Origin: Arthrobacter sp. SLBN-112
GTDB taxonomy: Bacteria; Actinomycetota; Actinomycetes; Actinomycetales; Micrococcaceae
Direction of reading: 5' to 3'
DNA: 64,000 nucleotides
Assembly: GCF_006715225.1 (NCBI RefSeq)
Contig: NZ_VFMU01000001.1
Span: forward strand, 1 to 64,000
In this document: positions 1-64,000 of the stretch, one piece after another
How positions within the stretch are numbered: the stretch's first letter is position 1
How the letters are laid out: each line of letters opens with the position of its first letter
Program-made: the position numbers and the translations under genes
The notes under the pieces: model-generated
The model's database searches: none
Told to the model about the DNA's origin: nothing
Seen by the model: the letters and a program-made list of their open reading frames with translations, nothing else

Positions 1-2
1 CG

Positions 3-119
3 GACTTTGCCACGGGCACCAAGCCCGTCGCGCCGCCGTCGTCCGCCGACTCCCCCGGCGGCGTGGTGGCCCAGACGGGCAGCGACAAGACCTGCCAGTC
101 CGCCAACCCGCTGGGGTAG
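3..119 (+). CDS. C-terminal end of an unidentified protein (5'-truncated by window edge)
   Basis: An open frame runs in from the left edge and stops with TAG at 117-119. The 38 visible residues are Pro/Ser/Gly-rich and end with a single Cys (TCQSANPLG). Such disordered tails with one late Cys occur on exported cell-wall proteins of actinobacteria, for example LCP-family proteins, but too little is visible to name a family. It converges on the HNH gene that ends at 124. Confidence 0.45.
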   Translation, partial: DFATGTKPVAPPSSADSPGGVVAQTGSDKTCQSANPLG

Positions 120-123
120 TTGG

Positions 124-1596
124 TCAACCGGGTGGGGCATGCAGGAACCGTGCAAGGCCCTCTTCTGCGGGTGAATTCAGTACGTGGATAAAATCCGGAC
201 AGCCCGCTATTGATCCAGGCAGCGGTTTGAGCCGCGGCCGCATGTGTTGTGGCCAGTGTGGTGGTTCCCAGTCCTGGTGTTCGCTTTTGTAGTGCCGGCC
301 CGTGGGTGAGGTCCAGCCGGGTGGTTCGTTCTTGCCCGCCGGGGTGGGTTTCCAGCCGGTGGTGTGCCGGAGCCTGTGGTGCTTTGGGCAGGGCTGTCCC
401 AAATTGCTGATCCCCGTTGTGCCGCCGTTGGCCCACGCGAGGATGTGGTCGGCGTCGTTGTCCAGGGAGTTGTTGCTGCAACCGGGGAACGGACACTTGC
501 CGTCCCGCATCCTCAGCCAGGCCCGCATCGCTTTCGTGATTCGGTAGCTGGTCCTGCCGATCTCCAGCGGCGCCCCGTCCCGCGGATCCACCAACACGCG
601 GTGAAACGAATCTGCCCCGTCCGCGACAAGCCGCTGTGCCATCGACGGCGGGATCGGCCCGTACCCGTCCAGCACCGCCGGCTCATCAGTCACCCCCATC
701 AGCGCGAACACCGGGACCGTCACCAGAACCTGGGCCCTGATCGGCGACGGGACCCCCGCGGGGCCGGTACCACTGCCGGTGCTGTTGCTGCTGCCAAGAA
801 CCGAATCGGCGAAATTGTCAGCTCGCAGCTGGGGCATGGTGCGGGACTCGTGCGGGCCCTGCATCCCACGGGCAACAGCGGTGAGCCGGTTCCAGCCAGC
901 CACAGCCTGGTCCGCCGGGAGGCACGCCGAGAGCCAGGCCATCCCGTCCTGGTCCGGCCGAAACTCCACCCGCCGGTCCAGTACCGATCTGGCGTGCCGC
1001 TTCTCGATCGACTCCGCGTGGTGGCGTTCCCGCCAGAGCCGGGCCTTGGCCTTGAACCGATGCGCCGGCATCTGCCCCACCGGGCACCCCCGCACGGCGT
1101 CAGGTGCGTCGGGGTTCAGGAAATGGGCTTCCATCGCCGCGGCGCCCGCAGGATCAAGGGCAGCGGTTTCGTCGGCCATGGCCACGGCGTGCTGCCATGA
1201 GAGCACGCCGGCCTGCAAAGCCTCCAGGGTCCGCGGCAAACCGACGGTCAGGGCATGGGACGTGGCAAGGAACGACGCCGCAGCCCGCGGACCCAACGCC
1301 AACACGCACCCTATCTCCGCAGCCACCGCCATCTCCAGCGCCACCACCGGGGTATCCGGCGGCGCCATCGCCTGGGCAGTCTCCGCATACCGCACCGCAG
1401 CCTTCGCCTTCAGGCCCGCGATCCCGGACTCCACCTCACGGGCTCCGGCCAGAACGTCCAAGCACCCATCAGCCAACCCCGCCAACGGATCAGCCTCGGA
1501 AAACGGCAACGACCCCGCCCCATCCACCTCAGCATTGAGCACACCAACAGCGGCACGGATGTCCTCCAACGCCTTCGCCACCGCCGCTTTCCCCAT
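124..1596 (-). CDS. DUF222-HNH endonuclease family protein
   Basis: The 490-residue product has the usual layout of the actinobacterial DUF222-HNH family: a long helical N-terminal region rich in Ala and Leu, then an HNH nuclease domain in the last third. The metal/catalytic part is visible as CPFPGC, then DADHILAWANGG and CPKHHRLRH, with the paired cysteines and the H..N..H pattern intact. These genes are often multicopy in Arthrobacter genomes, and some relatives are linked to mobile introns or 13E12-type repeats. The true role here (homing-like, defence or housekeeping) cannot be read from sequence. The start at 1596 has no strong Shine-Dalgarno sequence. Confidence 0.85.
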   Translation of the reverse strand: MGKAAVAKALEDIRAAVGVLNAEVDGAGSLPFSEADPLAGLADGCLDVLAGAREVESGIAGLKAKAAVRYAETAQAMAPPDTPVVALEMAVAAEIGCVLALGPRAAASFLATSHALTVGLPRTLEALQAGVLSWQHAVAMADETAALDPAGAAAMEAHFLNPDAPDAVRGCPVGQMPAHRFKAKARLWRERHHAESIEKRHARSVLDRRVEFRPDQDGMAWLSACLPADQAVAGWNRLTAVARGMQGPHESRTMPQLRADNFADSVLGSSNSTGSGTGPAGVPSPIRAQVLVTVPVFALMGVTDEPAVLDGYGPIPPSMAQRLVADGADSFHRVLVDPRDGAPLEIGRTSYRITKAMRAWLRMRDGKCPFPGCSNNSLDNDADHILAWANGGTTGISNLGQPCPKHHRLRHTTGWKPTPAGKNEPPGWTSPTGRHYKSEHQDWEPPHWPQHMRPRLKPLPGSIAGCPDFIHVLNSPAEEGLARFLHAPPG

Positions 1597-1980
1597 AAAC
1601 CCATCATGACAAGGGGGTGCGACATTCGCTCAAGGTAGGTATTCAAGGACGACATTCCCGAGGTGGCGCTTCTGATCCGCGTCGAGCTTGTTGTGTCGTT
1701 CCGTGCAGCTGGCCATGGGTGCAGAAAGCAGCCGGTCCGCCGACAAGCTTTGTTTGTCAGACGTTCCATTTCAGTCGCTGGCCTTGACTCCCCAGCTGCT
1801 GAACGAGGCGGGTGGCCCCTTCCGCGGCCACCCGCTTCACCGTTCCAGGAAGCTTCATGGACGCCCCCCGTCGGGATAAGTGGAAGCATGAGCCCAACGT
1901 CATCTGCCACCCACGAGCGTCGGGCATCGGCACAACAGTTCAGCTTTGCCTGAATACATCAGACGCTGTACTTTAAACCC
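1597..1980. other. intergenic region, no gene supported
   Basis: About 380 bases separate the HNH gene from the metal sensor. Short open frames here show no recognisable protein. The last 40 bases before 1981 contain TACTTT a few bases upstream of the start codon, so the sensor gene may be transcribed from a promoter close to its start. Confidence 0.4.
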
Positions 1981-2307
1981 ATGCAGACCCTCACCCACGC
2001 TCCGGTGCTGGCCCGCTTCGGCTACGCCGTGTCGGACCCCACCCGCGCCCGCGTGCTGCTGGCACTCGCGGAAGCCCCGTCCTATCCCTCGGATCTCGCG
2101 GACAGCCTGGGGGTGTCCCGGCAGAGCATGTCCAACCACCTGACGTGCCTGCGTGGCTGCGGACTGGTGGTGGCGGTTCCGGACGGGCGCCGGAGCCGCT
2201 ATGAGCTGGCGGACGGCCGGATCGGCCACGCCATCAAGGACCTGATCAACGTTGTCCTCGCGGTGGACCCTGCCTGCTGCGCCCCGGACGGGGAGTGCTT
2301 CGCATGA
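1981..2307 (+). CDS. cmtR: CmtR-like ArsR/SmtB metal-sensing repressor
   Basis: A 108-residue winged-helix repressor of the ArsR/SmtB family. The recognition helix region reads SRQSMSNHLTCLRGCGLVV; the Cys pair C56/C60 in LTCLRGCG corresponds to the C57/C61 pair of the mycobacterial cadmium/lead sensor CmtR. A further Cys cluster lies near the C-terminus (C99, C100, C106), where CmtR has its third ligand. This pattern is known to bind Cd(II)/Pb(II) and release operator DNA. The gene overlaps the following exporter by ATGA, so the two are almost certainly co-transcribed and the repressor probably controls both. A Cd/Pb specificity is inferred from ligand positions only. Confidence 0.85.
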   Translation: MQTLTHAPVLARFGYAVSDPTRARVLLALAEAPSYPSDLADSLGVSRQSMSNHLTCLRGCGLVVAVPDGRRSRYELADGRIGHAIKDLINVVLAVDPACCAPDGECFA

Positions 2308-3032
2308 CCGGCACACTCCAATCCCCCACCTCCGAACGCCGGCAGGTGCTGAGCCGCCGGATCAGGCTTTTCGCGGCAGCCACCATCACCTACAACGTCA
2401 TCGAGGCCATCGTGGCGCTGTGGGCGGGCGGCGTAGCCGATTCCTCCGCCCTGATCGGTTTCGGCCTGGATTCGGTGATCGAGGTAGCCTCCGCCCTGGC
2501 GCTGTCCTGGCAGTTCTCCGCCAAGGACCCGGAGCGGCGCGAACACCTGACCCTGCGGATCATTGCCCTCTCGTTCTTTGCCCTGGCCGCCTTCGTGGCC
2601 ATCGATTCCATTCGTTCCCTCGCGGGCGGCGGGGAAGCACAGCACTCCCTGCCCGGCATCGTCATTGCGGCGCTGAGCCTGGCCGTCATGCCGGTGCTGT
2701 CCTGGGCGCAGCGGCGGGCCGGCCGGGAACTTGGATCGCGGACGGCGGTGGCCGATTCCAAGCAGACGCTGCTGTGCACCTACCTCTCCGCCGTGCTCCT
2801 GGTGGGGCTCGTCCTGAACAGCACCTTGGGCTGGTGGTGGGCCGATGCAGGCGCGGCGCTGGTGATCGCCGGCATTGCGGTGCGCGAAGGCATCAACGCC
2901 TGGCGCGGGGACGCCTGCTGCGCTGTTCCGCATGCGCCGGAAGAGGAGGCCGAAAACGGCGCCTGCTGCTCCGGCTGCTCCAGCGACATCCAGCCGCAGG
3001 CCCTGGGAATGCCCGGCCTCCGGAAGGACTAA
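2304..3032 (+). CDS. cation diffusion facilitator-type heavy-metal exporter
   Basis: A 242-residue membrane protein that should export divalent metal ions by proton antiport. The CDF signature is seen in ALIGFGLDSVIEV near residues 48-60, with a second acidic motif ADSKQTLL around residue 150 and a conserved WWWADAGAAL in a late helix; about six membrane segments are apparent. The tail is unusual: after the last helix it carries CC and CCSGC clusters instead of the usual cytoplasmic metallochaperone-like domain. The start at 2304 is preferred over GTG 2295 because of GGGGAG eight bases upstream and the ATGA overlap with the CmtR-like repressor, which points to cadmium, lead or zinc resistance. 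Confidence 0.85.
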   Translation: MTGTLQSPTSERRQVLSRRIRLFAAATITYNVIEAIVALWAGGVADSSALIGFGLDSVIEVASALALSWQFSAKDPERREHLTLRIIALSFFALAAFVAIDSIRSLAGGGEAQHSLPGIVIAALSLAVMPVLSWAQRRAGRELGSRTAVADSKQTLLCTYLSAVLLVGLVLNSTLGWWWADAGAALVIAGIAVREGINAWRGDACCAVPHAPEEEAENGACCSGCSSDIQPQALGMPGLRKD

Positions 3033-3051
3033 CGCCGCAGCTGTGACTGGG

Positions 3052-4371
3052 TCAGTTGATCAGCTGGCCCGCAGGCTGGGGTTCCGCTGCCCGCTGCCTG
3101 GCAGCAGCACCTGCCGGGGCGGCAGGACCGGGCGTTGAAGTCCCGGCAGCGGAGGGCCCGGCAGCGGAAGGCCCGGCAGCGGAAGGCACGGAAGGTGAAG
3201 GTCCAGCAGTTGAACGCACGACGGCGGGCTCCAGCCTTTCGTTCGCCCAGCGCCTGAGGGGCCGCTCAACAAGGCGGAACGACGCGTAAGCCAGCAGCAC
3301 GGTGAGGACTGCGGTCAAGGCGATGCGGAGCGGCAGCGCCGGGATCAGGGGCATCAGCAGCAGGTAGACCGGCAGGTGCCAGAGGTACAGGCCGTAGGAC
3401 AGGTCGCGGCCTGGGCGGGCAAGCCAGGGATGGCTGAGGATGCGCGAGAGGAAGCCGGCCGGCTGGAGTACCAGGGAGCCGATCAGTACCGCGGACAATA
3501 AGGCGAGCGTCGCGGGCCCGAATGTCCAGAACATGTTGAACCAGTCGCCGGGGGTGTCCGGTTCCTTGAGCAGGAACAGTGCGGCCACCAGGGTGATGCC
3601 GGCCAGCGGGGCGCCCCAGCGGGCGGCGGATGCCAGGGCCGAGTGCAGCCGCGAACCGTGCCGCACGGCGGTGAACAGAAGGGCAAGCGCGCAGCCGATC
3701 AGCAGTTCGTCCGCCCGGGTGTCCGGCCCGTTGTAGATGCGGTCCAGCGGCTCCCCAGCGTTGACCAGCAGGAACCGGTTCAGTACGAAGACGGCGGCCA
3801 GGGCCACGGTGGCCAGGGCTGCGGTGCGGACCTTCCAGAACCGGAGCATGGCCAGCAGGAGCAGCGGCCACGCCAGGTAGAACTGCTCTTCGACGGCGAG
3901 GGTCCAGGTGGGGCCCAGGGTTTCACCGGCAATGGAGTCGCCGAACATGCCAAAGTGCGCCAGGTTCATCACGTAGGCGGCGGCCGGGAGGACGAAGCCC
4001 GCCTGGCCGCCCCAACCGGAGGCCGGGAACACGAATCCGACGGCGAGAATCACCGCGCAGAGCGCCAGCAGCGCCGGCCAGAGCCGGGCAAGGCGCTTGG
4101 CGTAGAAGATGCCCAGGTGCAGCCGGCCGGTGGCGATCCGCTCCTTCATGATCAGCAGCGTGATCACAAAGCCGCTCAGCGTGAAGAACACGTCCACGCC
4201 GATGGATCCGCCCGGCATTGAGTCGGTGGCCGTATGGAAGAAGAACACACCCGCCACGGCGATGGTCCGGAGCCCGTCCAGGGCATGCTTGCGTCCGCCG
4301 ATGAGCCCTGCTCCGGGCCCTGCCGGGCGTTCCTGTGCTGGCAAAATTCCACTGCTTGACCTCAAAACCAC
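3052..4371 (-). CDS. acyltransferase 3 (OafA/YrhL-type) membrane protein
   Basis: A multi-pass O-acyltransferase expected to acetylate or acylate cell-surface polysaccharide or another envelope glycan. It opens with the family motif ALDGLRTIAVAGVFFFH (catalytic His), followed by GVDVFFTLSGFVIT, RRLARLWP-like YAKRLARLWPALL and about ten hydrophobic helices. The C-terminal 50 residues are cytoplasmic and low-complexity, with tandem PSAAG repeats. The frame is open further upstream to 4752, but that part has no family similarity and overlaps the divergent GAF-ANTAR gene. I therefore place the start near GTG 4371 (TTG 4344 is an alternative), just downstream of an AT-rich TATATAT tract that may be its promoter. 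Confidence 0.8.
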   Translation of the reverse strand: MVLRSSSGILPAQERPAGPGAGLIGGRKHALDGLRTIAVAGVFFFHTATDSMPGGSIGVDVFFTLSGFVITLLIMKERIATGRLHLGIFYAKRLARLWPALLALCAVILAVGFVFPASGWGGQAGFVLPAAAYVMNLAHFGMFGDSIAGETLGPTWTLAVEEQFYLAWPLLLLAMLRFWKVRTAALATVALAAVFVLNRFLLVNAGEPLDRIYNGPDTRADELLIGCALALLFTAVRHGSRLHSALASAARWGAPLAGITLVAALFLLKEPDTPGDWFNMFWTFGPATLALLSAVLIGSLVLQPAGFLSRILSHPWLARPGRDLSYGLYLWHLPVYLLLMPLIPALPLRIALTAVLTVLLAYASFRLVERPLRRWANERLEPAVVRSTAGPSPSVPSAAGPSAAGPSAAGTSTPGPAAPAGAAARQRAAEPQPAGQLIN

Positions 4372-4488
4372 TAAGCCATCATATATAACGTTTCCATAAC
4401 TGCACTGGACGCGAACTGGGTGAACGCTGGCAGGAGGACCAACAATTCGTGCCTTGTGGCCGGTCCCTGCTGCTTCTAGATTGAGCAG

Positions 4489-5226
4489 ATGGCGGATCAG
4501 GACATGGCAGACGACCTCGAGCAGCTTGTGGATCTGGTGGCCGGCATGGAGGACATCAAATCGGTGCTCGATGGCCTGACGGAGGTTGCGGCGGCCACCA
4601 TGACCGGCACCACGGGAGTCCCCATCGAATGCGCTGTCACGCTGCACCGGCGCAAGCGTACTGCCACCATTGGCGGCAGCAGCGGCACGGCCATGGTCCT
4701 GGACCGGATTGAGCAAACCCTGGGAGACGGTCCGTGCGTGGACGCTTTGCAAAGCGGCGTTCCCGTCCTCCTGGGGGATGTTTCGTCCGACCGGCGCTGG
4801 CCGGAGTACCGCAGCGCCCTGTCCGCGGCGGGGATCGCCAGTGCCCTGGGCATCCCCATGAAACTGGATGACGACGCCGGGGCGGTCCTGGATTTTTTCG
4901 CTCCGGTCAGCGGTCGCTTCAGTGAGCAGGCAGTGGCTGATGGGGTCAGGTTCGCCGGGATGGCGGGAAAAGCGCTGCGGCTCGCCGTCCGGATCGTGTC
5001 AGCGGACCAGCGTGCCGAGCACCTGAAAGCGGCGATGGACACCAGGACCGTCATTGACCTCGCCTGCGGCATCATCATGGCCCAGAGCAAGTGCAACAAG
5101 GAGGCCGCCTTCCAGCTTCTCCGCAACGCTTCCAACACCAGGAACCAGAAGCTCAACGATCTCGCGCAATCGCTGGTGGACCGGTTTGCAGGCCAAGGAG
5201 CGGCGGCAGCCTACTTCGACGACTGA
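4489..5226 (+). CDS. GAF-ANTAR RNA-binding antiterminator
   Basis: A 245-residue cytoplasmic regulator. An N-terminal GAF sensor domain (about residues 15-160, with GDGPCVDALQSG and the SDRRWPEY motif) is followed by a C-terminal ANTAR domain of about 55 residues starting at DTRTVIDLACGIIMAQ and ending in KLNDLAQSLV. ANTAR domains bind paired RNA hairpins and stop premature transcription termination in response to the sensor domain. It is one of three GAF-ANTAR proteins in this window. The start at 4489 is taken as the first ATG; Met6 (4504) is an alternative. Neighbours do not reveal its target RNA. Confidence 0.88.
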   Translation: MADQDMADDLEQLVDLVAGMEDIKSVLDGLTEVAAATMTGTTGVPIECAVTLHRRKRTATIGGSSGTAMVLDRIEQTLGDGPCVDALQSGVPVLLGDVSSDRRWPEYRSALSAAGIASALGIPMKLDDDAGAVLDFFAPVSGRFSEQAVADGVRFAGMAGKALRLAVRIVSADQRAEHLKAAMDTRTVIDLACGIIMAQSKCNKEAAFQLLRNASNTRNQKLNDLAQSLVDRFAGQGAAAAYFDD

Positions 5227-5327
5227 GGTTCCCGCCGCTGTGCCGCGGAACCCCTTCCCGCCCGCGAAGGGCCCTGTTAGCATGACGCGTGCCGACAATG
5301 GTGTCCGCCTTCTAAGGAGTTTCCCGC

Positions 5328-5744
5328 ATGCCCACGCAACTCAATCCCTACCTGAGCTTTCGAAACAATGCCCGTGAAGCCATGGAGTTCTACAAGGACG
5401 TCTTTGGCGGCGAACTGAACATTGGCACGTTCGCAGAATTCCAGGCCAGCCAGGATCCTTCCGAAGAACAACTGGTCATGCACGCCCAGCTGGACACCCC
5501 GACCGGGCTCACGCTAATGGCCTCGGACACCCCGCAGCGCATGGACTACACGCCCGGCAACACGTTCAGCGTCTCCCTCAGCGGCGACGACGATGCAGAA
5601 CTGAGGGGCTACTGGGAGAAGCTGTCCGACGGCGGCACCGTCACCATGCCGCTGCAAAAAGCCATCTGGGGCGACACCTTTGGCATGTGCACTGACAAAT
5701 TCGGCGTCCAGTGGCTGGTCAACATCGCCGGCCCCAAGCAGTAA
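5328..5744 (+). CDS. VOC family (PhnB/glyoxalase-like) protein
   Basis: A 138-residue protein of the vicinal oxygen chelate superfamily, PhnB-like subgroup. The typical opening NPYLSFRNNAREAMEFYKDVFGGEL and the closing FGMCTDKFGVQWLVN are present, matching the two paired beta-alpha-beta modules. Members of this subgroup include resistance proteins and glyoxalase relatives, but many have no assigned reaction. The start is supported by AAGGAG upstream of 5328. The next gene begins 4 bases after the stop, so the two form an operon. Confidence 0.8.
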   Translation: MPTQLNPYLSFRNNAREAMEFYKDVFGGELNIGTFAEFQASQDPSEEQLVMHAQLDTPTGLTLMASDTPQRMDYTPGNTFSVSLSGDDDAELRGYWEKLSDGGTVTMPLQKAIWGDTFGMCTDKFGVQWLVNIAGPKQ

Positions 5745-5748
5745 CGGC

Positions 5749-6183
5749 ATGGCCCGCGCCGAAAACGAGACCACCATCAACCGGTCACCGGAAGACGTCT
5801 ACGCGTTCCTGGCCGACGGACTCAACAACCCCAGGTGGCGCAAAGGCGTACAGAAAATTGCCCTGAAAAGCGGGACGTCCGGCTCAGTTGGTGCGGTCTA
5901 CAGCCAAACCCTGGCTGGGCCTGGTGGTCGGCCAATCGCCGGGGACTACGAAATCACCAAGGCAGAGCCACCGACCAGGTTGGGCTTCCAGGTGGTGGCA
6001 GGTCCTGCCCGTCCGACAGGCGAGTATCAGCTGACGCCTGCTCCCAACGGGACAACTGTCCGCTTCGTCCTGGACCTGCAGCCCCGCGGCCTGATGCGGA
6101 TCGTGGCGCCCCTGGTCACGCGGACCATGCGCTCCGAGGTCAGCCAACTGGCCAGGCTCAAGGCCGTTCTTGAGGCTGGCTAG
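5749..6183 (+). CDS. SRPBCC (polyketide cyclase/START-like) family protein
   Basis: A 144-residue single-domain protein with the START/Bet v1-like pattern: N-terminal strand with TTINRSPEDVYAFLADGLNNPRWRKG, a central YEITKAEPPTRLGFQV strand and a long C-terminal helix (TRTMRSEVSQLARLKAVLE). Such proteins bind small hydrophobic ligands; no catalytic residues can be assigned. ATG 5749 is chosen because it directly follows the VOC stop. Its 3' end overlaps the convergent FAD monooxygenase gene by 26 bases. Confidence 0.75.
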   Translation: MARAENETTINRSPEDVYAFLADGLNNPRWRKGVQKIALKSGTSGSVGAVYSQTLAGPGGRPIAGDYEITKAEPPTRLGFQVVAGPARPTGEYQLTPAPNGTTVRFVLDLQPRGLMRIVAPLVTRTMRSEVSQLARLKAVLEAG

Positions 6184-7624
6184 CCTTTCCGCACCACGTG
6201 TCCAGCGCCTCGGCAAGACCGTCCACTGGGCCCTCCCCCACCCAGGCCGCGTACCCGTCGGGCCGGACCAGGACTGCCGTGGGCGCCGGCACGGTGCCCA
6301 GCACGGGAAGCTGCCACGCGCCGTCGTACGTTGCCCGGACGTGCCTGACCCTCGCGGTGGAAATGCCCGCACCCAATTCCTGCCCGCCGAAGTCCAACAG
6401 CACCGGCTCGGCCTGGTGCAGCAACTCGAACACCCGGGCCGGCCCGGCAGCGGTGGTGATGTCCAGGTCCGGCATCCGGCGCCCCAGGAGCGGATGGCCG
6501 GGTCCCAGGTCATAGGCGACGTCGAGACCGGTCACCAGCGCGGCAATGGGCTCGCCCGCTCCCTCCACGCGGAGCACCTCACCGAGCAGGTCGCGCAGGG
6601 CCTCCTGCCGGGGATCGGCCTTCTGGAAGAGGGACTGCGCCATGGTGTACTTCAGCGCCCGTTCCCCCGCCGGGTGGCGTTCCGCGTGGTAAGTGTCCAG
6701 CAGTTCCCCGCCGGAGCTGCCCCGCACCACCTGCCCCAGCTTCCAGCCGAGGTTGACGGCGTCTTGCACGCCCAGGCCGATGCCCAGCCCGCCCGTGGGT
6801 GAGTGGACATGCGCCGCGTCGCCGGCCAGCAGCACCCGGCCCTTCCGGTAGGACTCCGCCTGGCGCGTCGCGTCGGTAAAGCGCGAGAGCCAGGTGGGGC
6901 TGTGCACGCCGAAGTCGGTGCCGAACACATCAGTCAGCGCCTGCCGCAGGTCCGGGAGCGTGGGCTCGGTGGCCGGACCCAGGACGGCCTCGGTCACTAC
7001 CACGCGGACGGTGCCGTCCCCCATCGGGTACAGACCGTGGATGCCGCGGGCGTCCACCTTTCCCTGCTGTTTGGGCTCGCCGGCCACTTTCACCTCGGCA
7101 ATCAGGCTGCTCCGGGTGGCGTCCGGGCCCACCATCGCGATGCCGGCCGAACGCCGCACTGTGCTGCGCCCGCCGTCGGTGCCCACGACGTACCGGGACC
7201 GCACCGATCCGCCGGCGGCAAGCTGGACGTCCACGCCGCCGTCGTCCTCCTGTACGCCGGTGACCTCCACGCCGCGCCGGACCTGGACGCGCAGCTCTTC
7301 CGCCCACTGGAGCAGCAGCCGCTCGATGTGGTTCTGGAACAGCGCCAGCGTGTACGGATGGCGCGTGGGCAGCGCGCTGAGGTCCAGCGGGGTGTTGCCG
7401 AACGTGGCGGTGTTCATCGTTTTGCCCTCGGCCAGGAACCTGTCCACGATGCCGCGCTGGTCCAGCAGTTCAAGGGTCCGCGCATGGATGCCGCCGCCGC
7501 GCGAGCCCGCCAGCTCCTGCGACTCCCGCCGCTCCAGGACAACCGCGTCCACCCCCGCCAGCCGCAGCTCGCCCGCCAGCATCAACCCCGTGGGCCCGCT
7601 CCCCACAATCACCACGTCATGCAT
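6158..7624 (-). CDS. FAD-dependent aromatic monooxygenase (PHBH family)
   Basis: A group A flavoprotein monooxygenase that would hydroxylate an aromatic or polyketide-like substrate using NAD(P)H and oxygen. The Rossmann FAD motif VVIVGSGPTGLMLAGEL lies at the N-terminus, the DG motif appears as YVVGTDGGRSTVRR, and the second FAD motif as GRVLLAGDAAHVHSPTGG followed by LGVQDAVNLGWKL. The C-terminal extension of about 110 residues is thioredoxin-like, as in PgaE/RdmE-type enzymes. ATG 7624 is preferred to 7639 because GGAGGGGG sits just upstream. It stands alone on this strand; the substrate cannot be deduced. Confidence 0.85.
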   Translation of the reverse strand: MHDVVIVGSGPTGLMLAGELRLAGVDAVVLERRESQELAGSRGGGIHARTLELLDQRGIVDRFLAEGKTMNTATFGNTPLDLSALPTRHPYTLALFQNHIERLLLQWAEELRVQVRRGVEVTGVQEDDGGVDVQLAAGGSVRSRYVVGTDGGRSTVRRSAGIAMVGPDATRSSLIAEVKVAGEPKQQGKVDARGIHGLYPMGDGTVRVVVTEAVLGPATEPTLPDLRQALTDVFGTDFGVHSPTWLSRFTDATRQAESYRKGRVLLAGDAAHVHSPTGGLGIGLGVQDAVNLGWKLGQVVRGSSGGELLDTYHAERHPAGERALKYTMAQSLFQKADPRQEALRDLLGEVLRVEGAGEPIAALVTGLDVAYDLGPGHPLLGRRMPDLDITTAAGPARVFELLHQAEPVLLDFGGQELGAGISTARVRHVRATYDGAWQLPVLGTVPAPTAVLVRPDGYAAWVGEGPVDGLAEALDTWCGKASQPQERP

Positions 7625-7822
7625 GCCGTCCCCCTCCATAGCCCATTAGCCGACCGCCAGTATGCGCCACCCCCGGGCCCTTGCGGCAAGGCCCCCACGG
7701 CGGGGTACTTTGGAAATGGAAGGGGATCTCCCGCGCTGGCTGTCGATCTTCACTTCCGGTGCGCGTCGTATGGGTAGGGGCCGCACCGAAGAGCCCTTGA
7801 CCGACAGTAAAGGGAGTACGAG

Positions 7823-8158
7823 ATGTCCAAGTATCTGATCCTGATCTTCCAGGACGAGGCAGTGGCCCGGCAGGCCGAAGGCGAATCCATCAGCGCCAAC
7901 TACCAGGAGTTCATGCAGCGCCGCAGTTCCAACCTGATCAACGGGGCCGCCCTGTAGCCATCCTCGACGGCGACATCCATCCGGCGTGATGGTTCCGGCG
8001 GTTTCCTGGTCTCGGACGGTCCGTTCGCGGAGTCGAAGGAGACCCTGGGCGGCTACTACCTGGTGGAGGCGGCCGACCTGGATGAGGCACTTGAGATCGC
8101 CAAGGAGGTTCCCGCCGGGGTTGGAGTAGAGGTCTGGCCTGTACGAGTGATCAGCTGA
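7823..8158 (+). pseudogene. YCII/DGPF-family protein interrupted by one in-frame amber codon
   Basis: A 112-codon reading frame keeps one phase throughout but is cut by TAG at 7955-7957. Before it lies the family opening SKYLILIFQDEAVARQAEG; after it the reading continues as PSSTATSIR, then the signature SDGPFAESKETLGGYYLVEAADLDEA, ending at TGA 8156-8158. Relatives are expected to have Gln at the stop position (CAG to TAG). The start has AGGGAG upstream. DGPF proteins are the constant partners of ECF42 sigma factors, and the stop codon overlaps the sigma factor start by one base (TGATG). A sequencing error, a recent nonsense mutation or readthrough are all possible. Confidence 0.8.
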
Positions 8159-9405
8159 TGCCCCGGGCCGCCAGTTCGGAGGTTGCGGCGGCGGTTGCCG
8201 ACGCGTACCGCCGCGAGTGGGGTTTCGTGCTGGCGGCCACGGTGCGTGTTGCCGGCGACATCGACGCGGCGGAAGAGGCGGTCCAGGACGCCTATGCCAG
8301 CGCCTTGTCCACGTGGTGCGTGAACGGGATCCCCAGGAATCCGGGGGCCTGGCTTACGGTGACGGCGCGACGGCGGGCGCTGGACATGCGCCGCCGCGCC
8401 ACCACCGCACAGCGGGCCCTGCCCAAGCTGCTGGAGCCGGAAGAATACCGCGACGGCTCCCAGGACGCCGGGGACATCCCGGACGAGCGGCTCCGGCTCA
8501 TTTTCACCTGCTGCCATCCGGCCCTGGCGCTTGAAGCCCAGGTTGCCCTGACGCTGCGGCTACTGTGCGGGTTGTCCACCGCCGACGTGGCGCGCGCGTT
8601 CCTGGTTCCGGAGGCCACCATGGCGGCCCGCATCACCCGGGCGAAAAAGAAGATTGCCGCCGCCGGCATCCCCTATCGGGTGCCGCCGGCGTCTGAGCTC
8701 CACGAACGCGTGGACGGCGTGTTGTCGGTGGTGTACCTGCTGTACACCACCGGGCACACCGCGCCGTCGGGAGCCGACCTGATGCGGCGCGACCTTGCCG
8801 AACGCGGCCTGGAACTGGCCAGGACGCTGCGGGCCCTGCTCCCCGCCGACCCCGATGTTGCAGGGCTGCTGGCCCTGATCCTGCTCACGGAGGCCCGGAG
8901 GGATGCCCGGCTGGATGAGCATCAAGAGCAGGTCCTGCTGGCCCACCAGGACCGGTCGAAATGGGACCGGCATGCGATCGAGGAAGGGGTGGCACTGCTG
9001 CGGGAGGCCCTGGTTTCGCGGCCGCCGGGCCGGTTCGCCCTGATGGCCGCAATTGCCGCAGTTCACGATGAAAGCGGAACCTGGTCCGACACTGACTGGC
9101 AGGAGATCCTGGTCCTGTACGACCTGCTGCTGGAAAGGTGGCCGTCCCCGGTGGTCCGGCTGAACAGGGCCATCGCGCTCGGCTTCGCCGTGGGATATGC
9201 AGAAGGCCTGGCAGAGTTGGATGCGCTCGGCGCCGAACCCCAACTGGCCCGTTACCCGTACCTTGCTGCTGCCCGGGCCGATTTCCTGTCCCGGCTTGGC
9301 CAGCTGGAGGAGGCCCGGGTGGCGTTCCAAGAAGCGCTGATCCTCACCGACAACGATGCTGAACGGCGATCCCTCCGGGCCCGCATGGGCGAGCTGGCCA
9401 ACTGA
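8158..9405 (+). CDS. ECF42-type RNA polymerase sigma factor with C-terminal extension
   Basis: A 415-residue sigma factor that would direct RNA polymerase to a small stress regulon. Sigma region 2 is seen in the first 90 residues (DIDAAEEAVQDAYASAL, then WLTVTARRRALDMRRR) and region 4 around residues 130-170 (LRLLCGLSTADVARAFLV, ATMAARITRAKKKI). The remaining 240 residues form the SnoaL-free, TPR-like extension (DUF6596 type) typical of ECF42, with ending repeats such as ARADFLSRLGQLEEARVAF. ECF42 factors lack a classical anti-sigma factor and are paired with DGPF proteins, which fits the upstream gene. A strong terminator follows. Confidence 0.88.
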   Translation: MPRAASSEVAAAVADAYRREWGFVLAATVRVAGDIDAAEEAVQDAYASALSTWCVNGIPRNPGAWLTVTARRRALDMRRRATTAQRALPKLLEPEEYRDGSQDAGDIPDERLRLIFTCCHPALALEAQVALTLRLLCGLSTADVARAFLVPEATMAARITRAKKKIAAAGIPYRVPPASELHERVDGVLSVVYLLYTTGHTAPSGADLMRRDLAERGLELARTLRALLPADPDVAGLLALILLTEARRDARLDEHQEQVLLAHQDRSKWDRHAIEEGVALLREALVSRPPGRFALMAAIAAVHDESGTWSDTDWQEILVLYDLLLERWPSPVVRLNRAIALGFAVGYAEGLAELDALGAEPQLARYPYLAAARADFLSRLGQLEEARVAFQEALILTDNDAERRSLRARMGELAN

Positions 9406-9450
9406 ACCCCTGCCCAAACTAAGGGGCCGGGCAAAGGGCCGGGGCAAAGG

Positions 9451-9476
9451 GAAGGCCCCTCCTAAGAGGGGCCTTC
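9451..9476 (+). terminator. intrinsic terminator after the sigma factor gene
   Basis: A perfect 11-bp stem (GAAGGCCCCTC pairing with GAGGGGCCTTC) closes a 4-base CTAA loop 45 bases after the sigma factor stop. No long U-run follows, as is common in actinobacteria. Confidence 0.75.
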
Positions 9477-9625
9477 AACGTAGTGGTCATTTGTCTGTAG
9501 GTAACGGTCAGCGGTGATGCACTCCCCCTTCCCGGACGCCCCTAGCGCCCATCCGGACTATGACCCAACCCACTTTAATGACGTCCGGCCAGTGCGTAAA
9601 GACCCTCGGGCCAAAAAACTTAAGA

Positions 9626-9658
9626 GGCACGACGGCGGCGCGCGGCCGCCGTCGTGCC
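9626..9658. repeat. dispersed TACGACGGCGG-type hairpin, copy 1
   Basis: A perfect 14-bp inverted repeat (GGCACGACGGCGGC and its complement) around a 5-base loop lies between two convergent genes. It belongs to a family of hairpins seen several times in this window (13879, 21827, and within two coding regions). Here it may act as a bidirectional terminator. Confidence 0.7.
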
Positions 9659-9693
9659 ATCGTGAAGTGGGCTTGTCCCCAGGCCCGTCGTGG

Positions 9694-10698
9694 CTAGGAC
9701 TTTGCCCAGATGGCCACCCAGTCAACCAGGACGTGCCCGCTGGTTTCCGGCGATGGGCACACTGGCCCGCAGGACTCGGTCTGCAGGATGTAATGCATGT
9801 TTTTGGTCGGGGTGAACCTCCTGGAAACACCCAACGACTTTCCATCAAGGAAGAACTCGATGCCGTCCGCACGCCACTCGGTGGTGGCTATGTGCCAGTC
9901 CCCGTACGGCACCTCGGGGCGAAGGACCTCATTGTCGTGGATGCCGTTTTCGAGGCCGTGCACGGCGGCGTACATGACCTTTGACAGGTCACCCTCGGGA
10001 AAGTCGATCTCCCCATCCGCGGGCCAATTCTTGCTGTCCGGCCACAGCAGCCATGCGAGCTTGAAGCCCGGCAGGACGTCCGCCTTGAAGCGAACCGAGT
10101 AGCGCCCATACACCAGGCTGTTGTACGGCCGCTGGTTTGCTCCAAAAAGTTTGGGCGATGGAGCCGCACCCATGGCCACGCCGTTTTCCGAGTGCAGGAA
10201 CATGTCCATGAAGCCGTCATGGACACTCAGGACCTTCGACGGGTAATACCCGGAGGTCCGCTGGCCCTTGGGTTGCTGCTGGGCAGCCGTATCCGGCGTG
10301 CCGTCAAAGTAGTTCTCGCTCCACCGGGCACCGTAGGCGGGGCCGGGGAATCCGCCAAGGCCCACGTCTCCCTCAGTGAAGTCCTCCGCAAAGACCTGCG
10401 TCCAGCCCGGCAGGTCCCCCACCGGCATCGCGTTGGAGGCGGCGGCAGGGTCTGCGGCCGCGAAAGGCTCGGGGGTCAATCCGGGCTTGTCAGTCGAGGG
10501 CTGAACGGGTTCGGAGGCTGGGGAAGGCTGGTCTGTTGCCGGCTGTGTAGGACTGGGGGTGGTGCTCTCCGGGTCCGTAGCCTGGGGCGGTGATGCGCCT
10601 GGAGCTCCCCTGAGGTCCCCGCATGCCACGGCCGCTAAAAGCGTCATCATCATGACGAGGACGGCGCAGGTCAATGCGCGACGCTGATTCCTCTTCAA
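9694..10698 (-). CDS. GH16-family secreted glycoside hydrolase lipoprotein
   Basis: A 334-residue exported protein likely to cut or transfer beta-1,3/1,4-glucan-type polysaccharides outside the cell. It starts with a basic segment and a hydrophobic helix ending in a lipobox-like LLAAVAC, followed by a Pro/Ser/Thr-rich linker of about 60 residues. The catalytic domain carries the GH16 signature DGEIDFPEG, whose two Glu and the central Asp are the nucleophile, acid/base and helper. TTG 10698 is chosen because AAGGAG lies eight bases upstream; an ATG ten codons earlier has no such site. The gene converges on hairpin copy 1 and appears monocistronic. Confidence 0.8.
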   Translation of the reverse strand: MKRNQRRALTCAVLVMMMTLLAAVACGDLRGAPGASPPQATDPESTTPSPTQPATDQPSPASEPVQPSTDKPGLTPEPFAAADPAAASNAMPVGDLPGWTQVFAEDFTEGDVGLGGFPGPAYGARWSENYFDGTPDTAAQQQPKGQRTSGYYPSKVLSVHDGFMDMFLHSENGVAMGAAPSPKLFGANQRPYNSLVYGRYSVRFKADVLPGFKLAWLLWPDSKNWPADGEIDFPEGDLSKVMYAAVHGLENGIHDNEVLRPEVPYGDWHIATTEWRADGIEFFLDGKSLGVSRRFTPTKNMHYILQTESCGPVCPSPETSGHVLVDWVAIWAKS

Positions 10699-10859
10699 GA
10701 GTTCCGCTCCTTCCCCAAGGCATTGCACGGGAGCCTTGTCCCCCTATTCGACTCAGCCTACGAAGAAGCCGTTAGGGGGTCACGAGTAGTGGGTACTCAT
10801 ATTTCCGTCCGGGACCTATAGGGGACTACGCGTTAGGTAGGTGCGGGGGTAGGGGGCTG

Positions 10860-11165
10860 TCAGCCCGGGGTGGATACTTCGCGCCAGTAGGAGGTTGCGG
10901 GCTTTACATTTGCTGATCGGTGGCCCCGCGAAAAGGGCCCGGATTCGACGGCGGGCGGCGGAATGCGCACAATGTCGAGTTCGAAGATGTCGATCCGGCA
11001 CCTGCTTCCCGTCAAAGTATCCAGGATCCAGAACAGCCCGTAATCAGGGGCGGTCTCCGTCACCGGGCCACGATGCATCAAAGTGTCCCCGCAAAAGGCC
11101 TCGATTCCATCACCCGAGGCGAGTTCCCGGCAGGATCCGACGATGCGGCGGTCATAACGAGTCAC
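10860..11165 (-). CDS. conserved small hypothetical protein
   Basis: A 101-residue soluble protein starting at GTG 11165, with AAAGGA six bases upstream. The central segment (IVGSCRELASGDGIEAF, TETAPDYGLFWILDTLTGSR and RIDIFELDIVRI) resembles a short beta-rich fold that I believe recurs as an orphan in Arthrobacter genomes, but I cannot assign a family. The last 25 residues look unrelated and may be a run-on tail. No operon partner. Confidence 0.55.
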   Translation of the reverse strand: MTRYDRRIVGSCRELASGDGIEAFCGDTLMHRGPVTETAPDYGLFWILDTLTGSRCRIDIFELDIVRIPPPAVESGPFSRGHRSANVKPATSYWREVSTPG

Positions 11166-11342
11166 GACTGGTCCTTTCCTAATGGCTTAAGGATCCCCCT
11201 GACTCATATGTTTCCTGCGCAAGCTGACGCCCGGGTGTCTGCAGGATGATCTTTTCCTGACATTTGGGCCTGGGTTCCGGACCAAGCGCGCACCGGGGCG
11301 GTCCCACCAGGGCGGACCCTGCCACCCCGAAGGCCAGCGGGA

Positions 11343-11364
11343 GCAGTAACGGCGCAGTAACGCG
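11343..11364 (+). promoter_or_regulatory. SARP/BTAD-type tandem direct repeat, site A
   Basis: Two copies of GCAGTAACG start 11 bp apart (11343 and 11354), upstream of a TATAT -10-like element near 11379-11383 and of the gene at 11413. Direct repeats with 11-bp periodicity over the -35 region are the classical target of SARP activators. The same repeat occurs at 19107-19128 and 21797-21818. Confidence 0.65.
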
Positions 11365-11412
11365 CGTCTGATCGACTCTATATGTGGTTCCCCCGCGTGT
11401 GAGGCCGGTGTG

Positions 11413-11796
11413 ATGAGTCAGCCCTGGAGTTCGGTCCGGGTAGCGGGCCTGGCCCTGGACGTCCCGGCCCAGCTCGTCCCCTCGGACGAGGCCGGATTCG
11501 AAGGCAGCGCTGCCGTCCTCGAAGGTGCCGACATGCGCCTCACCGTGGATGCCAGCCCCTTCGCCGACCCCCTCACACGCTATGAAGCCAAGCCCGGGTT
11601 CGAATACTGGCAGGAAGCGGTGGGCAGCATCACCGCGGACTTCGTCCTGTTCGAAGAGGAGGGCACCCGCACCGTCGCCGTCACCATCCCCGGCCGCGCC
11701 ACCGCCGTGGTCCATCAACCCGCCGACGCCGACAAGGACGTCGCCCTGCAGATCCTGCGAAGCATCCGAACAGATCAAGGAGAGTCCAATGACTGA
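11413..11796 (+). CDS. small hypothetical protein, first gene of the hydrolase operon
   Basis: A 127-residue acidic soluble protein without signal peptide or membrane helix. Its content (VAGLALDVPAQLVPSDEA, then FEYWQEAVGSITADFVLFEE and ALQILRSIR) resembles the short alpha/beta fold of DUF1795/PsbP-like proteins, but the match is weak and no function is claimed. ATG 11413 is preferred over the adjacent GTG 11410. Its end overlaps the metalloprotease gene by 8 bases, so the two are translationally coupled. It lies directly downstream of repeat site A and is probably activated by the BTAD protein encoded at 19146-19946. Confidence 0.6.
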   Translation: MSQPWSSVRVAGLALDVPAQLVPSDEAGFEGSAAVLEGADMRLTVDASPFADPLTRYEAKPGFEYWQEAVGSITADFVLFEEEGTRTVAVTIPGRATAVVHQPADADKDVALQILRSIRTDQGESND

Positions 11797-13858
11797 AGAG
11801 CCCTACCCCGCGGCCCCGTTCCTGGCCGCCATTCAAAACACCGGCCCGGGCGAGAGCAATCCGGGCTTCAGCAAGGTGCAAAACTACCTCGAGCGCTTCG
11901 GATACCTGGGGGCCTCCACCGCCAGGGACATCGGCGTCCTGGACGATTCCACCGCCGGTGCCCTGAGAAGCTTCCAGGAGTTCTTCAACCTCCCGGTCAC
12001 CGGCGTGTTCGACGACGCCACCCGGGAAGCGATGATGCGGCCGCGCTGCGGGCTCCCGGACAAGCGCGGCGGTGACCTTGACTTCGCCACGGCGTGCGCG
12101 TGGGTGGACCGGACTTTGACGTTTGCGTTCGATACAGGGACGGATGACGTTGCCGGTACTGCCGAGTTCGACGCGATCAGGCGTGCCATCGATACCTGGC
12201 GGGGGCTGGGCGGACTGTCCTTCACCGAGGTCGCCGTCGGCTCCAGCCCGGACATCCGCATCGGCTGGCGGCCCGCGGCTGACCCGGACCACTCGATGGT
12301 GGGCGGCATCCTGGCCCACGCGGATTTCCCGCCCGGCTGCAGCGTCATCACCAACACCCTCCCCAAGCCGGTCCACTTCGATGACAGCGAACACGTCTGG
12401 AGCGTCGGCGCCGTGGCGAACGCCTTCGACATCGAGACCGTCGCCCTGCACGAACTCGGGCACATTGTGGGGCTGGCGCACTCCAGCGTTGCCGGCTCGG
12501 TGATGGCGCCCACGGTGTCCTCCAACTTCACCAAACGCGTCCTCACCCAGGACGACCTTGACGGGTTCCGGGCCCTGTACCCTGCCGCGCCCCAGGCTTG
12601 GGCGGGGTGGAACTCCCTGGGCGGCGTGATCACCTCGGACGTGGCCGTGGGCAACAACAAGGACGGCCGGCTGGAAGCGTTTGCCCGGGGCACCGATGGT
12701 GCGGTGTGGCACCGGTGGCAGACCACGCCCAACGGCAACTGGTCCGGCTGGAACTCCCTGGGCGGGGTCATCACCACCGAGATCGCGGTGGCGAACAACC
12801 AGGACGGCCGGCTGGAAATCTTCGCCCGGGGCACGGACAACGCGCTGTGGCACCGGTGGCAGACCACGCCCAACGGCAACTGGGCCGGCTGGAACTCCCT
12901 CGGCGGCGGAATCACCGGACCCGCCGCCGTGGGGCGCAACGCTGACGGCCGGCTCGAAGTCTTCGCCCGGGGCAACGACGGTGCCGTATGGCACAGGTGG
13001 CAGACGGCGCCCAACGGCAACTGGTCCGGCTGGGCCTCCCTGGGCGGCGTGATCACCTCCGAAATTGCGGTGGGCAGGAACGCGGACGGCCGCCTTGAGA
13101 TCTTCGCCCGGGGCACCGACAACGCCCTCTGGCACAAGTGGCAGACAGCACCAAACGGCAACTGGTCCGGCTGGGCCTCCCTGGGCGGCATCCTCACCTC
13201 CAACATCACCACCGGGACCAACGCCGACGGCCGCCTCGAAGTCTTCGTCCGGGGCACGGACAACGCCCTCTGGCACAAGTGGCAGACGGCACCCAACGGC
13301 AACTGGTCCGGCTGGGCCTCCCTGGGCGGCATCCTCACCTCGGATATCGCCGAGGGCAGGAACTCGAGCGGCCGGATGGAGGTCTTTGTCCGGGGCACGG
13401 ACAACGCCCTCTGGCATCTGTGGCAGACTGCGCCCAACAGCGGCTGGTCCGGCTGGGCCTCCCTGGGCGGCATCCTCACCTCCAACATCACCGTGGGAAG
13501 CAACGCCGACGGCCGGCTCGAGGTCTTTGTCCGGGGCACGGACAACGCCCTCTGGCACAGGTGGCAAAACAGCCCGTTCCTGAGCGAAGAGTCCACCGGA
13601 GCTGCCGCCACCATGGCCGAAGAGGAGGGCGGGGACGGGGCCGCCGCAGCCGTGGTCCCGCAGACAGTGGAGATGCCCACCGGCACCATGGCCGAGAGCC
13701 TGACAACAAACGGCCACAAGCGGCCGGCAGCAGCGGAAATGCCTGCCGGGTCAATGGAGGAACCTCCGGCCAGGGAGTCAGCGGGAGATTCCGGCGCGCC
13801 TGGCAAGGAACGCGCATCGGACGCGATGCCGGACGGGAGCATGCCTGCCAGCGCCTGA
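11789..13858 (+). CDS. matrixin-like zinc metalloprotease with seven-repeat propeller
   Basis: A 689-residue enzyme built like a vertebrate matrix metalloproteinase followed by a lectin-type propeller. Residues 24-82 form a peptidoglycan-binding-like helical domain. PRCGLPD (85-91) is a textbook cysteine switch, with Cys87 expected to cap the zinc and keep the enzyme latent. The catalytic domain has HELGHIVGLAH (His221, Glu222, His225, His231) and a Met-turn at Met239. Residues 271-599 are seven 47-residue repeats of PLL/AAL-like type, predicting a seven-bladed carbohydrate-binding propeller. The tail (600-689) is Ala/Glu-rich. No signal peptide is visible. AAGGAG precedes ATG 11789. It is the second gene after repeat site A. 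Confidence 0.85.
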   Translation: MTEEPYPAAPFLAAIQNTGPGESNPGFSKVQNYLERFGYLGASTARDIGVLDDSTAGALRSFQEFFNLPVTGVFDDATREAMMRPRCGLPDKRGGDLDFATACAWVDRTLTFAFDTGTDDVAGTAEFDAIRRAIDTWRGLGGLSFTEVAVGSSPDIRIGWRPAADPDHSMVGGILAHADFPPGCSVITNTLPKPVHFDDSEHVWSVGAVANAFDIETVALHELGHIVGLAHSSVAGSVMAPTVSSNFTKRVLTQDDLDGFRALYPAAPQAWAGWNSLGGVITSDVAVGNNKDGRLEAFARGTDGAVWHRWQTTPNGNWSGWNSLGGVITTEIAVANNQDGRLEIFARGTDNALWHRWQTTPNGNWAGWNSLGGGITGPAAVGRNADGRLEVFARGNDGAVWHRWQTAPNGNWSGWASLGGVITSEIAVGRNADGRLEIFARGTDNALWHKWQTAPNGNWSGWASLGGILTSNITTGTNADGRLEVFVRGTDNALWHKWQTAPNGNWSGWASLGGILTSDIAEGRNSSGRMEVFVRGTDNALWHLWQTAPNSGWSGWASLGGILTSNITVGSNADGRLEVFVRGTDNALWHRWQNSPFLSEESTGAAATMAEEEGGDGAAAAVVPQTVEMPTGTMAESLTTNGHKRPAAAEMPAGSMEEPPARESAGDSGAPGKERASDAMPDGSMPASA
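12599..13585 (+). repeat. seven tandem 141-bp repeats encoding propeller blades
   Basis: Seven in-phase units of exactly 47 codons, each opening W-[AS]-G-W-[NA]-SLGG and containing DGR[LM]E-[VIA]-F-[AV]-RG then LWH or VWH. Units 4-7 are the most alike, suggesting recent blade duplication. Confidence 0.9.
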
Positions 13859-13878
13859 TGCGCGTGGCAGGAACTGCA

Positions 13879-13913
13879 ACGTACGACGGCGGGGCTGGGC
13901 CGCCGTCGTACGT
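13879..13913. repeat. dispersed TACGACGGCGG-type hairpin, copy 2
   Basis: A perfect 14-bp inverted repeat (ACGTACGACGGCGG and its complement) around a 7-base loop, 20 bases after the metalloprotease stop. It could reduce readthrough into the downstream protease-nuclease gene. Confidence 0.7.
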
Positions 13914-13986
13914 CACCCCGGACACACCCGAGGCCGCCCGCAGCGGCCGGGCAGTAAAAGCACCACACCCAGGAAATGGACTTGGT

Positions 13987-15846
13987 ATGAACACCACCGA
14001 CCGCCCCGTCCCGGAGGCAACGTCCGACAACGAACAGATGCTGGCCTCGCTGCGGCAGTTCATCAGGACCAAGGGCGCCGCCTACCTCGAGGACCCGAAC
14101 ATCACCTCGATCGGTGTGGGCCACAAAGTGGTGGACGGGAAGGCGACCGGCGAGATCTCGCTCCAGTTCACCGTGGGCGAGAAAGCGTCCCCGGAAGCCC
14201 TGGAGTCCCTCAACACCAAACCCATACCGGACACCATCATGGTGGACGGGGTTCCGGTTCCCACCGATGTTATCGAGCGGGATTACCGCCCTTCGTTCCG
14301 GGCAGTGGCGGAGGTGGAGCCCCCACCCACCAAGGTCCGGCTCGACCCCATCAGGCCGGGTGTCAGTGTGGGCAACATCCACTCCAGCGCCGGCACCATC
14401 GCCTGCATCGTGTACGACCGCCACGACGGAACGCCGCTGGTCCTCAGCAACTGGCACGTGCTGCACGGTGATACCGGCGCCCTTGGCGACTTGGTGGTCC
14501 AGCCGGGCCCGCATGACGACAACCGGGTCAACGCCAACGGGCTGGGCCGCCTGGTCCGCTCGCACCTGGGCGTCGCGGGTGACTGCGCCGTGGCAACCAT
14601 CGCGGACCGCGGCTTCACCACGGCCATCCAGTCCCTGGACGTCACGCCGGACCAGCTCGGGGAACCTGAGATCGGCGACAAAGTGGTCAAGAGCGGCCGC
14701 ACCACAGGCGTCACCCACGGGGTGGTGCGCCGCGTGGACGTGATCGCCAAACTTTCTTACGGCTCCGCGGGTATGCATACCATCGGCGGCTTCGAAATCG
14801 GCCCCGACCCTGCCAACCCCTCGGTGGACGGGGAAATCAGCCGTGGCGGGGACTCGGGGTCGGCATGGATTTTCAAGACCCCCTCCGGTGAGCTCACCAC
14901 CGTCCTGGCGGGGCTGCACTTCGGCGGGGAGTCAGGAGACAGCCCTGACGAGCACGCCCTGGCCTGCCTGCCCCAGTCCGTATTCGAAAAGCTGGAAATC
15001 ACCCTGCGCCCGCCGGCGGCTCCCGAGGCGGACGAGGTTGTTCCCGAAGGGTTCCTGAATGACTTCCTCGGCCAGCCCGTCGGCCTGCCCACCCTTGCTG
15101 CGGCCATCAACTCCGACGCGGTGCGCTTCGCCGGCTCGGACATCATCCTGTACACCCACTTCTCGCTCTGCCTCAGCACGTCACGGCGGTTTGCCCGCTG
15201 GGTGGCATGGAATATCGACGGCGGCAGCCTGCAAAAACTCAGCCGGACGGGCATCAGCTTCATCAAGGACCCCCGGCTCCCCGCCGGTATCCAGGTCGGG
15301 GACGAGCTATACCGGGGCAACCGGGTGGACCGCGGCCATCTGGCACGCAGGGCCGACCTGGTGTGGGGAGCGGCGGACGAGGCCGGCCGGGCGAACAAGG
15401 ACTCGTTCTACTTCACCAACATCACCCCACAGTTGGAGGACTTCAACCAGAGCAGCAAGAACGGGGTCTGGGGGCGGCTTGAGGATGCGGTGTTCGAGGA
15501 CGTGGAGGTTGACGACCTGAAGGTCAGCGTGTTCGGCGGGCCGGTGCTGCAGGACGATGACCGCGTCTACCGGGGGACTCCCCTGCCGCGCGAGTACTGG
15601 AAGATCGTCGCGTTCGTGGAGCACGGGCAGCTCAAGAGCAGGGCCTTCCTGCTGACCCAGAACCTGGACCAGCCCGAAGCGCTCGAGCTCGACGAATTCC
15701 GCGTGTTCCAGGTTGCCGTCAGCGAAATCGAGGAGCGGACAAGCCTGCAGTTCCCGGACGCGCTGCGGCAGGCTGACACCTTCGCCGTCCCCGAGGCGGT
15801 TGGCGACAGGCGGCCGCTGGACGATACGTCGGACATCCAGTGGTAG
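13987..15846 (+). CDS. trypsin-like serine protease fused to a DNA/RNA non-specific endonuclease
   Basis: A 619-residue fusion. Residues 1-110 carry a chymotrypsin-associated N-terminal module (NITSIGVGHKVVDGK, then VPVPTDVIERDYRP). Residues 125-335 are a trypsin-like protease with SNWHVLHG (His157), GDCAVA (Asp199) and GGDSGSAW (Ser290). Residues 365-600 are a NUC1-type nuclease with DRGHLARRAD (catalytic His451) and the metal-binding FTNITPQLEDFNQ (Asn478, Asn487). All visible catalytic residues of both domains are kept. There is no signal peptide. It follows the metalloprotease gene after a hairpin, with only a single imperfect half-site (GGCAGTAA) of its own, so expression probably depends at least partly on site A. 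The frame is open far upstream; ATG 13987 is the first start beyond the hairpin. Confidence 0.85.
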   Translation: MNTTDRPVPEATSDNEQMLASLRQFIRTKGAAYLEDPNITSIGVGHKVVDGKATGEISLQFTVGEKASPEALESLNTKPIPDTIMVDGVPVPTDVIERDYRPSFRAVAEVEPPPTKVRLDPIRPGVSVGNIHSSAGTIACIVYDRHDGTPLVLSNWHVLHGDTGALGDLVVQPGPHDDNRVNANGLGRLVRSHLGVAGDCAVATIADRGFTTAIQSLDVTPDQLGEPEIGDKVVKSGRTTGVTHGVVRRVDVIAKLSYGSAGMHTIGGFEIGPDPANPSVDGEISRGGDSGSAWIFKTPSGELTTVLAGLHFGGESGDSPDEHALACLPQSVFEKLEITLRPPAAPEADEVVPEGFLNDFLGQPVGLPTLAAAINSDAVRFAGSDIILYTHFSLCLSTSRRFARWVAWNIDGGSLQKLSRTGISFIKDPRLPAGIQVGDELYRGNRVDRGHLARRADLVWGAADEAGRANKDSFYFTNITPQLEDFNQSSKNGVWGRLEDAVFEDVEVDDLKVSVFGGPVLQDDDRVYRGTPLPREYWKIVAFVEHGQLKSRAFLLTQNLDQPEALELDEFRVFQVAVSEIEERTSLQFPDALRQADTFAVPEAVGDRRPLDDTSDIQW

Positions 15847-15850
15847 GTGC

Positions 15851-16081
15851 CTACTGGATGTCTTCGTCCGGGGGCGGCAGCCGGTAGCCCAGTTCCTCGT
15901 CCACGGACTGCACGCCGCTCACGGACTTAAGGGCCGGCAGGCTGTCATTCGGGGCGGAGCCGGTGATGAAGCCCATCTCCAGGACCTGTTCCACCTGCAT
16001 GCCGCGGGCGCGCAGGGCGTCCGCGACATCGGCGATGGCGGACAGGTACTCCTGGTCCACCGTGACATTGATGTTGACCAT
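15851..16081 (-). CDS. free-standing I9-like (subtilisin propeptide/inhibitor) protein
   Basis: A 76-residue protein whose pattern follows the inhibitor I9/subtilisin-propeptide fold: strand VNINVTVD, helix LSAIADVADALRARGMQ, strand VEQVLEMGFITGSAP, helix NDSLPALKSVSGV and strand QSVDEELGYRLPPPDEDIQ. Close relatives are sometimes labelled ketohydroxyglutarate aldolase, which is unlikely for this size. It starts 53 bases after the subtilase gene on the same strand, so it probably works in trans as an inhibitor or folding aid for that enzyme, like POIA1 or yeast inhibitor IB2. Function is inferred from fold pattern and position. It converges on the protease-nuclease gene with only four bases between stops. 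Confidence 0.7.
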   Translation of the reverse strand: MVNINVTVDQEYLSAIADVADALRARGMQVEQVLEMGFITGSAPNDSLPALKSVSGVQSVDEELGYRLPPPDEDIQ

Positions 16082-16134
16082 TCCTCAGGTTATCCCTCAT
16101 CGCGTAGCAGGCGGTTCCTAAGTAGCAGGCGGTC

Positions 16135-17460
16135 CTACACCGGGGCGATGACCAGGCCGGAGCCAACGTCCAGGGAGGGTGCAATGAGCCGGTCGCATTC
16201 CTGGACCAGCGAGGACCAGAGTTCCCGTCCGCGGAAGCCGGTGGCCTGGGCCCAGAGGGCGGCAACGCCGGCGGCGTGCGGGGTGGCCATGCTGGTGCCG
16301 CTGATGCTCCGGTACCGGGTGGGCATGGGCCAGGACGAGTAGACCTGCCAGCCGGGGCCGGCCACGTCCACCTGTCCGCCCCGGACCGGCAGGCTGCGCG
16401 CGGAGAAGAAGGCAACGTCCAGCTGATGGTCCAGGGCGCCCACCGCCATGATGAACGGGCTGTTGGCCGGGGTACCCACGAATCCGAAGTTGCCCTGGAG
16501 GCGGCGCGCGTTGTTTCCGGCGGCGGCGATGATCAGCGTGCCGGCGTCCAGCGCACGCTTGCCGGCTGCCACGTACGGCGGGTGGATCTGCGGCACGTCG
16601 GCTCCGAGGGACATGGAGATGATGTGGCAGCCGCTGGACAACGCCCAGTCAATGCCGGCCAGGATGCCGGCGTCGCTGCCGGAACCTGAGTTGCCCAGCA
16701 CCTTGCCCGCGAAGATGTCGGCCTCGTAGGCCACGCCGTAGCGCGGCCCGGTGGACGGGGACTTGGAGCCGCAGGAGGTGCCGATGCAGTGTGTGCCGTG
16801 CCCGTGTCCGTCCTCGGGGGTCTCGCCCTGAATGAAGGACCGGGTGATGATGTTGCGTCCGGCGAAGTCAGGGTGGGTTGAGTCGAAACCCGTGTCCAGG
16901 ACTGCCACCTTGACCCCGCGCCCCGAGTATTGGGACGACTGTGCCTGGACGGCCTGCAGCCCCCACGTGAACTGGGCGGTGTCCTGGAAGATCGGCACGG
17001 TTGGTGGTGCCGCTACTCCCGTGCCCTGGCCGTTGCCGTTCAGGCGCGTGTCCAGGTCCAGGACAGCATCGCGGTAACCCCTGACGTACTCAGTGGGTCC
17101 CGCCGGGAGGACATGGTGGATCAGTTCCGGCGATACGGACAGTACCGCACCCGCCACCGCTTCGGTGGTCTGCAGCGCGCCGATCTGCTCCGGCGCCGCC
17201 GAAACCACGGCGATGCCCAGGGAGCTGAAGTACGTGGCGTCCGCACCGCTGCTTTCCGAGACATCCACTTCACGGTCCCGGAAGTCCCGCGAGTCCGCCA
17301 CGTTGGACAGGCCTGCCGATTCCAGCACCGAGGACGGGCTGTCCGCGTCACGGGCAAAGACCACGATGAACCGGCCGGTGGTCTCGGCCCCAGAGTAGTC
17401 CGCCTCCGGGACGGACCCGGACGAGTTCTCGGACGTGGGGAAGGAATTCGGGTCGATCAT
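16135..17460 (-). CDS. S8 family subtilisin-like serine protease
   Basis: A 441-residue subtilase with the full catalytic set: Asp189 in VAVLDTGFD, His221 in GHGTHCIG, oxyanion Asn316 in AAAGNN and Ser390 in GTSMATPHAAG. The first 120 residues include a segment (FIVVFARDADSPSS to AVLSVSPE) that looks like a built-in propeptide domain, but no N-terminal hydrophobic signal sequence is visible, unusual for this family. AAAGGAG lies upstream of ATG 17460. It is the second gene of a minus-strand operon, 42 bases after the alpha/beta hydrolase and 53 bases before the I9-like protein, and therefore under repeat site B. Confidence 0.9.
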   Translation of the reverse strand: MIDPNSFPTSENSSGSVPEADYSGAETTGRFIVVFARDADSPSSVLESAGLSNVADSRDFRDREVDVSESSGADATYFSSLGIAVVSAAPEQIGALQTTEAVAGAVLSVSPELIHHVLPAGPTEYVRGYRDAVLDLDTRLNGNGQGTGVAAPPTVPIFQDTAQFTWGLQAVQAQSSQYSGRGVKVAVLDTGFDSTHPDFAGRNIITRSFIQGETPEDGHGHGTHCIGTSCGSKSPSTGPRYGVAYEADIFAGKVLGNSGSGSDAGILAGIDWALSSGCHIISMSLGADVPQIHPPYVAAGKRALDAGTLIIAAAGNNARRLQGNFGFVGTPANSPFIMAVGALDHQLDVAFFSARSLPVRGGQVDVAGPGWQVYSSWPMPTRYRSISGTSMATPHAAGVAALWAQATGFRGRELWSSLVQECDRLIAPSLDVGSGLVIAPV

Positions 17461-17502
17461 TTCGGATCTCCTTTGCAGTGGGTTGAAGGGTGGTGCGTGG
17501 TC

Positions 17503-19086
17503 TCAGAGGGCCAGCGTCCTGGGGGTAACGGTCAGGCGCAGGCCCGCGTTGTGTCCGAGTAGATGCCTGGACACCTCGGGAACAGGGATGAATCCCTGCC
17601 AGCGGTTCGGCGTCGGGTCGGTGTCCTTCAGCAGGTCTTCATCCCCCGCTTCCCAGTTGCGCAGGGCGCTGGGGATCGTGCTGTTCCACGCTGCCCAGGC
17701 TTTGGGCAGGGGCCGCTCCGCGGAGGGCGGTTCAATTTCCACCAGCAGCGTGTCCTGCCAGTCCTCGGTCTGTTCCAAGTGGTCGGCGAAAAAGAAGTGC
17801 CCGTCCTTTTCCAGGATCGACATCAGCGTCAGCTTGAGGGCCTGGCGCAGCCGGGGCACTACCTTCCCATCAACGCGCGGCCGTGGAGCCCTGGAGGAGA
17901 GGAACGTGGTCAGCAGCGGAACCGGCGAGTCGATGGGATCTCCTTCCTTCCAGTGCTCGATCTGCACTGGGCAGAAGTGGGCCGCGCTTTGTTCATGCAC
18001 TAGAACCGGCAGCCCCCGGATGGCCAGGCCCACGTCCAGCTGGAACTCCACCTCCGGCGGATCGGACTTGCCCACTGTGAAGCCCACGAGTTCCACCTCG
18101 ACTTTGAGGTCCCCGAACAGGAAGCGCTGCAGGTTCTGGTAGCCCTCTTCGGAATTGACGATGCCGTAGCGTCCGCTGTGGCTGCGGTGCACCACTGCCA
18201 CCACCGCGCCTTTGACCGCAGCGTTGTCGATCTGGACCAGCCCGTCGCTCCGGGCGCCCACCGCTTTTGAGGACAGGCCCAGGGCGACGTCGTAGTCCTC
18301 GGGGTTGGAGCCCACCAGGCAGAACAGTTCGTTCAAGGGAAACCCGTCATCTGGCATCTCGGTGGCCCGGAAGTTTTCGCGCGTCCGGATCGCCCTGAGG
18401 GCCGGTGGCGTGAGGTATTCGTACATCCGGTCGGGCCCGAAGATATCCGCCCCCTGGAACCGGGTGGCGTCCCGGAGCCTCTCGAACAGGCCGTACCCGA
18501 CAGCGAATTTGATGCCGCCGTGCGGAGTGGCATACGTGAAGAGGCGGGCAACATATTTGGCCCCCGCGGCAGGGTCGATCACGCCGCCGTCGCCAGCCAG
18601 GCTTTCCGGGATGACCCGCTGCAGCAGTGAGCGGCAGATGAGCCCGCCCATGGAGTGCGCCACCAGGAAGACCTTCGGCGCTCCGGTCTTCTCGAGCACA
18701 AGGTTGATCAGGCTGAACAGGTCCCGTGCTGCTTCCTCGAACGAGAAGCTCTCAGGGTCCGCATCGAAGGTATCCGCCGCGTCGTCGTAGAAGCGGTGGA
18801 TCCAGATCGATGCCGGGTTCACGGAGTTGGCGTCAACGCTGTTGAGGAATGACCACTGGTCCCCGTGGACCGGCACCTCGTACTGGTGGTCTGCCACCAG
18901 GCGCAGCATCGGGGACTCGAACTGGTGGAATTTCGCCCGTCCGCTGCCGTCAGCACGGACATGGACAGAACCCTGGCTGAAGCCATAGAAGGGATCGTCA
19001 ACAGCGCTGTTGACGGCGGCGCCGGTGCCAGCGAAACCGCGGACGTAGATCACCGGGAGCCGGCCGTCGTGAAGGGCAATTCCCAT
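17503..19086 (-). CDS. alpha/beta hydrolase (lipase/esterase-like) of the hydrolase island
   Basis: A 527-residue protein with an alpha/beta hydrolase core in the first 340 residues. The nucleophile elbow is VAHSMGGL (Ser145); the start LPVIYVRGFAG gives the oxyanion region, and HRSHSGRYGIVNSEEGYQNL supplies the likely catalytic His near residue 305. The C-terminal 190 residues are beta-rich (VEVELVGFTVGKSDPPEVEF) and unidentified. No signal peptide is seen. ATG 19086 has no clear ribosome-binding site, so the message may be nearly leaderless. Repeat site B lies only 21-42 bases upstream, placing it at the promoter. It heads the operon with the subtilase and I9-like gene. Confidence 0.75.
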   Translation of the reverse strand: MGIALHDGRLPVIYVRGFAGTGAAVNSAVDDPFYGFSQGSVHVRADGSGRAKFHQFESPMLRLVADHQYEVPVHGDQWSFLNSVDANSVNPASIWIHRFYDDAADTFDADPESFSFEEAARDLFSLINLVLEKTGAPKVFLVAHSMGGLICRSLLQRVIPESLAGDGGVIDPAAGAKYVARLFTYATPHGGIKFAVGYGLFERLRDATRFQGADIFGPDRMYEYLTPPALRAIRTRENFRATEMPDDGFPLNELFCLVGSNPEDYDVALGLSSKAVGARSDGLVQIDNAAVKGAVVAVVHRSHSGRYGIVNSEEGYQNLQRFLFGDLKVEVELVGFTVGKSDPPEVEFQLDVGLAIRGLPVLVHEQSAAHFCPVQIEHWKEGDPIDSPVPLLTTFLSSRAPRPRVDGKVVPRLRQALKLTLMSILEKDGHFFFADHLEQTEDWQDTLLVEIEPPSAERPLPKAWAAWNSTIPSALRNWEAGDEDLLKDTDPTPNRWQGFIPVPEVSRHLLGHNAGLRLTVTPRTLAL

Positions 19087-19106
19087 AGGGAGAGTGCACC
19101 ACGGGT

Positions 19107-19128
19107 GCCGTTACGGCCGCGTTACTGC
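19107..19128 (-). promoter_or_regulatory. SARP/BTAD-type tandem direct repeat, site B
   Basis: Read on the minus strand, GCAGTAACG and GCCGTAACG start 11 bp apart. The site fills the 60-bp gap between the BTAD gene and the alpha/beta hydrolase gene, facing the hydrolase. Confidence 0.65.
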
Positions 19129-19145
19129 CTACAGGGGACCGAACG

Positions 19146-19946
19146 CTACAGGGGGCCGAACGCCGGCCGGGCGCCCAGCAGGGAACCGGCGGCTGTGACA
19201 ATGCGGTCGGCGACCGGATGATCTGCCGCCGTCTGCCGGTCAATCAATTCGGCCACGAGGCCCGTGAGGGAGGCGGAAGGCTGCAGGCCCATGTCCGTCC
19301 GCAACTGCTCCCGGTACCGCTCGTAGGCGCGAAGCGCTGCCCCCGGATTTCCACGCTGGAGTTCGCCTTCGATGAGGAACGAAACGGCGCCTTCGAACAG
19401 CGGCTCGATTTCCAGGGTGGCGCGTGCAGCCTCCGTCGCTGTTTCGGGGTCTCCGGCGGCAAGGGACTTCCGTGCGACCAGGGCGAGGGCCTGGAGGCGG
19501 TCTTCCGTCAGACGGTTCTGGGCGAAAACCACCCAGTCCTCGTACCAGCCGGGGAGGAGTTCCGCGTCGCGCAGTTCATGCAGCAAAGAGGCGGCGCTTC
19601 CGGTATGCCGGTCACCCCGCAAAGCCTGGATCTGGGACCGGATCCGCTGCACATCGACGTCAACCCGCTCGTCAAGCGACAACGTTGGTCCCCCATTGAC
19701 GATCAGCCCGGGCACCTCGCGGGAAATCAGGTGGACGCTGACGCGCAGGCTTTCCAGTGCCCTGGCGTCCGGGTACTCCGGCCACAACAGGCCGCTGAGA
19801 TGGGCCCGCAGGCTCGGTCCACGGATGGCCAGGGATGCAATGAGCCGCTGCTGTCGTGTCGCAACGTGGATAGCCACATCGTCCCGGCGGAGCCGCCAGG
19901 ACCGAAGTAAGTCCAGTTTTAGTTCCCCATTATCGACCGTGCCCAT
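19146..19946 (-). CDS. SARP-like transcriptional activator with BTAD domain
   Basis: A 266-residue regulator. Residues 1-105 match a SARP-type winged helix (RQQRLIASLAIRG, then AHLSGLLWPEYPDARALESLRVSVHLI and a hairpin LIVNGGPTLSLDERVDVDV); residues 110-255 are the all-helical bacterial transcriptional activator domain, ending in AALRAYERYREQLRTDMGLQPS. Such two-domain SARPs activate promoters bearing heptameric direct repeats with 11-bp spacing, and just such repeats occur at three promoters within 8 kb. It therefore probably switches on the hydrolase operons. A palindrome-like GAGAGCACGCTCTC (20049-20062) lies upstream of its own start. No repeat of the GTAACG type precedes it, so autoregulation through that motif is unlikely. 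Confidence 0.85.
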   Translation of the reverse strand: MGTVDNGELKLDLLRSWRLRRDDVAIHVATRQQRLIASLAIRGPSLRAHLSGLLWPEYPDARALESLRVSVHLISREVPGLIVNGGPTLSLDERVDVDVQRIRSQIQALRGDRHTGSAASLLHELRDAELLPGWYEDWVVFAQNRLTEDRLQALALVARKSLAAGDPETATEAARATLEIEPLFEGAVSFLIEGELQRGNPGAALRAYERYREQLRTDMGLQPSASLTGLVAELIDRQTAADHPVADRIVTAAGSLLGARPAFGPL

Positions 19947-20099
19947 CGAAACCTGATTTCCGATTTGTCAAAAAGATGGAGGAGGTATGAATGAGCATCC
20001 ACAGTACGAACGATGCTGTCAATAAGGTATTTCCACTTTTCCAAAGGAGAGAGCACGCTCTCCTATAGCGGTATAAAAAGTGTCATAGGGGGACGGGGA

Positions 20100-20768
20100 T
20101 TACTTCAATGTTGGTAGCAGGTGCTTGAGGGGGTCGCCAACAGCAGGTCCGGTAGGGGGTTTGAGGGTTGACGACGTCGGAGGTGGCGGCGTCTCCGTCC
20201 CCGAACTTCCCGACGGGGAGGGCGAGGGTGACGTCGTCGATGTCGACGTCGACGGCGGGGGCTCCGGCGTCGAACTTGTGGTCGGTGCCAGGGTTTTGTC
20301 GGGGGCGACGCCGGCAGCCATCCCCAGCGGGACTGAAATGCCCTTTTTGGGGGATGCCTTTTCGGCGTTTGGCGCGGCGACGGACACTTCCAGGTTTGCC
20401 TGCCGCACTTTGGTGGTGGTCCATTCCCCGCGGACAAGGCAGGTTTCGCCAGGCTTCAGGATGCCGGTGCAGCCGTTGAAGATGACGAGGAATGCGGTGT
20501 TGTTGATGCCGGCGTCGGGCACGGTCACATCGGAATCAGTGCCGTTGGTGATTTCAATCGACTCGACCGTGCCGGCTTCCGCGAGCGGGCCTGTCTGTCC
20601 AGGCTGGACGATCCAGTTCTCCTCGCCGATCCGCACCCGGTTCTCAACCACCGGTTGGGAGTCTTTGGTCCTGGCACTCTCAGTGCCTCCCGGGGTCCCT
20701 GTGCAGGATGACAGGACGCCCAGTCCAAGAAGGCAGGCAATGCATTTTCCTGCTGCTGGATATCCCAT
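20100..20768 (-). CDS. lipoprotein of unknown function
   Basis: A 222-residue exported protein with an N-terminal hydrophobic stretch and a lipobox LGVLSSC. The folded part (about residues 40-140) is beta-rich, with SIEITNGTDSDVTVP and a Cys pair in FNGCTGILKPGETCLVRGEW, reminiscent of an Ig-like domain. From about residue 155 it is a Pro/Ser/Thr-rich linker, probably spanning the wall. It begins 2 bases after the stop of the membrane protein, so the pair form an operon under repeat site C. I do not recognise a family. Confidence 0.7.
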   Translation of the reverse strand: MGYPAAGKCIACLLGLGVLSSCTGTPGGTESARTKDSQPVVENRVRIGEENWIVQPGQTGPLAEAGTVESIEITNGTDSDVTVPDAGINNTAFLVIFNGCTGILKPGETCLVRGEWTTTKVRQANLEVSVAAPNAEKASPKKGISVPLGMAAGVAPDKTLAPTTSSTPEPPPSTSTSTTSPSPSPSGSSGTETPPPPTSSTLKPPTGPAVGDPLKHLLPTLK

Positions 20769-20770
20769 TT

Positions 20771-21751
20771 TCAGCCCCCCGGAAGAAATTCCACCCGGTA
20801 TTCCGGATTGTCGTCAAGAATGATCGCCACCCCGGTTTCGCGCCGCCAGCCTTCGGGAAGGAGAAAGAACTTGTCGGCGCTTCTGGTGACGAATTTCAGC
20901 CCTGTGTATTTGAAGTGGTATTTCGCGTCCGGATCGGGAATCCTGTCCTCGCGGACCGGGCCGGCGAGAGCCAGCGACTGGACGCTGTAGACCACCACGG
21001 AGGGGCGTTTGGCCAGTTCACGGGCATATTCCCGGGACCTGCCGGTGCCCAAAGCCCCCGCGTACAGGGAGCAGGCCCAGAACAGTGCCAGGACCACCAG
21101 CAGCACAGCGCACACGTAGCCGAGCTTTTCCCACATGGGCAGGCGCCTGAGCACGTCGCCGTCGGACGTGGCCAGCCTGCGGAGCACCCAGAAAGCGTAG
21201 GCACCGACGGCGACGCCGCTGCCCAGGGCCGCCGGTTCGAAGAGGAACGGGGTGGCGAAAGGCGGTTCCTCGAACAGGACCCACACGCCGAGCGCGGTGA
21301 TGAGGACCCCGGCGCAGAGGATGGTCCACGCGCCGAAAAGAATGTAGCTGTATAGGCCGGGCCGGCTGATGATGGCGGCCGTAAATGCGTGGACGCCGAT
21401 GCACACAAGGCTGATGAGAAGGATGGATATCGCGGGCACGATGATCGCGTCGGCGCTGCGCAGCAGATAGTCCACTGTGGAGTATTCGAGAATACTTTGG
21501 TCTATCCCGAAATAGGCGGTGCGGGTGGCCGTCATGGTCCAGCCGAACCAGAACGCCAGCGCCGTGGCCACGGTGGTCAGGGGCGCAATGATCGCGAACC
21601 ACTGAACTATCGAGTGGCTGAGGTCCGTCCCCGTGGCGGCTGCCGCAGGCCCCTTCCGACGGGCAGCGCCGGACCGGGCGGCCCGCGGCGCTTTCCATGC
21701 GCGGCTGCCCTGGGCGTCCGGCGCCCGTGCCGGAAGCCTGCCCGGGTTCAC
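20771..21751 (-). CDS. multi-pass membrane protein of unknown function
   Basis: A 326-residue integral membrane protein. After a basic, disordered start of about 45 residues there are roughly five hydrophobic helices (WFAIIAPLTTVATALAFWFGW, a second near VPAISILLISLVCIGV, then SYILFGAWTILCAGVLI, VAVGAYAFWVL and VCAVLLVVLALFWAC), then a soluble C-terminal domain of about 110 residues ending EYRVEFLPGG. GTG 21751 is preceded by GAGGAG five bases away. Repeat site C lies 46-67 bases upstream. It pairs with the lipoprotein downstream; together they could form an envelope complex linked to the hydrolases, but this is inference only. Confidence 0.7.
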   Translation of the reverse strand: MNPGRLPARAPDAQGSRAWKAPRAARSGAARRKGPAAAATGTDLSHSIVQWFAIIAPLTTVATALAFWFGWTMTATRTAYFGIDQSILEYSTVDYLLRSADAIIVPAISILLISLVCIGVHAFTAAIISRPGLYSYILFGAWTILCAGVLITALGVWVLFEEPPFATPFLFEPAALGSGVAVGAYAFWVLRRLATSDGDVLRRLPMWEKLGYVCAVLLVVLALFWACSLYAGALGTGRSREYARELAKRPSVVVYSVQSLALAGPVREDRIPDPDAKYHFKYTGLKFVTRSADKFFLLPEGWRRETGVAIILDDNPEYRVEFLPGG

Positions 21752-21796
21752 TGCTGCTCCTCGTGCCTGGTGGGCATTTCATATTTGCCCACATCG

Positions 21797-21818
21797 GCCG
21801 TTACTGCGGCGTTACTGC
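21797..21818 (-). promoter_or_regulatory. SARP/BTAD-type tandem direct repeat, site C
   Basis: On the minus strand two GCAGTAACG units start 11 bp apart, followed about 15 bases later by an AAATATG -10-like element and then the membrane protein/lipoprotein operon. Confidence 0.65.
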
Positions 21819-21826
21819 CCAGGAAG

Positions 21827-21867
21827 GAGGCGTACGACGGCGGCACGCGGCCGCCGTCGTACGCCTC
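21827..21867. repeat. dispersed TACGACGGCGG-type hairpin, copy 3
   Basis: A perfect 18-bp inverted repeat (GAGGCGTACGACGGCGGC and its complement) around a 5-base loop. It sits between the E2 gene end and repeat site C and probably insulates the two transcription units. Confidence 0.75.
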
Positions 21868-21884
21868 TTCCGGGGTGGGAAGGG

Positions 21885-23381
21885 CTAGATATCCGCCAGC
21901 AGTGACGTCGGGTTTTCGATGGCGTCCGCCACGAAACGGAGGAAGCCGGCTGCTGTGCCGCCGTCGCAGACCCGGTGGTCGAAGGTAAGGGTCAGCTCCG
22001 TGACCTTGCGGACCGCCAGCTCGCCGTTGACCACCCACGGCTTGTCGATGATCCGGCCGATGCCCAGGATGGCCACCTCCGGGTGGTTGATGATCGCCGC
22101 GGACCCGTCCACGCCGAACACGCCGTAGTTGTTCAGTGTGAAGGTGCCGCTGCCCAGTTCCGTGGGGGTCGCCTTGCCCTGGCGTGCGACGTCGGTGAGG
22201 CGCCGGATCTCCGCGTCCAGTTCCCGGGCGGTCAGCTTCTCCGCGGCCCGGACCGAGGGCACCACCAGGCCGCGGTCAGTCTGCGCGGCGATGCCGAGGT
22301 TGACGCCGTCGAACGCGACGATCTCCTGGGAGCCGTCCTCCGCGGTTTCGATCCGAGTGTTCAGTTCCGGGTACTTCTTGAGCCCCGCGGTGACGAACCG
22401 GGCGACGAACGCCAGCAGCCCGGGAACCTCGGCACCGTTGGCTTTGAGTTCCCCGCGAAGCTCCATCAGGGCGGTGGCGTCCACGTCCACCCACACGGTT
22501 GCTTCCGGGATTTCGGAGCGGCTGCGGACCATGTTGGCGGCCACGGCCTTGCGGACTCCACGGACAGGGGTGCGGGCAGCAATGGGGAGCCCGGTGCGGG
22601 CATCGGTTGCGCCCTGGGTTTCGGTGCTTTCGGCAGGCTGGGTTTCTGCAGGCTTGGCCTGGGCAGGCTCAACCACCGGAGCGTGGATGGCCTTCTCCAC
22701 GTCGCGGCGCATGATCAGCCCGCCCTCGCCGGAGCCGGGGAGTTCGCCGAGGTCCACGCCATGCTCCCGGGCCATGCGCCGGACCAGCGGGGAGATCACG
22801 GCGCCGAGTTTGCCGGGCACGCGGGTGCGCAAAAGGGTGAGGTCGTCCTCGGTGGGGGTCTTGGCAGGTTCAGCAACGGCGACCGAAGACTTCGGGGCAC
22901 GGGTCCGCCGTGCAACGCCATGCCCGCCAGGGGTCCCGTACCCGATCAAGACATTCCCGGACCCGGCTTTCTCCTCTTCCCGATAGGTCTCGGCTGCAGC
23001 TTCAGACGCACTCGACGCGGATGATGCCGCCCCGGGAGTGGCATCGGGCCTGTCGGAGCCGGACGGCATGCTGCTTGCAGCATGGCCGTCCGGCGAAGGG
23101 GCGGGGGCGGCATCATCAGCGGCGGCCACAGGGGAGCCAAGGGGCGTCACCGAGATCAGCGGCTTCCCCACGTCCAGGGTCTCGCCCGGCTTCCCGTGGA
23201 GTTCGGCGACGATCCCGGCGTACGGCGACGGCACCTCCACGGCGGACTTGGCGGTTTCCACCTCGGCGATGGGCTGGTCAACCGCAATCTCGTCGCCAAC
23301 GGAAACATGCCAGGCCACCAGTTCGGCTTCGGTGAGGCCTTCGCCCAGGTCAGGCAGCAAAAACACGCGTGGTTCGCTCAT
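21885..23381 (-). CDS. bkdC: branched-chain 2-oxoacid dehydrogenase E2 (dihydrolipoyl acyltransferase)
   Basis: The 498-residue core of a 2-oxoacid dehydrogenase complex; it transfers the acyl group from lipoyl-lysine to CoA. A single lipoyl domain opens the protein ([13 protein letters not shown], lipoylated Lys in [10 protein letters not shown]), then an Ala/Pro linker, a peripheral subunit-binding domain ([26 protein letters not shown]) and the acyltransferase domain ending with the catalytic [16 protein letters not shown] 23381 is chosen over GTG 23396 because GGGAG is eight bases upstream and it follows the E1beta stop by two bases. Third gene of the operon. Specificity for branched-chain acids is inferred from operon order. 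Confidence 0.9.
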
Positions 23382-23383
23382 GG

Positions 23384-24496
23384 TCAGTTCTCCCACTGAA
23401 GGTCGTCAACGGCGTCGAGGATGCGGTCCACGCCGGGCAGGTAGTACTTCTCGAGTTTGGGCGCCGGGTACGGGACATCGAATCCGGTGACGCGGCGGAT
23501 GGGGGCGGCCAGGTAGTGGAAGCAGCGCTCCTGGACCCGGGCCACGATCTCGGAGGACACGGACGCGAAGCCGTGCGCCTCGGCGATCACCACGGCCCGG
23601 CCGGTCTTGCGGACGGACGCGCACACGGTGTCGTCGTCGAATGGGACGATGGTGCGCACGTCGATGACTTCCAGCGAGCGCCCTTCCAGAGCAGCGGCCT
23701 CCGCAGCAGCCAAAGCGGTGGGGACGGACGGGCCGTAGGCAATCAAGGTTGCGTCCGTGCCGGGACGCGCGACGGCGGCACGCCCCTCAGAGCCAAGTCC
23801 CGCCGTCGTACCTTCCGTGTGCAGGCGGCGCAGCTCGCCCAGGTCCACCGAGTCCTTGGTCCAGTACATCTTCTTGGGTTCCATGAACACCACGGGGTCG
23901 TCGGAGTCGATGGCCTCGCGGAGCATCCGGTAGCCGTCCGCCACGGTGGCCGGGGTGTAGACCTTCAGGCCGGCGGTGTGGGCGTAGTAGGACTCGGAGG
24001 AGTCGCAGTGGTGCTCCACTCCCCCGATGCCGCCGCCGTAGGGGATGCGGATGACCATGGGGAGCTTGACCGCCCCGCGTGTGCGGTTGTGCATCTTGGC
24101 CACGTGGCTGACGATCTGCTCGAACGCCGGGTAGGCGAACGCGTCGAACTGCATCTCGATCACCGGGCGCATCCCATTGATGGCCATGCCCACGGCCATG
24201 CCCACTATGCCGGATTCGGCCAGGGGGGTATCGAAGCAGCGCTGCTCGCCGAACGTGGCGGTCAGGCCGTCGGTGATGCGGAAGACGCCGCCCAGCATGC
24301 CCACGTCCTCGCCGAAGACCAGGACGGAGGAGTCGGCGTGCATGGCGTCGGCCAGGGCGGTGTTCAGGGCCTTGGCCATGGTGACGGGCTGGGGGCCGGC
24401 TGCCTCGGCGGACGCGGCGGCGGAGGCTGCGGCGCGGGCGGTAGCGGCAGAAACGTTGCCGTTGGCCTCGGAGGAGGTGGTGATGGTGGGGCTCAC
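23384..24496 (-). CDS. bkdB: branched-chain 2-oxoacid dehydrogenase E1 beta subunit
   Basis: A 370-residue transketolase-like subunit that pairs with E1alpha to bind thiamine diphosphate and decarboxylate 2-oxoacids. Family segments include [40 protein letters not shown]-equivalent [18 protein letters not shown] and [11 protein letters not shown] 24496 follows AAGGAGG and overlaps the E1alpha stop (GTGA). Odd point: residues around [19 protein letters not shown] are encoded by a pair of hairpin arms of the dispersed TACGACGGCGG family (CGACGGCGG at 23770 and its complement at 23800), apparently an in-frame insertion of about a dozen residues before the conserved [10 protein letters not shown] strand. 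Confidence 0.9.
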
Positions 24497-25719
24497 TTGC
24501 CGGCCTCCTTCGAGTCGGTAGATGCTGCGTCGCGGGCGAGCTCGTCGGCGAGCATGGCGGACTGTTCCTTCAACTGCGGGGTGGGCGTGGCGAAGACGTG
24601 GCGGAAGAGTTCCTGCGGGTCCACGGGCACGTCCTCGCTGAGGCCTTCGCGCAGCTGGGCAGCCACGGCCTCGGCGTGGGAAGCGATCCGCTCCTCCGCG
24701 GAGTCGTCCAGGAGCCCCCGCTCCGTCAGGTACGTGCGCATCCGGTTGATCGGGTCCTTGGCCCGCCACTCCGCAACTTCAGCGCTTTCCCGGTAGCGCG
24801 TGTCGTCGTCGGCATTGGTATGGGCCTGCATGCGGTAGGTGTTGGCTTCCACCAGCAGGGGGCCCGAGCCTTCTCTGGCCAGCTTCACGGCGCGGTCCAG
24901 GACGGCGAGGAGCGCCACCACGTCGTTGCCGTCCACGCGTTCGCCGGCCATGCCGTAGCCCACGGCCTTGTGCGCGAGCGACGGCGCCACGGACTGGTGT
25001 GCCAGTGGCACCGAGATGGCGTACTTGTTGTTCTGGACGAAGAAGATCACGGGCAGGTGGAAGACGGCGGCGAAGTTCAGGGCTTCGTGGAAGTCGCCTT
25101 CACTGGTGGCGCCATCGCCGCACATGGCCAGCACCACGGTGTCCTCGCCGCGGAGCTTGGCGGCGTGGGCCACGCCCACGCCGTGCAGCAGCTGGGTGGT
25201 CAGCGGGGTGCACTGGATGCCCACCTTGTATTTGAGGGGGTCGTAGCCGCCGTGCCAGTCGCCGCGGAAGATGGTCATCACCTGCACGGGGTCTACGCCG
25301 CGGGTCATCACGGCCACGGCGTCACGGTAGGTGGGGAACATCCAGTCGGCGTCGGAGAGGCACAGGGCGGCGGCCACCTGGCATGCTTCCTGGCCGTGGC
25401 TGGACGGGTAGACGGCCATGCGGCCCTGCCGCACCAGGGCTGAGTTCTGGTCGTTGACGCGGCGGCCGACGACGAGGCGTTCGTACGCTGCCAACAGTTC
25501 GTCATCGCCGGGCACAGGGTATTCGTGGCCGGGCTGGGTGCCCTGCTCACTTTCCGGGATGAGCCGGCCGTCCGGGTCCACCATCTGGATCTGGTGCCGG
25601 GCGGGGAGCATGTAATCCTCCACCGTGATGCCGAACTTCTTCACAGCTTCCGTCAGCGCATTGTCTGCGGCTTCCGTGCTGGTGCTGTGCGGCGCGGTGT
25701 GGTCTGCGGAGATCGTCAT
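24493..25719 (-). CDS. bkdA: branched-chain 2-oxoacid dehydrogenase E1 alpha subunit
   Basis: A 408-residue thiamine diphosphate-dependent subunit catalysing oxidative decarboxylation of 2-oxoacids. The ThDP/Mg motif is [30 protein letters not shown] (GDG start and NN end visible), with [15 protein letters not shown] near residue 100 and the phosphorylation-loop-like region [16 protein letters not shown] typical of branched-chain and E1alpha proteins. First gene of the operon bkdA-bkdB-bkdC, AAGGAC upstream of the start. The complex would supply branched acyl-CoA for membrane lipids. The divergent ArsR-like regulator and the Lrp-like regulator 1.7 kb away are candidate controllers. Confidence 0.9.
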   Translation of the reverse strand: [408 protein letters not shown]

Positions 25720-25995
25720 TGGTCCGTCCTTCGGTAGCCACTATTCGTTCCCAGTATTGTCCTGAAGCCGGTTTCGTATCCAGCACCTGCGGAAATAGTG
25801 GAGAAGCTGCGCGCAAAGGGGTCTGCCGGAAGACGATTTGTAAGTGTGACGTGGGTTACCGGCAGGGGTTGTGGACGAATCGGCGGGCAGGACAGCCGGA
25901 CCACATTTCCATCGTGGTATTTTTCTGTGCCGGGAGAGTGTCAGCAGTCCCGGGGCGTCGGATAATGGGATGCGTAGCCGAAGGGAGCGCAGGGC

Positions 25996-26610
25996 ATGAA
26001 CAGCTACGACGTTGATATTGAGAGCCGCCAGATTCGGGGGCATGAGGCCGCTGACCGTGGATCGGCCGGAGCGTCAATGTACGCGGCCGCGGAAGTGTTC
26101 AAGGCTGTGGCCCATCCGGTCCGGGCCACCATCCTGGAACTGCTTTCCCACGGCGAATTGTCCATCCCTGAGGTCTGCGAGCGTACCGGCGTGAAACCCT
26201 CGCACCTGTCCCGGCACCTGGCCCAGATGCGCGCGCAGCAACTAATTGACTGCGCCCGCTCCGGCGGCCGCCTGGTCTACCGGCTGGCCTACCCGGAGGC
26301 TGCCGAACTCCTCGCCGCCGCCCGGTCCGTCCTGCACGCCCGGACAACGGCCGCCCTCCACTCCCTTGGTCCGCTGCCGGAGGAGGAGCCATTCACGGCG
26401 GCATGGGGTGAGCGGATCTCGGCGCCGGAAACAGCACTGGTGTCGCGTTCGGTGATCGCGGACGCGTGCAGGGCCATAGCGGACCGCACCGGCTGCAGCT
26501 CAGAAGCAGCAGCCGGACGGCTCATCATGACGGCGCGGACCTGCCACATGACCCTGCTGGAGGCCGCCCTGGACGAGCTCCGCAGCGAAGAGGACAGCAG
26601 TAACGATTGA
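25996..26610 (+). CDS. ArsR-type winged-helix regulator with ANTAR-like C-terminus
   Basis: A 204-residue regulator. Residues 28-105 are an ArsR-like winged helix (AAEVFKAVAHPVRATILELL, then IPEVCERTGVKPSHLSRHLAQMRAQQLI and SGGRLVYRLAYPEAAELL). It lacks an obvious metal-binding Cys set. Residues 150-200 (SRSVIADACRAIADRTGCSSEAAAGRLIMTA then LLEAALDEL) follow the spacing of an ANTAR domain, though several consensus residues are changed. A DNA-binding head joined to an ANTAR-like tail would be unusual. It is divergent from the bkd operon, separated by 276 bases, so control of that operon is plausible but unproven. Confidence 0.7.
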   Translation: MNSYDVDIESRQIRGHEAADRGSAGASMYAAAEVFKAVAHPVRATILELLSHGELSIPEVCERTGVKPSHLSRHLAQMRAQQLIDCARSGGRLVYRLAYPEAAELLAAARSVLHARTTAALHSLGPLPEEEPFTAAWGERISAPETALVSRSVIADACRAIADRTGCSSEAAAGRLIMTARTCHMTLLEAALDELRSEEDSSND

Positions 26611-26996
26611 TGCCGGGGCTGCGCGGCCCCCTTCCTGCCCCTCATAGCAGTTTCTTCACGGTCGGGACTTTAGTCCCTACTTATCCGTCATTTTGAAGAA
26701 TCCGTTGACCTCTCCGTGTCCGAAGGGGCAAACTCGGATGTCAGGGAATTGACAAAAATGTCTTTGTGTCAAACCCTGCTTATCCGCCCGCTATAGGGGG
26801 AAAGGCTCCGCAACAGGTGCCGGGTATCAGCCCGTTGGGGGTTGCTGCTGCGGGGATGGTTGCGGAGGGGACAGCGTGGTCCCCTCCGCCTCTCATTAGC
26901 GGCCAGCGGTTCAGCCCGACGTTCAATACGCACCGTCCCGGGACACCCTGGCGGGGCTGCATTTCCTCAACAACAGTGACAGGTGGGGCATCCGTT
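26611..26996. other. intergenic region, no gene supported
   Basis: About 390 bases between the ArsR-like regulator and a small gene. A TTGACC/TTGACA pair (26704 and 26748) could be -35 elements, but no convincing -10 partner or conserved ORF is seen. Confidence 0.35.
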
Positions 26997-27239
26997 ATGG
27001 AAATACAGAAGTTGTGGGACCAACTCGACGCCGAAACACGGCAGTGGCTCGTGGAGAATCCCGGGTGCACCATCCTTCCGCGCACGGTCGCGGCAGGCAT
27101 CATGAAGAGCACCGGCGCCCAGCTGGACCAGGACCGGCACGGCGAGACACTTCTCTCCCCCAGCGACTGCGACTTTATCCGGGACGCAGCTGAACAGTTC
27201 GAGTCCCATCCCGGAGCGTCCCCTTCCACACGCTCCTGA
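26997..27239 (+). CDS. small conserved hypothetical protein
   Basis: An 80-residue acidic soluble protein, MEIQKLWDQLDAETRQWL, then NPGCTILPRTVAAGIMKSTG and LLSPSDCDFIRDAAEQF. I believe similar proteins with the NPGC-LPRT core occur in other Arthrobacter genomes, but no function is known to me. GGTGGGG lies upstream of ATG 26997. The frame is open upstream without similarity. Confidence 0.55.
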   Translation: MEIQKLWDQLDAETRQWLVENPGCTILPRTVAAGIMKSTGAQLDQDRHGETLLSPSDCDFIRDAAEQFESHPGASPSTRS

Positions 27240-27402
27240 GAGGCGCAGGGACTGCCGTCCTTCAGCAGGCATTATTCGTCCTAATGTCCTGCCGTGCGCC
27301 CGCTTAGTATCCGCTGCCTGCCCTGAAGCAGGAACAGTGCTCAAATCTGCCTAGTATGGGAGACGATTTGTAGCGGCGCAGGTTACGGCGGGAGTGGGCA
27401 CA

Positions 27403-27867
27403 ATGGCGGGCAAGGATGCCGGCAGCGATCAGGTGGCGCTGGACGAGATAGACCGGCGGATCATCAGTGAACTCACCCGCGACGGCCGGATGTCCGTGAC
27501 GCAGGTGGCGGAAAACGTACACATCTCCCGCGCGCATGCCTACAGCCGGATCGCCCGGCTGACCGGCGACGGCGTCCTGACCCGGTTCACGGCACTGGTG
27601 GATCCCATCAAGGCGGGGTTGAAGTCCTCTGCGTACGTGACCCTGAAGCTCAAGCAGGACTCCTGGCGCGAACTGCGGGACCAGCTCGGCGCCATCCCTG
27701 AGGTGCACCACATTGCCCTGGTGGGCGGCGACTTCGACGTGATCCTGCTGGTCCGCGCCGTGGACAACATCGATCTCCGCCGGGTCATTTTCGACCAGCT
27801 GCAAACCATGCCGGGCGTGCTGGACACCCAGACGTTCCTGGTTTTCGAAGACGTAGACACCCGGTAA
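27403..27867 (+). CDS. Lrp/AsnC family transcriptional regulator
   Basis: A 154-residue regulator with an N-terminal helix-turn-helix (LDEIDRRIISELTRDGRMSVTQVAENVHISRAHAYSRI) and a C-terminal ligand-binding RAM domain (AYVTLKLKQDSWRELRDQL, VHHIALVGGDFDVILLVRAVD). Members sense amino acids; BkdR-type relatives control branched-chain dehydrogenase operons, which makes the bkd genes at 21.9-25.7 kb an obvious candidate target. ATG 27403 is chosen with GGGAG upstream rather than GTG 27394. Confidence 0.85.
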   Translation: MAGKDAGSDQVALDEIDRRIISELTRDGRMSVTQVAENVHISRAHAYSRIARLTGDGVLTRFTALVDPIKAGLKSSAYVTLKLKQDSWRELRDQLGAIPEVHHIALVGGDFDVILLVRAVDNIDLRRVIFDQLQTMPGVLDTQTFLVFEDVDTR

Positions 27868-28189
27868 TCCCCCAAATGTGAACGCTCGCGAACGAGGTCA
27901 GCGGCGTTATTGGGCCCATCTCCGGGCACTACTCGTTATGGCGTCCCCTGCCCTGATTTCCCGGGCTGCACCGCAATCCCTGCAGGTCAGCACCGTTGCA
28001 TACGTGTGAGTAACGGCGGGCGCATCCAAGTAGCGAAAATGGCGGGTGCCTGGAAAGACGGGTACCGGTACGTGTTGTTGCGCCTGTTTCGGGCCCGCGA
28101 ATATTGGGTCATCGATCCACCGAAAGGCACCTGGATGGGGCCGCTCATGGGGGAACGGGTTCTCAATCACACTTACAAGGAGTCTTTCC

Positions 28190-28642
28190 ATGCGCCCAAT
28201 GACCAAGAAGAACAAGATCGCCGCTGTTGCCGCTTCCGCTGCTCTGGTGGCCGTCGGGGGCGGCACCGCTTACGCCTACTGGAGCACCACAGGTTCGGGT
28301 AACGGCGGAGCGGCGGCAGCGTCCGGGACCCAGCCGGTCTCAATCAGCGTGACGGTGGCCCCGGGCGTTGCACCTGGTACGCCCAAGAACATCAACTACA
28401 CCGCCACCAACCCGAACACCAGCAGCACTTCGGTGACGCTGGTGAACCCGCAGGTCTCGACGAGCGACGCAAAGTGCCTGCCCGGTTGGTTCTCGGCCAC
28501 GGTCCCGGCCGGCCCCACCACAGTCCTGGCAGGCGCAACCACGGATCTGGGGAACGGAACACTGACACTCAACGACGACCCGGCCACCAACCAGGACGCC
28601 TGCAAGGGCGCCTTGATCACGGTGACCGTCGGTAGCAACTAA
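28190..28642 (+). CDS. SipW-type exported protein
   Basis: A 150-residue exported protein. The signal region MTKKNKIAAVAASAALVAVGGG is followed by TAYAYWSTTGSG, the aromatic AYxYW pattern of SipW-dependent signal peptides (TasA/camelysin type). The mature part is a Thr/Ser/Ala-rich beta domain (TVAPGVAPGTPKNINYTATN) with two Cys. AAGGAG lies seven bases before ATG 28190. First of four adjacent exported-protein genes; the terminator after it may give this gene higher expression than the rest. Confidence 0.75.
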   Translation: MRPMTKKNKIAAVAASAALVAVGGGTAYAYWSTTGSGNGGAAAASGTQPVSISVTVAPGVAPGTPKNINYTATNPNTSSTSVTLVNPQVSTSDAKCLPGWFSATVPAGPTTVLAGATTDLGNGTLTLNDDPATNQDACKGALITVTVGSN

Positions 28643-28649
28643 CAAACGA

Positions 28650-28688
28650 GCAAGCCGGGGACGGGTGCAAAGCCCGTCCCCGGCTTGC
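28650..28688 (+). terminator. strong intrinsic terminator or attenuator
   Basis: A perfect 16-bp stem (GCAAGCCGGGGACGGG and its complement) closes a 7-base loop, between the first exported-protein gene and the next. Only 33 bases separate it from the following start, so partial readthrough is likely. Confidence 0.8.
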
Positions 28689-28720
28689 CGTCAATCGCAC
28701 CAAAGTGGAAGGGGCACGGG

Positions 28721-29857
28721 GTGCACAAACAGGACGGACATCCGCGGCGCGGCACGCGGACCGGTATCAAGGCTGCGGTGGTGGCGCTGCTGCTTGTACT
28801 GGCCAGCGCGGGGGCGTTGATCGCGGCGGCAAACAATCCCAAGCCGGGCATCACGGTGCAGGTCGCCCCTGCCAGCCAGTCCGTCCAGCAGGGCCAGGCA
28901 GCCACCTACTCGGTGACGCTGACGTCCACTGGAGGTTTCACCGGCGCGGTCAACCTGGCCACCGCGGGACTGCCGGCCGGAGCGGCAGGTGCCTTCACGC
29001 CGTCGTCCGTCACCCTTAACTCCGGAAGCACCGCAACCTCAACCCTGAACGTCACCACTGCCACAGCCACGCCGGCGGGCACCAGCTCCCTGACCATCAC
29101 CGGCACCAGCGGCAAGGTCTCCGGCAGTGTCACCGCCGGCCTCACCGTCAATTACAGAATCTCCTCCACCATTTCCGTCGCCGCTGCCCCGGATTCGCTG
29201 TCGGTCCCGCCGGGCGCCACCGCGGTGTACACGCTTCAGCTCACCCGGAACAACCTCTCCGGGCCGGTGACGTTCAGCGTCCTGGGCGGACTCCCCTCCG
29301 GCGCCACGGCGTCGTTCTCGCCCAATCCGGTGACCGGCACCTCCACCACGTTGCAGGTGGCCACAACCGCCACGCCCCCCACCGGAAGCTACAACCTGTA
29401 CCTGGTGGGCACGGGCAAGGATTCCAGCGGGAAGTCGCAGTATGCCTACTCGAACGTGCAGCTGGTGCTGGACTCCACCATCAAGCAGTTCGTCCTCTCC
29501 GGCAACGTCCCCGGAACGCTGTCCCCCGGCACGTCGGCCGGCCTGGACCTGCAGATCAACAACCCCAACAACAAGGCGTTGGCACTGACCAACATGTCAG
29601 TGGCGGTGGCTGGGGTCACCCGCAGCGCGGACGCCGCGGCCAGGAACCTCCCCTGCACCACGGCGGACTTCACCGTCATCCAGTACAGCGGCCCCTACCC
29701 ACTGACGGTACCGGCCGGCAGCAGTTCCCTTTCCGGCCTCCGCGTCACACAGACTGCATGGCCCAAGGTGGGAATGCTGGACACGTCCGCCAACCAGGAC
29801 GGCTGCAAGGGTGCCACCCTCCAGCTGGCGTACTCGGGATCAGGACAGGGGAACTGA
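28721..29857 (+). CDS. exported protein with repeated Ig-like domains
   Basis: A 378-residue exported protein: basic start, one hydrophobic helix (AAVVALLLVLASAGALIAAA), then two beta-rich repeats of about 100 residues each opening ITVQVAPASQSVQQGQAATYSV or ISVAAAPDSLSVPPGATAVYTL and holding GLPAGA / GLPSGATASFSP. A third beta domain ends with paired Cys. This architecture suggests a surface structural or adhesive protein. GTG 28721 follows GGAAGGGG. The start codon of the next SipW-type gene lies one base after the stop (29857/29859). Confidence 0.7.
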   Translation: MHKQDGHPRRGTRTGIKAAVVALLLVLASAGALIAAANNPKPGITVQVAPASQSVQQGQAATYSVTLTSTGGFTGAVNLATAGLPAGAAGAFTPSSVTLNSGSTATSTLNVTTATATPAGTSSLTITGTSGKVSGSVTAGLTVNYRISSTISVAAAPDSLSVPPGATAVYTLQLTRNNLSGPVTFSVLGGLPSGATASFSPNPVTGTSTTLQVATTATPPTGSYNLYLVGTGKDSSGKSQYAYSNVQLVLDSTIKQFVLSGNVPGTLSPGTSAGLDLQINNPNNKALALTNMSVAVAGVTRSADAAARNLPCTTADFTVIQYSGPYPLTVPAGSSSLSGLRVTQTAWPKVGMLDTSANQDGCKGATLQLAYSGSGQGN

Positions 29858-29858
29858 G

Positions 29859-30362
29859 ATGACCACCAGCACCAGGACTGCCAGGGCCGGAAGGGCCCTC
29901 AAGGCAGCGGCCCTCGCGGGAACACTGATCGCCGCAGGTGCCGGCAGCGCTTACGCCTTCTGGACGGCGGGCGGAACGGGCACGGGAACCGCAGCCGCGG
30001 GCACCATGCAGGCCGTCACCGTGGACGCGCTCGTGGCCGGGGACGGCCCCACGGCGACGCTGGTTCCCGGCGGCACTGCCGACGTCGTGCTCCGCTTCTC
30101 CAACCCCAATCCCTACTCGGTGCAGGTCTACAGCGTCACCGCCAACGGGCCGGCAACGGCGGACACCGCGCATTCGGGCTGCACCACCACCGGGGTCAGC
30201 TTCACCGGAACCGCCGCGCCATTGTCACCGGCAACGTTCATTCCGGCAAACTCGTCCACCCTGCTCACCCTTCCAGGATTGGCCGCCATGGATACCACCT
30301 CACTCGCACCCTGCCAGGGCGCCACCTTCCACCTTCCCGTCACGGCGGAGGTGCGCAAATGA
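29859..30362 (+). CDS. SipW-type exported protein
   Basis: A 167-residue exported protein with basic N-terminus, hydrophobic helix ALKAAALAGTLIAAGAG and the SipW-type SAYAFWTAGGTG. The mature part is a single beta-rich domain (ADVVLRFSNPNPYSVQVYSV) with two Cys. It overlaps the next gene by ATGA, so export and assembly of the two are probably linked. Confidence 0.75.
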   Translation: MTTSTRTARAGRALKAAALAGTLIAAGAGSAYAFWTAGGTGTGTAAAGTMQAVTVDALVAGDGPTATLVPGGTADVVLRFSNPNPYSVQVYSVTANGPATADTAHSGCTTTGVSFTGTAAPLSPATFIPANSSTLLTLPGLAAMDTTSLAPCQGATFHLPVTAEVRK

Positions 30363-32521
30363 GCGTCGCCCTGCGGAAGGTGCCGTTCGGCTTCCGCCTC
30401 CACTCAGGACGGCTGGCGTGGATTGTCACAGCGGTCCTGCTCCTGCTCGGGACGGCCACTGCCGCCTACGGCTTCTGGGCCTCCACCACCAGCAGCAACA
30501 ATGCCGCGGCCACGGCGGACGCCCTGTCCCCAGGATCCAGGCCTGCCGTCACGGCCAGCGGTGCCACACTCAGCGTCAGCTGGGCAGCCGGCACCACGGT
30601 CAACGGCCGTGCGGCGACCGGCTACACGGTCACCAGGTACGCGGCTGCCACGGGTGGCACCGGAACGCCGGCCACCGGCGGGTGCACAGGGACGGTCACC
30701 ACCCTGACGTGCACCGAACAGAACGTCCCCGGCGGCATCTGGTACTACAGCGTCACCCCTACCATCGCGCTGTGGACCGGCGCCGAGAGCCCGCGCAGCA
30801 CCGGCGTCAGCAGTGACTCCACCGCCCCGGTGGCCTCGGTCTCCAGCCTGTCGCCCACCCCGAACGCTGCCGGCTGGAACAACACCAGCCCGGTCACGGT
30901 GACCATCACCGCCGACGACGGGGCGGCCGGTTCGGGCGTCGCCTCCATCACCTACGCGGTCGACGGCGGCGCGAAGCAGACCGTGAATGGCGCCGTTGCG
31001 ACCATTCCCGTCACGGGCGACTGGACGCACACCATCTCCTACTTCGCCACCGACAACGCCGGCAACGCCAGCGCGGCACAGACGCAGGCGGTGTGGATCG
31101 ACAGCCAGGCCCCGGACGTGCCCTCGCTCACCGTTCCGGCCTACGTGAACTCCGCCAATGTCGCCGCAGTTCCGGTCACGGGAACGGCGGAAGCCGGTGC
31201 CAAAATCACCCTTGTTACCAGTGACGCGGGCGCCGCACACTCCGTCACAACCACAGCCACCGTCTCCGACACGGGAGCCTGGTCCGCCAGCCCCGACGTG
31301 AACAGCCTGGACCAGGGCACGGTTACATACACGGCCACCGCCACTGACCAGGCCGGCAACACGGGCGGGGCCAGGAATGCAACAAGCATCAAAGACACTG
31401 TTCCTCCTGCAGCATCCCAGTCCCTGAGCTTGCCGGCGTACGTGAACATCGCCAACGCCTCCGATGTACCGGTCTCCGGCACCGCGGAAGCCGGCGGAAC
31501 CGTCACCGTTACCACCACGGACGCCGGCGCCGCCCACACAGTGACGGGCACCGCGACGACATCCGGCACGGGCAGCTGGTCCTTGAACCTCAAGCTGTCC
31601 GCACTCAGTGACGGGCCTGTCACTTACTCGGTGACGGTCAAGGACGCGGCGGGGAACACTGGCACGGCTTACACCACCTCACGAACAAAGGACACAGCGG
31701 CACCAGCCCCGACCATCACTGCGCCGACGTACGTCAACAGCAGCAGCAACATCAATGCCGTCCCTGTCAGCGGAACCACTGAGGCAGGAGCCACCGTCAA
31801 CGTCACAGTCAGAATTGGTCTCTCGTCAATCGTTACCAAGACGGTCACGCCCACCGGCACTTCATGGAACACGACAATGGACCTTTCCTCCTTTCCCGAT
31901 GGCACGCTGATCTACACCGCGGACTCGACCGACGCGGCAGGCAACAGCGGCACGGCCACCGCAGCAGGCATCACCAACAAGGACACGGCACTGCCAAGCA
32001 TTAGCGCCGTGACCCTCCTTGGAGGAGGCACAACGGCAGGCACAGCCGATGCCGGCGACACACTGACAATCCGGTACTCCGAAGCCCTCGACGCCAGCAA
32101 GATTTGTTCCCTCTGGAACAACACGGGCGCCCAGACCCTCAAAGCGAATAACGATGTCACGGTCACTTTCAATCACAGCACCAGTGGCAGCAATACGAGC
32201 AACACCATGGCCGTAACAAGCAAGACCTGCACGCTGAACATCGGAACCATCTCATTGGGCTCCAATGCCAACTACGCGTCCACTGCCTCACCAGTGGTCT
32301 TCGTGGGTACCAATACCGGCGTGAGCACAGTGAGCTGGAATCCGGATACGTTTTCCCTGACTATCCAACTGGGGACCACCAAGAACAACACCGGTGCCCA
32401 GGGGACCAATGTTGGAGCAGACTTCCCCGCCTATGCGCCGTCGTCCGGGCTGACGGATGTGGCAGGAAACCCGCTCGCTACAACGCCCGCCTTTACATCC
32501 ACCGCCTCGTCACGCTTCTGA
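30359..32521 (+). CDS. large Ig-repeat surface protein with SipW-type signal
   Basis: A 720-residue surface protein. The signal anchor WIVTAVLLLLGTATAAYGFW again carries the AYxFW pattern. After a fibronectin-like domain (SRPAVTASGATLSVSWAAGT) come bacterial Ig-like repeats of about 95 residues, recognisable by PAYVNSANVAAVPVTGTAEAG, PAYVNIANASDVPVSGTAEAG and PTYVNSSSNINAVPVSGTTE, each ending near DAAGNTG and KDT. The C-terminal 150 residues lack the repeat and no LPxTG motif is present. Likely an adhesin or matrix fibre component. Confidence 0.78.
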   Translation: MSVALRKVPFGFRLHSGRLAWIVTAVLLLLGTATAAYGFWASTTSSNNAAATADALSPGSRPAVTASGATLSVSWAAGTTVNGRAATGYTVTRYAAATGGTGTPATGGCTGTVTTLTCTEQNVPGGIWYYSVTPTIALWTGAESPRSTGVSSDSTAPVASVSSLSPTPNAAGWNNTSPVTVTITADDGAAGSGVASITYAVDGGAKQTVNGAVATIPVTGDWTHTISYFATDNAGNASAAQTQAVWIDSQAPDVPSLTVPAYVNSANVAAVPVTGTAEAGAKITLVTSDAGAAHSVTTTATVSDTGAWSASPDVNSLDQGTVTYTATATDQAGNTGGARNATSIKDTVPPAASQSLSLPAYVNIANASDVPVSGTAEAGGTVTVTTTDAGAAHTVTGTATTSGTGSWSLNLKLSALSDGPVTYSVTVKDAAGNTGTAYTTSRTKDTAAPAPTITAPTYVNSSSNINAVPVSGTTEAGATVNVTVRIGLSSIVTKTVTPTGTSWNTTMDLSSFPDGTLIYTADSTDAAGNSGTATAAGITNKDTALPSISAVTLLGGGTTAGTADAGDTLTIRYSEALDASKICSLWNNTGAQTLKANNDVTVTFNHSTSGSNTSNTMAVTSKTCTLNIGTISLGSNANYASTASPVVFVGTNTGVSTVSWNPDTFSLTIQLGTTKNNTGAQGTNVGADFPAYAPSSGLTDVAGNPLATTPAFTSTASSRF

Positions 32522-32550
32522 GTCGATACCCCAAGGAAGGCATACATTCT

Positions 32551-33000
32551 GTGAACATGAAATTCACCACCACCATCCAGGGCAGCGGGAACAAGACAGG
32601 CATCGAGGTCCCGGAGGAGATCGTTACTGCACTCGATGCCGGACGGCGGCCGCCGGTGGTGGTTACCGTCAACGGCGAAAGCTACCGCAGCAGCATCGCG
32701 GTGATGGGCGGCAAGAACATGGTCAGCGTGAGCGCGGCGAACCGTGAACTGACGCGAGTATCTGCCGGGGACACCGTCGAGGTGGGGCTGGAAGTGGATA
32801 CCGAGCCGCGGGTCATTGAGGTTCCGGATGACCTGGCCAGTGCCATGGAAGCCGAACCGGAAGCGAAGGCCTTCTACGGCACGTTGAACTACAGCAGCCA
32901 ACGCCGCTACGTGGAGCCGATTATTGAGGCGAAGACATCGGAAACACGTGTGCGCCGGGTGGCCAAGGCGGTAGAAGACCTGAAGGCAGGCAAGAAGTAG
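32551..33000 (+). CDS. YdeI/DUF1905-type protein
   Basis: A 149-residue cytoplasmic protein with a DUF1905 beta domain (MKFTTTIQGSGNKTGIEVPEEIV, PVVVTVNGESYRSSIAVMGGK, GDTVEVGLEVDTEPR) and a C-terminal YdeI/OmpD-associated helix pair (LNYSSQRRYVEPIIEAKTSETRVRRVAKAVEDL). Relatives have been linked to bacteriocin protection but the mechanism is unclear. GTG 32551 has AAGGAAGG ten bases upstream; ATG 32557 is an alternative start. Confidence 0.8.
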   Translation: MNMKFTTTIQGSGNKTGIEVPEEIVTALDAGRRPPVVVTVNGESYRSSIAVMGGKNMVSVSAANRELTRVSAGDTVEVGLEVDTEPRVIEVPDDLASAMEAEPEAKAFYGTLNYSSQRRYVEPIIEAKTSETRVRRVAKAVEDLKAGKK

Positions 33001-33352
33001 GAAGCCCCATCTTGGTCTTGCCCGGGCAGGGCGAAGCGGGGGCTTTGGAGACCGGCCCGGGCCGGGAACGCAGCGCCACACTGCTGGACACTACGTCCAC
33101 TGGTAAGTGTACTTACTATTGGCCTGAATGTACCGGTGCAGGCGCGACAAAACTGCGTTTCGGTCAATTACCCGGCGCCCGCGGACGGCTCCAGGGCGGA
33201 CCCGGTGGAAGTTTTCGCAGGTCAGACGCACCTTGGCCCCATCACGGCATACGCCGAAGAGACCGCGGTGCAGCTGGCAGGCGCGGTTGGGCAGGCCCCG
33301 CCCAACAGCCCAGCGGCTCTGAGCACTAAGGCGGAGACCTCTGCGGCTGGTG
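33001..33352. other. gap with a possible gene remnant
   Basis: No intact gene is certain. A frame from about 33136 reads SVNYPAPADGSRADPVEVFAG and TAYAEETAVQLAGAVG, which looks protein-like and may be a remnant. At 33103-33116 lies GTAAGTGTACTTAC, an inverted repeat that could be an operator. Confidence 0.3.
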
Positions 33353-33565
33353 TTACTTCTGTTCGGGAATCCAGTAGGGCGCATCAACCCCGGTGCCGGT
33401 GAGGTTGTCGCAGCGGACCAACTGGGTGCCGATGCGCTCTAGCGGGCAGTCGACGTAGGTGTTGAGGACTTCGCCGTCAGTGTAAGTTGCGGCAGGGGCT
33501 GGCCCTGCGGAGAGGAACAGAGCTTGAAAAACGGCAGCAATGACCGGGACAGTTCGTGTGTACAC
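33353..33565 (-). CDS. small secreted hypothetical protein
   Basis: A 70-residue protein with a clear signal peptide (YTRTVPVIAAVFQALFLSAGPAPAA) and a mature peptide of about 45 residues with two Cys (VDCPLERIGTQLVRCDN). GTG 33565 has an ideal AAGGAGG six bases upstream, which decides the start although the frame is open further. Function unknown; the two Cys could form a disulfide in the secreted form. Confidence 0.65.
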   Translation of the reverse strand: MYTRTVPVIAAVFQALFLSAGPAPAATYTDGEVLNTYVDCPLERIGTQLVRCDNLTGTGVDAPYWIPEQK

Positions 33566-33928
33566 CGCTGGCCTCCTTGGATGCGGCAAGGGAGATGGGA
33601 AGGCGGCCCGGCCCAAAGACGAGGGGCGGGCGCAACTGGGTCCCCAGCCGATTACCCAAAAATGGGAATCCCGCCAGCCCAGGGGTTCTCCGGCAGGAGC
33701 TACGGTACTCCCGCCGCCGAAGGCGCCATAAGGGTAGCTTGCACCCCAGTTGACGCCTGCCCTACCCAATCAGATCCCCCGGGTCCGCGCGGCAACCAGG
33801 GTGTTCGCCTCAGCCCCCGCCGCAACTGTGATCCGGCACCAGCGGCCTTGGTTCGGCAGCTGTAGGGCCCGTTGATCACGTGCTGCACCACGCGTACCGT
33901 GAAACAATAATCCGTGGTGGAGGCGGCA
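33566..33928. other. intergenic region, no gene supported
   Basis: About 360 bases between a divergent secreted peptide gene and the SRPBCC gene. The last 40 bases (CGTACCGTGAAACAATAATCC) are almost the same as those before the second SRPBCC copy at 41094, so the promoter was copied with the gene. Confidence 0.45.
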
Positions 33929-34504
33929 ATGGGCGGCAATTCCAAAGGCAGAAACGGCTATGAATTCCGGACCGTCTGGCGGGTGGCGGGGACTCCCCAC
34001 GAGGTGATGGACGTTTTGGGCGATGCGGGTTCCCTGGCGCGCTGGTGGCCTTCCGTGTATCTGTCAGTCTTGCCCTTGGAGTCCGGTGGCCCTGACGGCG
34101 TTGGAAAGGCATTCTTCCTGCACACCAAGGGCTGGCTGCCATACACGCTCAAGTGGAAGCTCACCGTCACCGAGCCCATCACCGAGCAAGGACTTGCCCT
34201 CTCCGCCCAGGGCGACCTCAACGGCACCGGACGCTGGACCTTCAAGCAGGACGGACCGGAAACGGTTGTCACCTATGACTGGCGGGTCAGCCCGTCAAAA
34301 CCGCTCCTGCGGCGGCTGGGCTGGTTGCTTAAGCCCGCCTTTTCAGCGAACCATCGTTGGGCGATGGCCCGCGGGCAGGAAGGCCTGGCGCTGGAACTAC
34401 GACGACGGCGGCCGGGCGCCGATCTCTCCGACATCCCGCAGCCGGCGGGCCCCACCTTTGTCAGCCGGCGCCGGCGGCGTAAAACCGCGCATTTGCCCCT
34501 TTAA
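33929..34504 (+). CDS. SRPBCC family protein, copy 1 of a recent duplication
   Basis: A 191-residue START/Bet v1-like protein (YEFRTVWRVAGTPHEVMDVLGD, RWWPSVYLSVLPLESGG, TYDWRVSPSKPLLRRL). It should bind a hydrophobic ligand; no catalytic residues can be named. It differs from the product of 41094-41669 at only 8 positions by my count. GGAGG precedes ATG 33929. The Arg-rich end (SRRRRRKTAHLPL) is encoded by hairpin-like DNA with ACGACGGCGG. Confidence 0.8.
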   Translation: MGGNSKGRNGYEFRTVWRVAGTPHEVMDVLGDAGSLARWWPSVYLSVLPLESGGPDGVGKAFFLHTKGWLPYTLKWKLTVTEPITEQGLALSAQGDLNGTGRWTFKQDGPETVVTYDWRVSPSKPLLRRLGWLLKPAFSANHRWAMARGQEGLALELRRRRPGADLSDIPQPAGPTFVSRRRRRKTAHLPL

Positions 34505-34622
34505 CCTGGCACCAGGAATGCACCGGCACCTCGGTGGCCACGCCAGCAACGTTCGTCAGGTGCCCTTCACCCCATGAACACGACACATGTACATGGCGGC
34601 GGGATGCGATCTGCCGGCACTG

Positions 34623-35378
34623 CTATTCATCGAAGTGGGTTTGAAGTGCAGCGGCCTGAGGGAAGATGGCTCCGATGACTCCTGCCGCTACCTCATGGAG
34701 CTTGATGTTCCGGGAACCGGAAGCTCTCCGCAGGATGGTGAATGCCGCGTCCTGGCTGCAGCGGTTCTGCGCCATGATCACACCGACGGCAATATCGATA
34801 ACCGTCCGGCTTTTCATCGCCGCTTCCAGATTGTCTTTTGCCTCCTGCAGCCGGGTCAGGCGCAGCTCCAACCGGAGAGTCTTGGCCGATTGTTCACCGA
34901 ACAGTTCAGCACGGGCGATGTCTTCACCGGAAATGCCATGCGGCCGCGAGGAGTAAATATTCAGGGCCGCCGTGGATTCGCCCTCCAACCGCAGGGGAAC
35001 AGCCAGGATTGACTGGATTCCCTCTTCCGCGACGGCTTGGATGTATCCGGGCCAGCGGTGTTCCCGTGACACGTCAGGGACGTAGATCGTGGTACCGGTC
35101 CGCATGGCCATCAGGCAAGGGCCGTCGCCGAACGCGTACTGGAGTTCATCCATCACCCGGGCCCTGGCGTCGCTGCAGGCTACCGTGACCGGTTTCTTCC
35201 TGCGTGCCACGGTGACATTGCAGTGCACCTTTGATTCAGGTGGGGAAAGGAGGGACGAGGAAAAGCTTGCCAGTTCCTGGAAGAACTCCTCGGCGTCCGA
35301 GGTTTCCAGAACCATGTCCTGGAGTAGGGAGTAGATCCCGTCCTGCAGTTCTGCAGTTCTGAAGGGCTGAGCGTCCAC
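34623..35378 (-). CDS. GAF-ANTAR RNA-binding antiterminator
   Basis: A 251-residue regulator with a GAF domain (AFGDGPCLMAMRTG, SREHRWPGYIQAVAEEG, ILAVPLRLEGESTAALNIYS) and a C-terminal ANTAR domain (SRTVIDIAVGVIMAQNRCSQDAAFTILRRAS then IKLHEVAAGVIG). It would bind hairpins in target mRNAs and prevent termination when its sensor is engaged. GTG 35378 is chosen with GAGGAT upstream; TTG 35405 is in frame further out. It lies between the SRPBCC copy 1 and another GAF-ANTAR gene. Confidence 0.88.
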   Translation of the reverse strand: MDAQPFRTAELQDGIYSLLQDMVLETSDAEEFFQELASFSSSLLSPPESKVHCNVTVARRKKPVTVACSDARARVMDELQYAFGDGPCLMAMRTGTTIYVPDVSREHRWPGYIQAVAEEGIQSILAVPLRLEGESTAALNIYSSRPHGISGEDIARAELFGEQSAKTLRLELRLTRLQEAKDNLEAAMKSRTVIDIAVGVIMAQNRCSQDAAFTILRRASGSRNIKLHEVAAGVIGAIFPQAAALQTHFDE

Positions 35379-35697
35379 GGCGGCATCCTCACGAAGTATC
35401 CTCAACCGCTGAGAACCGAGTGCGGCATGAAGACGCCCACTGCAAAACGCTTCCTTCCCAGCTTATGACATCAATCCCTGCCGGGCAGAAGAAGACCCTA
35501 CCCTTTATTGACGAGCTGCCGGGTCCGCCCGCGCCTCCCGCCTGCCCGGGCTGGACAGGAGGCCCCGGACTGGTGCATCCTAAGTGGCAAGCGTCACACT
35601 TTGCTGGGGCGTTCCCTCTTTGGTCAGTGCAGGGCCTTTGAGGAGTACCGCTAGAGCCTGCTGGCGGCCAGATGCACATCGGGGAAAGAGAGCCAAC

Positions 35698-35955
35698 ATG
35701 GCCACCTCGCATTTTTCAACGTTCCTTGCAGAAGCCACCGTCCCTGATTTCGATACGGACTGCCCCTTGACCGCCGACTGCCTTTACGGGCTGTACGTCA
35801 GTTGGTGCCTCCTGCATGGGATAGACCCAAAACCCGACATCACTTTCCGGGCAGCGATGCACTGCCGGGACGTGGACGTTCATGACAGCCGGCTGCGAAT
35901 GGTAGGCCCGGCAGCCGCCGATTATATCCTCGCCAGCTACCCGACGGCTGCCTGA
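35698..35955 (+). CDS. small conserved hypothetical protein
   Basis: An 85-residue soluble protein (LTADCLYGLYVSWCLLHG, then FRAAMHCRDVDVHDSRLRMVGPAAADYILASYP). The pattern fits the compact winged-helix-like C-terminal domain of phage-type primase helicases, and similar orphans occur, as I recall, in Arthrobacter. Function unknown. GGAAAGAG precedes the start. The 52 bases to the following GAF-ANTAR gene on the same strand suggest an operon. Confidence 0.65.
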   Translation: MATSHFSTFLAEATVPDFDTDCPLTADCLYGLYVSWCLLHGIDPKPDITFRAAMHCRDVDVHDSRLRMVGPAAADYILASYPTAA

Positions 35956-36007
35956 TCATGTCCATCCGTGTGACGGGCCTCGATTGCCGGCAGGACAAGG
36001 TACAGCT

Positions 36008-36724
36008 ATGAACTATTCCCTTCCCCAAGCCTATGAACTCCCCGGAATAACCGGGAGGATGATTAGCGGCCTCCTCAGCGAGGAGGATGCTTCCAAAGCG
36101 GTACAGGCCCTGGCGTACGTGTTGAAGGACTCGATCCCGAACTCCGCAGGAGCCGGGGCGTCGATCATCAATTCCCGCGGCCCCAGCGAGAGCACCGGCG
36201 CCACGGATAAGGTCGTGCTCACAGCGGACAAACTGCAGTACGAGCTCGGCCAGGGACCGTGCCTCAGCGCTTGGGCAGAACAGCGCCCCATCATCATCCA
36301 GGACACCCAGGAAGAGACGCGGTGGCCTGCATGGGCGGCAGCGGTGGCGGATCTTCCCATCCGTTCCGTTCTCAGCGCACCGCTGACCACTAAGGGAAGA
36401 CAAATCGGTGCCCTGAAGGTCTACTCCCCCCGCCCACTGGCATTTGATGACAACTCGGTCTTCCTGATCGAGCGGCTCACCGTCCCAGCCGCGGTCTTGC
36501 TCGGCCGCATTCGGGACCGGGAAGCTGCACAACGGATGAGTGCGGAACTGGCGGAGGCCCTCTCCAGCAGAGACATGATTTCAAAAGCGCAAGGGATCCT
36601 GATTGAGCGCATGAATTTGAACTCAGAAGAGGCTTTAGAGGTACTGTTGGCCCGCTCGCGTGGAGAGAGTACACCACTCCATGATGTAGCACGGGAGATT
36701 CTCCAACAGGCTGCCTTCGAGTGA
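36008..36724 (+). CDS. GAF-ANTAR RNA-binding antiterminator
   Basis: A 238-residue regulator. The GAF domain shows YELGQGPCLSAWAEQRPI, TRWPAWAAAVADLPIRSVLSAPL and KVYSPRPLAFDD; the ANTAR domain covers the last 60 residues (SSRDMISKAQGILIERMNLNSEEALEVLLARS, then PLHDVAREIL). It is more distant from the other two GAF-ANTAR proteins of this window than they are from each other. Target RNAs are not visible in the neighbourhood. Confidence 0.87.
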   Translation: MNYSLPQAYELPGITGRMISGLLSEEDASKAVQALAYVLKDSIPNSAGAGASIINSRGPSESTGATDKVVLTADKLQYELGQGPCLSAWAEQRPIIIQDTQEETRWPAWAAAVADLPIRSVLSAPLTTKGRQIGALKVYSPRPLAFDDNSVFLIERLTVPAAVLLGRIRDREAAQRMSAELAEALSSRDMISKAQGILIERMNLNSEEALEVLLARSRGESTPLHDVAREILQQAAFE

Positions 36725-36786
36725 GGAGTCGCTGCCACCATCGGAGCGCTTCCCGTCGCGATCGGCAACGGCTCCGGACGGCAGCC

Positions 36787-37137
36787 TTAATTAGGAACCT
36801 GCCTCTCGGCGCTGCGCTGGATTGCCTCGGCAATTCCCTTGATCCGCTGCAGCCTGGCGTCCCATGCGGCGCCGACCGACGACAACTGTTCAACGGCGCG
36901 TGAGAGCTGGGCCTCGCTCACCTCGTAGATGCGTTCCCGGCCCGCGGGCCTGACGTTGACCATCCCTACCCGGTGGAGAACCTCGAGGTGTTTGGCCACC
37001 GCCTGCCGGGTCACGGGCAGCCGGCTGCTCAGGCCGGTCGCGGTGCCGCCACCCTCGGCCAAAAGCAGGTCGAGCATCCTCCGGCGGGTGGGATCCCCCA
37101 CCGCCTGCCAGAGGTCGTCGTCGACGGTCAGGCTCAT
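36787..37137 (-). CDS. ArsR family repressor (AHSA1-linked)
   Basis: A 116-residue winged-helix repressor: LWQAVGDPTRRRMLDLLL, then GLSSRLPVTRQAVAKHLEVLHRVGMV and RERIYEVSEAQL. No metal-binding Cys set is present, as usual for ArsR proteins paired with SRPBCC/AHSA1 partners. It overlaps the upstream AHSA1 gene by ATGA, so both come from one message and the repressor probably controls its own operon. Confidence 0.85.
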   Translation of the reverse strand: MSLTVDDDLWQAVGDPTRRRMLDLLLAEGGGTATGLSSRLPVTRQAVAKHLEVLHRVGMVNVRPAGRERIYEVSEAQLSRAVEQLSSVGAAWDARLQRIKGIAEAIQRSAERQVPN

Positions 37138-37595
37138 CGCGCCGCCACCAGGCGCGTGACGTACGTGACCAGCCGGGGCAGGAAGTAGTCCCAGCCGTGG
37201 ACGTGTTCGCTGTAGTTCTGCTCGAGTTCAGCCAGCGCCCAGCCCTTGTCCCGGAATCCCGTCTCGGTAAAGCGCAGCAGCGTGCCGGAGCCCGACGGAA
37301 CCAGGTCAAACGTCACCAGGAGCGAGTTTTCCGGCGTGGCCTCGGCGTCGTCGTATACCCATCGGAAGGCGAAGCGTCGCGAGGGCTCGGCCTCCACCAC
37401 CGTGAGGGCCACCACCTTCGCATCCGCCGCGGAGCGGTCGCCGAAGACGATGTCCCCGCTCGAGCCCGGCGTCGGTTCATAGGCCGCCTCATCGGGCCAC
37501 CATTGACGCACGTGCTGGGGCGCGCTGATCACTTCGAAGACCACGTCCGGCGAGGCTTCGATGTGGATTTCCCGCTCAATGCTGTTGAGTTCCAT
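37134..37595 (-). CDS. AHSA1-type SRPBCC protein
   Basis: A 153-residue START-like domain protein of the activator of Hsp90 ATPase 1 type (IEREIHIEASPDVVFEVISAPQHVRQWWPDEA, RFAFRWVYDDAEATPENSLLVTFDLVP, LRFTETGFRDKGWALAELEQNY). Such proteins usually sit with an ArsR repressor and probably bind a small ligand; Hsp90 activation is not expected in this host. AAGGAAGC precedes ATG 37595. Confidence 0.85.
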   Translation of the reverse strand: MELNSIEREIHIEASPDVVFEVISAPQHVRQWWPDEAAYEPTPGSSGDIVFGDRSAADAKVVALTVVEAEPSRRFAFRWVYDDAEATPENSLLVTFDLVPSGSGTLLRFTETGFRDKGWALAELEQNYSEHVHGWDYFLPRLVTYVTRLVAAR

Positions 37596-37763
37596 GATGC
37601 TTCCTTTTCTATTCGCAACCGTTGGTTGCTGATAGCGTAAGCCCGCTCCGCGCCAAGCGCAACCATTAGTTGCGCATTCTCCCCACCTGCTCCATAAAGT
37701 GCTTGGAGCAGGCAGGAAGGCACGACGGCGGCGGCAGGCTCAGGCGGCAAAGGCGGGCCGCAA

Positions 37764-40220
37764 TCAGCCGGCGCCGGAAGTCGGCACCGGCACCAGAGTC
37801 TCCCCTCCCCCGGAATCCACGGTGGGCTCGGGCGTGGGGTACACAACGGACGACGTCGGCTGCCCGCCTTCCACATACTGTCCGGCAGGGGCGGTTGCCT
37901 CCTGGGCCGGGGCCGGATTGGACACACCGGCGGGGGCCGTCTCCTGGGCCGGGGGGGTGGGCTCGGCCTGGGCGCCGGACGGGGTGGAGCTGGGGGCGGG
38001 GTCAGCTGATGCCGGGGATGTCGCCCCGGAGGATGTTGTCCCGGAGCTGCCCTTGATGATGGCAGTAATCTGTTCCTTGTACCCGTTCAGCGCGGCCTGG
38101 ATGTCGGAGAGCGGAACGTCCTGGATGTTCCTGCCGTACTCGGCGATCTGTGCCCACAGCGCTTCCAGCTGCTGTTTGCTGTCCCCGTCCAGGGGCCCGT
38201 CGACGGTGAGCACCAGCTGGCTGGCCAGGGCGTAGGCCAGGCAGTCCAGGCAGTTGTAGTTGGCGGCCGCGGAGAGGTTTTGCGGAACAATGACGTCGGC
38301 CTGGCCCACCACCAGGACCACCTGGAACCCGATTGCCACCGCCGCGCAGCCGGTGCAGTTGGCAAAGGCGTAGGCCTCGTTGGTGGTGGTGACTGCGTCT
38401 CCATCCTCGGCCCACACCAGCGCGAATGCCACGCTGTATTTAACCGACCCGTCGGTGGTGTTGACGGCGAGCGCCTGGTTCCCGTCGCCCTCCGGAGCAG
38501 CCGGCCGGTCGAACGGGAACACCCAGGACGGTCCCGCAGTACCGGAACCAACAGTGCCGGAAGAAGCAGCGCCACCCTTTGATGAGGCACCGGACTCAAC
38601 CGGCACCAGCACCATGCTCAACTGCGGATTGTCCCGCGTCGGTTTGCTGGAGCCTGCGGGCCACAACGCAACCGTACGCCCGGCACTCCCCTGCCGCAAC
38701 GCACCGCCGTCGCGCTTGGGCAAAATAGCCCGGGTGGCGTCACCCAGGGTCCCGCGTTCGTACGCCTGCACCGGACGGTACGTCCCGCCGTCGGGCCACC
38801 ATGCCCAGGCCAGCCCCGCGAGCAGGGCCGCCACGGCACCCATCGCGACAATCCTCTGGCCAAGCTTGCCGCGGGTTTTCTGCCACAGGCCCGTGACCAG
38901 TTGGCGCAGGAGCCGCACCACGATGTAGAGCAGGCCCAGGACCGGGACGGCCACCACCACGATGGCCAGTGCCCGCACGGCCACGCCCACGAAGTCCCCG
39001 GCGGTCAGGCTTGCGGCCAGCAGTTCCTGCTGCTTGCCCAGGCTGGCCCAGCCGGTGGCCAGGAGCCGCGGCAGGGAGAGCACCATCATCACCATGCTGA
39101 ACAGCAGTAGCGGCACGGTGACCATGACCCAGAGGGTCACCACCGCGCGCGCCCAGGGCTTCAGCACCTTGCTCTCCGGGTTTCCCCAGCGCCAGGGCAG
39201 GATCCCCAGGAGGGTGGGCTTGATCCGCTGGAACAGGTCCGGCACGCCGGTGGCGTCGGCCAGGATGTGGTAGCCGTCGTACTTCACCAGCGGGATCAGC
39301 TGGCGGACCATCTGCAGGATCTGCGTGACCACCACCAGCAGCAGCGCGTCAAAGCCGGTGGCCCACCACAGTCCCATGATGGCCACCGCCACGATGGCGT
39401 TGAAGTACAGCCCGCCCAGGTCGGTGCGGATCCTGCCGCCGCGGCCCAGCCGGTAGGAGTCGGTGACGTCCGTGAAGAACGCGGGCCAGAGCAGGTAGAG
39501 TCCGGCGCCCATGGCCCCTGGGGTTGCCCCGCCCTTGCGGGTGGCGGCCGCGTGGCCGAACTCATGGAAACCGGCGGAGAGGATGGTGACGGCGAGGATC
39601 AGCAGCAGCAGGGCGGGCTGTTCGAAGGCCTCGTGCGTGGCGGAGCCGAGGCCCTTGACCATGAGCAGCCACCAGCACGCCGCCAGGAACGCGGCCGTCA
39701 CGGCCACCACGATCAGCGGGTTGAACAGCACGGCGAAGGGTGTGGTGATCCGGCGGGTGCGGTCGGGATCGGACACGATGTAGCGGAACCGCAGGCCCAG
39801 CAGCGGGTTGGCCTTCTTCACCTCCGGTTGGGTGCCGTCGGCGAGCCGGAGCAGGCCCATGGGCAGCAGCTGCGAGTCGATCAGCGTACGGACGTTCTCC
39901 GCGCTGACCAGCCGCCCAAACCCCTCGCTGGCATGGCGGGCCATGTCCTCCAGGTCCCGCGTCCCGTCGGCGGCCTCCAGCACCAGGTACAGCAGCGGGG
40001 TCAGCTGGAGGGTCTGGCCGTCGGCGCGGCGCACCAGGGCGGGCGGTGTCCGGTAGCCGGACCCCTCGGCCGGGCCGAGCAGCTGCACACCGTCGGCCCG
40101 GGCGGGAAGGTGGGCTCCCGCCGTCGTAATAGTGCTGCGGTCCGGCGGATCCTGGGCAAGGGTGGCGCGTGACGACGGCGGGCCCGCCTCGGGAGGCGGC
40201 CCGCCGTGGGCGTGGGTCAT
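37764..40220 (-). CDS. PqqD-like/M50 membrane zinc metalloprotease
   Basis: An 818-residue membrane enzyme. Residues 45-130 resemble a PqqD-type peptide-recognition domain (LTPLLYLVLEAADGTRDLEDMARHAS, VRTLIDSQLLPMGLLRL). About eight hydrophobic helices follow; the first pair encloses HEFGH (219-223), and a later helix holds KYDGYHILAD (Asp315), the two zinc motifs of M50 site-2-type proteases. Residues 560-740 form an exported beta domain with two CxxC pairs (NCTGC, NCLDC), and the tail is Pro/Ala-rich. The gene begins 5 bases after the repetitive protein gene, suggesting enzyme and substrate. Hairpin arms of the TACGACGGCGG family (40117-40182) encode residues 13-35, so the N-terminus may be extended by insertion. 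Confidence 0.75.
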   Translation of the reverse strand: MTHAHGGPPPEAGPPSSRATLAQDPPDRSTITTAGAHLPARADGVQLLGPAEGSGYRTPPALVRRADGQTLQLTPLLYLVLEAADGTRDLEDMARHASEGFGRLVSAENVRTLIDSQLLPMGLLRLADGTQPEVKKANPLLGLRFRYIVSDPDRTRRITTPFAVLFNPLIVVAVTAAFLAACWWLLMVKGLGSATHEAFEQPALLLLILAVTILSAGFHEFGHAAATRKGGATPGAMGAGLYLLWPAFFTDVTDSYRLGRGGRIRTDLGGLYFNAIVAVAIMGLWWATGFDALLLVVVTQILQMVRQLIPLVKYDGYHILADATGVPDLFQRIKPTLLGILPWRWGNPESKVLKPWARAVVTLWVMVTVPLLLFSMVMMVLSLPRLLATGWASLGKQQELLAASLTAGDFVGVAVRALAIVVVAVPVLGLLYIVVRLLRQLVTGLWQKTRGKLGQRIVAMGAVAALLAGLAWAWWPDGGTYRPVQAYERGTLGDATRAILPKRDGGALRQGSAGRTVALWPAGSSKPTRDNPQLSMVLVPVESGASSKGGAASSGTVGSGTAGPSWVFPFDRPAAPEGDGNQALAVNTTDGSVKYSVAFALVWAEDGDAVTTTNEAYAFANCTGCAAVAIGFQVVLVVGQADVIVPQNLSAAANYNCLDCLAYALASQLVLTVDGPLDGDSKQQLEALWAQIAEYGRNIQDVPLSDIQAALNGYKEQITAIIKGSSGTTSSGATSPASADPAPSSTPSGAQAEPTPPAQETAPAGVSNPAPAQEATAPAGQYVEGGQPTSSVVYPTPEPTVDSGGGETLVPVPTSGAG

Positions 40221-40225
40221 CGTTG

Positions 40226-40894
40226 TTACTGCTGCAGGTCGGACTGCTGGTCAGCGGTGGCGTTGGCTTCGCCGTCGATGTGCTGGTTGATGGTGGCGCT
40301 CTGGTCCGAGATGGCGTACGCCTGGCTGTCGATGGAGCCGATGTTCGCGGCCACGGCAGCATCGATGGGGGCAGCCACGTTGGCGTTGGCGGCCACGGCA
40401 CCGTTGATGGGGGCGGCGATGGCGGCGTCGGCGTCCAGGTTGACGTCGACGTTGAGCAGGTTGCCGTTCAGCACGCCGGCCGCGTCCGTGAGCCCGCCGG
40501 TGCTGGTGGGATCGGTGACCGCGCCGGCCGTTCCGTCCGTGGTTCCGGCATCGGTGCCGGCGTCGGCGGTGTCGCCGGCCTGGCCGATCACGCTGTCCTG
40601 GGTGGAGTCGGCGTTGGCGTCGGCCGTGATGCCCTGGTCGATCACGGCGTCCTGGCTGGAGAGTGCCTGCGCGTCGGAGCCGAAGGAGAGAATGTTGGCC
40701 GAGGCGGCTGCATCGATGGGTGCGGCCACGTTGGCGTTGGCGGCGACGGCGAGGTCGATGGGTGCTGCGGCGTTGATGCCCAGGTCCAGGTCCGCGTTCA
40801 GGTCCAGGACGGATGCCACTTCCTTGTCCGGCAGTGCGGTGGCCTGCTCCGACATCAGTTCTTCATCAGTGAGGGGACGCATTTCGTTGTCCAT
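40226..40894 (-). CDS. repetitive Ala/Asn/Asp-rich candidate precursor protein
   Basis: A 222-residue acidic protein. The first 30 residues look like a leader (MRPLTDEELMSEQATALPDKE then VASVLDLN); the rest is low-complexity with two long repeats of a motif close to VAANANVAAPIDAA-ANI (around residues 47-70 and 165-190) and an intervening Asp/Thr/Gly-rich stretch. It contains no Cys and no signal peptide or membrane helix. GGAGG lies eight bases before ATG 40894. It is followed directly by the PqqD-like/M50 protease gene, so it may be a peptide-like substrate recognised through its leader. Function is inferred. Confidence 0.65.
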   Translation of the reverse strand: MDNEMRPLTDEELMSEQATALPDKEVASVLDLNADLDLGINAAAPIDLAVAANANVAAPIDAAASANILSFGSDAQALSSQDAVIDQGITADANADSTQDSVIGQAGDTADAGTDAGTTDGTAGAVTDPTSTGGLTDAAGVLNGNLLNVDVNLDADAAIAAPINGAVAANANVAAPIDAAVAANIGSIDSQAYAISDQSATINQHIDGEANATADQQSDLQQ

Positions 40895-40955
40895 GGTTGA
40901 GACCTCCGGTGCGGCGCGGGTGCTCTGCCCCCAGCGGGCAGCCCGCGCCACATAA

Positions 40956-40973
40956 TACTAAGCATGATTAGTA
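40956..40973. promoter_or_regulatory. palindromic operator-like site upstream of the precursor gene
   Basis: TACTAAGCATGATTAGTA is symmetric except for one base pair and lies 62-79 bases before the precursor start, in a locally AT-rich stretch. It has the size of a homodimer operator. The related short inverted repeat TAAGCGTACTTA occurs near 42350. Confidence 0.45.
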
Positions 40974-41093
40974 GTTTTGCGAAGTACGCGTCCGGGCATT
41001 ACGCATTTCGCTCGAAGCCGTGCTGACGGCGCCCGTTGATTACGTGCCGTCCCACACGTACCGTGAACTAATAATCCGTGCGTGGAGGCGGCA

Positions 41094-41669
41094 ATGGACG
41101 GGAAATCCGAAGGCAGAAACGGCTATGAATTCCGGACCGTCTGGCGGGTGGCCGGGACCCCGCACGAGGTGATGGACGTTTTGGGTGATGCGGGTTCACT
41201 GGACCGCTGGTGGCCTTCGGTGTATTTGTCGGTTTTGCCTTTGGAGTCCGGTGGCCCTGGCGGCGTTGGAAAGGCATTCTTCCTTCACACCAAGGGCTGG
41301 CTGCCATACACGCTCAAGTGGAAGCTCACCGTCACCGAGCCCATCACCGAACAAGGACTTGCCCTCTCCGCCCAGGGCGACCTCAACGGCACCGGACGCT
41401 GGACCTTCAAGCAGGACGGGCCGGAAACGGTCGTCATCTATGACTGGCGGGTCAGCCCGTCAAAACCGCTCCTGCGGCGGCTGGGCTGGCTGCTTAAGCC
41501 CGCCTTCGCCGCGAACCATCGCTGGGCGATGGCGCGCGGGCAGGAAGGCCTCGCGCTGGAATTACGACGACGGCGTCCCGGCGCCGATCTCTCCGGCATC
41601 CCGCAGCCGGCGGGCCCTACCTTTGTCAGCCGGCGCCGGCGTCGTAAAACCGCGCACCTGCCCCTGTGA
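41094..41669 (+). CDS. SRPBCC family protein, copy 2 of a recent duplication
   Basis: A 191-residue START-like protein nearly identical to the product of 33929-34504 (8 substitutions, for example A37D, D56G and T115I). Upstream and terminal sequences are shared as well, including GGAGG before ATG 41094. The two copies are about 7.2 kb apart in the same orientation, and no insertion element lies between them. The C-terminal part carries the same hairpin-like ACGACGGCG and GGCGTCGTAA arms. Confidence 0.8.
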   Translation: MDGKSEGRNGYEFRTVWRVAGTPHEVMDVLGDAGSLDRWWPSVYLSVLPLESGGPGGVGKAFFLHTKGWLPYTLKWKLTVTEPITEQGLALSAQGDLNGTGRWTFKQDGPETVVIYDWRVSPSKPLLRRLGWLLKPAFAANHRWAMARGQEGLALELRRRRPGADLSGIPQPAGPTFVSRRRRRKTAHLPL

Positions 41670-41683
41670 ATCGGCACCTTTCG

Positions 41684-41989
41684 CTAGCGGGAAGGCGGCT
41701 CGGGGGCGATCCCCAGGATCCGTGTTTGACCAGCGGCAAAAGGATCACTGCCTGCGCCCGACTGAGGCGTTGCCTCCGCACTCAGTTCACTGAGCGCCAC
41801 GTGGAGTATTTGCTGCTGGATGCCAGGCAAGGCCGACTCTCCAGCCAAGTGGGCTGCGACGGCAGGTTCGCTGGCATCGCCGCCCAGGCTGTAGTAACGC
41901 AGCCACAGTTCCCAAAGGGTGACGCCGGCGTGGTTGAAGCCGATGTTCAGATATTGGGCTTCTTGTTGTTGGACACTTCTCAAGTCCAT
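41684..41989 (-). CDS. small hypothetical protein
   Basis: A 101-residue soluble protein (DLRSVQQQEAQYLNIGFNH, TLWELWLRYYSLGGDASEPAVAAHL, ILHVALSELSAEA). Helical, no recognised family; the ELWLRYYSLGG segment looks conserved. ATG 41989 has GGGAGG upstream. It is followed on the same strand side by no partner, and preceded at 42024 by another small minus-strand gene, with which it may be co-transcribed. Confidence 0.6.
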   Translation of the reverse strand: MDLRSVQQQEAQYLNIGFNHAGVTLWELWLRYYSLGGDASEPAVAAHLAGESALPGIQQQILHVALSELSAEATPQSGAGSDPFAAGQTRILGIAPEPPSR

Positions 41990-42023
41990 CGGTTACCGGC
42001 CTCCCATCCGGTGCAGTGAAGAT

Positions 42024-42272
42024 TCACGGGCCCCGCCCCTGATCCTGAAATGGCCGGCGAACGGTGAGCATATGCATCAGCAGTGCCTTCTCGGGCTGGC
42101 CCGGGTGCATGGCCACATGGCGGTTGAGCGATTCACGGACGCCCGCTTCACCTGGATCTGCGCCGCTGAGAATGTCGTCGATAATCTCCAGTGCCTGCAG
42201 TTGTATCGGCAAGGAGGCGAGTTCACCTGAGCCCATGGAGGGCAATTCTTGATTTCCATTCACGGGTCCCAC
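42024..42272 (-). CDS. small hypothetical protein
   Basis: An 82-residue helical protein (LPIQLQALEIIDDILSGADPGEAGVRESLNRHVAMHPGQPEKALLMHMLTVRR style composition, seen in two helices). No family recognised. GTG 42272 follows AAAGG; GTG 42263 follows AAGG and is equally possible. It ends 35 bases before the start of the 101-residue protein gene, so both likely form one operon. Confidence 0.55.
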   Translation of the reverse strand: MGPVNGNQELPSMGSGELASLPIQLQALEIIDDILSGADPGEAGVRESLNRHVAMHPGQPEKALLMHMLTVRRPFQDQGRGP

Positions 42273-42458
42273 CTTCGCCTTTCACAGCGTCTGCCGATCC
42301 CCCAAGAACTGCGGATATGGGCTCCTGCCCTACCGCCGGACAATAAGATAAGCGTACTTAGCATCACGGGAAGATAACAAGCGAAAAGTTGATGGATTTA
42401 TGCGGGAGAACGCATCCGGCGAGGCCGACAATTGGGGAAACGGAGCGTCCGGTGCGGG

Positions 42459-43481
42459 CTACTGTGCCGGGGTGACGGTGGCCCGGTAGGTGAGGATTTC
42501 GGTTCCGTTGCCTTCGTCGCCGTTGTCGGGGGCCACCGTCATGGTGAGGTGGTTGCCGTCGGCAGTCATTTTGAAGGGGTTGCGGGTGGCCACGTGGCCG
42601 GCGGTGGACCACCGCTGGAACGGCACGTCGCGGATCACGTTGTGGGATTTCAGGTCGATCATCGCCATGCCGCCGAGCTCGTAGGTGGCACCGGTGCCGC
42701 CCGCGGCGGGGGTCTGCGGGAGGTTGGTGATGCCGCTGCAGAGCATCCTGGAGTTGGGCACGTACTGGCAGTCCTGGTAGTCGATGAAGTAGTTCGGGTT
42801 CTCCCACGTGGAGAGCTGCTTGCCCTGGAGGTCCCATTCGGCGAAGCGGCGTGAACCCCAGGTGTTGCCCACCAGGTGGCCGGTCTTCTTGTCCATCACG
42901 ATGCCGCCGAAGTGGTCCGCCACCTCGAACTGCTTGTGCACGTCCAGGGTGTCCGCGTCCATGCGGTAGATGATGGCACTGCTGTTGGGCCGGTATTGGG
43001 CCACGGGCACCCAGAGGTTGGTGCCGTCGAAGTCGATGCCGCCCGGATGGTACATGTCACCCTCGCCCAGGATGATGTCCTTCTGGAGGTTGCCGGCCTT
43101 GTCCATGACGAACAGGTGGCCGATGCCCTTGCCGGGGGTCCGGTCGAAGCCGTCCTGCGGGGTGGGGAACTTCTTGGTCGGCTCAAGAATCTGGACGGCC
43201 GACAGGAAGATGTGGTCCTGGCTGTAGGCGATGCCCTCGGTGTGGTAAGTGGGGAAGTTCAGCTTCAGCTTGGACGTCTGCTGCCAGTTCGTGTTCCGGT
43301 CGACGCCGTTGAAAGCGTCCGCCAGGGCCGTGTCCAACTCCTGGTGGTTGCCGGAGCCGGGGTTGGCTTGGTGGTCATTGTTGCCTGCGGCCTGGGCGAC
43401 GGCGGTGCCGCCGAGTGCCGACGCCGCCAGGATGATGGCTGCGGCGGCCGTGAAAAAGCCGGGGGTACGGGACGTGCTCAT
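42459..43481 (-). CDS. DUF6454-like secreted propeller-type protein
   Basis: A 340-residue secreted protein. A signal peptide (TPGFFTAAAAIILAASALGGTAVAQAAG) is followed by a beta-propeller-like chain: YHTEGIAYSQDHIFLSAVQ, GKGIGHLFVMDKAGNLQ, GEGDMYHPGGIDFDGTNLWVPV, DHFGGIVMDKKTGHLVGNTWGSR, YQDCQYVPNSRMLCSGIT. The arrangement fits DUF6454, found in secreted proteins of bacteria and fungi with no known reaction. ATG 43481 is chosen because it directly precedes the signal peptide; TTG 43499 is in frame. Divergent from the phosphodiesterase gene. Confidence 0.75.
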   Translation of the reverse strand: MSTSRTPGFFTAAAAIILAASALGGTAVAQAAGNNDHQANPGSGNHQELDTALADAFNGVDRNTNWQQTSKLKLNFPTYHTEGIAYSQDHIFLSAVQILEPTKKFPTPQDGFDRTPGKGIGHLFVMDKAGNLQKDIILGEGDMYHPGGIDFDGTNLWVPVAQYRPNSSAIIYRMDADTLDVHKQFEVADHFGGIVMDKKTGHLVGNTWGSRRFAEWDLQGKQLSTWENPNYFIDYQDCQYVPNSRMLCSGITNLPQTPAAGGTGATYELGGMAMIDLKSHNVIRDVPFQRWSTAGHVATRNPFKMTADGNHLTMTVAPDNGDEGNGTEILTYRATVTPAQ

Positions 43482-43766
43482 TGGGGGGGAGCCTCTCAAG
43501 GATGGGTCATAGCAAGACGCCCCGAAGTTACTTGGCGGTAATTAACCGTTACTGGCAGGCGGGTGAACGGCAGGTGGCGACAAGGAACACCTTCCCCCGG
43601 AACGTGTTTGTGCCGGTCACCCGGATGTGGGGACCGGATACCGCCGTTCGCTTTCCGGCCATGGGCAGTTGGCCTCAGCGTCGCCCGGCATTTCCCGTGG
43701 GTGTGAACAGTGGCCAAAGCCCCGCCAATGGGGCTTCCCCTCTCCCCCAATTTGGAGACTTGTCTG

Positions 43767-44855
43767 ATGAAGAATGCAAAGCTGCTGACCGCGGCCGCCC
43801 TGTGCACCGGCCTGGCCCTGGGAACATCCCTCCCGGCCCAGGCGGCGGACACCAACCCCAACGGCAGCGAAAACCACTTTGACCTCCAGGCCCACCGCGG
43901 CGGCATCGGCCTGACGGTGGAGTCCACCCTGGCGTCCTTCGCCAAGGGGATCGAGACCGGTGTCTCCACCCTTGAACTGGACCTGCAGATCACCAAGGAC
44001 GGCCGCGAAGTCATCACCCATGACCGCAAGATCAGCGGCCAGAAGTGCCAGGACACGGCCCCCGTCACCCCTGGGGATCCGCAGTTCCCGTACGTGGGCA
44101 AGTACGTCAAGGACCTTACGTTCGACCAGGTCCGCAGCCTTGACTGCGGCTCAAAGACCCTGCCGCAGTTCCCGGGCCAGCAGGCTTCGCCCGGCGCCAA
44201 GATGCCCACCCTTGCTGAAGTCTTCGACCTGGCCAGGCAGTACCGGGCCAGCCAGGTGAAGTTCAACATCGAGACCAAGGTGGAGGCCGGGGCACCGGAG
44301 CAGACGGCTCCCCGCGAGCAGTTCGTGGACGTGGCCCTGCGCGAGATCAACGCCGCGCACATGGCCGAGCGGGTCGCCATCGAGAGTTTCGACTGGGGTG
44401 CACTGCGCCTGGTGAAGGAACGGCAGCCCGGCATCCGCACCGTTGCCCTGACCAACAAGGACTTCCTGCAGGCCGGCCTGCCCGGCGCCTCGCCCTGGCT
44501 GGGCGGCATCGATTCGGATGACTTCGGCGGCGACCTGGTGGACTCAGCCGCTTCCCTGGGCTTCGACGCCGTCTCCCCCGTCCATGGCACCCCGCAGAAC
44601 GGCACCGTCACGGACCCCGGCTACGTCCCCTACGTCACCGCGGATATGGTGGGGAGGGCCCACGCCAAGGGCATGCAGGTCATCCCGTGGACTGTGGACG
44701 ACAAGCCCACCATGCGGGCCCTGATGGACATGGGTGTCGACGGGCTCATCACTGATTACCCCAACATGCTGCGGGATGTGATGGCAGAGCGGTCGGTGAA
44801 GCTTCCCAAGCGGTACACACTGGCACCCGGCGCATTAGCGACGGCAGCCGGCTGA
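43767..44855 (+). CDS. glpQ: secreted glycerophosphodiester phosphodiesterase
   Basis: A 362-residue secreted enzyme that hydrolyses glycerophosphodiesters to glycerol 3-phosphate and an alcohol. The signal peptide MKNAKLLTAAALCTGLALG ends near AQAAD. The GDPD motifs are clear: QAHRGGIGLTVESTLASF (HR and the following E), TLELDLQITKDGREVITHD (ELD, HD) and later KFNIETK and QVIPWTVDD, ending MGVDGLITDYP. ATG 43767 follows TTGGAGA; the frame is open upstream without a signal peptide. A terminator lies downstream. Confidence 0.88.
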   Translation: MKNAKLLTAAALCTGLALGTSLPAQAADTNPNGSENHFDLQAHRGGIGLTVESTLASFAKGIETGVSTLELDLQITKDGREVITHDRKISGQKCQDTAPVTPGDPQFPYVGKYVKDLTFDQVRSLDCGSKTLPQFPGQQASPGAKMPTLAEVFDLARQYRASQVKFNIETKVEAGAPEQTAPREQFVDVALREINAAHMAERVAIESFDWGALRLVKERQPGIRTVALTNKDFLQAGLPGASPWLGGIDSDDFGGDLVDSAASLGFDAVSPVHGTPQNGTVTDPGYVPYVTADMVGRAHAKGMQVIPWTVDDKPTMRALMDMGVDGLITDYPNMLRDVMAERSVKLPKRYTLAPGALATAAG

Positions 44856-44874
44856 CCATCCCGTTCAGCTGCTG

Positions 44875-44910
44875 AAGGCCTCTGTTCCGGACCACCGGGA
44901 CAGGGGCCTT
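44875..44910 (+). terminator. intrinsic terminator after the phosphodiesterase gene
   Basis: A 16-bp stem with two G-T wobbles (AAGGCCTCTGTTCCGG with CCGGGACAGGGGCCTT) around an ACCA loop, 20 bases after the stop codon, followed by T and AGGG. Confidence 0.75.
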
Positions 44911-44932
44911 TAGGGTCTACCCGGAGTACATT

Positions 44933-45442
44933 GTGGGCATGGGACAGACTTCCTCGCCTCGCCGCGATCTGCTTACCGATCGGTTCCTTGACGTGGCGGA
45001 GTTCAGCCACGCCCACTGGTTCTTTGGAAACCTGTATGAGCTGCTGGTCAAAGTGCCGCACCGCGTCGCGGCCTCCGAGGCAAGCAAAGAGCTCCCCCGG
45101 TCCCCCTTTGGGGCGGGCAGCCCGGGGCGCTATTACGCACCCCTTGCTCCGATCAATGCCCCGGCCGCCGTCGGTGCCCTCGCGGCGGGATGGCATGATC
45201 CGGGCACCAGGACCTGGCTGATGGTAGCCGCAGCCAGTTCCGTCACGGGCGCTGCCGCTACCGTTTACGTTCTTCGCTCCCTCAACCCCAAGCTGTTCTT
45301 CAGCCCGGAACCGCTGAGCCAGAACCAACGGGAACCTTTATTGAGGCGGTGGTATCAGGTCCACACCGTACGGCTGGCGGCCAGCGCCGTTGCGCTGACC
45401 GCCATCCACCGGGCCCGGACCATCCGGCTCAGAAGCCAGTGA
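44933..45442 (+). CDS. membrane protein of unknown function (DUF1772-like length)
   Basis: A 169-residue protein with about three hydrophobic stretches (WFFGNLYELLVKVPHRV, LAPINAPAAVGALAAGW, TWLMVAAASSVTGAAATVYVL and LAASAVALTAIH). Size and helix spacing resemble small DUF1772-like membrane proteins, but the identification is weak. GTG 44933 follows CGGAG at seven bases. The gene is read in the same direction as the following transporter. Confidence 0.6.
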   Translation: MGMGQTSSPRRDLLTDRFLDVAEFSHAHWFFGNLYELLVKVPHRVAASEASKELPRSPFGAGSPGRYYAPLAPINAPAAVGALAAGWHDPGTRTWLMVAAASSVTGAAATVYVLRSLNPKLFFSPEPLSQNQREPLLRRWYQVHTVRLAASAVALTAIHRARTIRLRSQ

Positions 45443-45485
45443 CAACCGCAACCCCGGCATAGCATTGGCGGGGTAAGGTCTGATC

Positions 45486-46391
45486 ATGATCCAGGCTGCG
45501 GCCGTGTCCGCACTGACGTCCTACCACTGGCTGGGGATTCCGATCGCCGCCGTCGGCGCGGTCCTGCTCGCCCTGGGAACGCTATTCCAGCACCGGGCCG
45601 TGGGAGACCAGCCGGCAGCAGCCGGGCGTGCGGCGGGCAGCATGGGCGGCGGACGCCTTCACGCCCTGATGCGGAAACCGGTGTGGCTGGCCGGGACGGC
45701 GATGCTGGGCGCTGCGATCCTCCTCCAGCTCACCAGCCTCCGGTTCTCACCCCTGATCGTGGTGCAGCCCATTGGGGCGATCGCCCTGGTGGTCACCACA
45801 CTGGCCACCGCGCGGATGACCCGCCGGTCCCCGGGGCGCCGGGCCCTCACCGCCGTCGCCTTATGCGTTGGCGGGGTTGGCGTGTTCGTTGCTGTGGCGG
45901 CGCTGTCCGCGGAGGACGTGGAGATCAGCGACCGGCACCTGGTCACCATCCTGATCGTGCTCGCCGTGGTCCTGGCCTGCGTGGCCGCGGCTTATCTCTT
46001 GTGGCGCCACCGCTCGCACGCGGTGGTCTTCACGGCCGGGGCCGGGATCCTGTTCGGCTTCGTCGCGGCCCTGGCCAAAACCGTCATCGCCCGGCTGTTC
46101 CAGGGCGACTTCGAGTGGCTGTCCCTGACATGCCTGGCGGGGCTGCTCATTGCCGCCCTGGGCGGCAGCTTCCTGGTCCAGAACGCCCACACCCGGGGCT
46201 CCCCCGAACTCGTGGTCGCCGGCCTGACCGTCATCGACCCGCTGGTGGCCGTGGCGATCGGCATCACCATCCTGGGCGAAGCCGATGCAGCTCCCCCGCT
46301 GGCTATCGTCCTGTTCCTGCTGTCAGGTGCCACCGCCGTGGCCGGCGTCATCCTGCTCGCCACGGTCAAGAAACCCGTTATAACGGGGTAG
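45486..46391 (+). CDS. DMT-superfamily (EamA-like) transporter
   Basis: A 301-residue inner membrane protein with nine or ten hydrophobic helices in two halves (WLGIPIAAVGAVLLALGTLF, PLIVVQPIGAIALVVTTLAT, ALCVGGVGVFVAVAAL, FTAGAGILFGFVAALAKTV, LTVIDPLVAVAIGITILGE). The drug/metabolite transporter pattern with PLIVVQPIG and the paired late helices is clear; substrate unknown. GGTAAGG lies upstream of ATG 45486. Confidence 0.75.
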   Translation: MIQAAAVSALTSYHWLGIPIAAVGAVLLALGTLFQHRAVGDQPAAAGRAAGSMGGGRLHALMRKPVWLAGTAMLGAAILLQLTSLRFSPLIVVQPIGAIALVVTTLATARMTRRSPGRRALTAVALCVGGVGVFVAVAALSAEDVEISDRHLVTILIVLAVVLACVAAAYLLWRHRSHAVVFTAGAGILFGFVAALAKTVIARLFQGDFEWLSLTCLAGLLIAALGGSFLVQNAHTRGSPELVVAGLTVIDPLVAVAIGITILGEADAAPPLAIVLFLLSGATAVAGVILLATVKKPVITG

Positions 46392-46393
46392 CG

Positions 46394-46774
46394 CTACCGC
46401 GCCTGTCCGGCCTTCTCGGAACTGGAGGAGCCGCCGAAAAGCCGGATCCGGACTATGCGGACCACCACTCCCGTCAGGACCAGGCCGACTCCCACGGCCA
46501 TGAGGATCCAGACAGGCACGGAATCGGCCTCGATGGTCCGGTAGCACGTGGCCGCCGCCCCAATACCGCCTTGCGCAAAGTCGAGCTGTTCGGCAGCGCG
46601 GCTGTTGGGGAACAACGGGCTGCCGCACAGAGGACCGGATGGCTGCAACCCGATGACGAAACCAAGGATGTACACGTCCAGTCCCGCGGCAACAACCCAC
46701 AGCCACACCCGCTGCTGCCAAAACCCTAGTTTGCCGGCAGAAACAGGCTTCGCCGGAGCATCATGCATCTCCAT
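46394..46774 (-). CDS. small membrane protein of unknown function
   Basis: A 126-residue protein with two hydrophobic helices (RVWLWVVAAGLDVYILGFVIG near residues 22-42 and VPVWILMAVGVGLVLTGVVVRIV near 87-110) separated by an exported loop with three Cys (GPLCGSP, ATCYRT). Family not recognised. ATG 46774 is taken as start because the upstream frame is the FCD fragment of a broken regulator. It converges on the DMT transporter with two bases between. Confidence 0.6.
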   Translation of the reverse strand: MEMHDAPAKPVSAGKLGFWQQRVWLWVVAAGLDVYILGFVIGLQPSGPLCGSPLFPNSRAAEQLDFAQGGIGAAATCYRTIEADSVPVWILMAVGVGLVLTGVVVRIVRIRLFGGSSSSEKAGQAR

Positions 46775-46969
46775 GGTTCGAGCATAATCGGCTCTCCACG
46801 CTCCGGTATGACCTGTCGCCGCACTTCCGCCGTTCCCAGCACTCCGCGCTAGTCTCATGACCAGGGAGCAAGAGGCACCAGATACGGCGGTTGGGCGGTG
46901 AGAAGTACGACGGCGGCACCTGGGTTGCAACCGCTGGGCACCGCGGGTGCCGCCCGCCAACCGGCACGA

Positions 46970-47242
46970 CGCAAGCCGGAACCGCTGAATACTTCCCTCA
47001 ATGGTGGAGTAGGCCCTCAAAAGGAACTCGTTGTCCGTGGCCTCCACGATCCGCCGGTGAAAGTTCTCGTCCGCCTTCCAGTAGGCGCGGTAGCCGGCAA
47101 ACGTGTCACCGCCCCGGCGGGACGCCTCACGGTCGCGGTGGAACCCTTCCAGGTCCGCCACCAACTCATCCGTTGAATTGCCGGCGGCAATGTTGGTGCA
47201 GGCGGGTTCAAGAATCTGCCGGGAGGTCAGCAGCGCGGTGCT
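46970..47242 (-). pseudogene. fragment of a GntR/FadR-family (FCD domain) regulator
   Basis: The minus strand reads SRQILEPACTNIAAG, then FAGYRAYWKADENFHRRIVEATDN and FLLRAYSTIEGSIQRFRL, a clear FCD ligand-binding domain piece. The N-terminal winged helix is missing and the frame runs into unrelated DNA after RFRL, beside an arm of the dispersed hairpin family (46903). The piece overlaps the 3' end of the histidine kinase gene. It is a gene remnant, not a functional regulator. Confidence 0.65.
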
Positions 47243-48936
47243 CCGGGGCCGCCAACCTCCAGGCCCTTCGGGAGAGTTACGGTAAAGGTGCTGCCCAGAT
47301 TCAGCCTGCTGCTCGCTGTGATGGAACCTCCATGGTTTTCGACGATCCGTTTTACGATACCCAGGCCCAGGCCTACGCCGGGTATTGCTGACTCACGGAC
47401 AGCATCGGACCGGAAGTACCGTGTGAAAATCTTTGGAAGGTCCTCATCGCTGATTCCAATTCCGGTGTCGGTGACCGATAACGAGATGGCCCCACCCGTG
47501 TCCCACGCCCGTATAGTCACCGTCCCTCCGCGCGGGGAGTACTTGATCGCGTTGGAGAGCAGGTTGTCCAAAACCTGGCCGACGCGGCCCGGATCTGCGG
47601 TGAGCCAGAGGCGCCCTGCAGCTTCGTTTACGATCTCCACACCACGGCTTTCAGCCCTGGTCGCCGCGGAGGCAACGGAAACCCGGATCAGGTCCAGGAG
47701 GTCCATTTTTTGGGGATGGACTCCCATGGAATCGGACGAGACCGAGAGAAGATCCGAGACCAGGTTGAGGAGCTTCTCCGCGTTGCTTTGGGCGATTCCC
47801 AGGAACGCTTCATGCTGGCCCGGCCGGTCTTCGGGAGTCTCCAGAACGAGATCCAGGTATCCGAGGATTGACATCAGCGGACTCCTGAATTCATGGGAGA
47901 TGTTGGCGACAAAGTCGTCCTTTATGGCTAGTGCATTCACCAGTTCAGTGACGTCGCTGAAAGCAAGGACGGAACCGGCAAAATTTCCATCCTTATCCGT
48001 CATTGCACGCGCTGTGGACGAAAGCACCCGGTTGTCCGCGGCGCTGCCCAGCCGGACGATGTAGTCGGAAAACGACTGGCCCTGGGCTGCACGGGCAACG
48101 GGGCTGTGTTCGGAGGGAAGCGGGGTAGTGCCGTCGCTCGCCAGAAGATTCAGGTCCTGTTCCTTCCCTGACGGCCGGGACAATGTGCGGTTGCGCCGGT
48201 GTTGCTGGTTGACCAGGATGTCGTTCCCGGCAGCGTCCACGGCGTGGACTCCCACGCCCACGACGTCCAGCATGGTGTCCAGCAGGCGTTGTCGCTCAAG
48301 GCTTTCCCCATAGGCCTTCCGAAGTTCCTCGTCCTGGCTTTTGAGCCTGGCATCCTGGCTGGCCAGGCTGCTCACCAGGACGTGGACCGCCAGGGCGATC
48401 ACAGTCATGATCAGTGGAAGCAGGAAGGGGCGGGCTATATCGGACGGAGTTGCTGATGCGCCGACTAGGAGCGGCACCCCAACGGTCAAGAGAGTTGCCG
48501 CAAAGGACAGGGCCACGCCCGTCTTGCCTTCCCGGGCCGCCAACCAGATAACGGGGAAGACCAGCAGCAGGCCAAGACTGCTGAAGGAGGAGGCCGTGGC
48601 CTCACGGGCCAGCCCGACAACCGCGAAGTCCAGCAGCGGAACCAGGAGGAAGGTCTTGGCGGGCAGAAGGTTCCAGGGAAGCAGCACACACAGGACAGTG
48701 AGGCTGAAGACTAAGATGAGCGACAGCTGAAGGCCGGTGTCCTGCAGCTTTGCGGGCCGGACAAAAGCCAGCATGACAGCGACTGTCAGCAAGGAACCGG
48801 TCAGCGGAAGTTGGCTGATCAGCATGCTCCGCCGCTGGTTTGCATCGCCGAAGAATCTGTCTCTGACCTGATGTGCCAGGTCTTCCCCAATGCCTCGCTC
48901 TAAGGCCCGGTGAAATTCAGTGGTCATTGTCTGCAT
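47227..48936 (-). CDS. membrane histidine kinase with PAS domain
   Basis: A 569-residue sensor kinase. Six hydrophobic helices lie within residues 30-200; a coiled stretch and a PAS-like domain (GVHAVDAAGNDILVNQQ to VLAFSDVT) follow. The dimerisation/phosphorylation helix is VANISHEFRSPLMSILGYL (phospho-His), and the ATPase domain shows LDNLLSNAIKYSP, VTDTGIGI and GVGLGLGIVKRI. ATG 48936 is chosen; ATG 48927 is close by. It is divergent from the response regulator gene by 128 bases, an arrangement suggesting a shared promoter region and a two-component pair. Confidence 0.87.
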   Translation of the reverse strand: MQTMTTEFHRALERGIGEDLAHQVRDRFFGDANQRRSMLISQLPLTGSLLTVAVMLAFVRPAKLQDTGLQLSLILVFSLTVLCVLLPWNLLPAKTFLLVPLLDFAVVGLAREATASSFSSLGLLLVFPVIWLAAREGKTGVALSFAATLLTVGVPLLVGASATPSDIARPFLLPLIMTVIALAVHVLVSSLASQDARLKSQDEELRKAYGESLERQRLLDTMLDVVGVGVHAVDAAGNDILVNQQHRRNRTLSRPSGKEQDLNLLASDGTTPLPSEHSPVARAAQGQSFSDYIVRLGSAADNRVLSSTARAMTDKDGNFAGSVLAFSDVTELVNALAIKDDFVANISHEFRSPLMSILGYLDLVLETPEDRPGQHEAFLGIAQSNAEKLLNLVSDLLSVSSDSMGVHPQKMDLLDLIRVSVASAATRAESRGVEIVNEAAGRLWLTADPGRVGQVLDNLLSNAIKYSPRGGTVTIRAWDTGGAISLSVTDTGIGISDEDLPKIFTRYFRSDAVRESAIPGVGLGLGIVKRIVENHGGSITASSRLNLGSTFTVTLPKGLEVGGPGAPRC

Positions 48937-49064
48937 TATTCCCCCCGCTTCGAATAATAGACGGGCTTTGAAGGCGTACCCAGAGAATCGCATCTCAATC
49001 CTGGTTTATTGCCCGTTAGGATGGGGAACGGTTCTTGCACTGGGGAAAAGAACGGGGGAAATAC

Positions 49065-49814
49065 GTGGAGCGGTCTCGCGTTGCGGTGATTATTGAAGAC
49101 GAGGAAGACGTCCGGGAGCTCATCGCGGTGGTATTTCGGCAAGCCGGGTTCGTGACCCACGGTGCGCCAAGCGGCGAAGATGGTGTTGACCTGGTCCGCC
49201 AGCACGATCCAATGGTGGTAACGCTCGACATCGAGATGGCGGACATGGACGGGTTCGAAGCTGCCAGGCGCATCCGCTTGTTCAGTGACAGTTACGTCAT
49301 CATGCTGACCGGGCGGGACGATGAGGCCGACGCGATGATGGGGCTGGACAACGGGGCCGACGATTACATTGTCAAGCCCTTCCGCCCCCGGGAATTGCGG
49401 TCCCGGATCAACGCACTGCTACGGCGTCCGCGCTGGCAGGAGGGGCCGACTCCAACCACCAGCCATCACGCGGGAGGCAGCGGCCGGCGGTCGGCCGAGC
49501 GGCTGGAACATAACGGCCTGGTGCTGAATGTCCGGACCCGGAAGGTCGAGGCGGACGGAATCGAACTTGACCTCAGCGGACGTGAATTCGATCTCCTGCA
49601 CACGCTCATGGAAAGCACGTGGGTCCACCGCAGCAAGGCGGACCTGGCGCAGAAACTGCGGGCGGCGCATTACGAGACCGGTGAGCCCGTGACGCGCAGG
49701 GAAGAATCAGCCGTCGATTCCCTGATGTCCAGCCTGCGCGTAAAGCTCGGTGACACCGAGCGCCCGTATCGCTGGCTCCGGTCGGAGCCCGGAGGTTACT
49801 CACTGGGGGTCTAG
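49065..49814 (+). CDS. OmpR/PhoB-type response regulator
   Basis: A 249-residue regulator. The receiver domain has the acidic pair EDEED near residue 10, the phosphoacceptor Asp in VVTLDIEMADMDGF and the switch Lys in DDYIVKPFRPREL. The C-terminal winged helix (LSGREFDLLHTLMES, then EESAVDSLMSSLRVKLGD and LRSEPGGYSLGV) binds DNA. GTG 49065 follows GGGGGAA. Divergent partner of the histidine kinase upstream. Confidence 0.88.
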   Translation: MERSRVAVIIEDEEDVRELIAVVFRQAGFVTHGAPSGEDGVDLVRQHDPMVVTLDIEMADMDGFEAARRIRLFSDSYVIMLTGRDDEADAMMGLDNGADDYIVKPFRPRELRSRINALLRRPRWQEGPTPTTSHHAGGSGRRSAERLEHNGLVLNVRTRKVEADGIELDLSGREFDLLHTLMESTWVHRSKADLAQKLRAAHYETGEPVTRREESAVDSLMSSLRVKLGDTERPYRWLRSEPGGYSLGV

Positions 49815-50549
49815 TTGTACCCGAGTGCAGACCTCGGACCTGACCGGCATGAACTTGCTGGACTCATACCAACTCGTCAGCCAGATGGGCCTGGCACCGG
49901 CTGCCAACGTCTGCGTTCCCAACCACACCGGGGTGGCCAAGCGGCCCGAGTGGACGCTGCGGGCGCCCAGCGTACGGCGGCGCTCACAGCCGGCTGCGCA
50001 AGGCTGCCGAGGACTATACCTCGCGGTAGCCGGTATTGGGAGGGGCGCTGCGGACCTAACCCAGGTACGCAGCGCTCCTTTTACGTCCGGCGGCAACACA
50101 TACAAGCGCGGCCTGCGAAATCTGCGCCGACCTTGACGCATTCTTGACCGAATCCGGGCACATCCTTGAGGTATTCCCGCCAAAGTGATGCGTGAAGGAC
50201 GGGAGCGCATCCTTGATGCACCTGGGTACTGGGTCCCAGTCGACCGCGCCTGCGTCGGATCAAACCGATGGTCTCAGACGCCTGGCGGCGCTAAGCAATG
50301 GCGCCGCCAGGCAACCAATCCACATTCCTCAGCAGACCAGGGGCCTGCGGCGGAGGCAGGGATCAGCGTCGATCCGAAAAAGCCGCCGGCCCCTCCAACT
50401 GTCGAGTAAGGCAGCGTTGCCGTGCGGCGGCACCACCAGGTGCATCGCGTTGCGGCCGATGGTGAAGTCACCTTGCCCACCATCACCTCCGGCCGGACGC
50501 CTGCGCTTCAAGCGCGCCTTTCACATACTGGCAGTGCATTGCGCGCCGG
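49815..50549. other. region without an intact gene
   Basis: About 730 bases between the response regulator and the idi remnant. The codon pattern LRKAAEDYTSR ending at 50026 and a minus-strand DFTIGRNAMHLVVPPHG (about 50430-50490) look like protein fragments, but no complete frame or family could be named. This is probably a graveyard of broken genes. Confidence 0.45.
50042..50082 (+). terminator. intrinsic terminator with T-run
   Basis: Stem GGGGCGCTGCG with CGCAGCGCTCC (one G-T pair), an inner ACCT/AGGT stem, then TTTT. It may end the response regulator transcript or that of a lost gene. Confidence 0.65.
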
Positions 50550-50927
50550 CTACGAGCTGAACAGGTCCGGGTAGAGCAGCGGCAGCTGAAGGGTCAGCCA
50601 TGGGCTGAAGGCCCATGGCGTAGCGGCCACGGCGGCGGTGATCAACGCCGGATCGGTCCACTGCCACTCCACCACCTCGTCGGCACGGGGAGCCAGTGGG
50701 GACGCGGCACGGGCGGTGTAGACCGGACAGATCTCGTTCTCCACCACGCCGGAGGCATCCACTGCCCGGTACCGGAAGTCCGGCACCGTCAGCTCAACGT
50801 GGTCCAGGCGGAGACCCAGCTCGTACTCGCCGCGGCGCCGAACGGCGTCCTCAAGGTCCTCCCCAAGGCCGGGATGGCCGCAGAAGGAATTGGTCCAGAC
50901 CGACGGCCGCATGGTTGATGGTGTCAC
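50550..50927 (-). pseudogene. idi: 5'-truncated type I isopentenyl-diphosphate isomerase
   Basis: The minus strand encodes the second half of a Nudix-type IPP isomerase: WTNSFCGHPGLGEDLEDAVRRR, DHVELTVPDFRYRAVDASGV, ENEICPVYTARA, DEVVEWQWTDPALITAAVAATPWAFSPW and a normal end. The first 55-60 residues of the family, with the first catalytic elements, are absent; the reading frame upstream of VWTNS stops at TGA, and RVLARVKKGS in another frame may be the decayed remainder. The enzyme normally interconverts IPP and DMAPP. This copy should be inactive. Confidence 0.75.
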
Positions 50928-51162
50928 GGCTTCCCTTCTTCACCCGGGCCAAGACGCGCGCTGGCATCCTGCACTCCGAATACCCCACCCCGTGGCAGCA
51001 TCGTGAGGCTCACCAGCCGCGGGGTTCCCAATATCGCCGGCACCTACCGCAACCTCGCCGAGGCCAAGGCCGGAAGCCGCGACAGGGAGGTAGGTCGAAA
51101 GCGGGGCGGGCGCGGCAGGAAACAGAAGGCACGACGGCGGCGCGCACCGAACCGGGAGAGCG

Positions 51163-51366
51163 CTAGTTAATCAGGTAAGAGCCCTCGGGCTCCGGCTGGT
51201 GCACGCGGTTCTTGGCCAACGGCAGGGCCGCGGCCAGGGCCTTGAGCCCTACGGCAGGAAGCAACACCGCAGCCGCCGTGACCGACAATGCAGTCACGCC
51301 CATCAGCGCCAGGGTTTCTCGCTTCGGCAGGCGGCGGCGACGGCGTCCACCGTCCATGAGTTCCAT
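51163..51366 (-). CDS. small membrane protein
   Basis: A 67-residue protein with a basic N-terminus (GGRRRRRLPKR) and one hydrophobic helix (LMGVTALSVTAAAVLLPAVGLKALAAALPL). No family recognised. No strong ribosome-binding site is seen, so expression is uncertain. Confidence 0.4.
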   Translation of the reverse strand: MELMDGGRRRRRLPKRETLALMGVTALSVTAAAVLLPAVGLKALAAALPLAKNRVHQPEPEGSYLIN

Positions 51367-51510
51367 CATGCTGAAAGGCTAGGAGGCCCCGGCCGGAACA
51401 CCCCCGTAGCGGCTACCTGTCTTTCCGGCGAGCACTACTGGGAGCGGATGGCGCCGGCAGGGCGCGGACCGAGGCCCCGGCACGCACCAAAGCAGAGGGG
51501 CAAGGAGACG

Positions 51511-52926
51511 CTACCGGTACCCGTCCACGATCGCGGCAGCAATCTCCTTGTACGCCCGCCGCGTCTCCGGCTTGAGCACGTCCAGGGTCACCAGGTCGCC
51601 GTCGGCCACGCCGCGGTCGTGGGGCACGGCGATCAGTTCGCGGCAGATCCCGGAAAGGTGCTCCTCGATGGCGTCCTTGTCCACGCGGGAGGACACCTCG
51701 TCCTTGTCCGTGATCACCACGATCGCGTTGCGGGCCAGGTCCTCGTACCCGTGGCTGGCCAGCCAGTGCAGCGTGCTGCGGGCCCGCTTGGCGCCGGACA
51801 CGGCATAGCCGGCGGCGATCACCAGGTTGTCCGCCGACTGCAGGATCCCGCTCATGGCGTTGTGCGTCACGCCGGTGCCGCAGTCAGTCAAAGCCACGGA
51901 GTAGTAGCTGGAGATGAGCTTGCGGATCCGCAGGTATTCCTCGGCCGTCAGGGAGTCCGAGACCTCCGGGTCCTGCTCCCCCGCGATCAGGTGCAGCCGG
52001 CCGGCGTGGTGCATATACCGGGCCAGCGCAGTGAGCGAGTTGATGGACTCGATGTTCTCCAGCAGGTCCGTGATGGTCCGCGGGCTGGCCTGCTGGTAGA
52101 TGCCCTCGCCCAGTGCACGTTCCACCAGGTCCCCGGAGTCGGGGTTGGCGTCGATGGCGCAGGGCGCGTCGCCACGGTATTCGGCAAGCGTCAGGCCCAC
52201 ACCGACCGTGGTGGACGTCTTGCCGATCCCGCCCTTGAGGCTCAGGACGGCGGTGTTGTAGCTGCCCTGGAGCTGGCGCGAGATCCGGCGCGCCAGTTCG
52301 TCCTCCTGGCGCTGCTTGGGCCCGGGACCCAGGTTCCAGGCGCCGCCGGTCAGGTTGTACAGGGCGCCGCGGAAGCCGCCCACGGGCCGCGGTTTCTGTT
52401 CCTTGACGAACAGGCCGGGCGAGCTGATGAAGTCCGGCATGGGGCTTTCGGCGATCGAGTCGGCCACGGTGGGCCGGCTCCGGCGGAGCGCGGGAGCGTC
52501 GACGGGAGCGTCGGACGGCGGCACGGCAGCCTGAGGAGCCACCCCACCCTTCGCGGAATGCCTTGTGGCGGCGGGCACTGAGGCGTTGGGTTCCGGCGCA
52601 GAATCGGCGGCTGGCGGGCGGGCGGGCTGCGCCGGGGCGGACTGTGCGGGTGCGGACGGCGAGGGAGCCGCTGGGGCAGGGGAAGGTGCGCGGGACGGCT
52701 TGGTTGCATCGGCGGCAGCGGCCGCCTCCGCCCAGGAGGAGCGGCGCGTCACCGGCTTACCGGCTTCGTTTGAACTGGAAGGGGAAGGGGTTACTGCTGG
52801 CATGGTTCCTGTCCAGGCATCGTCCACTGAGCCGTCGGCACGACGAAGGTCGCGGCGTCGGCGCAGCCGCGGCTGCCCTGCATCCTCTGCTTGGGCGCCT
52901 GCATTCTGATCTGCCGGATCTGGCAT
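51511..52926 (-). CDS. MinD/ParA-like P-loop ATPase with long disordered N-terminus
   Basis: A 471-residue protein. The first 180 residues are Ala/Pro/Ser-rich and disordered, with basic patches (RLRRRRDLRRADGS). The C-terminal 260 residues form a deviant-Walker ATPase: LSLKGGIGKTSTTVGVGL is the Walker A, AIDANPDSGDL the A' box and ALTDCGTGVTHNAMSGIL the Walker B. This architecture is that of the actinobacterial EspI-like/ESX-associated MinD proteins or of cell-pole organisers. No ESX gene is present nearby, so its partner is unknown. Confidence 0.8.
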   Translation of the reverse strand: MPDPADQNAGAQAEDAGQPRLRRRRDLRRADGSVDDAWTGTMPAVTPSPSSSNEAGKPVTRRSSWAEAAAAADATKPSRAPSPAPAAPSPSAPAQSAPAQPARPPAADSAPEPNASVPAATRHSAKGGVAPQAAVPPSDAPVDAPALRRSRPTVADSIAESPMPDFISSPGLFVKEQKPRPVGGFRGALYNLTGGAWNLGPGPKQRQEDELARRISRQLQGSYNTAVLSLKGGIGKTSTTVGVGLTLAEYRGDAPCAIDANPDSGDLVERALGEGIYQQASPRTITDLLENIESINSLTALARYMHHAGRLHLIAGEQDPEVSDSLTAEEYLRIRKLISSYYSVALTDCGTGVTHNAMSGILQSADNLVIAAGYAVSGAKRARSTLHWLASHGYEDLARNAIVVITDKDEVSSRVDKDAIEEHLSGICRELIAVPHDRGVADGDLVTLDVLKPETRRAYKEIAAAIVDGYR

Positions 52927-53040
52927 GTCTGTCCCCCCCCCGGACCTTTCGGCAAACGGTTCTGCGGCACTGGTTCAATCAGTAAGTCTAGGGGGTCCGG
53001 CAGGAGCTCCTGCCCAGTATCCTGCGATCATCGGCGCAGC

Positions 53041-53160
53041 TCAGCGGTGGATGAGCGCAACCGAAACGACCGCAGCCGTAAGTACCAGGAGAACGGCAAG
53101 AATGATATAGCCCACCCACTTGGGACGGCCTTTGTGGGGGTTGATGTCGACATACGGCAT
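53041..53160 (-). CDS. 39-residue single-pass membrane protein
   Basis: A very short frame, MPYVDINPHKGRPKWVGY followed by a hydrophobic helix (IILAVLLVLTAAVVSVALIH) and stop at 53041. GAGG lies upstream in the end of the preceding small gene. The two genes almost touch, so they form a dicistron. Function unknown; transporter-accessory peptides have this size. Confidence 0.5.
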   Translation of the reverse strand: MPYVDINPHKGRPKWVGYIILAVLLVLTAAVVSVALIHR

Positions 53161-53162
53161 GG

Positions 53163-53321
53163 TCAGCGCTGGTTACCTCGGGGTGCGGGCTGGACGGGGA
53201 TCCGGAGTGCGCGGCGCTTGAGCCGCAGCATCTGGTACAGGACAACAAAAGGCACCATAAGTGTCCCCAATAGAGCGCATAGCGCCAGGGCGTAGTCAGA
53301 GAAAGCCACAATAATCTCCAT
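53163..53321 (-). CDS. 52-residue single-pass membrane protein
   Basis: A short frame MEIIVAFSDYALALCALLGT, continuing LMVPFVVLYQMLRLKRRALR and a polar tail of about ten residues. One membrane helix with a basic cytoplasmic end. The stop is 2 bases before the start of the 39-residue protein. Resembles small auxiliary subunits such as MetS-like proteins only in size and charge pattern. Confidence 0.5.
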   Translation of the reverse strand: MEIIVAFSDYALALCALLGTLMVPFVVLYQMLRLKRRALRIPVQPAPRGNQR

Positions 53322-53605
53322 CGGTCATAAGCTCGCTTACTACTCACGACCTAAACACGTGACATCTCGGTTGACAAGTCACAACAAAAGAGGGGACCTA
53401 AGCCTCTACCAGTAGCTCCAGCGCGCCGGATGCGCGACCAATACGGCTGCAACCGCGGGGACAGCTAGCAAAACACAGGGAAATAGGCATGTTTTTTGCC
53501 AGGTGACATACCTGCGCGAGCAACGACCAGCTTAGGTTCCTTCATTCGAGAGATGTCGGAGTGCTGGAAAGCCAACCTCAAGATTTCCTCAAGGAAGGCC
53601 AAATG

Positions 53606-54433
53606 TTACGAAGCTTCGTGGCTGTTGCGCCAGTTCTCCTGGAGCCGCTTGATGAACCACCGGGATTGTTCAGGCCCGTAAGGCAGGACGGGAATGGCCT
53701 TGGTAGCGTCGTTGGGAGTGTCGCGGATGGACTGGCGGGCCTGGCGGACGGCAGTGCCCATGGTGTTGGCCATGGTTTTGACGAACTGGTCGCTGCACGG
53801 CTTTCCGTGGCCGGGGATCAGGAATTCGTAGCGGTGGCGCAGAGCGGAGATGTGCCGGAGTGCATCGGCCCACTCCTCCGGGTAGGAGTTCTCGAAGGAA
53901 GGGTGCGCGCCCTGCTCCACAAGATCCCCTACGTAGAGGGTGGTTGAGGTTCCGACCAGGAGGTCACCGTCGGTGTGGCCGCGGCCCAGATAGAACAAGG
54001 TGGCCGTCAGACCGCCGAGGTCCACCAGAACGGGCTGGTCTTTGACGATGGCGTTGGGAACCACAAGCTCGACGTTCTTACCCTCGCCGCTCGACATTTC
54101 TGGTTCCAGCGTTGCAACCAACCGGCGCTGCAGGTCGCCGCGCTGGTCGATCTCGGTGGCGCAGTTCTTGTGCGCCCAGAATTCGGTGACACCGGATTCG
54201 GCGAACGCAGCGTTGCCGAAAAAGTGGTCGTAGTGGGCGTGGGTGTTGACGACGACGAGGGGCAGCTTCGTCTTCTCCCTAACCGCGTCAAAGATCTTGC
54301 GTCCTTGTCGGGGACCGCAACCCGTGTCGATGACCATGGCGCGCTCGGAGCCAACGATCAGGCCCGTGTTCAGCTGGAATCCTTCAGTCACTAGTACATA
54401 GTTGTCCGTGCCGACTTCGAGCCATTCCGACAT
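53606..54433 (-). CDS. metallo-beta-lactamase-fold hydrolase
   Basis: A 275-residue cytoplasmic MBL-fold enzyme. Metal ligands are seen in NTHAHYDHFFGNAAF (HxHxDH), RGHTDGDLLVG and IPGHGKPCSDQF, with MVIDTGCGPRQG near the N-terminus. The full ligand set suggests a real hydrolase, of a glyoxalase II-like or quinone/lactone-type subgroup; substrate unknown. GGAG five bases before ATG 54433. Confidence 0.85.
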   Translation of the reverse strand: MSEWLEVGTDNYVLVTEGFQLNTGLIVGSERAMVIDTGCGPRQGRKIFDAVREKTKLPLVVVNTHAHYDHFFGNAAFAESGVTEFWAHKNCATEIDQRGDLQRRLVATLEPEMSSGEGKNVELVVPNAIVKDQPVLVDLGGLTATLFYLGRGHTDGDLLVGTSTTLYVGDLVEQGAHPSFENSYPEEWADALRHISALRHRYEFLIPGHGKPCSDQFVKTMANTMGTAVRQARQSIRDTPNDATKAIPVLPYGPEQSRWFIKRLQENWRNSHEAS

Positions 54434-55632
54434 TATTTCTCCGTACCTCCCGCAAAGCAGCGTGCGTTCGTCTAGGGAACTGATTGTACCCAGCAGGGAT
54501 TGTGCCCGCAGTGGCAGCGCCGATTCCGTCTGCAGTATTGGTCCCTTGGAGCTGAGATAGACTCCCGGGACTGTGGCAACTCATGCATTCCGAAGAGGTT
54601 AACGTCTTCCTAACTCCCACCCCGGAGGCCGGAATCTTTCTTGCTGCTTAGATGTACTAATCGGGGCGGTGCCAGGGATAGTGGGGCTGACCGACCCTGG
54701 ATGAGCTGTTCTAAGGCTCCAAATTTATTCACCGTTTGCTACTCGACGGGTTGATGCTGTGCGACTTTGGCTGCGCCGATTTCTGGAGACCGCACGCCAG
54801 ATAGTTTGGGAAGCTGGGCAGGCGTCCCCATCTATGAACAACGACAGCTAAGGAGTTGAAATTGCTGAATCAAGCGTGAGGCCATGTCCTCGTGTGTAGG
54901 CACCTGCCGCTGTCAGTTCGCGGCAACGATTGAGTCGCCACTCTCGTATATGAGATTCCCTCAATTTCTTTTCATCGATCGAAAAATGTCCTAGTCAAAG
55001 GTCCCGAGGCGAGGAGCGAATCGGATTTATTCCAGCTCAGTGCTGCAGGAACTGCACAGGTCTCGACTATGAAGCGCTCGTCGACCAATTGCCAGTCCAT
55101 ACATGACGCAGAATCTTGTTGTCACCTACGTTCTGAGGGAAGTGGATACGACCAACAAGCTTCATGATCGCTGTGAGTGGGCGTACTTCCAGGGCAAACA
55201 TGTAGGTGATGTAGGTCAAATGATAGGTACTCGGTGACAGTAGCGAACACCTACTTTCGATTTTCCTCACTCCCTGTCATTGCATAGATTTAATCGTGCG
55301 CTTCGCGGTCAGGTGCACAACGTTACTGACTCGCTGTCTATCTCCGCTGCTAGGGCCCCAGGTATTAGATCCGCCCGACACCCCTAACCCCAGACGTCGG
55401 CGGCGGCAGACGCGGGGGCCCCTTAAAGGAGCGGTCCGCTACTGGTGCACAATGACAGATATCAACCAGTTCGATCCACCGACATTGGAACCGGGCAGAG
55501 GACAGACACTCTCACAGAAGCACGCCGAGATTTGAGGCCCTACTGCCCGGGTATGATGGATTGGAGCGCACGTCAGTGCCGTCCTGGAAGCAGTCAACCA
55601 GCTTCCAGCATCCGCCACAGGGGGTTTCCGGC
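54434..55632. other. long non-coding or degenerate region before the polysaccharide genes
   Basis: About 1.2 kb without a convincing gene and with more A and T than the DNA before it. Short minus-strand open frame at 55067-55270 (LTAIMKLVGRIHFPQNVG) is protein-like but unassigned. ATAGATTTAATC near 55283-55294 may be part of a promoter for the downstream Wzz-type gene. Confidence 0.4.
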
Positions 55633-57153
55633 TTGGATTTGAGTGAGTACCTACGCGTCCTGCGGCGCAGTTGGATGTTGATTTTAGCTTTGGCTTTGGT
55701 TGGATTGCTTAGCGGTGGCGTGCTCGCAGTGCTCACTAAGCCTACTTACACAGCCGATACCCAACTTTTCGTGGCAATCCAAAACTCAGGATCCGTTCAA
55801 GAACTGCAGCAGGGCAACACTTTCAGTCAGGCGCGAGTACAGTCCTACGTCAAAATTGTTGATTCTCCAGCGGTGCTGCAACCAGTCATAGAAACTTTAG
55901 GGCTGCCTACAACTGCCAACGACCTCGCAAAGCGCGTCACGGCGTCGACAGAACTCAACACCGTGCTCATCGGTATTTCGGTCACGGACTCCTCGGCAGT
56001 GCAGGCATCTGCGATTGCTGAGGAAACCGCCAGAAGTCTTATCAAGACTGTTGAGAATTTAGAAGAGCCAAAGACCGGGGGCCCCTCGCCCATCAGTCTC
56101 TCCGTCATAAAACCCGCGGTGGCTCCCTCGACACCGTCCGCCCCAAACACCCGACAAAGTCTTATTGTTGGGCTGATTCTGGGCCTCGCCTTGGGCGTTG
56201 CCGGGGCTGTCGGACGCTCCATCTTGGATAATCGGATACGCAGTGAGGCTGAACTTAGACTCGTAACTGACGCACCACTCCTCGGGGCAATACACTTCGA
56301 CCAAGGAACAACCAAAAAGCCACTTCTTACTCAGACAAGCTTCCAGAACCCTCGCGCTGAATCGTTCCGCCAGCTCCGGACGAACCTGCAGTTCGCCAAC
56401 GTATCAAGCCATGGCAAAACTGTGCTGATTACATCGTCACTTCCGGGTGAGGGAAAGAGCACTACCGCAACAAACCTGGCCATTGCCATGGCTCAAGCTG
56501 GTCAAACAGTTTGCCTGGTAGACGCTGATCTTCGACGGCCCATGGTGGGGGAATACCTCGGTTTGGACATGTCTGCGGGCCTAACAACCGCACTCGTGGG
56601 TACTGCTGACGTCAACGACGTTCTTCAGCCTTGGGGCGAAGATCAACTTTACGTCTTGACCTCTGGACAGATTCCTCCGAACCCAAGCGAACTCCTCGGT
56701 TCCGATGAGATGAAGCTCTTAGTGTCGCGGTTGGAAGAAGTGTTTGATGCAATAGTCATAGACGCCCCACCGTTACTCCCGGTGACAGACGCCGCTGTGC
56801 TTTCGCAACACGTGGGTGGCGTCGTAGTCGTTGTAGATGCCCAGAGGAGCCGGAACCATGACTTGGAGAAGGCACTAAACGCTCTCACCCTGGTCAGCTC
56901 TAACATTCTTGGCATCGTCATGAATCGTGTGCCTCAGAAGGGCCCCGATGCATACTCGTATGGCTCATATGCTTCCTACATGTCTGACAATGTGGAAAGT
57001 AGTAGTCCTCATCGCCCTCATCGAGCGGGCCGAAAATTGGGCCGTAAGGCCGAGTCTAGAGAGTTTGGGCAATTCACTGAGCACGATATAGAACCAGTCT
57101 CGGAACGCTCACCCCAAAGGTTCCCGACTGAACGCTTTGAAGCCGAAAGGTGA
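55633..57153 (+). CDS. polysaccharide co-polymerase with BY-kinase domain (Wzz/CapAB-type)
   Basis: A 506-residue membrane protein controlling exopolysaccharide chain length. The N-terminal Wzz domain has two membrane helices (SWMLILALALVGLLSGGVLAVL near residue 14-35 and SLIVGLILGLALGVAGAVG near residue 180-200) around an exported loop. The cytoplasmic bacterial tyrosine kinase shows ITSSLPGEGKSTTATNLAIAMAQ (Walker A), CLVDADLRRPMVG (A') and AIVIDAPPLLPVTDAA (Walker B), and the Tyr-containing tail YSYGSYASYMSDN is the likely autophosphorylation cluster. TTG 55633 follows GGGGG; TTG 55561 and GTG 55576 are also open. Confidence 0.85.
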   Translation: MDLSEYLRVLRRSWMLILALALVGLLSGGVLAVLTKPTYTADTQLFVAIQNSGSVQELQQGNTFSQARVQSYVKIVDSPAVLQPVIETLGLPTTANDLAKRVTASTELNTVLIGISVTDSSAVQASAIAEETARSLIKTVENLEEPKTGGPSPISLSVIKPAVAPSTPSAPNTRQSLIVGLILGLALGVAGAVGRSILDNRIRSEAELRLVTDAPLLGAIHFDQGTTKKPLLTQTSFQNPRAESFRQLRTNLQFANVSSHGKTVLITSSLPGEGKSTTATNLAIAMAQAGQTVCLVDADLRRPMVGEYLGLDMSAGLTTALVGTADVNDVLQPWGEDQLYVLTSGQIPPNPSELLGSDEMKLLVSRLEEVFDAIVIDAPPLLPVTDAAVLSQHVGGVVVVVDAQRSRNHDLEKALNALTLVSSNILGIVMNRVPQKGPDAYSYGSYASYMSDNVESSSPHRPHRAGRKLGRKAESREFGQFTEHDIEPVSERSPQRFPTERFEAER

Positions 57154-57454
57154 CCTGGACGTCCCGACATTAGTACGCGTTACAGGAGCTTCTTCAAAGG
57201 CTGGCCTCCAACAGATAGGGACTGTACCTAGTCGCTTGTTGACTCTTTGAACTAGCGAGCTTGTGCTGGTGTGCGCACCATGTCCACTACCGTTACTGCC
57301 GGCCGCCAGTCTTTCATCATCGAAACCTAGCATCCGCCGAGCTGCCGGGTCGGCTCGTCCCGACGGAAGGAACACCGCGTGCAGCGGCTGAGCGATATTC
57401 CTGTTGCCTTGCCGGTGGAAGGTCCATGGTCCAAGTACTGAGCCGTCCCGGGAA

Positions 57455-58411
57455 TCATGCCGCCTGTTTGTTGGCGGCGTCGTCGGGTAACGGGCCGGTT
57501 TGTAGATCATAATATGTTTGCTCATATTCCTCTGGCGTCTGGTGGTCCAGGGCGGAATGGAGGCGTTCGTTGTTGTACCAGTGGACCCACTCGAAGACGA
57601 TCTCCATCACGTCGGTTTCGGTCTTCAGCGCTCCGCTGCGGAACGGTGAATCCTTCGCGACGGCCTCGTTCTTGAACAGCCCCATCACGGTCTCAGCGGC
57701 TGCATTGTCATAGGCGTCGCCCACGCTGCCGATGGAGGGTTGCAGGCCCTCCAGGGCCAGGGTGTCGGTGTAACGGATGGAGGTGTACTGGCTTCCCGCA
57801 TCTGAGTGGTGGATCAGTCCCGCCGGCGCCGGGCGCCCGGTGTGCTGGCGCCGCCACAAGGCCATCCGCAGGCAGTGTTCGACGAACGCGGTGTCCTTGA
57901 TGGTTGAGGTTTCCCAGCCCACGATCGCCCGGGAATACAGGTCGATGACCAGGGCGACGTAGACGAATCCGGAGTAGACCGGAACGTAGGTGAAATCAGT
58001 GACCCAGATCCGGTTCGGAGCCGGGGCGGTGAAGTCCCGATTCAGCAAGTCGCCGGCGCGCCGGCCGTCCTTGCCAGGGATGGTGGTGCGGGTTTTGCGG
58101 CCTCTGATCAGGCCGTTCATGCCCTATTCGCGCATGAGCCGGTCCACGGTGTGTTTGGAGGCTTCCGGGAATCCGTTTCGGCGCAGCCACTGCGTCATTT
58201 TCCGCCGCCCGTAGATGATCTCGGGCCGGGGACGTCCCTTCGCGTCGGGGACCTTCAAACTGCGGAGCGCATCGGTGATGTGCGCGTCTTCGATGGTGCG
58301 CAGAGCCGGCAGGCGTTTCTTCCACGCCCGGTAGGTTCGTGCGGCGACCTGCACGCCCTGCTCCCGCAGGACGGCACAGATCGACTCGACCGCATAACCT
58401 CCAGCCCGCAT
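57455..58411 (-). pseudogene. IS3 transposase orfB, interrupted by an amber codon
   Basis: The DDE transposase reads RAGGYAVESICAVLREQGVQV to VDRLMRE, then TAG at 58124-58126, then GMNGLIRGRKTRTTIPG to the end. Residues around the stop (MRE-stop-GMNGL) match relatives with Gln at that place (CAG to TAG). Catalytic Asp (WVTDFTYV), Asp (HHSDAGSQYTS) and Glu (NAAAETVMGLFKNE) are intact. It is expected to be made by frameshifting from orfA; as read, the protein is truncated before the DDE residues. The gene's stop lies inside the left terminal repeat. Confidence 0.8.
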
Positions 58412-58431
58412 TTCGTCGATGAATCGACAGA

Positions 58432-58743
58432 TCAGCGGCGGCGAGGGTCGAGCTCCCTCGCGAAGAAAATCGAGGCCTGTTTGAGGATCTCGTTGGACTC
58501 TTTCAAGTCCCGCACCTCAGCCCGTAGCCGCTTGATTTCCTCCAGCTCATCACTGCTCGGCCCGGTCTTCTCACCGGCATTGACCTGGGCCTGGACAACC
58601 CAGCGGCGCAGCGATTCAGGACCCACCCCGAGCTTCGGCGCCAGTGCCTTGCAGGCAGCATAAACAGACGGGTATTCAGACAACCGATCCAAGGTCATGC
58701 GCACGGCACGGTCACGGACTTCGGGCGGGAACTGCTTGGGCAT
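58432..58743 (-). CDS. IS3 transposase orfA
   Basis: A 103-residue DNA-binding protein with a helix-turn-helix (FPPEVRDRAVRMTLDRL, ACKALAPKLGVGPESLRRWV) and a leucine zipper-like end (DELEEIKRLRAEVRDLKESNEIL). This is typical of IS3 orfA, which recognises the terminal repeats and is fused to orfB by a -1 frameshift near the 3' end. ATG 58743 is the start; a frame from 58779 extends into the repeat region. Confidence 0.85.
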   Translation of the reverse strand: MPKQFPPEVRDRAVRMTLDRLSEYPSVYAACKALAPKLGVGPESLRRWVVQAQVNAGEKTGPSSDELEEIKRLRAEVRDLKESNEILKQASIFFARELDPRRR

Positions 58744-58921
58744 AATCACTATCTTTCTCACAGAAGATAGCGGCATCAAACCCGGGACGGTTCACATAGC
58801 CCAGAACACCTCACCAGGGTCGCCGATGAACTCAATCGCAGACCACGTGAAATCCTGGGTTGGCAGAGTCCCATGGAGCACCTGACTAGACTGACTTCAC
58901 CGGCGATAGACCCATAAATCG

Positions 58922-59924
58922 TTGCAACGACTGCTGAACTCCGCCGCCCGCAAGATGGCTCACTTTTCGACTATCGCTAACTGTAGATGCTGCCATCCAT
59001 TGGGGAAGGCTGCGTGGGAGACCGCGACGGGTTTCGGGACGTCCAGGTGGACGGTCCGGGGCGTGGTGAGTGAAGCGTGTCGGTTGCGGCTGCCGGGCGT
59101 GGATGCGCTCATCCCGCGGAGGTTGGGGATTGATGAGCACTGGTTCCGATCGGTGCGGTACTTCCAGAACCCGGGAACGAATGCACGGATGCGATTCGAA
59201 GCCTTGGATGATGACCATCGTGGATCTGGACACCGGCCAGATCCTCGGCGTGGTTGACGGCAGGGACCACAAGGGCGTCGGGGACTCGCCCTCCGCCCGC
59301 CCCTTGAGTGGTGGCTGGCCTTGCAGGTCGTTGCGAACGACCCTCCGCGGCATTCCGTAAAGCGTTGCGGATGTGGCTTCCCCGGACCGTTATCGCTGTC
59401 GATCACTTCCACGTGATCTCGCTGGCCACCAAGCCATGACCGAAACCCGGCAGAACCTCTCCCAGTAGGTCAAGGGTCACGCGGCAGGGCCATCGACAAG
59501 GCCTGGGCGCATCGCGTGCTCCTGCTACTTGGTGGCGACGAGCCTCAGCTTCAGGCCGGCCCTCAGATTGGAAGAAGTGTTTGTCGCTGATCCGACCGGG
59601 GCTCTCCACGCGGTTTGGAAGGTCAAGGAACAACTCCGGGCCCTGCTGAGCACTGGCTCTCCTTAGAATACGGCGCGACAGCGAAAAACGAACTCGTAGA
59701 ACTGGTCAAAAAGGCAGCACAGCCCGAAACAGACAGGCTCTACCGCACCGTCTGCGAGTGGGTGGAAAAAGATCGAGGCGTTCATCAACACCGGCGCCAC
59801 GACCGGCAACGTCGAGGCCAACACAACGGCAATTAAGAACATCAAACGCGCTACCTGCGGGTACGGATCCGGCCACTACAAATCAGTTATTCTCTTGAGA
59901 AGTGCCGTCAGGATGGCAGCATGA
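58922..59924 (+). pseudogene. degenerate ISL3-family transposase
   Basis: Fragments in shifting frames can be assembled: LPGVDALIPRRLGIDEHWF and RSVRYFQNPGTNA, then (frame shift near 59205) MTIVDLDTGQILGVVDGRDHKGVG, later KQLRA-like and AAQPETDRLYRTVCEWV, and finally VEANTTAIKNIKRATCGYG and SVILLRSAVRMAA at the C-terminus. These are typical ISL3 transposase blocks. Several frameshifts make it inactive. Confidence 0.75.
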
Positions 59925-60684
59925 ACCTCATCCCAGAGATCCAATTCCCCACGAACCGCGAAGAGCCGCATTACCTTCACGCCCAGTCCCCCATTTGAAT
60001 GGAGGGTCGAACAAGGGCAGTCCACGACGGTTCGCAGCGTTTAGGCCAGGGTGGCCGGATCAAGGACGAACTGCAAGGACCGGTAGCGGCTTTGATCAAT
60101 GCAGAGCACTCGCGGTGTCAGGCGGCGTCATCGCCGCGGAAATCCAGTGACCGCAGCACAAGCCACCACTAGAAAACCGCACGGACAGACGGTACCGGGG
60201 GCAGTCCTGCCGATACTGAGTCCGGCGCCCACGAGGGCGCCACAGAGCCGGGCGTGGACCCTGCCCGGAACGGGATCTTGCTATTTCCTCCATGAAACTC
60301 TGGGGGCGCACAGCTACTCACGCGCAGAAGAATCGCCATTTGGCCCAGACCACCTCAACCGGATCGGCGCAATGCGCGTCCCGCAGGCGCTGTGGCCGGC
60401 GTGGTCGCACCCGACCGATGATCACACCGCACGATGGACAGTCAGCCTCGGCGGTGGCGTTGACACTGGCCCGTACGACCATAGGCGAAGACTTGGTCGA
60501 CAATTAGGGCGCTTGAAATCTGCACTCCTAGGCAAAAGGACCAGACAGGACCGTGTCTTGTATCAAACCTCTCCAGACGTCGGCAGTGCTTTGCCCTGCA
60601 TCAATACTTCCGAGCCTCCTCCCGCCAGAAGATACCAATTTTGATCCCGGACCGGGTCCACCAGACTCTTCCGTCATAATCTTC
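59925..60684. other. region without an intact gene
   Basis: About 760 bases between the ISL3 remnant and the polymerase gene. One frame reads MRVPQALWPAWSHPTDDHTA near 60370-60430, distantly like a transposition-accessory (TniQ-like) protein, but it is short and frame-broken. Confidence 0.4.
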
Positions 60685-62043
60685 TTAGGTCCCTATGTCG
60701 CCACCGCGATGGAGCGGGTGGACTGGGAACTTACTAGACGCCGGAAACTTCGACAGTATGAATACAACGGCAGAGACGTAACAGACAAAGAACATATAGG
60801 TCCAGAAGTCACTACGTCCGAATACGATGAGGAGACCGAATGCGACAACGGAGTAAACTGGCGCCCACCTAGCAAGGAAAATCATCATAGTTACAGCGAT
60901 AAGAAAGACGAAAGCAAAAGACAGCTCCGTGCTATGAAAGAAACTGTTTAGCTGGGCCTCGCCGAAAGGACTCGCGCCAAGACCGACGCCTGTAATGCCA
61001 AGACGATAGAAAGCACGGCCGAAGTCGACGATTTGAGTGAGGCGCAGTATATCCGGAACCAAGAACTGTGACCGCTCTAGGAAAGTCCCCCCAAGGTCAG
61101 GCGGAACGAGTCCCATCGCCATAGAGAAATGCATGTACTGCGGAAGTATAAACTCGTGCAGCGAATCGTAAATATTACCTGACTTAAGTGAGGGAGAAAG
61201 GAAAACGACCGCAGAGAAACCACCAAAGACCAACAAAGCGCGTTTTGATAGCAACCCACCTAACATAACGATGCAGATTGCGCCGGTCGTTATAGCTTCT
61301 TTCCTGCTACCGACCAGCAAGAAAGGAAGCCACAAAACTGCGAGCGATAGAATGGGCAAGGGGCCGATCGACCGAGTGACAATTCGGCAAACCAGAAAAA
61401 CCGTTGCTGCCATGACCATTACCTGCACATTATGGTTCCCGCCGAGAAGCAACTGAGTTGCGTATTGCCTCCTCTCGCCGCCAAGAACATTTCCTAGTCC
61501 TATCGACGCTATTTTAAGCCAGTCGAAGATTCCTATGGTTAAAAAGAGAATTGAAACTGCGAAGTCAGGCAGACTTGAACGCACAGCCCCTATGCTGTTT
61601 CTACAAGTTACAGACGCCCGAGATACAACTGCTCCAAGACGTTCGAACCCGAATACGGCTTCAACCAGAATGACCGCCAAGAACACACAGCGGAGGTCCA
61701 AAGCAGTAACTGACTGAACCACCTGTAGTGACGGCCAAGGCTCGAAGTTCTGGCGTGCATACTTGAGCGCCAGGTAGGCGGTCGAAGCGTACAGAGTTAA
61801 GGAAAGGAAGAGAACTCCCGCCAACCGACGTGACGGCACGAAAAATACTTGAGTCAGAAGGACGAGTAGCCAAACCAACAAGACGGGCTCGATATTGTCG
61901 GGGCGCAGGACAGAGATTGAAGCTAACCCGACGGCAAGACTCACAAGACGGCGGACTGATGGCTTCAGCAACTGACGGTCGCCCATCTCGCGAGAATTCA
62001 TATTGGCGACAACTGCCTCCACAGGATTTGACGGCCTAATCAT
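60685..62043 (-). CDS. Wzy-like O-antigen/exopolysaccharide polymerase
   Basis: A 452-residue integral membrane protein with about eleven hydrophobic helices and a central exported loop (MGLVPPDLGGTFLERSQFLVPDIL). Lack of other motifs, the length and the position among glycosyltransferases and a Wzz protein suit a Wzy-type polymerase that joins lipid-linked repeat units outside the membrane. Codon use is much less GC-rich than the first 50 kb, suggesting acquisition by transfer. It overlaps the upstream glycosyltransferase by ATGA. Confidence 0.75.
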   Translation of the reverse strand: MIRPSNPVEAVVANMNSREMGDRQLLKPSVRRLVSLAVGLASISVLRPDNIEPVLLVWLLVLLTQVFFVPSRRLAGVLFLSLTLYASTAYLALKYARQNFEPWPSLQVVQSVTALDLRCVFLAVILVEAVFGFERLGAVVSRASVTCRNSIGAVRSSLPDFAVSILFLTIGIFDWLKIASIGLGNVLGGERRQYATQLLLGGNHNVQVMVMAATVFLVCRIVTRSIGPLPILSLAVLWLPFLLVGSRKEAITTGAICIVMLGGLLSKRALLVFGGFSAVVFLSPSLKSGNIYDSLHEFILPQYMHFSMAMGLVPPDLGGTFLERSQFLVPDILRLTQIVDFGRAFYRLGITGVGLGASPFGEAQLNSFFHSTELSFAFVFLIAVTMMIFLARWAPVYSVVAFGLLIVFGRSDFWTYMFFVCYVSAVVFILSKFPASSKFPVHPLHRGGDIGT

Positions 62044-62873
62044 CTCCCGACCGTACGCCCTATTAGCCCTTCAAAACGCCCCAGGGAGACAGCAGCAGCT
62101 TCGGCAACGCCAATCGAGGAATTTCTCATCAAACACCTAATCCAGGGAGCCACGCAGATTCTCACCCTTCTGAGCAGTGAATATGACCACTTTGAGTGGA
62201 TGCGACCATAGCCCCTTCCATATCCCCGTAGCTTGACTAAGTACTTCTTTCTATCGAGCCCATAACTCTCAGAGACACCGACCACTTTCAGCTCATTATC
62301 CCAGTGCACCGACAGTTCTTTATCAACTAACTTCAGGAGTAGATCCGTGCCCTCGCCAGACTGCCAGGGACTTGGGCATCCCGTGCCCAACAACTCGTCA
62401 AAGCCACCGGCTACTTCAACCGCATTCCGCGAAAGCACCATCGCAGGCTCGATCACTCGCCAGACATTTTTCACATCCAGATTGTAGATTCCATCATTGA
62501 AGCGATAACGTGGTGCGTCGTTATCCAAATAAGAAAGAACGACCACGTCAGCGTCGAAATGCTTTCGGCGCAACCCTGCAATTAGGGTAGTTGGAAAAGC
62601 ACTCGTATCATTCGGAAAAATGAAATGGCTAGCCTCAGAAGGTGCGGCCCGAATGACGGAATTGCGCCCAGCAGAGAGCCCCCGGGCCGAGGTTGTAGTG
62701 AATATCTTGAGTCTCTGCTGATACTCTTTGGCTAGAACACGCACCGAAGCATTATTACTTTGGTCGCATATCCCCACAGTAAAGTCTCTGTCAGTCTGGT
62801 ACAGAAGTGAATCGAGAAGATTCACCAGACGCTCGGTTTTGCCAATGCTAGAAACAACAACGCACAAGTGCAT
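62040..62873 (-). CDS. family 2 glycosyltransferase
   Basis: A 277-residue cytoplasmic enzyme that adds a sugar to the growing polysaccharide repeat. The GT-A start CVVVSSIGKTERLVNLLDSLL, the acceptor region GLSAGRNSVIRAAPSEASHFIFPNDT (DxD-like position replaced by ND) and VAGGFDELLGTGCPSPWQSGEGTDLLLKLV are recognisable. The unusual NDT in place of DxD should be noted. ATG 62873 is chosen with GGCGGG upstream; GTG 62903 is possible. Confidence 0.8.
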   Translation of the reverse strand: MHLCVVVSSIGKTERLVNLLDSLLYQTDRDFTVGICDQSNNASVRVLAKEYQQRLKIFTTTSARGLSAGRNSVIRAAPSEASHFIFPNDTSAFPTTLIAGLRRKHFDADVVVLSYLDNDAPRYRFNDGIYNLDVKNVWRVIEPAMVLSRNAVEVAGGFDELLGTGCPSPWQSGEGTDLLLKLVDKELSVHWDNELKVVGVSESYGLDRKKYLVKLRGYGRGYGRIHSKWSYSLLRRVRICVAPWIRCLMRNSSIGVAEAAAVSLGRFEGLIGRTVGR

Positions 62874-62911
62874 TCGTATGCCCGCCAAATTCCCTCGAAA
62901 CACTGTCCCAG

Positions 62912-63892
62912 CTAGTCCGCAAGAGAACGGAGCAGCCAGCTCTTAGCTCTGAAACTTCCCACGACACGGCCAGCTTGGTTTCCGGCACGTGTGACAAACT
63001 TGCGTACAAGCCACGGACGGATAACCATGGCCATGCCAGCCCACGGCGTTGAAAGGGCCTCCGATACAGAATCAGACCAAGGGCGACTTGCACCGAAGTG
63101 TTTGTGGCGCGCCAGCAAGGCTGCATCGCTGGCACCGTACCTAAATGATTGGCTCCAAAGGTCACGAACTTCAGTCCGCAACCGATACTCGACCACGGCG
63201 TCTGGAGCGAAGTGAAGTTCGAACCCGGCGTACTGAGCACGCCAGCAAAAGTCGATGTCTTCGCCAAATTCGATGTCTTCGCTAAACCCCTCCAGCTTCT
63301 CCAGAACAGCTCGACTCGCGCCTAGGTTACAGCTTGGAGCAAAACTCAGGTGCCTGAACTTTCGTGGAAGGTTCGTGGTCGTCTGATGATGCCAGGCTGC
63401 ATCATGTTCATTGTTTAGGCGGTCGTAACTCAGCCTGCCGCCTACGACATCCGCCTCGGAGAGCGCATCGGACATCGCGGATAGCCAATGAGTATCTACC
63501 TCGTCGTCCGCATCACAAAACACAACCTTTGGCGCCGACGTCGCCTTCCAGCCCATATTGCGCGCGAAGCTTGGGCCCTGAACGGCAGTAGCATCAATAG
63601 ACCTTAAGTTAAGGTTGTTCTTCAATACAGCCGTATCTAGCATGTCGGCCGTGGACGTCAGTTCCTTGTTGCAAGCGACAACTATCTCGACGCGACCGGA
63701 AAAGTCTTGGTTAGCCAACCGACTTATCTGTGCACGCAGCAACCCGATTCCGGATCCGTAAGGTAAGACCACCGCAATGTCCGGAGCCGTTCCTTTTGAC
63801 TGATGATCGTCAATGGCGGAAGAACTCTTGATATGGCCTGGACCTCCGTCAGTACCGTCGATATGGCGCAAAATAAAGGCCTGCTTCGCCAT
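62912..63892 (-). CDS. family 2 glycosyltransferase (N-terminus uncertain, open to window edge)
   Basis: A glycosyltransferase of at least 326 residues, expected to assemble the same polysaccharide. GT-A features: DIAVVLPYGSGIGLLRAQISRLANQDF, GPSFARNMGWKATSAPKVVFCDADDEVDTHWL (DxD as DAD), and GFSEDIEFGEDIDFCWRAQYAGF with the ED base. ATG 63892 is taken as start, but the frame has no stop before the right edge (64000), so the real start or a fused domain may lie outside. No base-composition break is seen at the edge. Confidence 0.8.
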   Translation of the reverse strand: MAKQAFILRHIDGTDGGPGHIKSSSAIDDHQSKGTAPDIAVVLPYGSGIGLLRAQISRLANQDFSGRVEIVVACNKELTSTADMLDTAVLKNNLNLRSIDATAVQGPSFARNMGWKATSAPKVVFCDADDEVDTHWLSAMSDALSEADVVGGRLSYDRLNNEHDAAWHHQTTTNLPRKFRHLSFAPSCNLGASRAVLEKLEGFSEDIEFGEDIDFCWRAQYAGFELHFAPDAVVEYRLRTEVRDLWSQSFRYGASDAALLARHKHFGASRPWSDSVSEALSTPWAGMAMVIRPWLVRKFVTRAGNQAGRVVGSFRAKSWLLRSLAD

Positions 63893-64000
63893 GTCAGATA
63901 CGGAATCAGAGCCGCTCTTCCATCCTCTGACGGTAGACGCAACATTGAGAAGACGTTTGACTAGCTTCTCCCGGTTCCTGGCAATTCGGACAATATGCTG

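Follow-up and report, generated by a model that had tools for sequence, protein, structure and literature searches.

Organization of the island

The locus lies in a window of 64,000 nucleotides, the whole stretch of DNA that was analysed (Arthrobacter sp. SLBN-112, contig NZ_VFMU01000001.1, positions 1 to 64,000). The genes are referred to as A to I, and three transcription units can be distinguished: A-B(-C), F-E-D and I-H.

Gene A, 11413-11796, + strand: 127 aa, no family; its 3' end overlaps the start of B
Gene B, 11789-13858, + strand: peptidoglycan-binding pro-domain, matrixin domain (M10, E 7.7e-28) and DUF346/PLL lectin propeller
Gene C, 13987-15846, + strand: trypsin-like half (motifs only) and Endonuclease_NS domain (E 1e-43)
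Gene D, 15851-16081, - strand: 76 aa, conserved with E
Gene E, 16135-17460, - strand: subtilase S8 (E 3.2e-44) with an N-terminal pro-region
Gene F, 17503-19086, - strand: lipase-like alpha/beta hydrolase with a C-terminal beta-rich domain
Gene G, 19146-19946, - strand: small SARP-type activator of 266 aa, winged helix and BTAD (E 3.3e-14)
Gene H, 20100-20768, - strand: lipoprotein with an LSSC lipobox
Gene I, 20771-21751, - strand: membrane protein, 4 TM segments predicted from hydropathy

Gene A has 68 relatives and could, as a guess, encode a chaperone or an inhibitor of B. The search with gene I retrieved 35 proteins, the named ones originating from Arthrobacter/Pseudarthrobacter. The I-H pair is the sole membrane pair of the island and gave no Pfam match of weight. 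A family search restricted to A-I retrieved no secretion family, and no lysis gene was recognised among these genes. Position 21867, where the original prediction placed the end of the region, falls inside an intergenic hairpin past gene I; a hairpin pattern run against the intergenic repeats returned nothing, the pattern itself being probably wrong.

Catalytic motifs and export signals

Gene B displays the HExxHxxGxxH motif and the Met-turn of the M10 matrixins, and its matches in the PDB are PLL lectins, of a sugar-binding type, and pro-MMPs. Gene C carries GGDSG and DRGH, the latter inside the Endonuclease_NS domain, as in non-specific endonucleases, and gene E carries HGTH and GTSMATP, with the Asp, His and Ser motifs of the S8 subtilases in place. 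The motifs of B, C and E are also kept in four orthologous copies (L032-L035), while the HSMGG motif of gene F is invariant in 16 of 16 aligned sequences. A first structural model of F was poor (mean pLDDT 58) and a second, built with 61 sequences, reached 83; compared to the PDB, the F model matched lipases, the similarity being confined to the hydrolase domain (best E 6.8e-06, query TM 0.15-0.33).

In a crude hydropathy test, none of B, C, E and F showed a signal or a TM segment; the same test flagged gene H. As a control, six subtilases were found in the genome, five of which display a Sec-type signal by eye (in L238, only when an in-frame start further upstream is assumed) and E none. The enzymes, the BTAD gene and the membrane protein/lipoprotein pair announced by the original prediction are all present, the enzymes with intact catalytic motifs, and its statement that the four enzymes have no recognisable signal peptides agrees with this heuristic and with the subtilase control. 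Its description of D as an inhibitor-like protein belonging to the subtilase found no support: D gave no Pfam match and no significant match in the PDB, and the candidate role of subtilisin inhibitor or propeptide I9 was rejected, no similarity to I9 or to the pro-region of E being found in profile searches, whose shallow profiles make them weak as a negative.

The operator repeat and gene G

A direct repeat, CAGTAAC-N4-CAGTAAC, with a pitch of 11 bp precedes each of the three transcription units and is oriented to match.

Operator 1, 11344-11361, + strand: CAGTAACGGCGCAGTAAC, 0 mismatches, upstream of A-B(-C)
Operator 2, 19110-19127, - strand: CAGTAACGCGGCCGTAAC, 1 mismatch, upstream of F-E-D
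Operator 3, 21800-21817, - strand: CAGTAACGCCGCAGTAAC, 0 mismatches, upstream of I-H

No good box precedes gene C itself. Operators 1 and 3 are the only perfect copies in the 4.4 Mb genome, and the exact pattern CNGTAAC-N4-CNGTAAC occurs three times, always in the island. At up to 3 mismatches, the window contains 9 matches; 100 shuffles gave 1.7 on average and never as many as 9. Genome-wide, the repeat gave 22 matches at up to 2 mismatches versus 22 for a reversed-pattern control, and the N-pattern gave 13 at up to 1 mismatch versus 17. Because these looser counts equal the control, only the best sites are informative.

The repeat was also searched in relatives. A total of 31 sites with a 4-bp spacer and at most 1 mismatch was found in 0.52 Mb, made up of 26 stretches selected for G and/or F. 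In these stretches, 19 other spacers gave 0 or 1 site each, and 200 permuted heptamers gave a mean of 0.14 and a maximum of 8. In 1.2 Mb of loci that carry F but no close G, there was no site at this threshold. Downstream of the two 11-bp repeats a mild -10-like signal is visible, with T, A and T in 16, 18 and 23 of the 31 sites, respectively. From these aligned sites and the AfsR geometry, the F promoter is predicted to have its -10 at about 19098-19093 and its start site at about 19087, in which case the F mRNA would carry no 5' leader.

Residues 5-235 of G align to the SARP chain of AfsR (E 3.5e-4), and no Pfam helix model matched its helix at E 0.1 or better. The promoter of G itself carries a separate conserved element.

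G promoter region, 19992-20062, - strand: GGAGAG-N4-CTCTCC-like element, TTGACA and TGNGGATNCTCA, conserved

The operator repeat is absent from this region. The element is clear in most of 16 aligned G upstream regions and weak in L041, L043 and L075; TTGACA..TGNGGATNCTCA at 0 mismatches has a single match in the genome. G is read as a SARP because its BTAD/AfsR-like chain is accompanied by putative target promoters with two 11-bp repeats before the -10. As a sequence-based assignment, a regulon made up of G and the three promoters with CAGTAAC-N4-CAGTAAC boxes is well supported, and G would be expected to bind and activate them.

AfsR is described in PMC10936776 as a SARP whose afs box, a direct repeat of two 11-bp units, precedes the -10. 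G shares with it the winged helix and BTAD as well as this promoter geometry, but is a stand-alone SARP of 266 aa with a repeat of its own, whose predicted targets are hydrolases and, in relatives, operons for extracellular contractile injection systems (eCIS), instead of an antibiotic cluster.

Conservation in relatives

The full A-I island was found in four other genomes. With this conserved neighbourhood, and with no Sec/Tat signal seen on the enzymes, two of the refuting conditions set by the original prediction do not apply. SARP control, first proposed from proximity, is now backed by a candidate box before each of the three units and by the linkage of this box to the BTAD gene in relatives. 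Among 20 loci selected by G (L147-L166; they represent 19 genomes out of 77 that gave a G match, were taken mostly from the best matches and include some named-locus strains), 13 have a box with at most 1 mismatch, compared to none of the 64 F loci that have no close BTAD gene (p 1e-10). At up to 2 mismatches, one of these 64 distant loci has a box; one member of the set, L089, has a distant BTAD match (32%). At locus L033, genes A-F and three boxes are retained, but its 21.6 kb did not reveal G, so that a different SARP may act there. Two to four G homologues are present in several relatives.

The payload behind the boxes varies among relatives and includes M12/M7-like, astacin-like and M28 proteins, a nuclease and a lectin, mostly leaderless; M36 and M4 genes are also located within boxed islands. 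Genes in relatives were called with a codon-score script instead of a standard gene finder, and some starts and genes are wrong. Signal peptides were counted in 1 of 48 boxed versus 78 of 813 unboxed genes, a weak tally as the loci are not independent and some starts are miscalled. A plasmid search for F returned two distant matches only.

The link to eCIS and its limits

A box lies before the first gene of an eCIS operon in three relatives: 92 bp upstream in G363 (0 mismatches), 64 bp in G355 (1 mismatch) and 63 bp in G409 (1 mismatch). G355 combines the boxed eCIS operon and the full A-I island in one genome. In G323, a box with 2 mismatches is followed, about 300 bp further on, by the gene of a 970-aa eCIS_core (DUF4157) protein. 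The weapon or predation/lysis programme of the original prediction is an inference, and the boxed eCIS operons point that way.

The eCIS regions examined, among 43 genomes with a tube gene, were those of all 7 best tube scores and 22 loci of other types; a box with up to 2 mismatches was found in 2 of the latter 22 and with up to 1 mismatch in none, the script having missed the sheath start in several of them. Both G and an eCIS tube gene occur in 20 genomes, and in 7 of these a G homologue lies within 40 kb of a tube gene. G accompanies 7 of 7 top-scoring tube genes versus 13 of 36 others (p 0.002), a post hoc comparison of mixed sheath types that carries little weight. The eCIS of the source genome, located on the contig at a distance of 2.98 Mb from the island (or about 1.4 Mb, should the contig be circular), has no box, and neither has the high-scoring eCIS of G281.

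Interpretation

The reading that we favor, with a probability of about one half, is that of a SARP regulon of weapons stored in the cytoplasm and probably freed upon lysis of the producer. G would bind the boxes at the three promoters and switch on A-B(-C), F-E-D and I-H together. Being made without export signals, B, C, E and F would be expected to collect in the cytoplasm until lysis of the producer cell, or of a fraction of the population, most likely releases them onto competitors or onto a shared substrate. The I-H pair may, as a guess, guard or trigger an envelope step, and the trigger of the programme would act on G via the conserved element of its own promoter.

An eCIS is the obvious candidate for the unknown secretion machine of the original prediction. 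Delivery of the hydrolases as eCIS cargo, taken into target cells by the particle, is favored by the boxed eCIS operons, the eCIS_core protein of G323, the proximity of G homologues to tube genes and the eCIS encoded by the source genome. We nevertheless consider it unlikely. Obligatory delivery is refuted and eCIS is not the general release route, because, among 12 genomes holding G and full-length F, 9 lack the tube gene (the eCIS tally for G327 assumes that the G and tube-gene counts drew on the same 198 genomes), the sheath being also missing from all 8 of these that were tested. The presence of G and that of eCIS are not associated over the 198 genomes (20 with both, p 0.29; p 0.70 with stronger G matches only), the eCIS of the source genome is distant and unboxed, and no eCIS_core domain (PF13699, DUF4157) was found in A-I, although not all eCIS cargo has one.

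Two further explanations appear less probable still, and equally so. The enzymes might act inside the producer, as self-digestion or abortive infection, the cell being destroyed by protease, nuclease and lipase: signal peptides are absent, and the nuclease, the proteases and the lipase-like fold could together degrade all major cell components, but the peptidoglycan-binding pro-domain and PLL-type lectin propeller of B point outside. A known defence system was also rejected, PADLOC having returned a generic subtilase model and weaker partial matches only (IetS, E 3.5e-4; DpdF; an Aga model). Alternatively, live cells might export the enzymes along a non-classical path, either type VII-like or of another kind, which would agree with leaderless export being known in actinobacteria and with the resemblance of E to the NCBIfam model of the type VII mycosins (E 9e-31, 107 bits, below the cut-off of 279), but mycosins possess a TM segment and a signal that E lacks, no secretion family is found among A-I, and I-H is the only membrane pair.

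Storage followed by lysis of the producer could, more tentatively, be extended to a regulon of altruistic 'armed lysis' shared by Arthrobacter relatives. One dedicated SARP family and one operator would fill the cytoplasm with fast-exchanged leaderless hydrolases, different from strain to strain and in some strains accompanied by injection particles, for release in a single lysis event. With so short an operator, the leaderless enzymes that are switched on together can be predicted, as can, for some strains, the contractile injection operon that joins them; this makes the regulon testable, and G induction in a laboratory strain would provide a handle on such systems. It would extend SARPs from antibiotic clusters to protein weapons, supply a sequence rule in order to spot cargo-like hydrolases missed by signal-peptide screens, and sharpen the question of how non-secreted hydrolases get outside in Gram-positive soil bacteria.

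Relation to known systems

The Streptomyces contractile injection system of Vladimirov 2023 is reportedly required for cell death. It is similar to the present case in that an actinobacterial contractile system is tied to the death of the producer cell, and different in that its tie to the present box is not shown and the eCIS of the source genome is unboxed. BTAD or GerE genes adjoining eCIS loci are already in print, BTAD being listed among the eCIS 'shell' domains and suggested to be a regulator, and the particles being described as released by lysis (Geller 2021, PMC8213781). The operator is new here: the accessible text of that work mentions neither an operator nor leaderless hydrolase islands far from or without eCIS, both of which are found here, and no report on this operator or these islands was found in the open-licence literature. 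Gene B, finally, joins the domain kinds of the Photorhabdus PLL lectins and of the pro-MMP matrixins; unlike these, it fuses both in one bacterial protein without signal peptide, encoded by a gene that overlaps A.

Gene content and operator

Nine genes, designated A to I, were found at the positions of the original prediction (A-B-C on the plus strand, 11413-15846; F-E-D, G and I-H on the minus strand, 15851-21751). In B, a peptidoglycan-binding pro-domain and a matrixin are joined to a PLL-type lectin propeller. C carries a trypsin-like protease, assigned by motifs, in fusion with a DNA/RNA endonuclease. E belongs to the subtilases and F to the alpha/beta hydrolases; H is a lipoprotein, and I codes for a membrane protein. 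G carries a BTAD domain, and family searches matched A and D to no known family. In its predicted structure (pLDDT 83), the first half of F adopts a lipase-like fold and the second is beta-rich. The catalytic motifs, described earlier as complete, proved intact for B, C and E in the window and in four orthologous copies, and the serine motif of F is invariant among 16 aligned sequences.

Reading of the intergenic DNA revealed a direct repeat, CAGTAAC-N4-CAGTAAC (hereafter the box, a putative operator), before A, F and I, with matching orientation in all three cases. The genome searched consists of one contig, estimated 100% complete. It contains two perfect copies of the box and three exact matches to CNGTAAC-N4-CNGTAAC, all in the island; elsewhere, less exact matches do not outnumber those of a reversed-pattern control and were consequently treated as noise. 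The AfsR box is described in PMC10936776 as two 11-bp repeats centred at -29.5. At the corresponding distance, the aligned sites display a mild -10-like signal; with this geometry, transcription of F is predicted to start roughly at the start codon. Two other loci (L206:18393-18421 and L200:12579-12607) have boxes of three heptamers set at 11-bp intervals, which are perhaps stronger sites.

Conservation in relatives

When 84,980 species genomes were scanned with F, 142 relatives came up, and the 80 best of them were retained. The neighbourhood proved to be conserved, as the gene-order comparison returned A to I in unchanged order, with boxes in the three corresponding positions, in 4J27, OV608, MAHUQ-56 (where two extra ORFs lie between C and D) and genome G359. 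NamB4 keeps A to F and the three boxes, and G was not found within the stretch extracted (L033). Both G and F are kept in 12 further Arthrobacter-group loci (L036-L044, L055, L075, L084); L055 and L084 each show 3 mismatches in the box before F, and the other 10 show 1-2. The variable genes of these loci encode M12/M7-like proteins with FG-GAP, M28, M36, M4, M43 and astacin-like proteins, a lone nuclease, a lectin, and a pair of large proteins to which no family could be assigned, the pair in L041 giving no Pfam match:

L041:11584-19744, pair of large proteins of about 1090 and 1630 aa, immediately after F
L043:11587-19772, pair of large proteins of about 1090 and 1630 aa, immediately after F

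The other 64 F loci among the best 80 have no close G, and none carries a box at <=1 mismatch, versus 13/20 loci chosen by G. Across the 26 stretches selected for G and/or F, the 4-bp spacer accounts for 31 sites at <=1 mismatch, and none of 19 other spacers gave more than one. Near a G homologue, a DUF2278 protein with a 2-mismatch box is followed by an animal-type haem peroxidase (L165:11638-15079, plus strand).

No box is present at the promoter of G itself. The region upstream of G contains a different conserved element, whose core has no other mismatch-free occurrence in the genome and at which the real trigger probably acts:

19992-20062, minus strand, conserved element upstream of G: GAGAG-N4-CTCTC-like, TTGACA, TGNGGATNCTCA

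A short conserved opposite-strand ORF (about 68-96 aa) overlaps or abuts the end of G in L037, L039, L043, L044, L055 and L084.

Export signals and injection systems

The original prediction of leaderless enzymes was supported by a hydropathy test, used as a stand-in for SignalP, which flags none of B, C, E and F and flags H. Six subtilases found in the genome served as control: a Sec-type signal is evident in five (for L238, only when an upstream start is used) and not in E. The alignment of six orthologous E copies begins at the same start residue in all. Across the loci, signal peptides were flagged in 1/48 boxed genes versus 78/813 other genes, a weak leaning in the same direction.

The tube family of extracellular contractile injection systems (eCIS) is present in 43/198 genomes of the genus, including that of the window. 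The box precedes the sheath gene by 92 bp in G363 (0 mismatches), whose cluster encodes sheath, tube, ATPase, spike, gp25 and baseplate proteins, and by 64 bp in G355 (probably OV608; 1 mismatch), a strain that also carries the full island; in G409 a 1-mismatch box lies 63 bp upstream of the eCIS operon's first gene. Weaker cases are G323 (3 mismatches), G275 (a 2-mismatch box located 277 bp ahead of a LuxR-sheath unit) and G348 (1 mismatch, 2.4 kb from the eCIS). Sheath and tube genes adjoin a G homologue in G275. No box was found at the G281 eCIS, and the 22 loci surveyed around other eCIS types include two with a 2-mismatch box and none with a closer match. At L216:8693 (minus strand), the 2.4 kb that separate a 1-mismatch box from the eCIS operon downstream of it contain no called gene. 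An ORF resembling by eye another SARP (L218:7378-8250, plus strand) precedes an additional type of eCIS in G281, and a TPR protein that weakly matches NB-ARC (L202:1794-4880, minus strand) is divergent from a boxed eCIS operon.

A simple delivery route, in which the hydrolases are eCIS cargo, is disfavoured because the eCIS in the genome of the window (C1: 2.99-3.01 Mb) has no box and the tube family is absent from 9 of the 12 genomes seen with G and full-length F (G000, G249, G355, G358, G359, G363, G262, G336, G279, G302, G372, G327), being present in three. The sheath family agrees (3 with, 8 without; 11 of those genomes tested). Over 198 genomes, G and eCIS are not associated (77 G, 43 eCIS, 20 both, p 0.29), and the two lie within 40 kb in 7 of the 20 genomes having both.

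Favoured mechanism

As read from sequence, operators linked to G precede genes for enzymes with no evident signals, and the same box recurs at three eCIS promoters. For binding, activation, cytoplasmic storage, lysis and targets, we infer the following course. A trigger would act on the G promoter; G would then bind the boxes and raise three transcription units at once, and the enzymes would gather in the cytoplasm until some producers lyse, freeing them together with injection particles where the eCIS is boxed. Lysis is proposed because eCIS particles are held to leave cells in this way, according to PMC8213781, which also gives BTAD as a regulator domain associated with eCIS. Searches of an open-licence literature library retrieved no paper on the CAGTAAC-N4-CAGTAAC operator, on hydrolase islands under the box, or on such islands without eCIS.

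Other features of the window

Two near-identical hairpins (gtacgacggcgg...ccgccgtcgtac) lie between genes and may be REP-like or terminators; a hairpin pattern search did not recover them:

13882-13911, hairpin
21832-21861, hairpin

At 53000-64000 the G+C content falls from about 0.65 to about 0.51-0.61, a possible foreign stretch.
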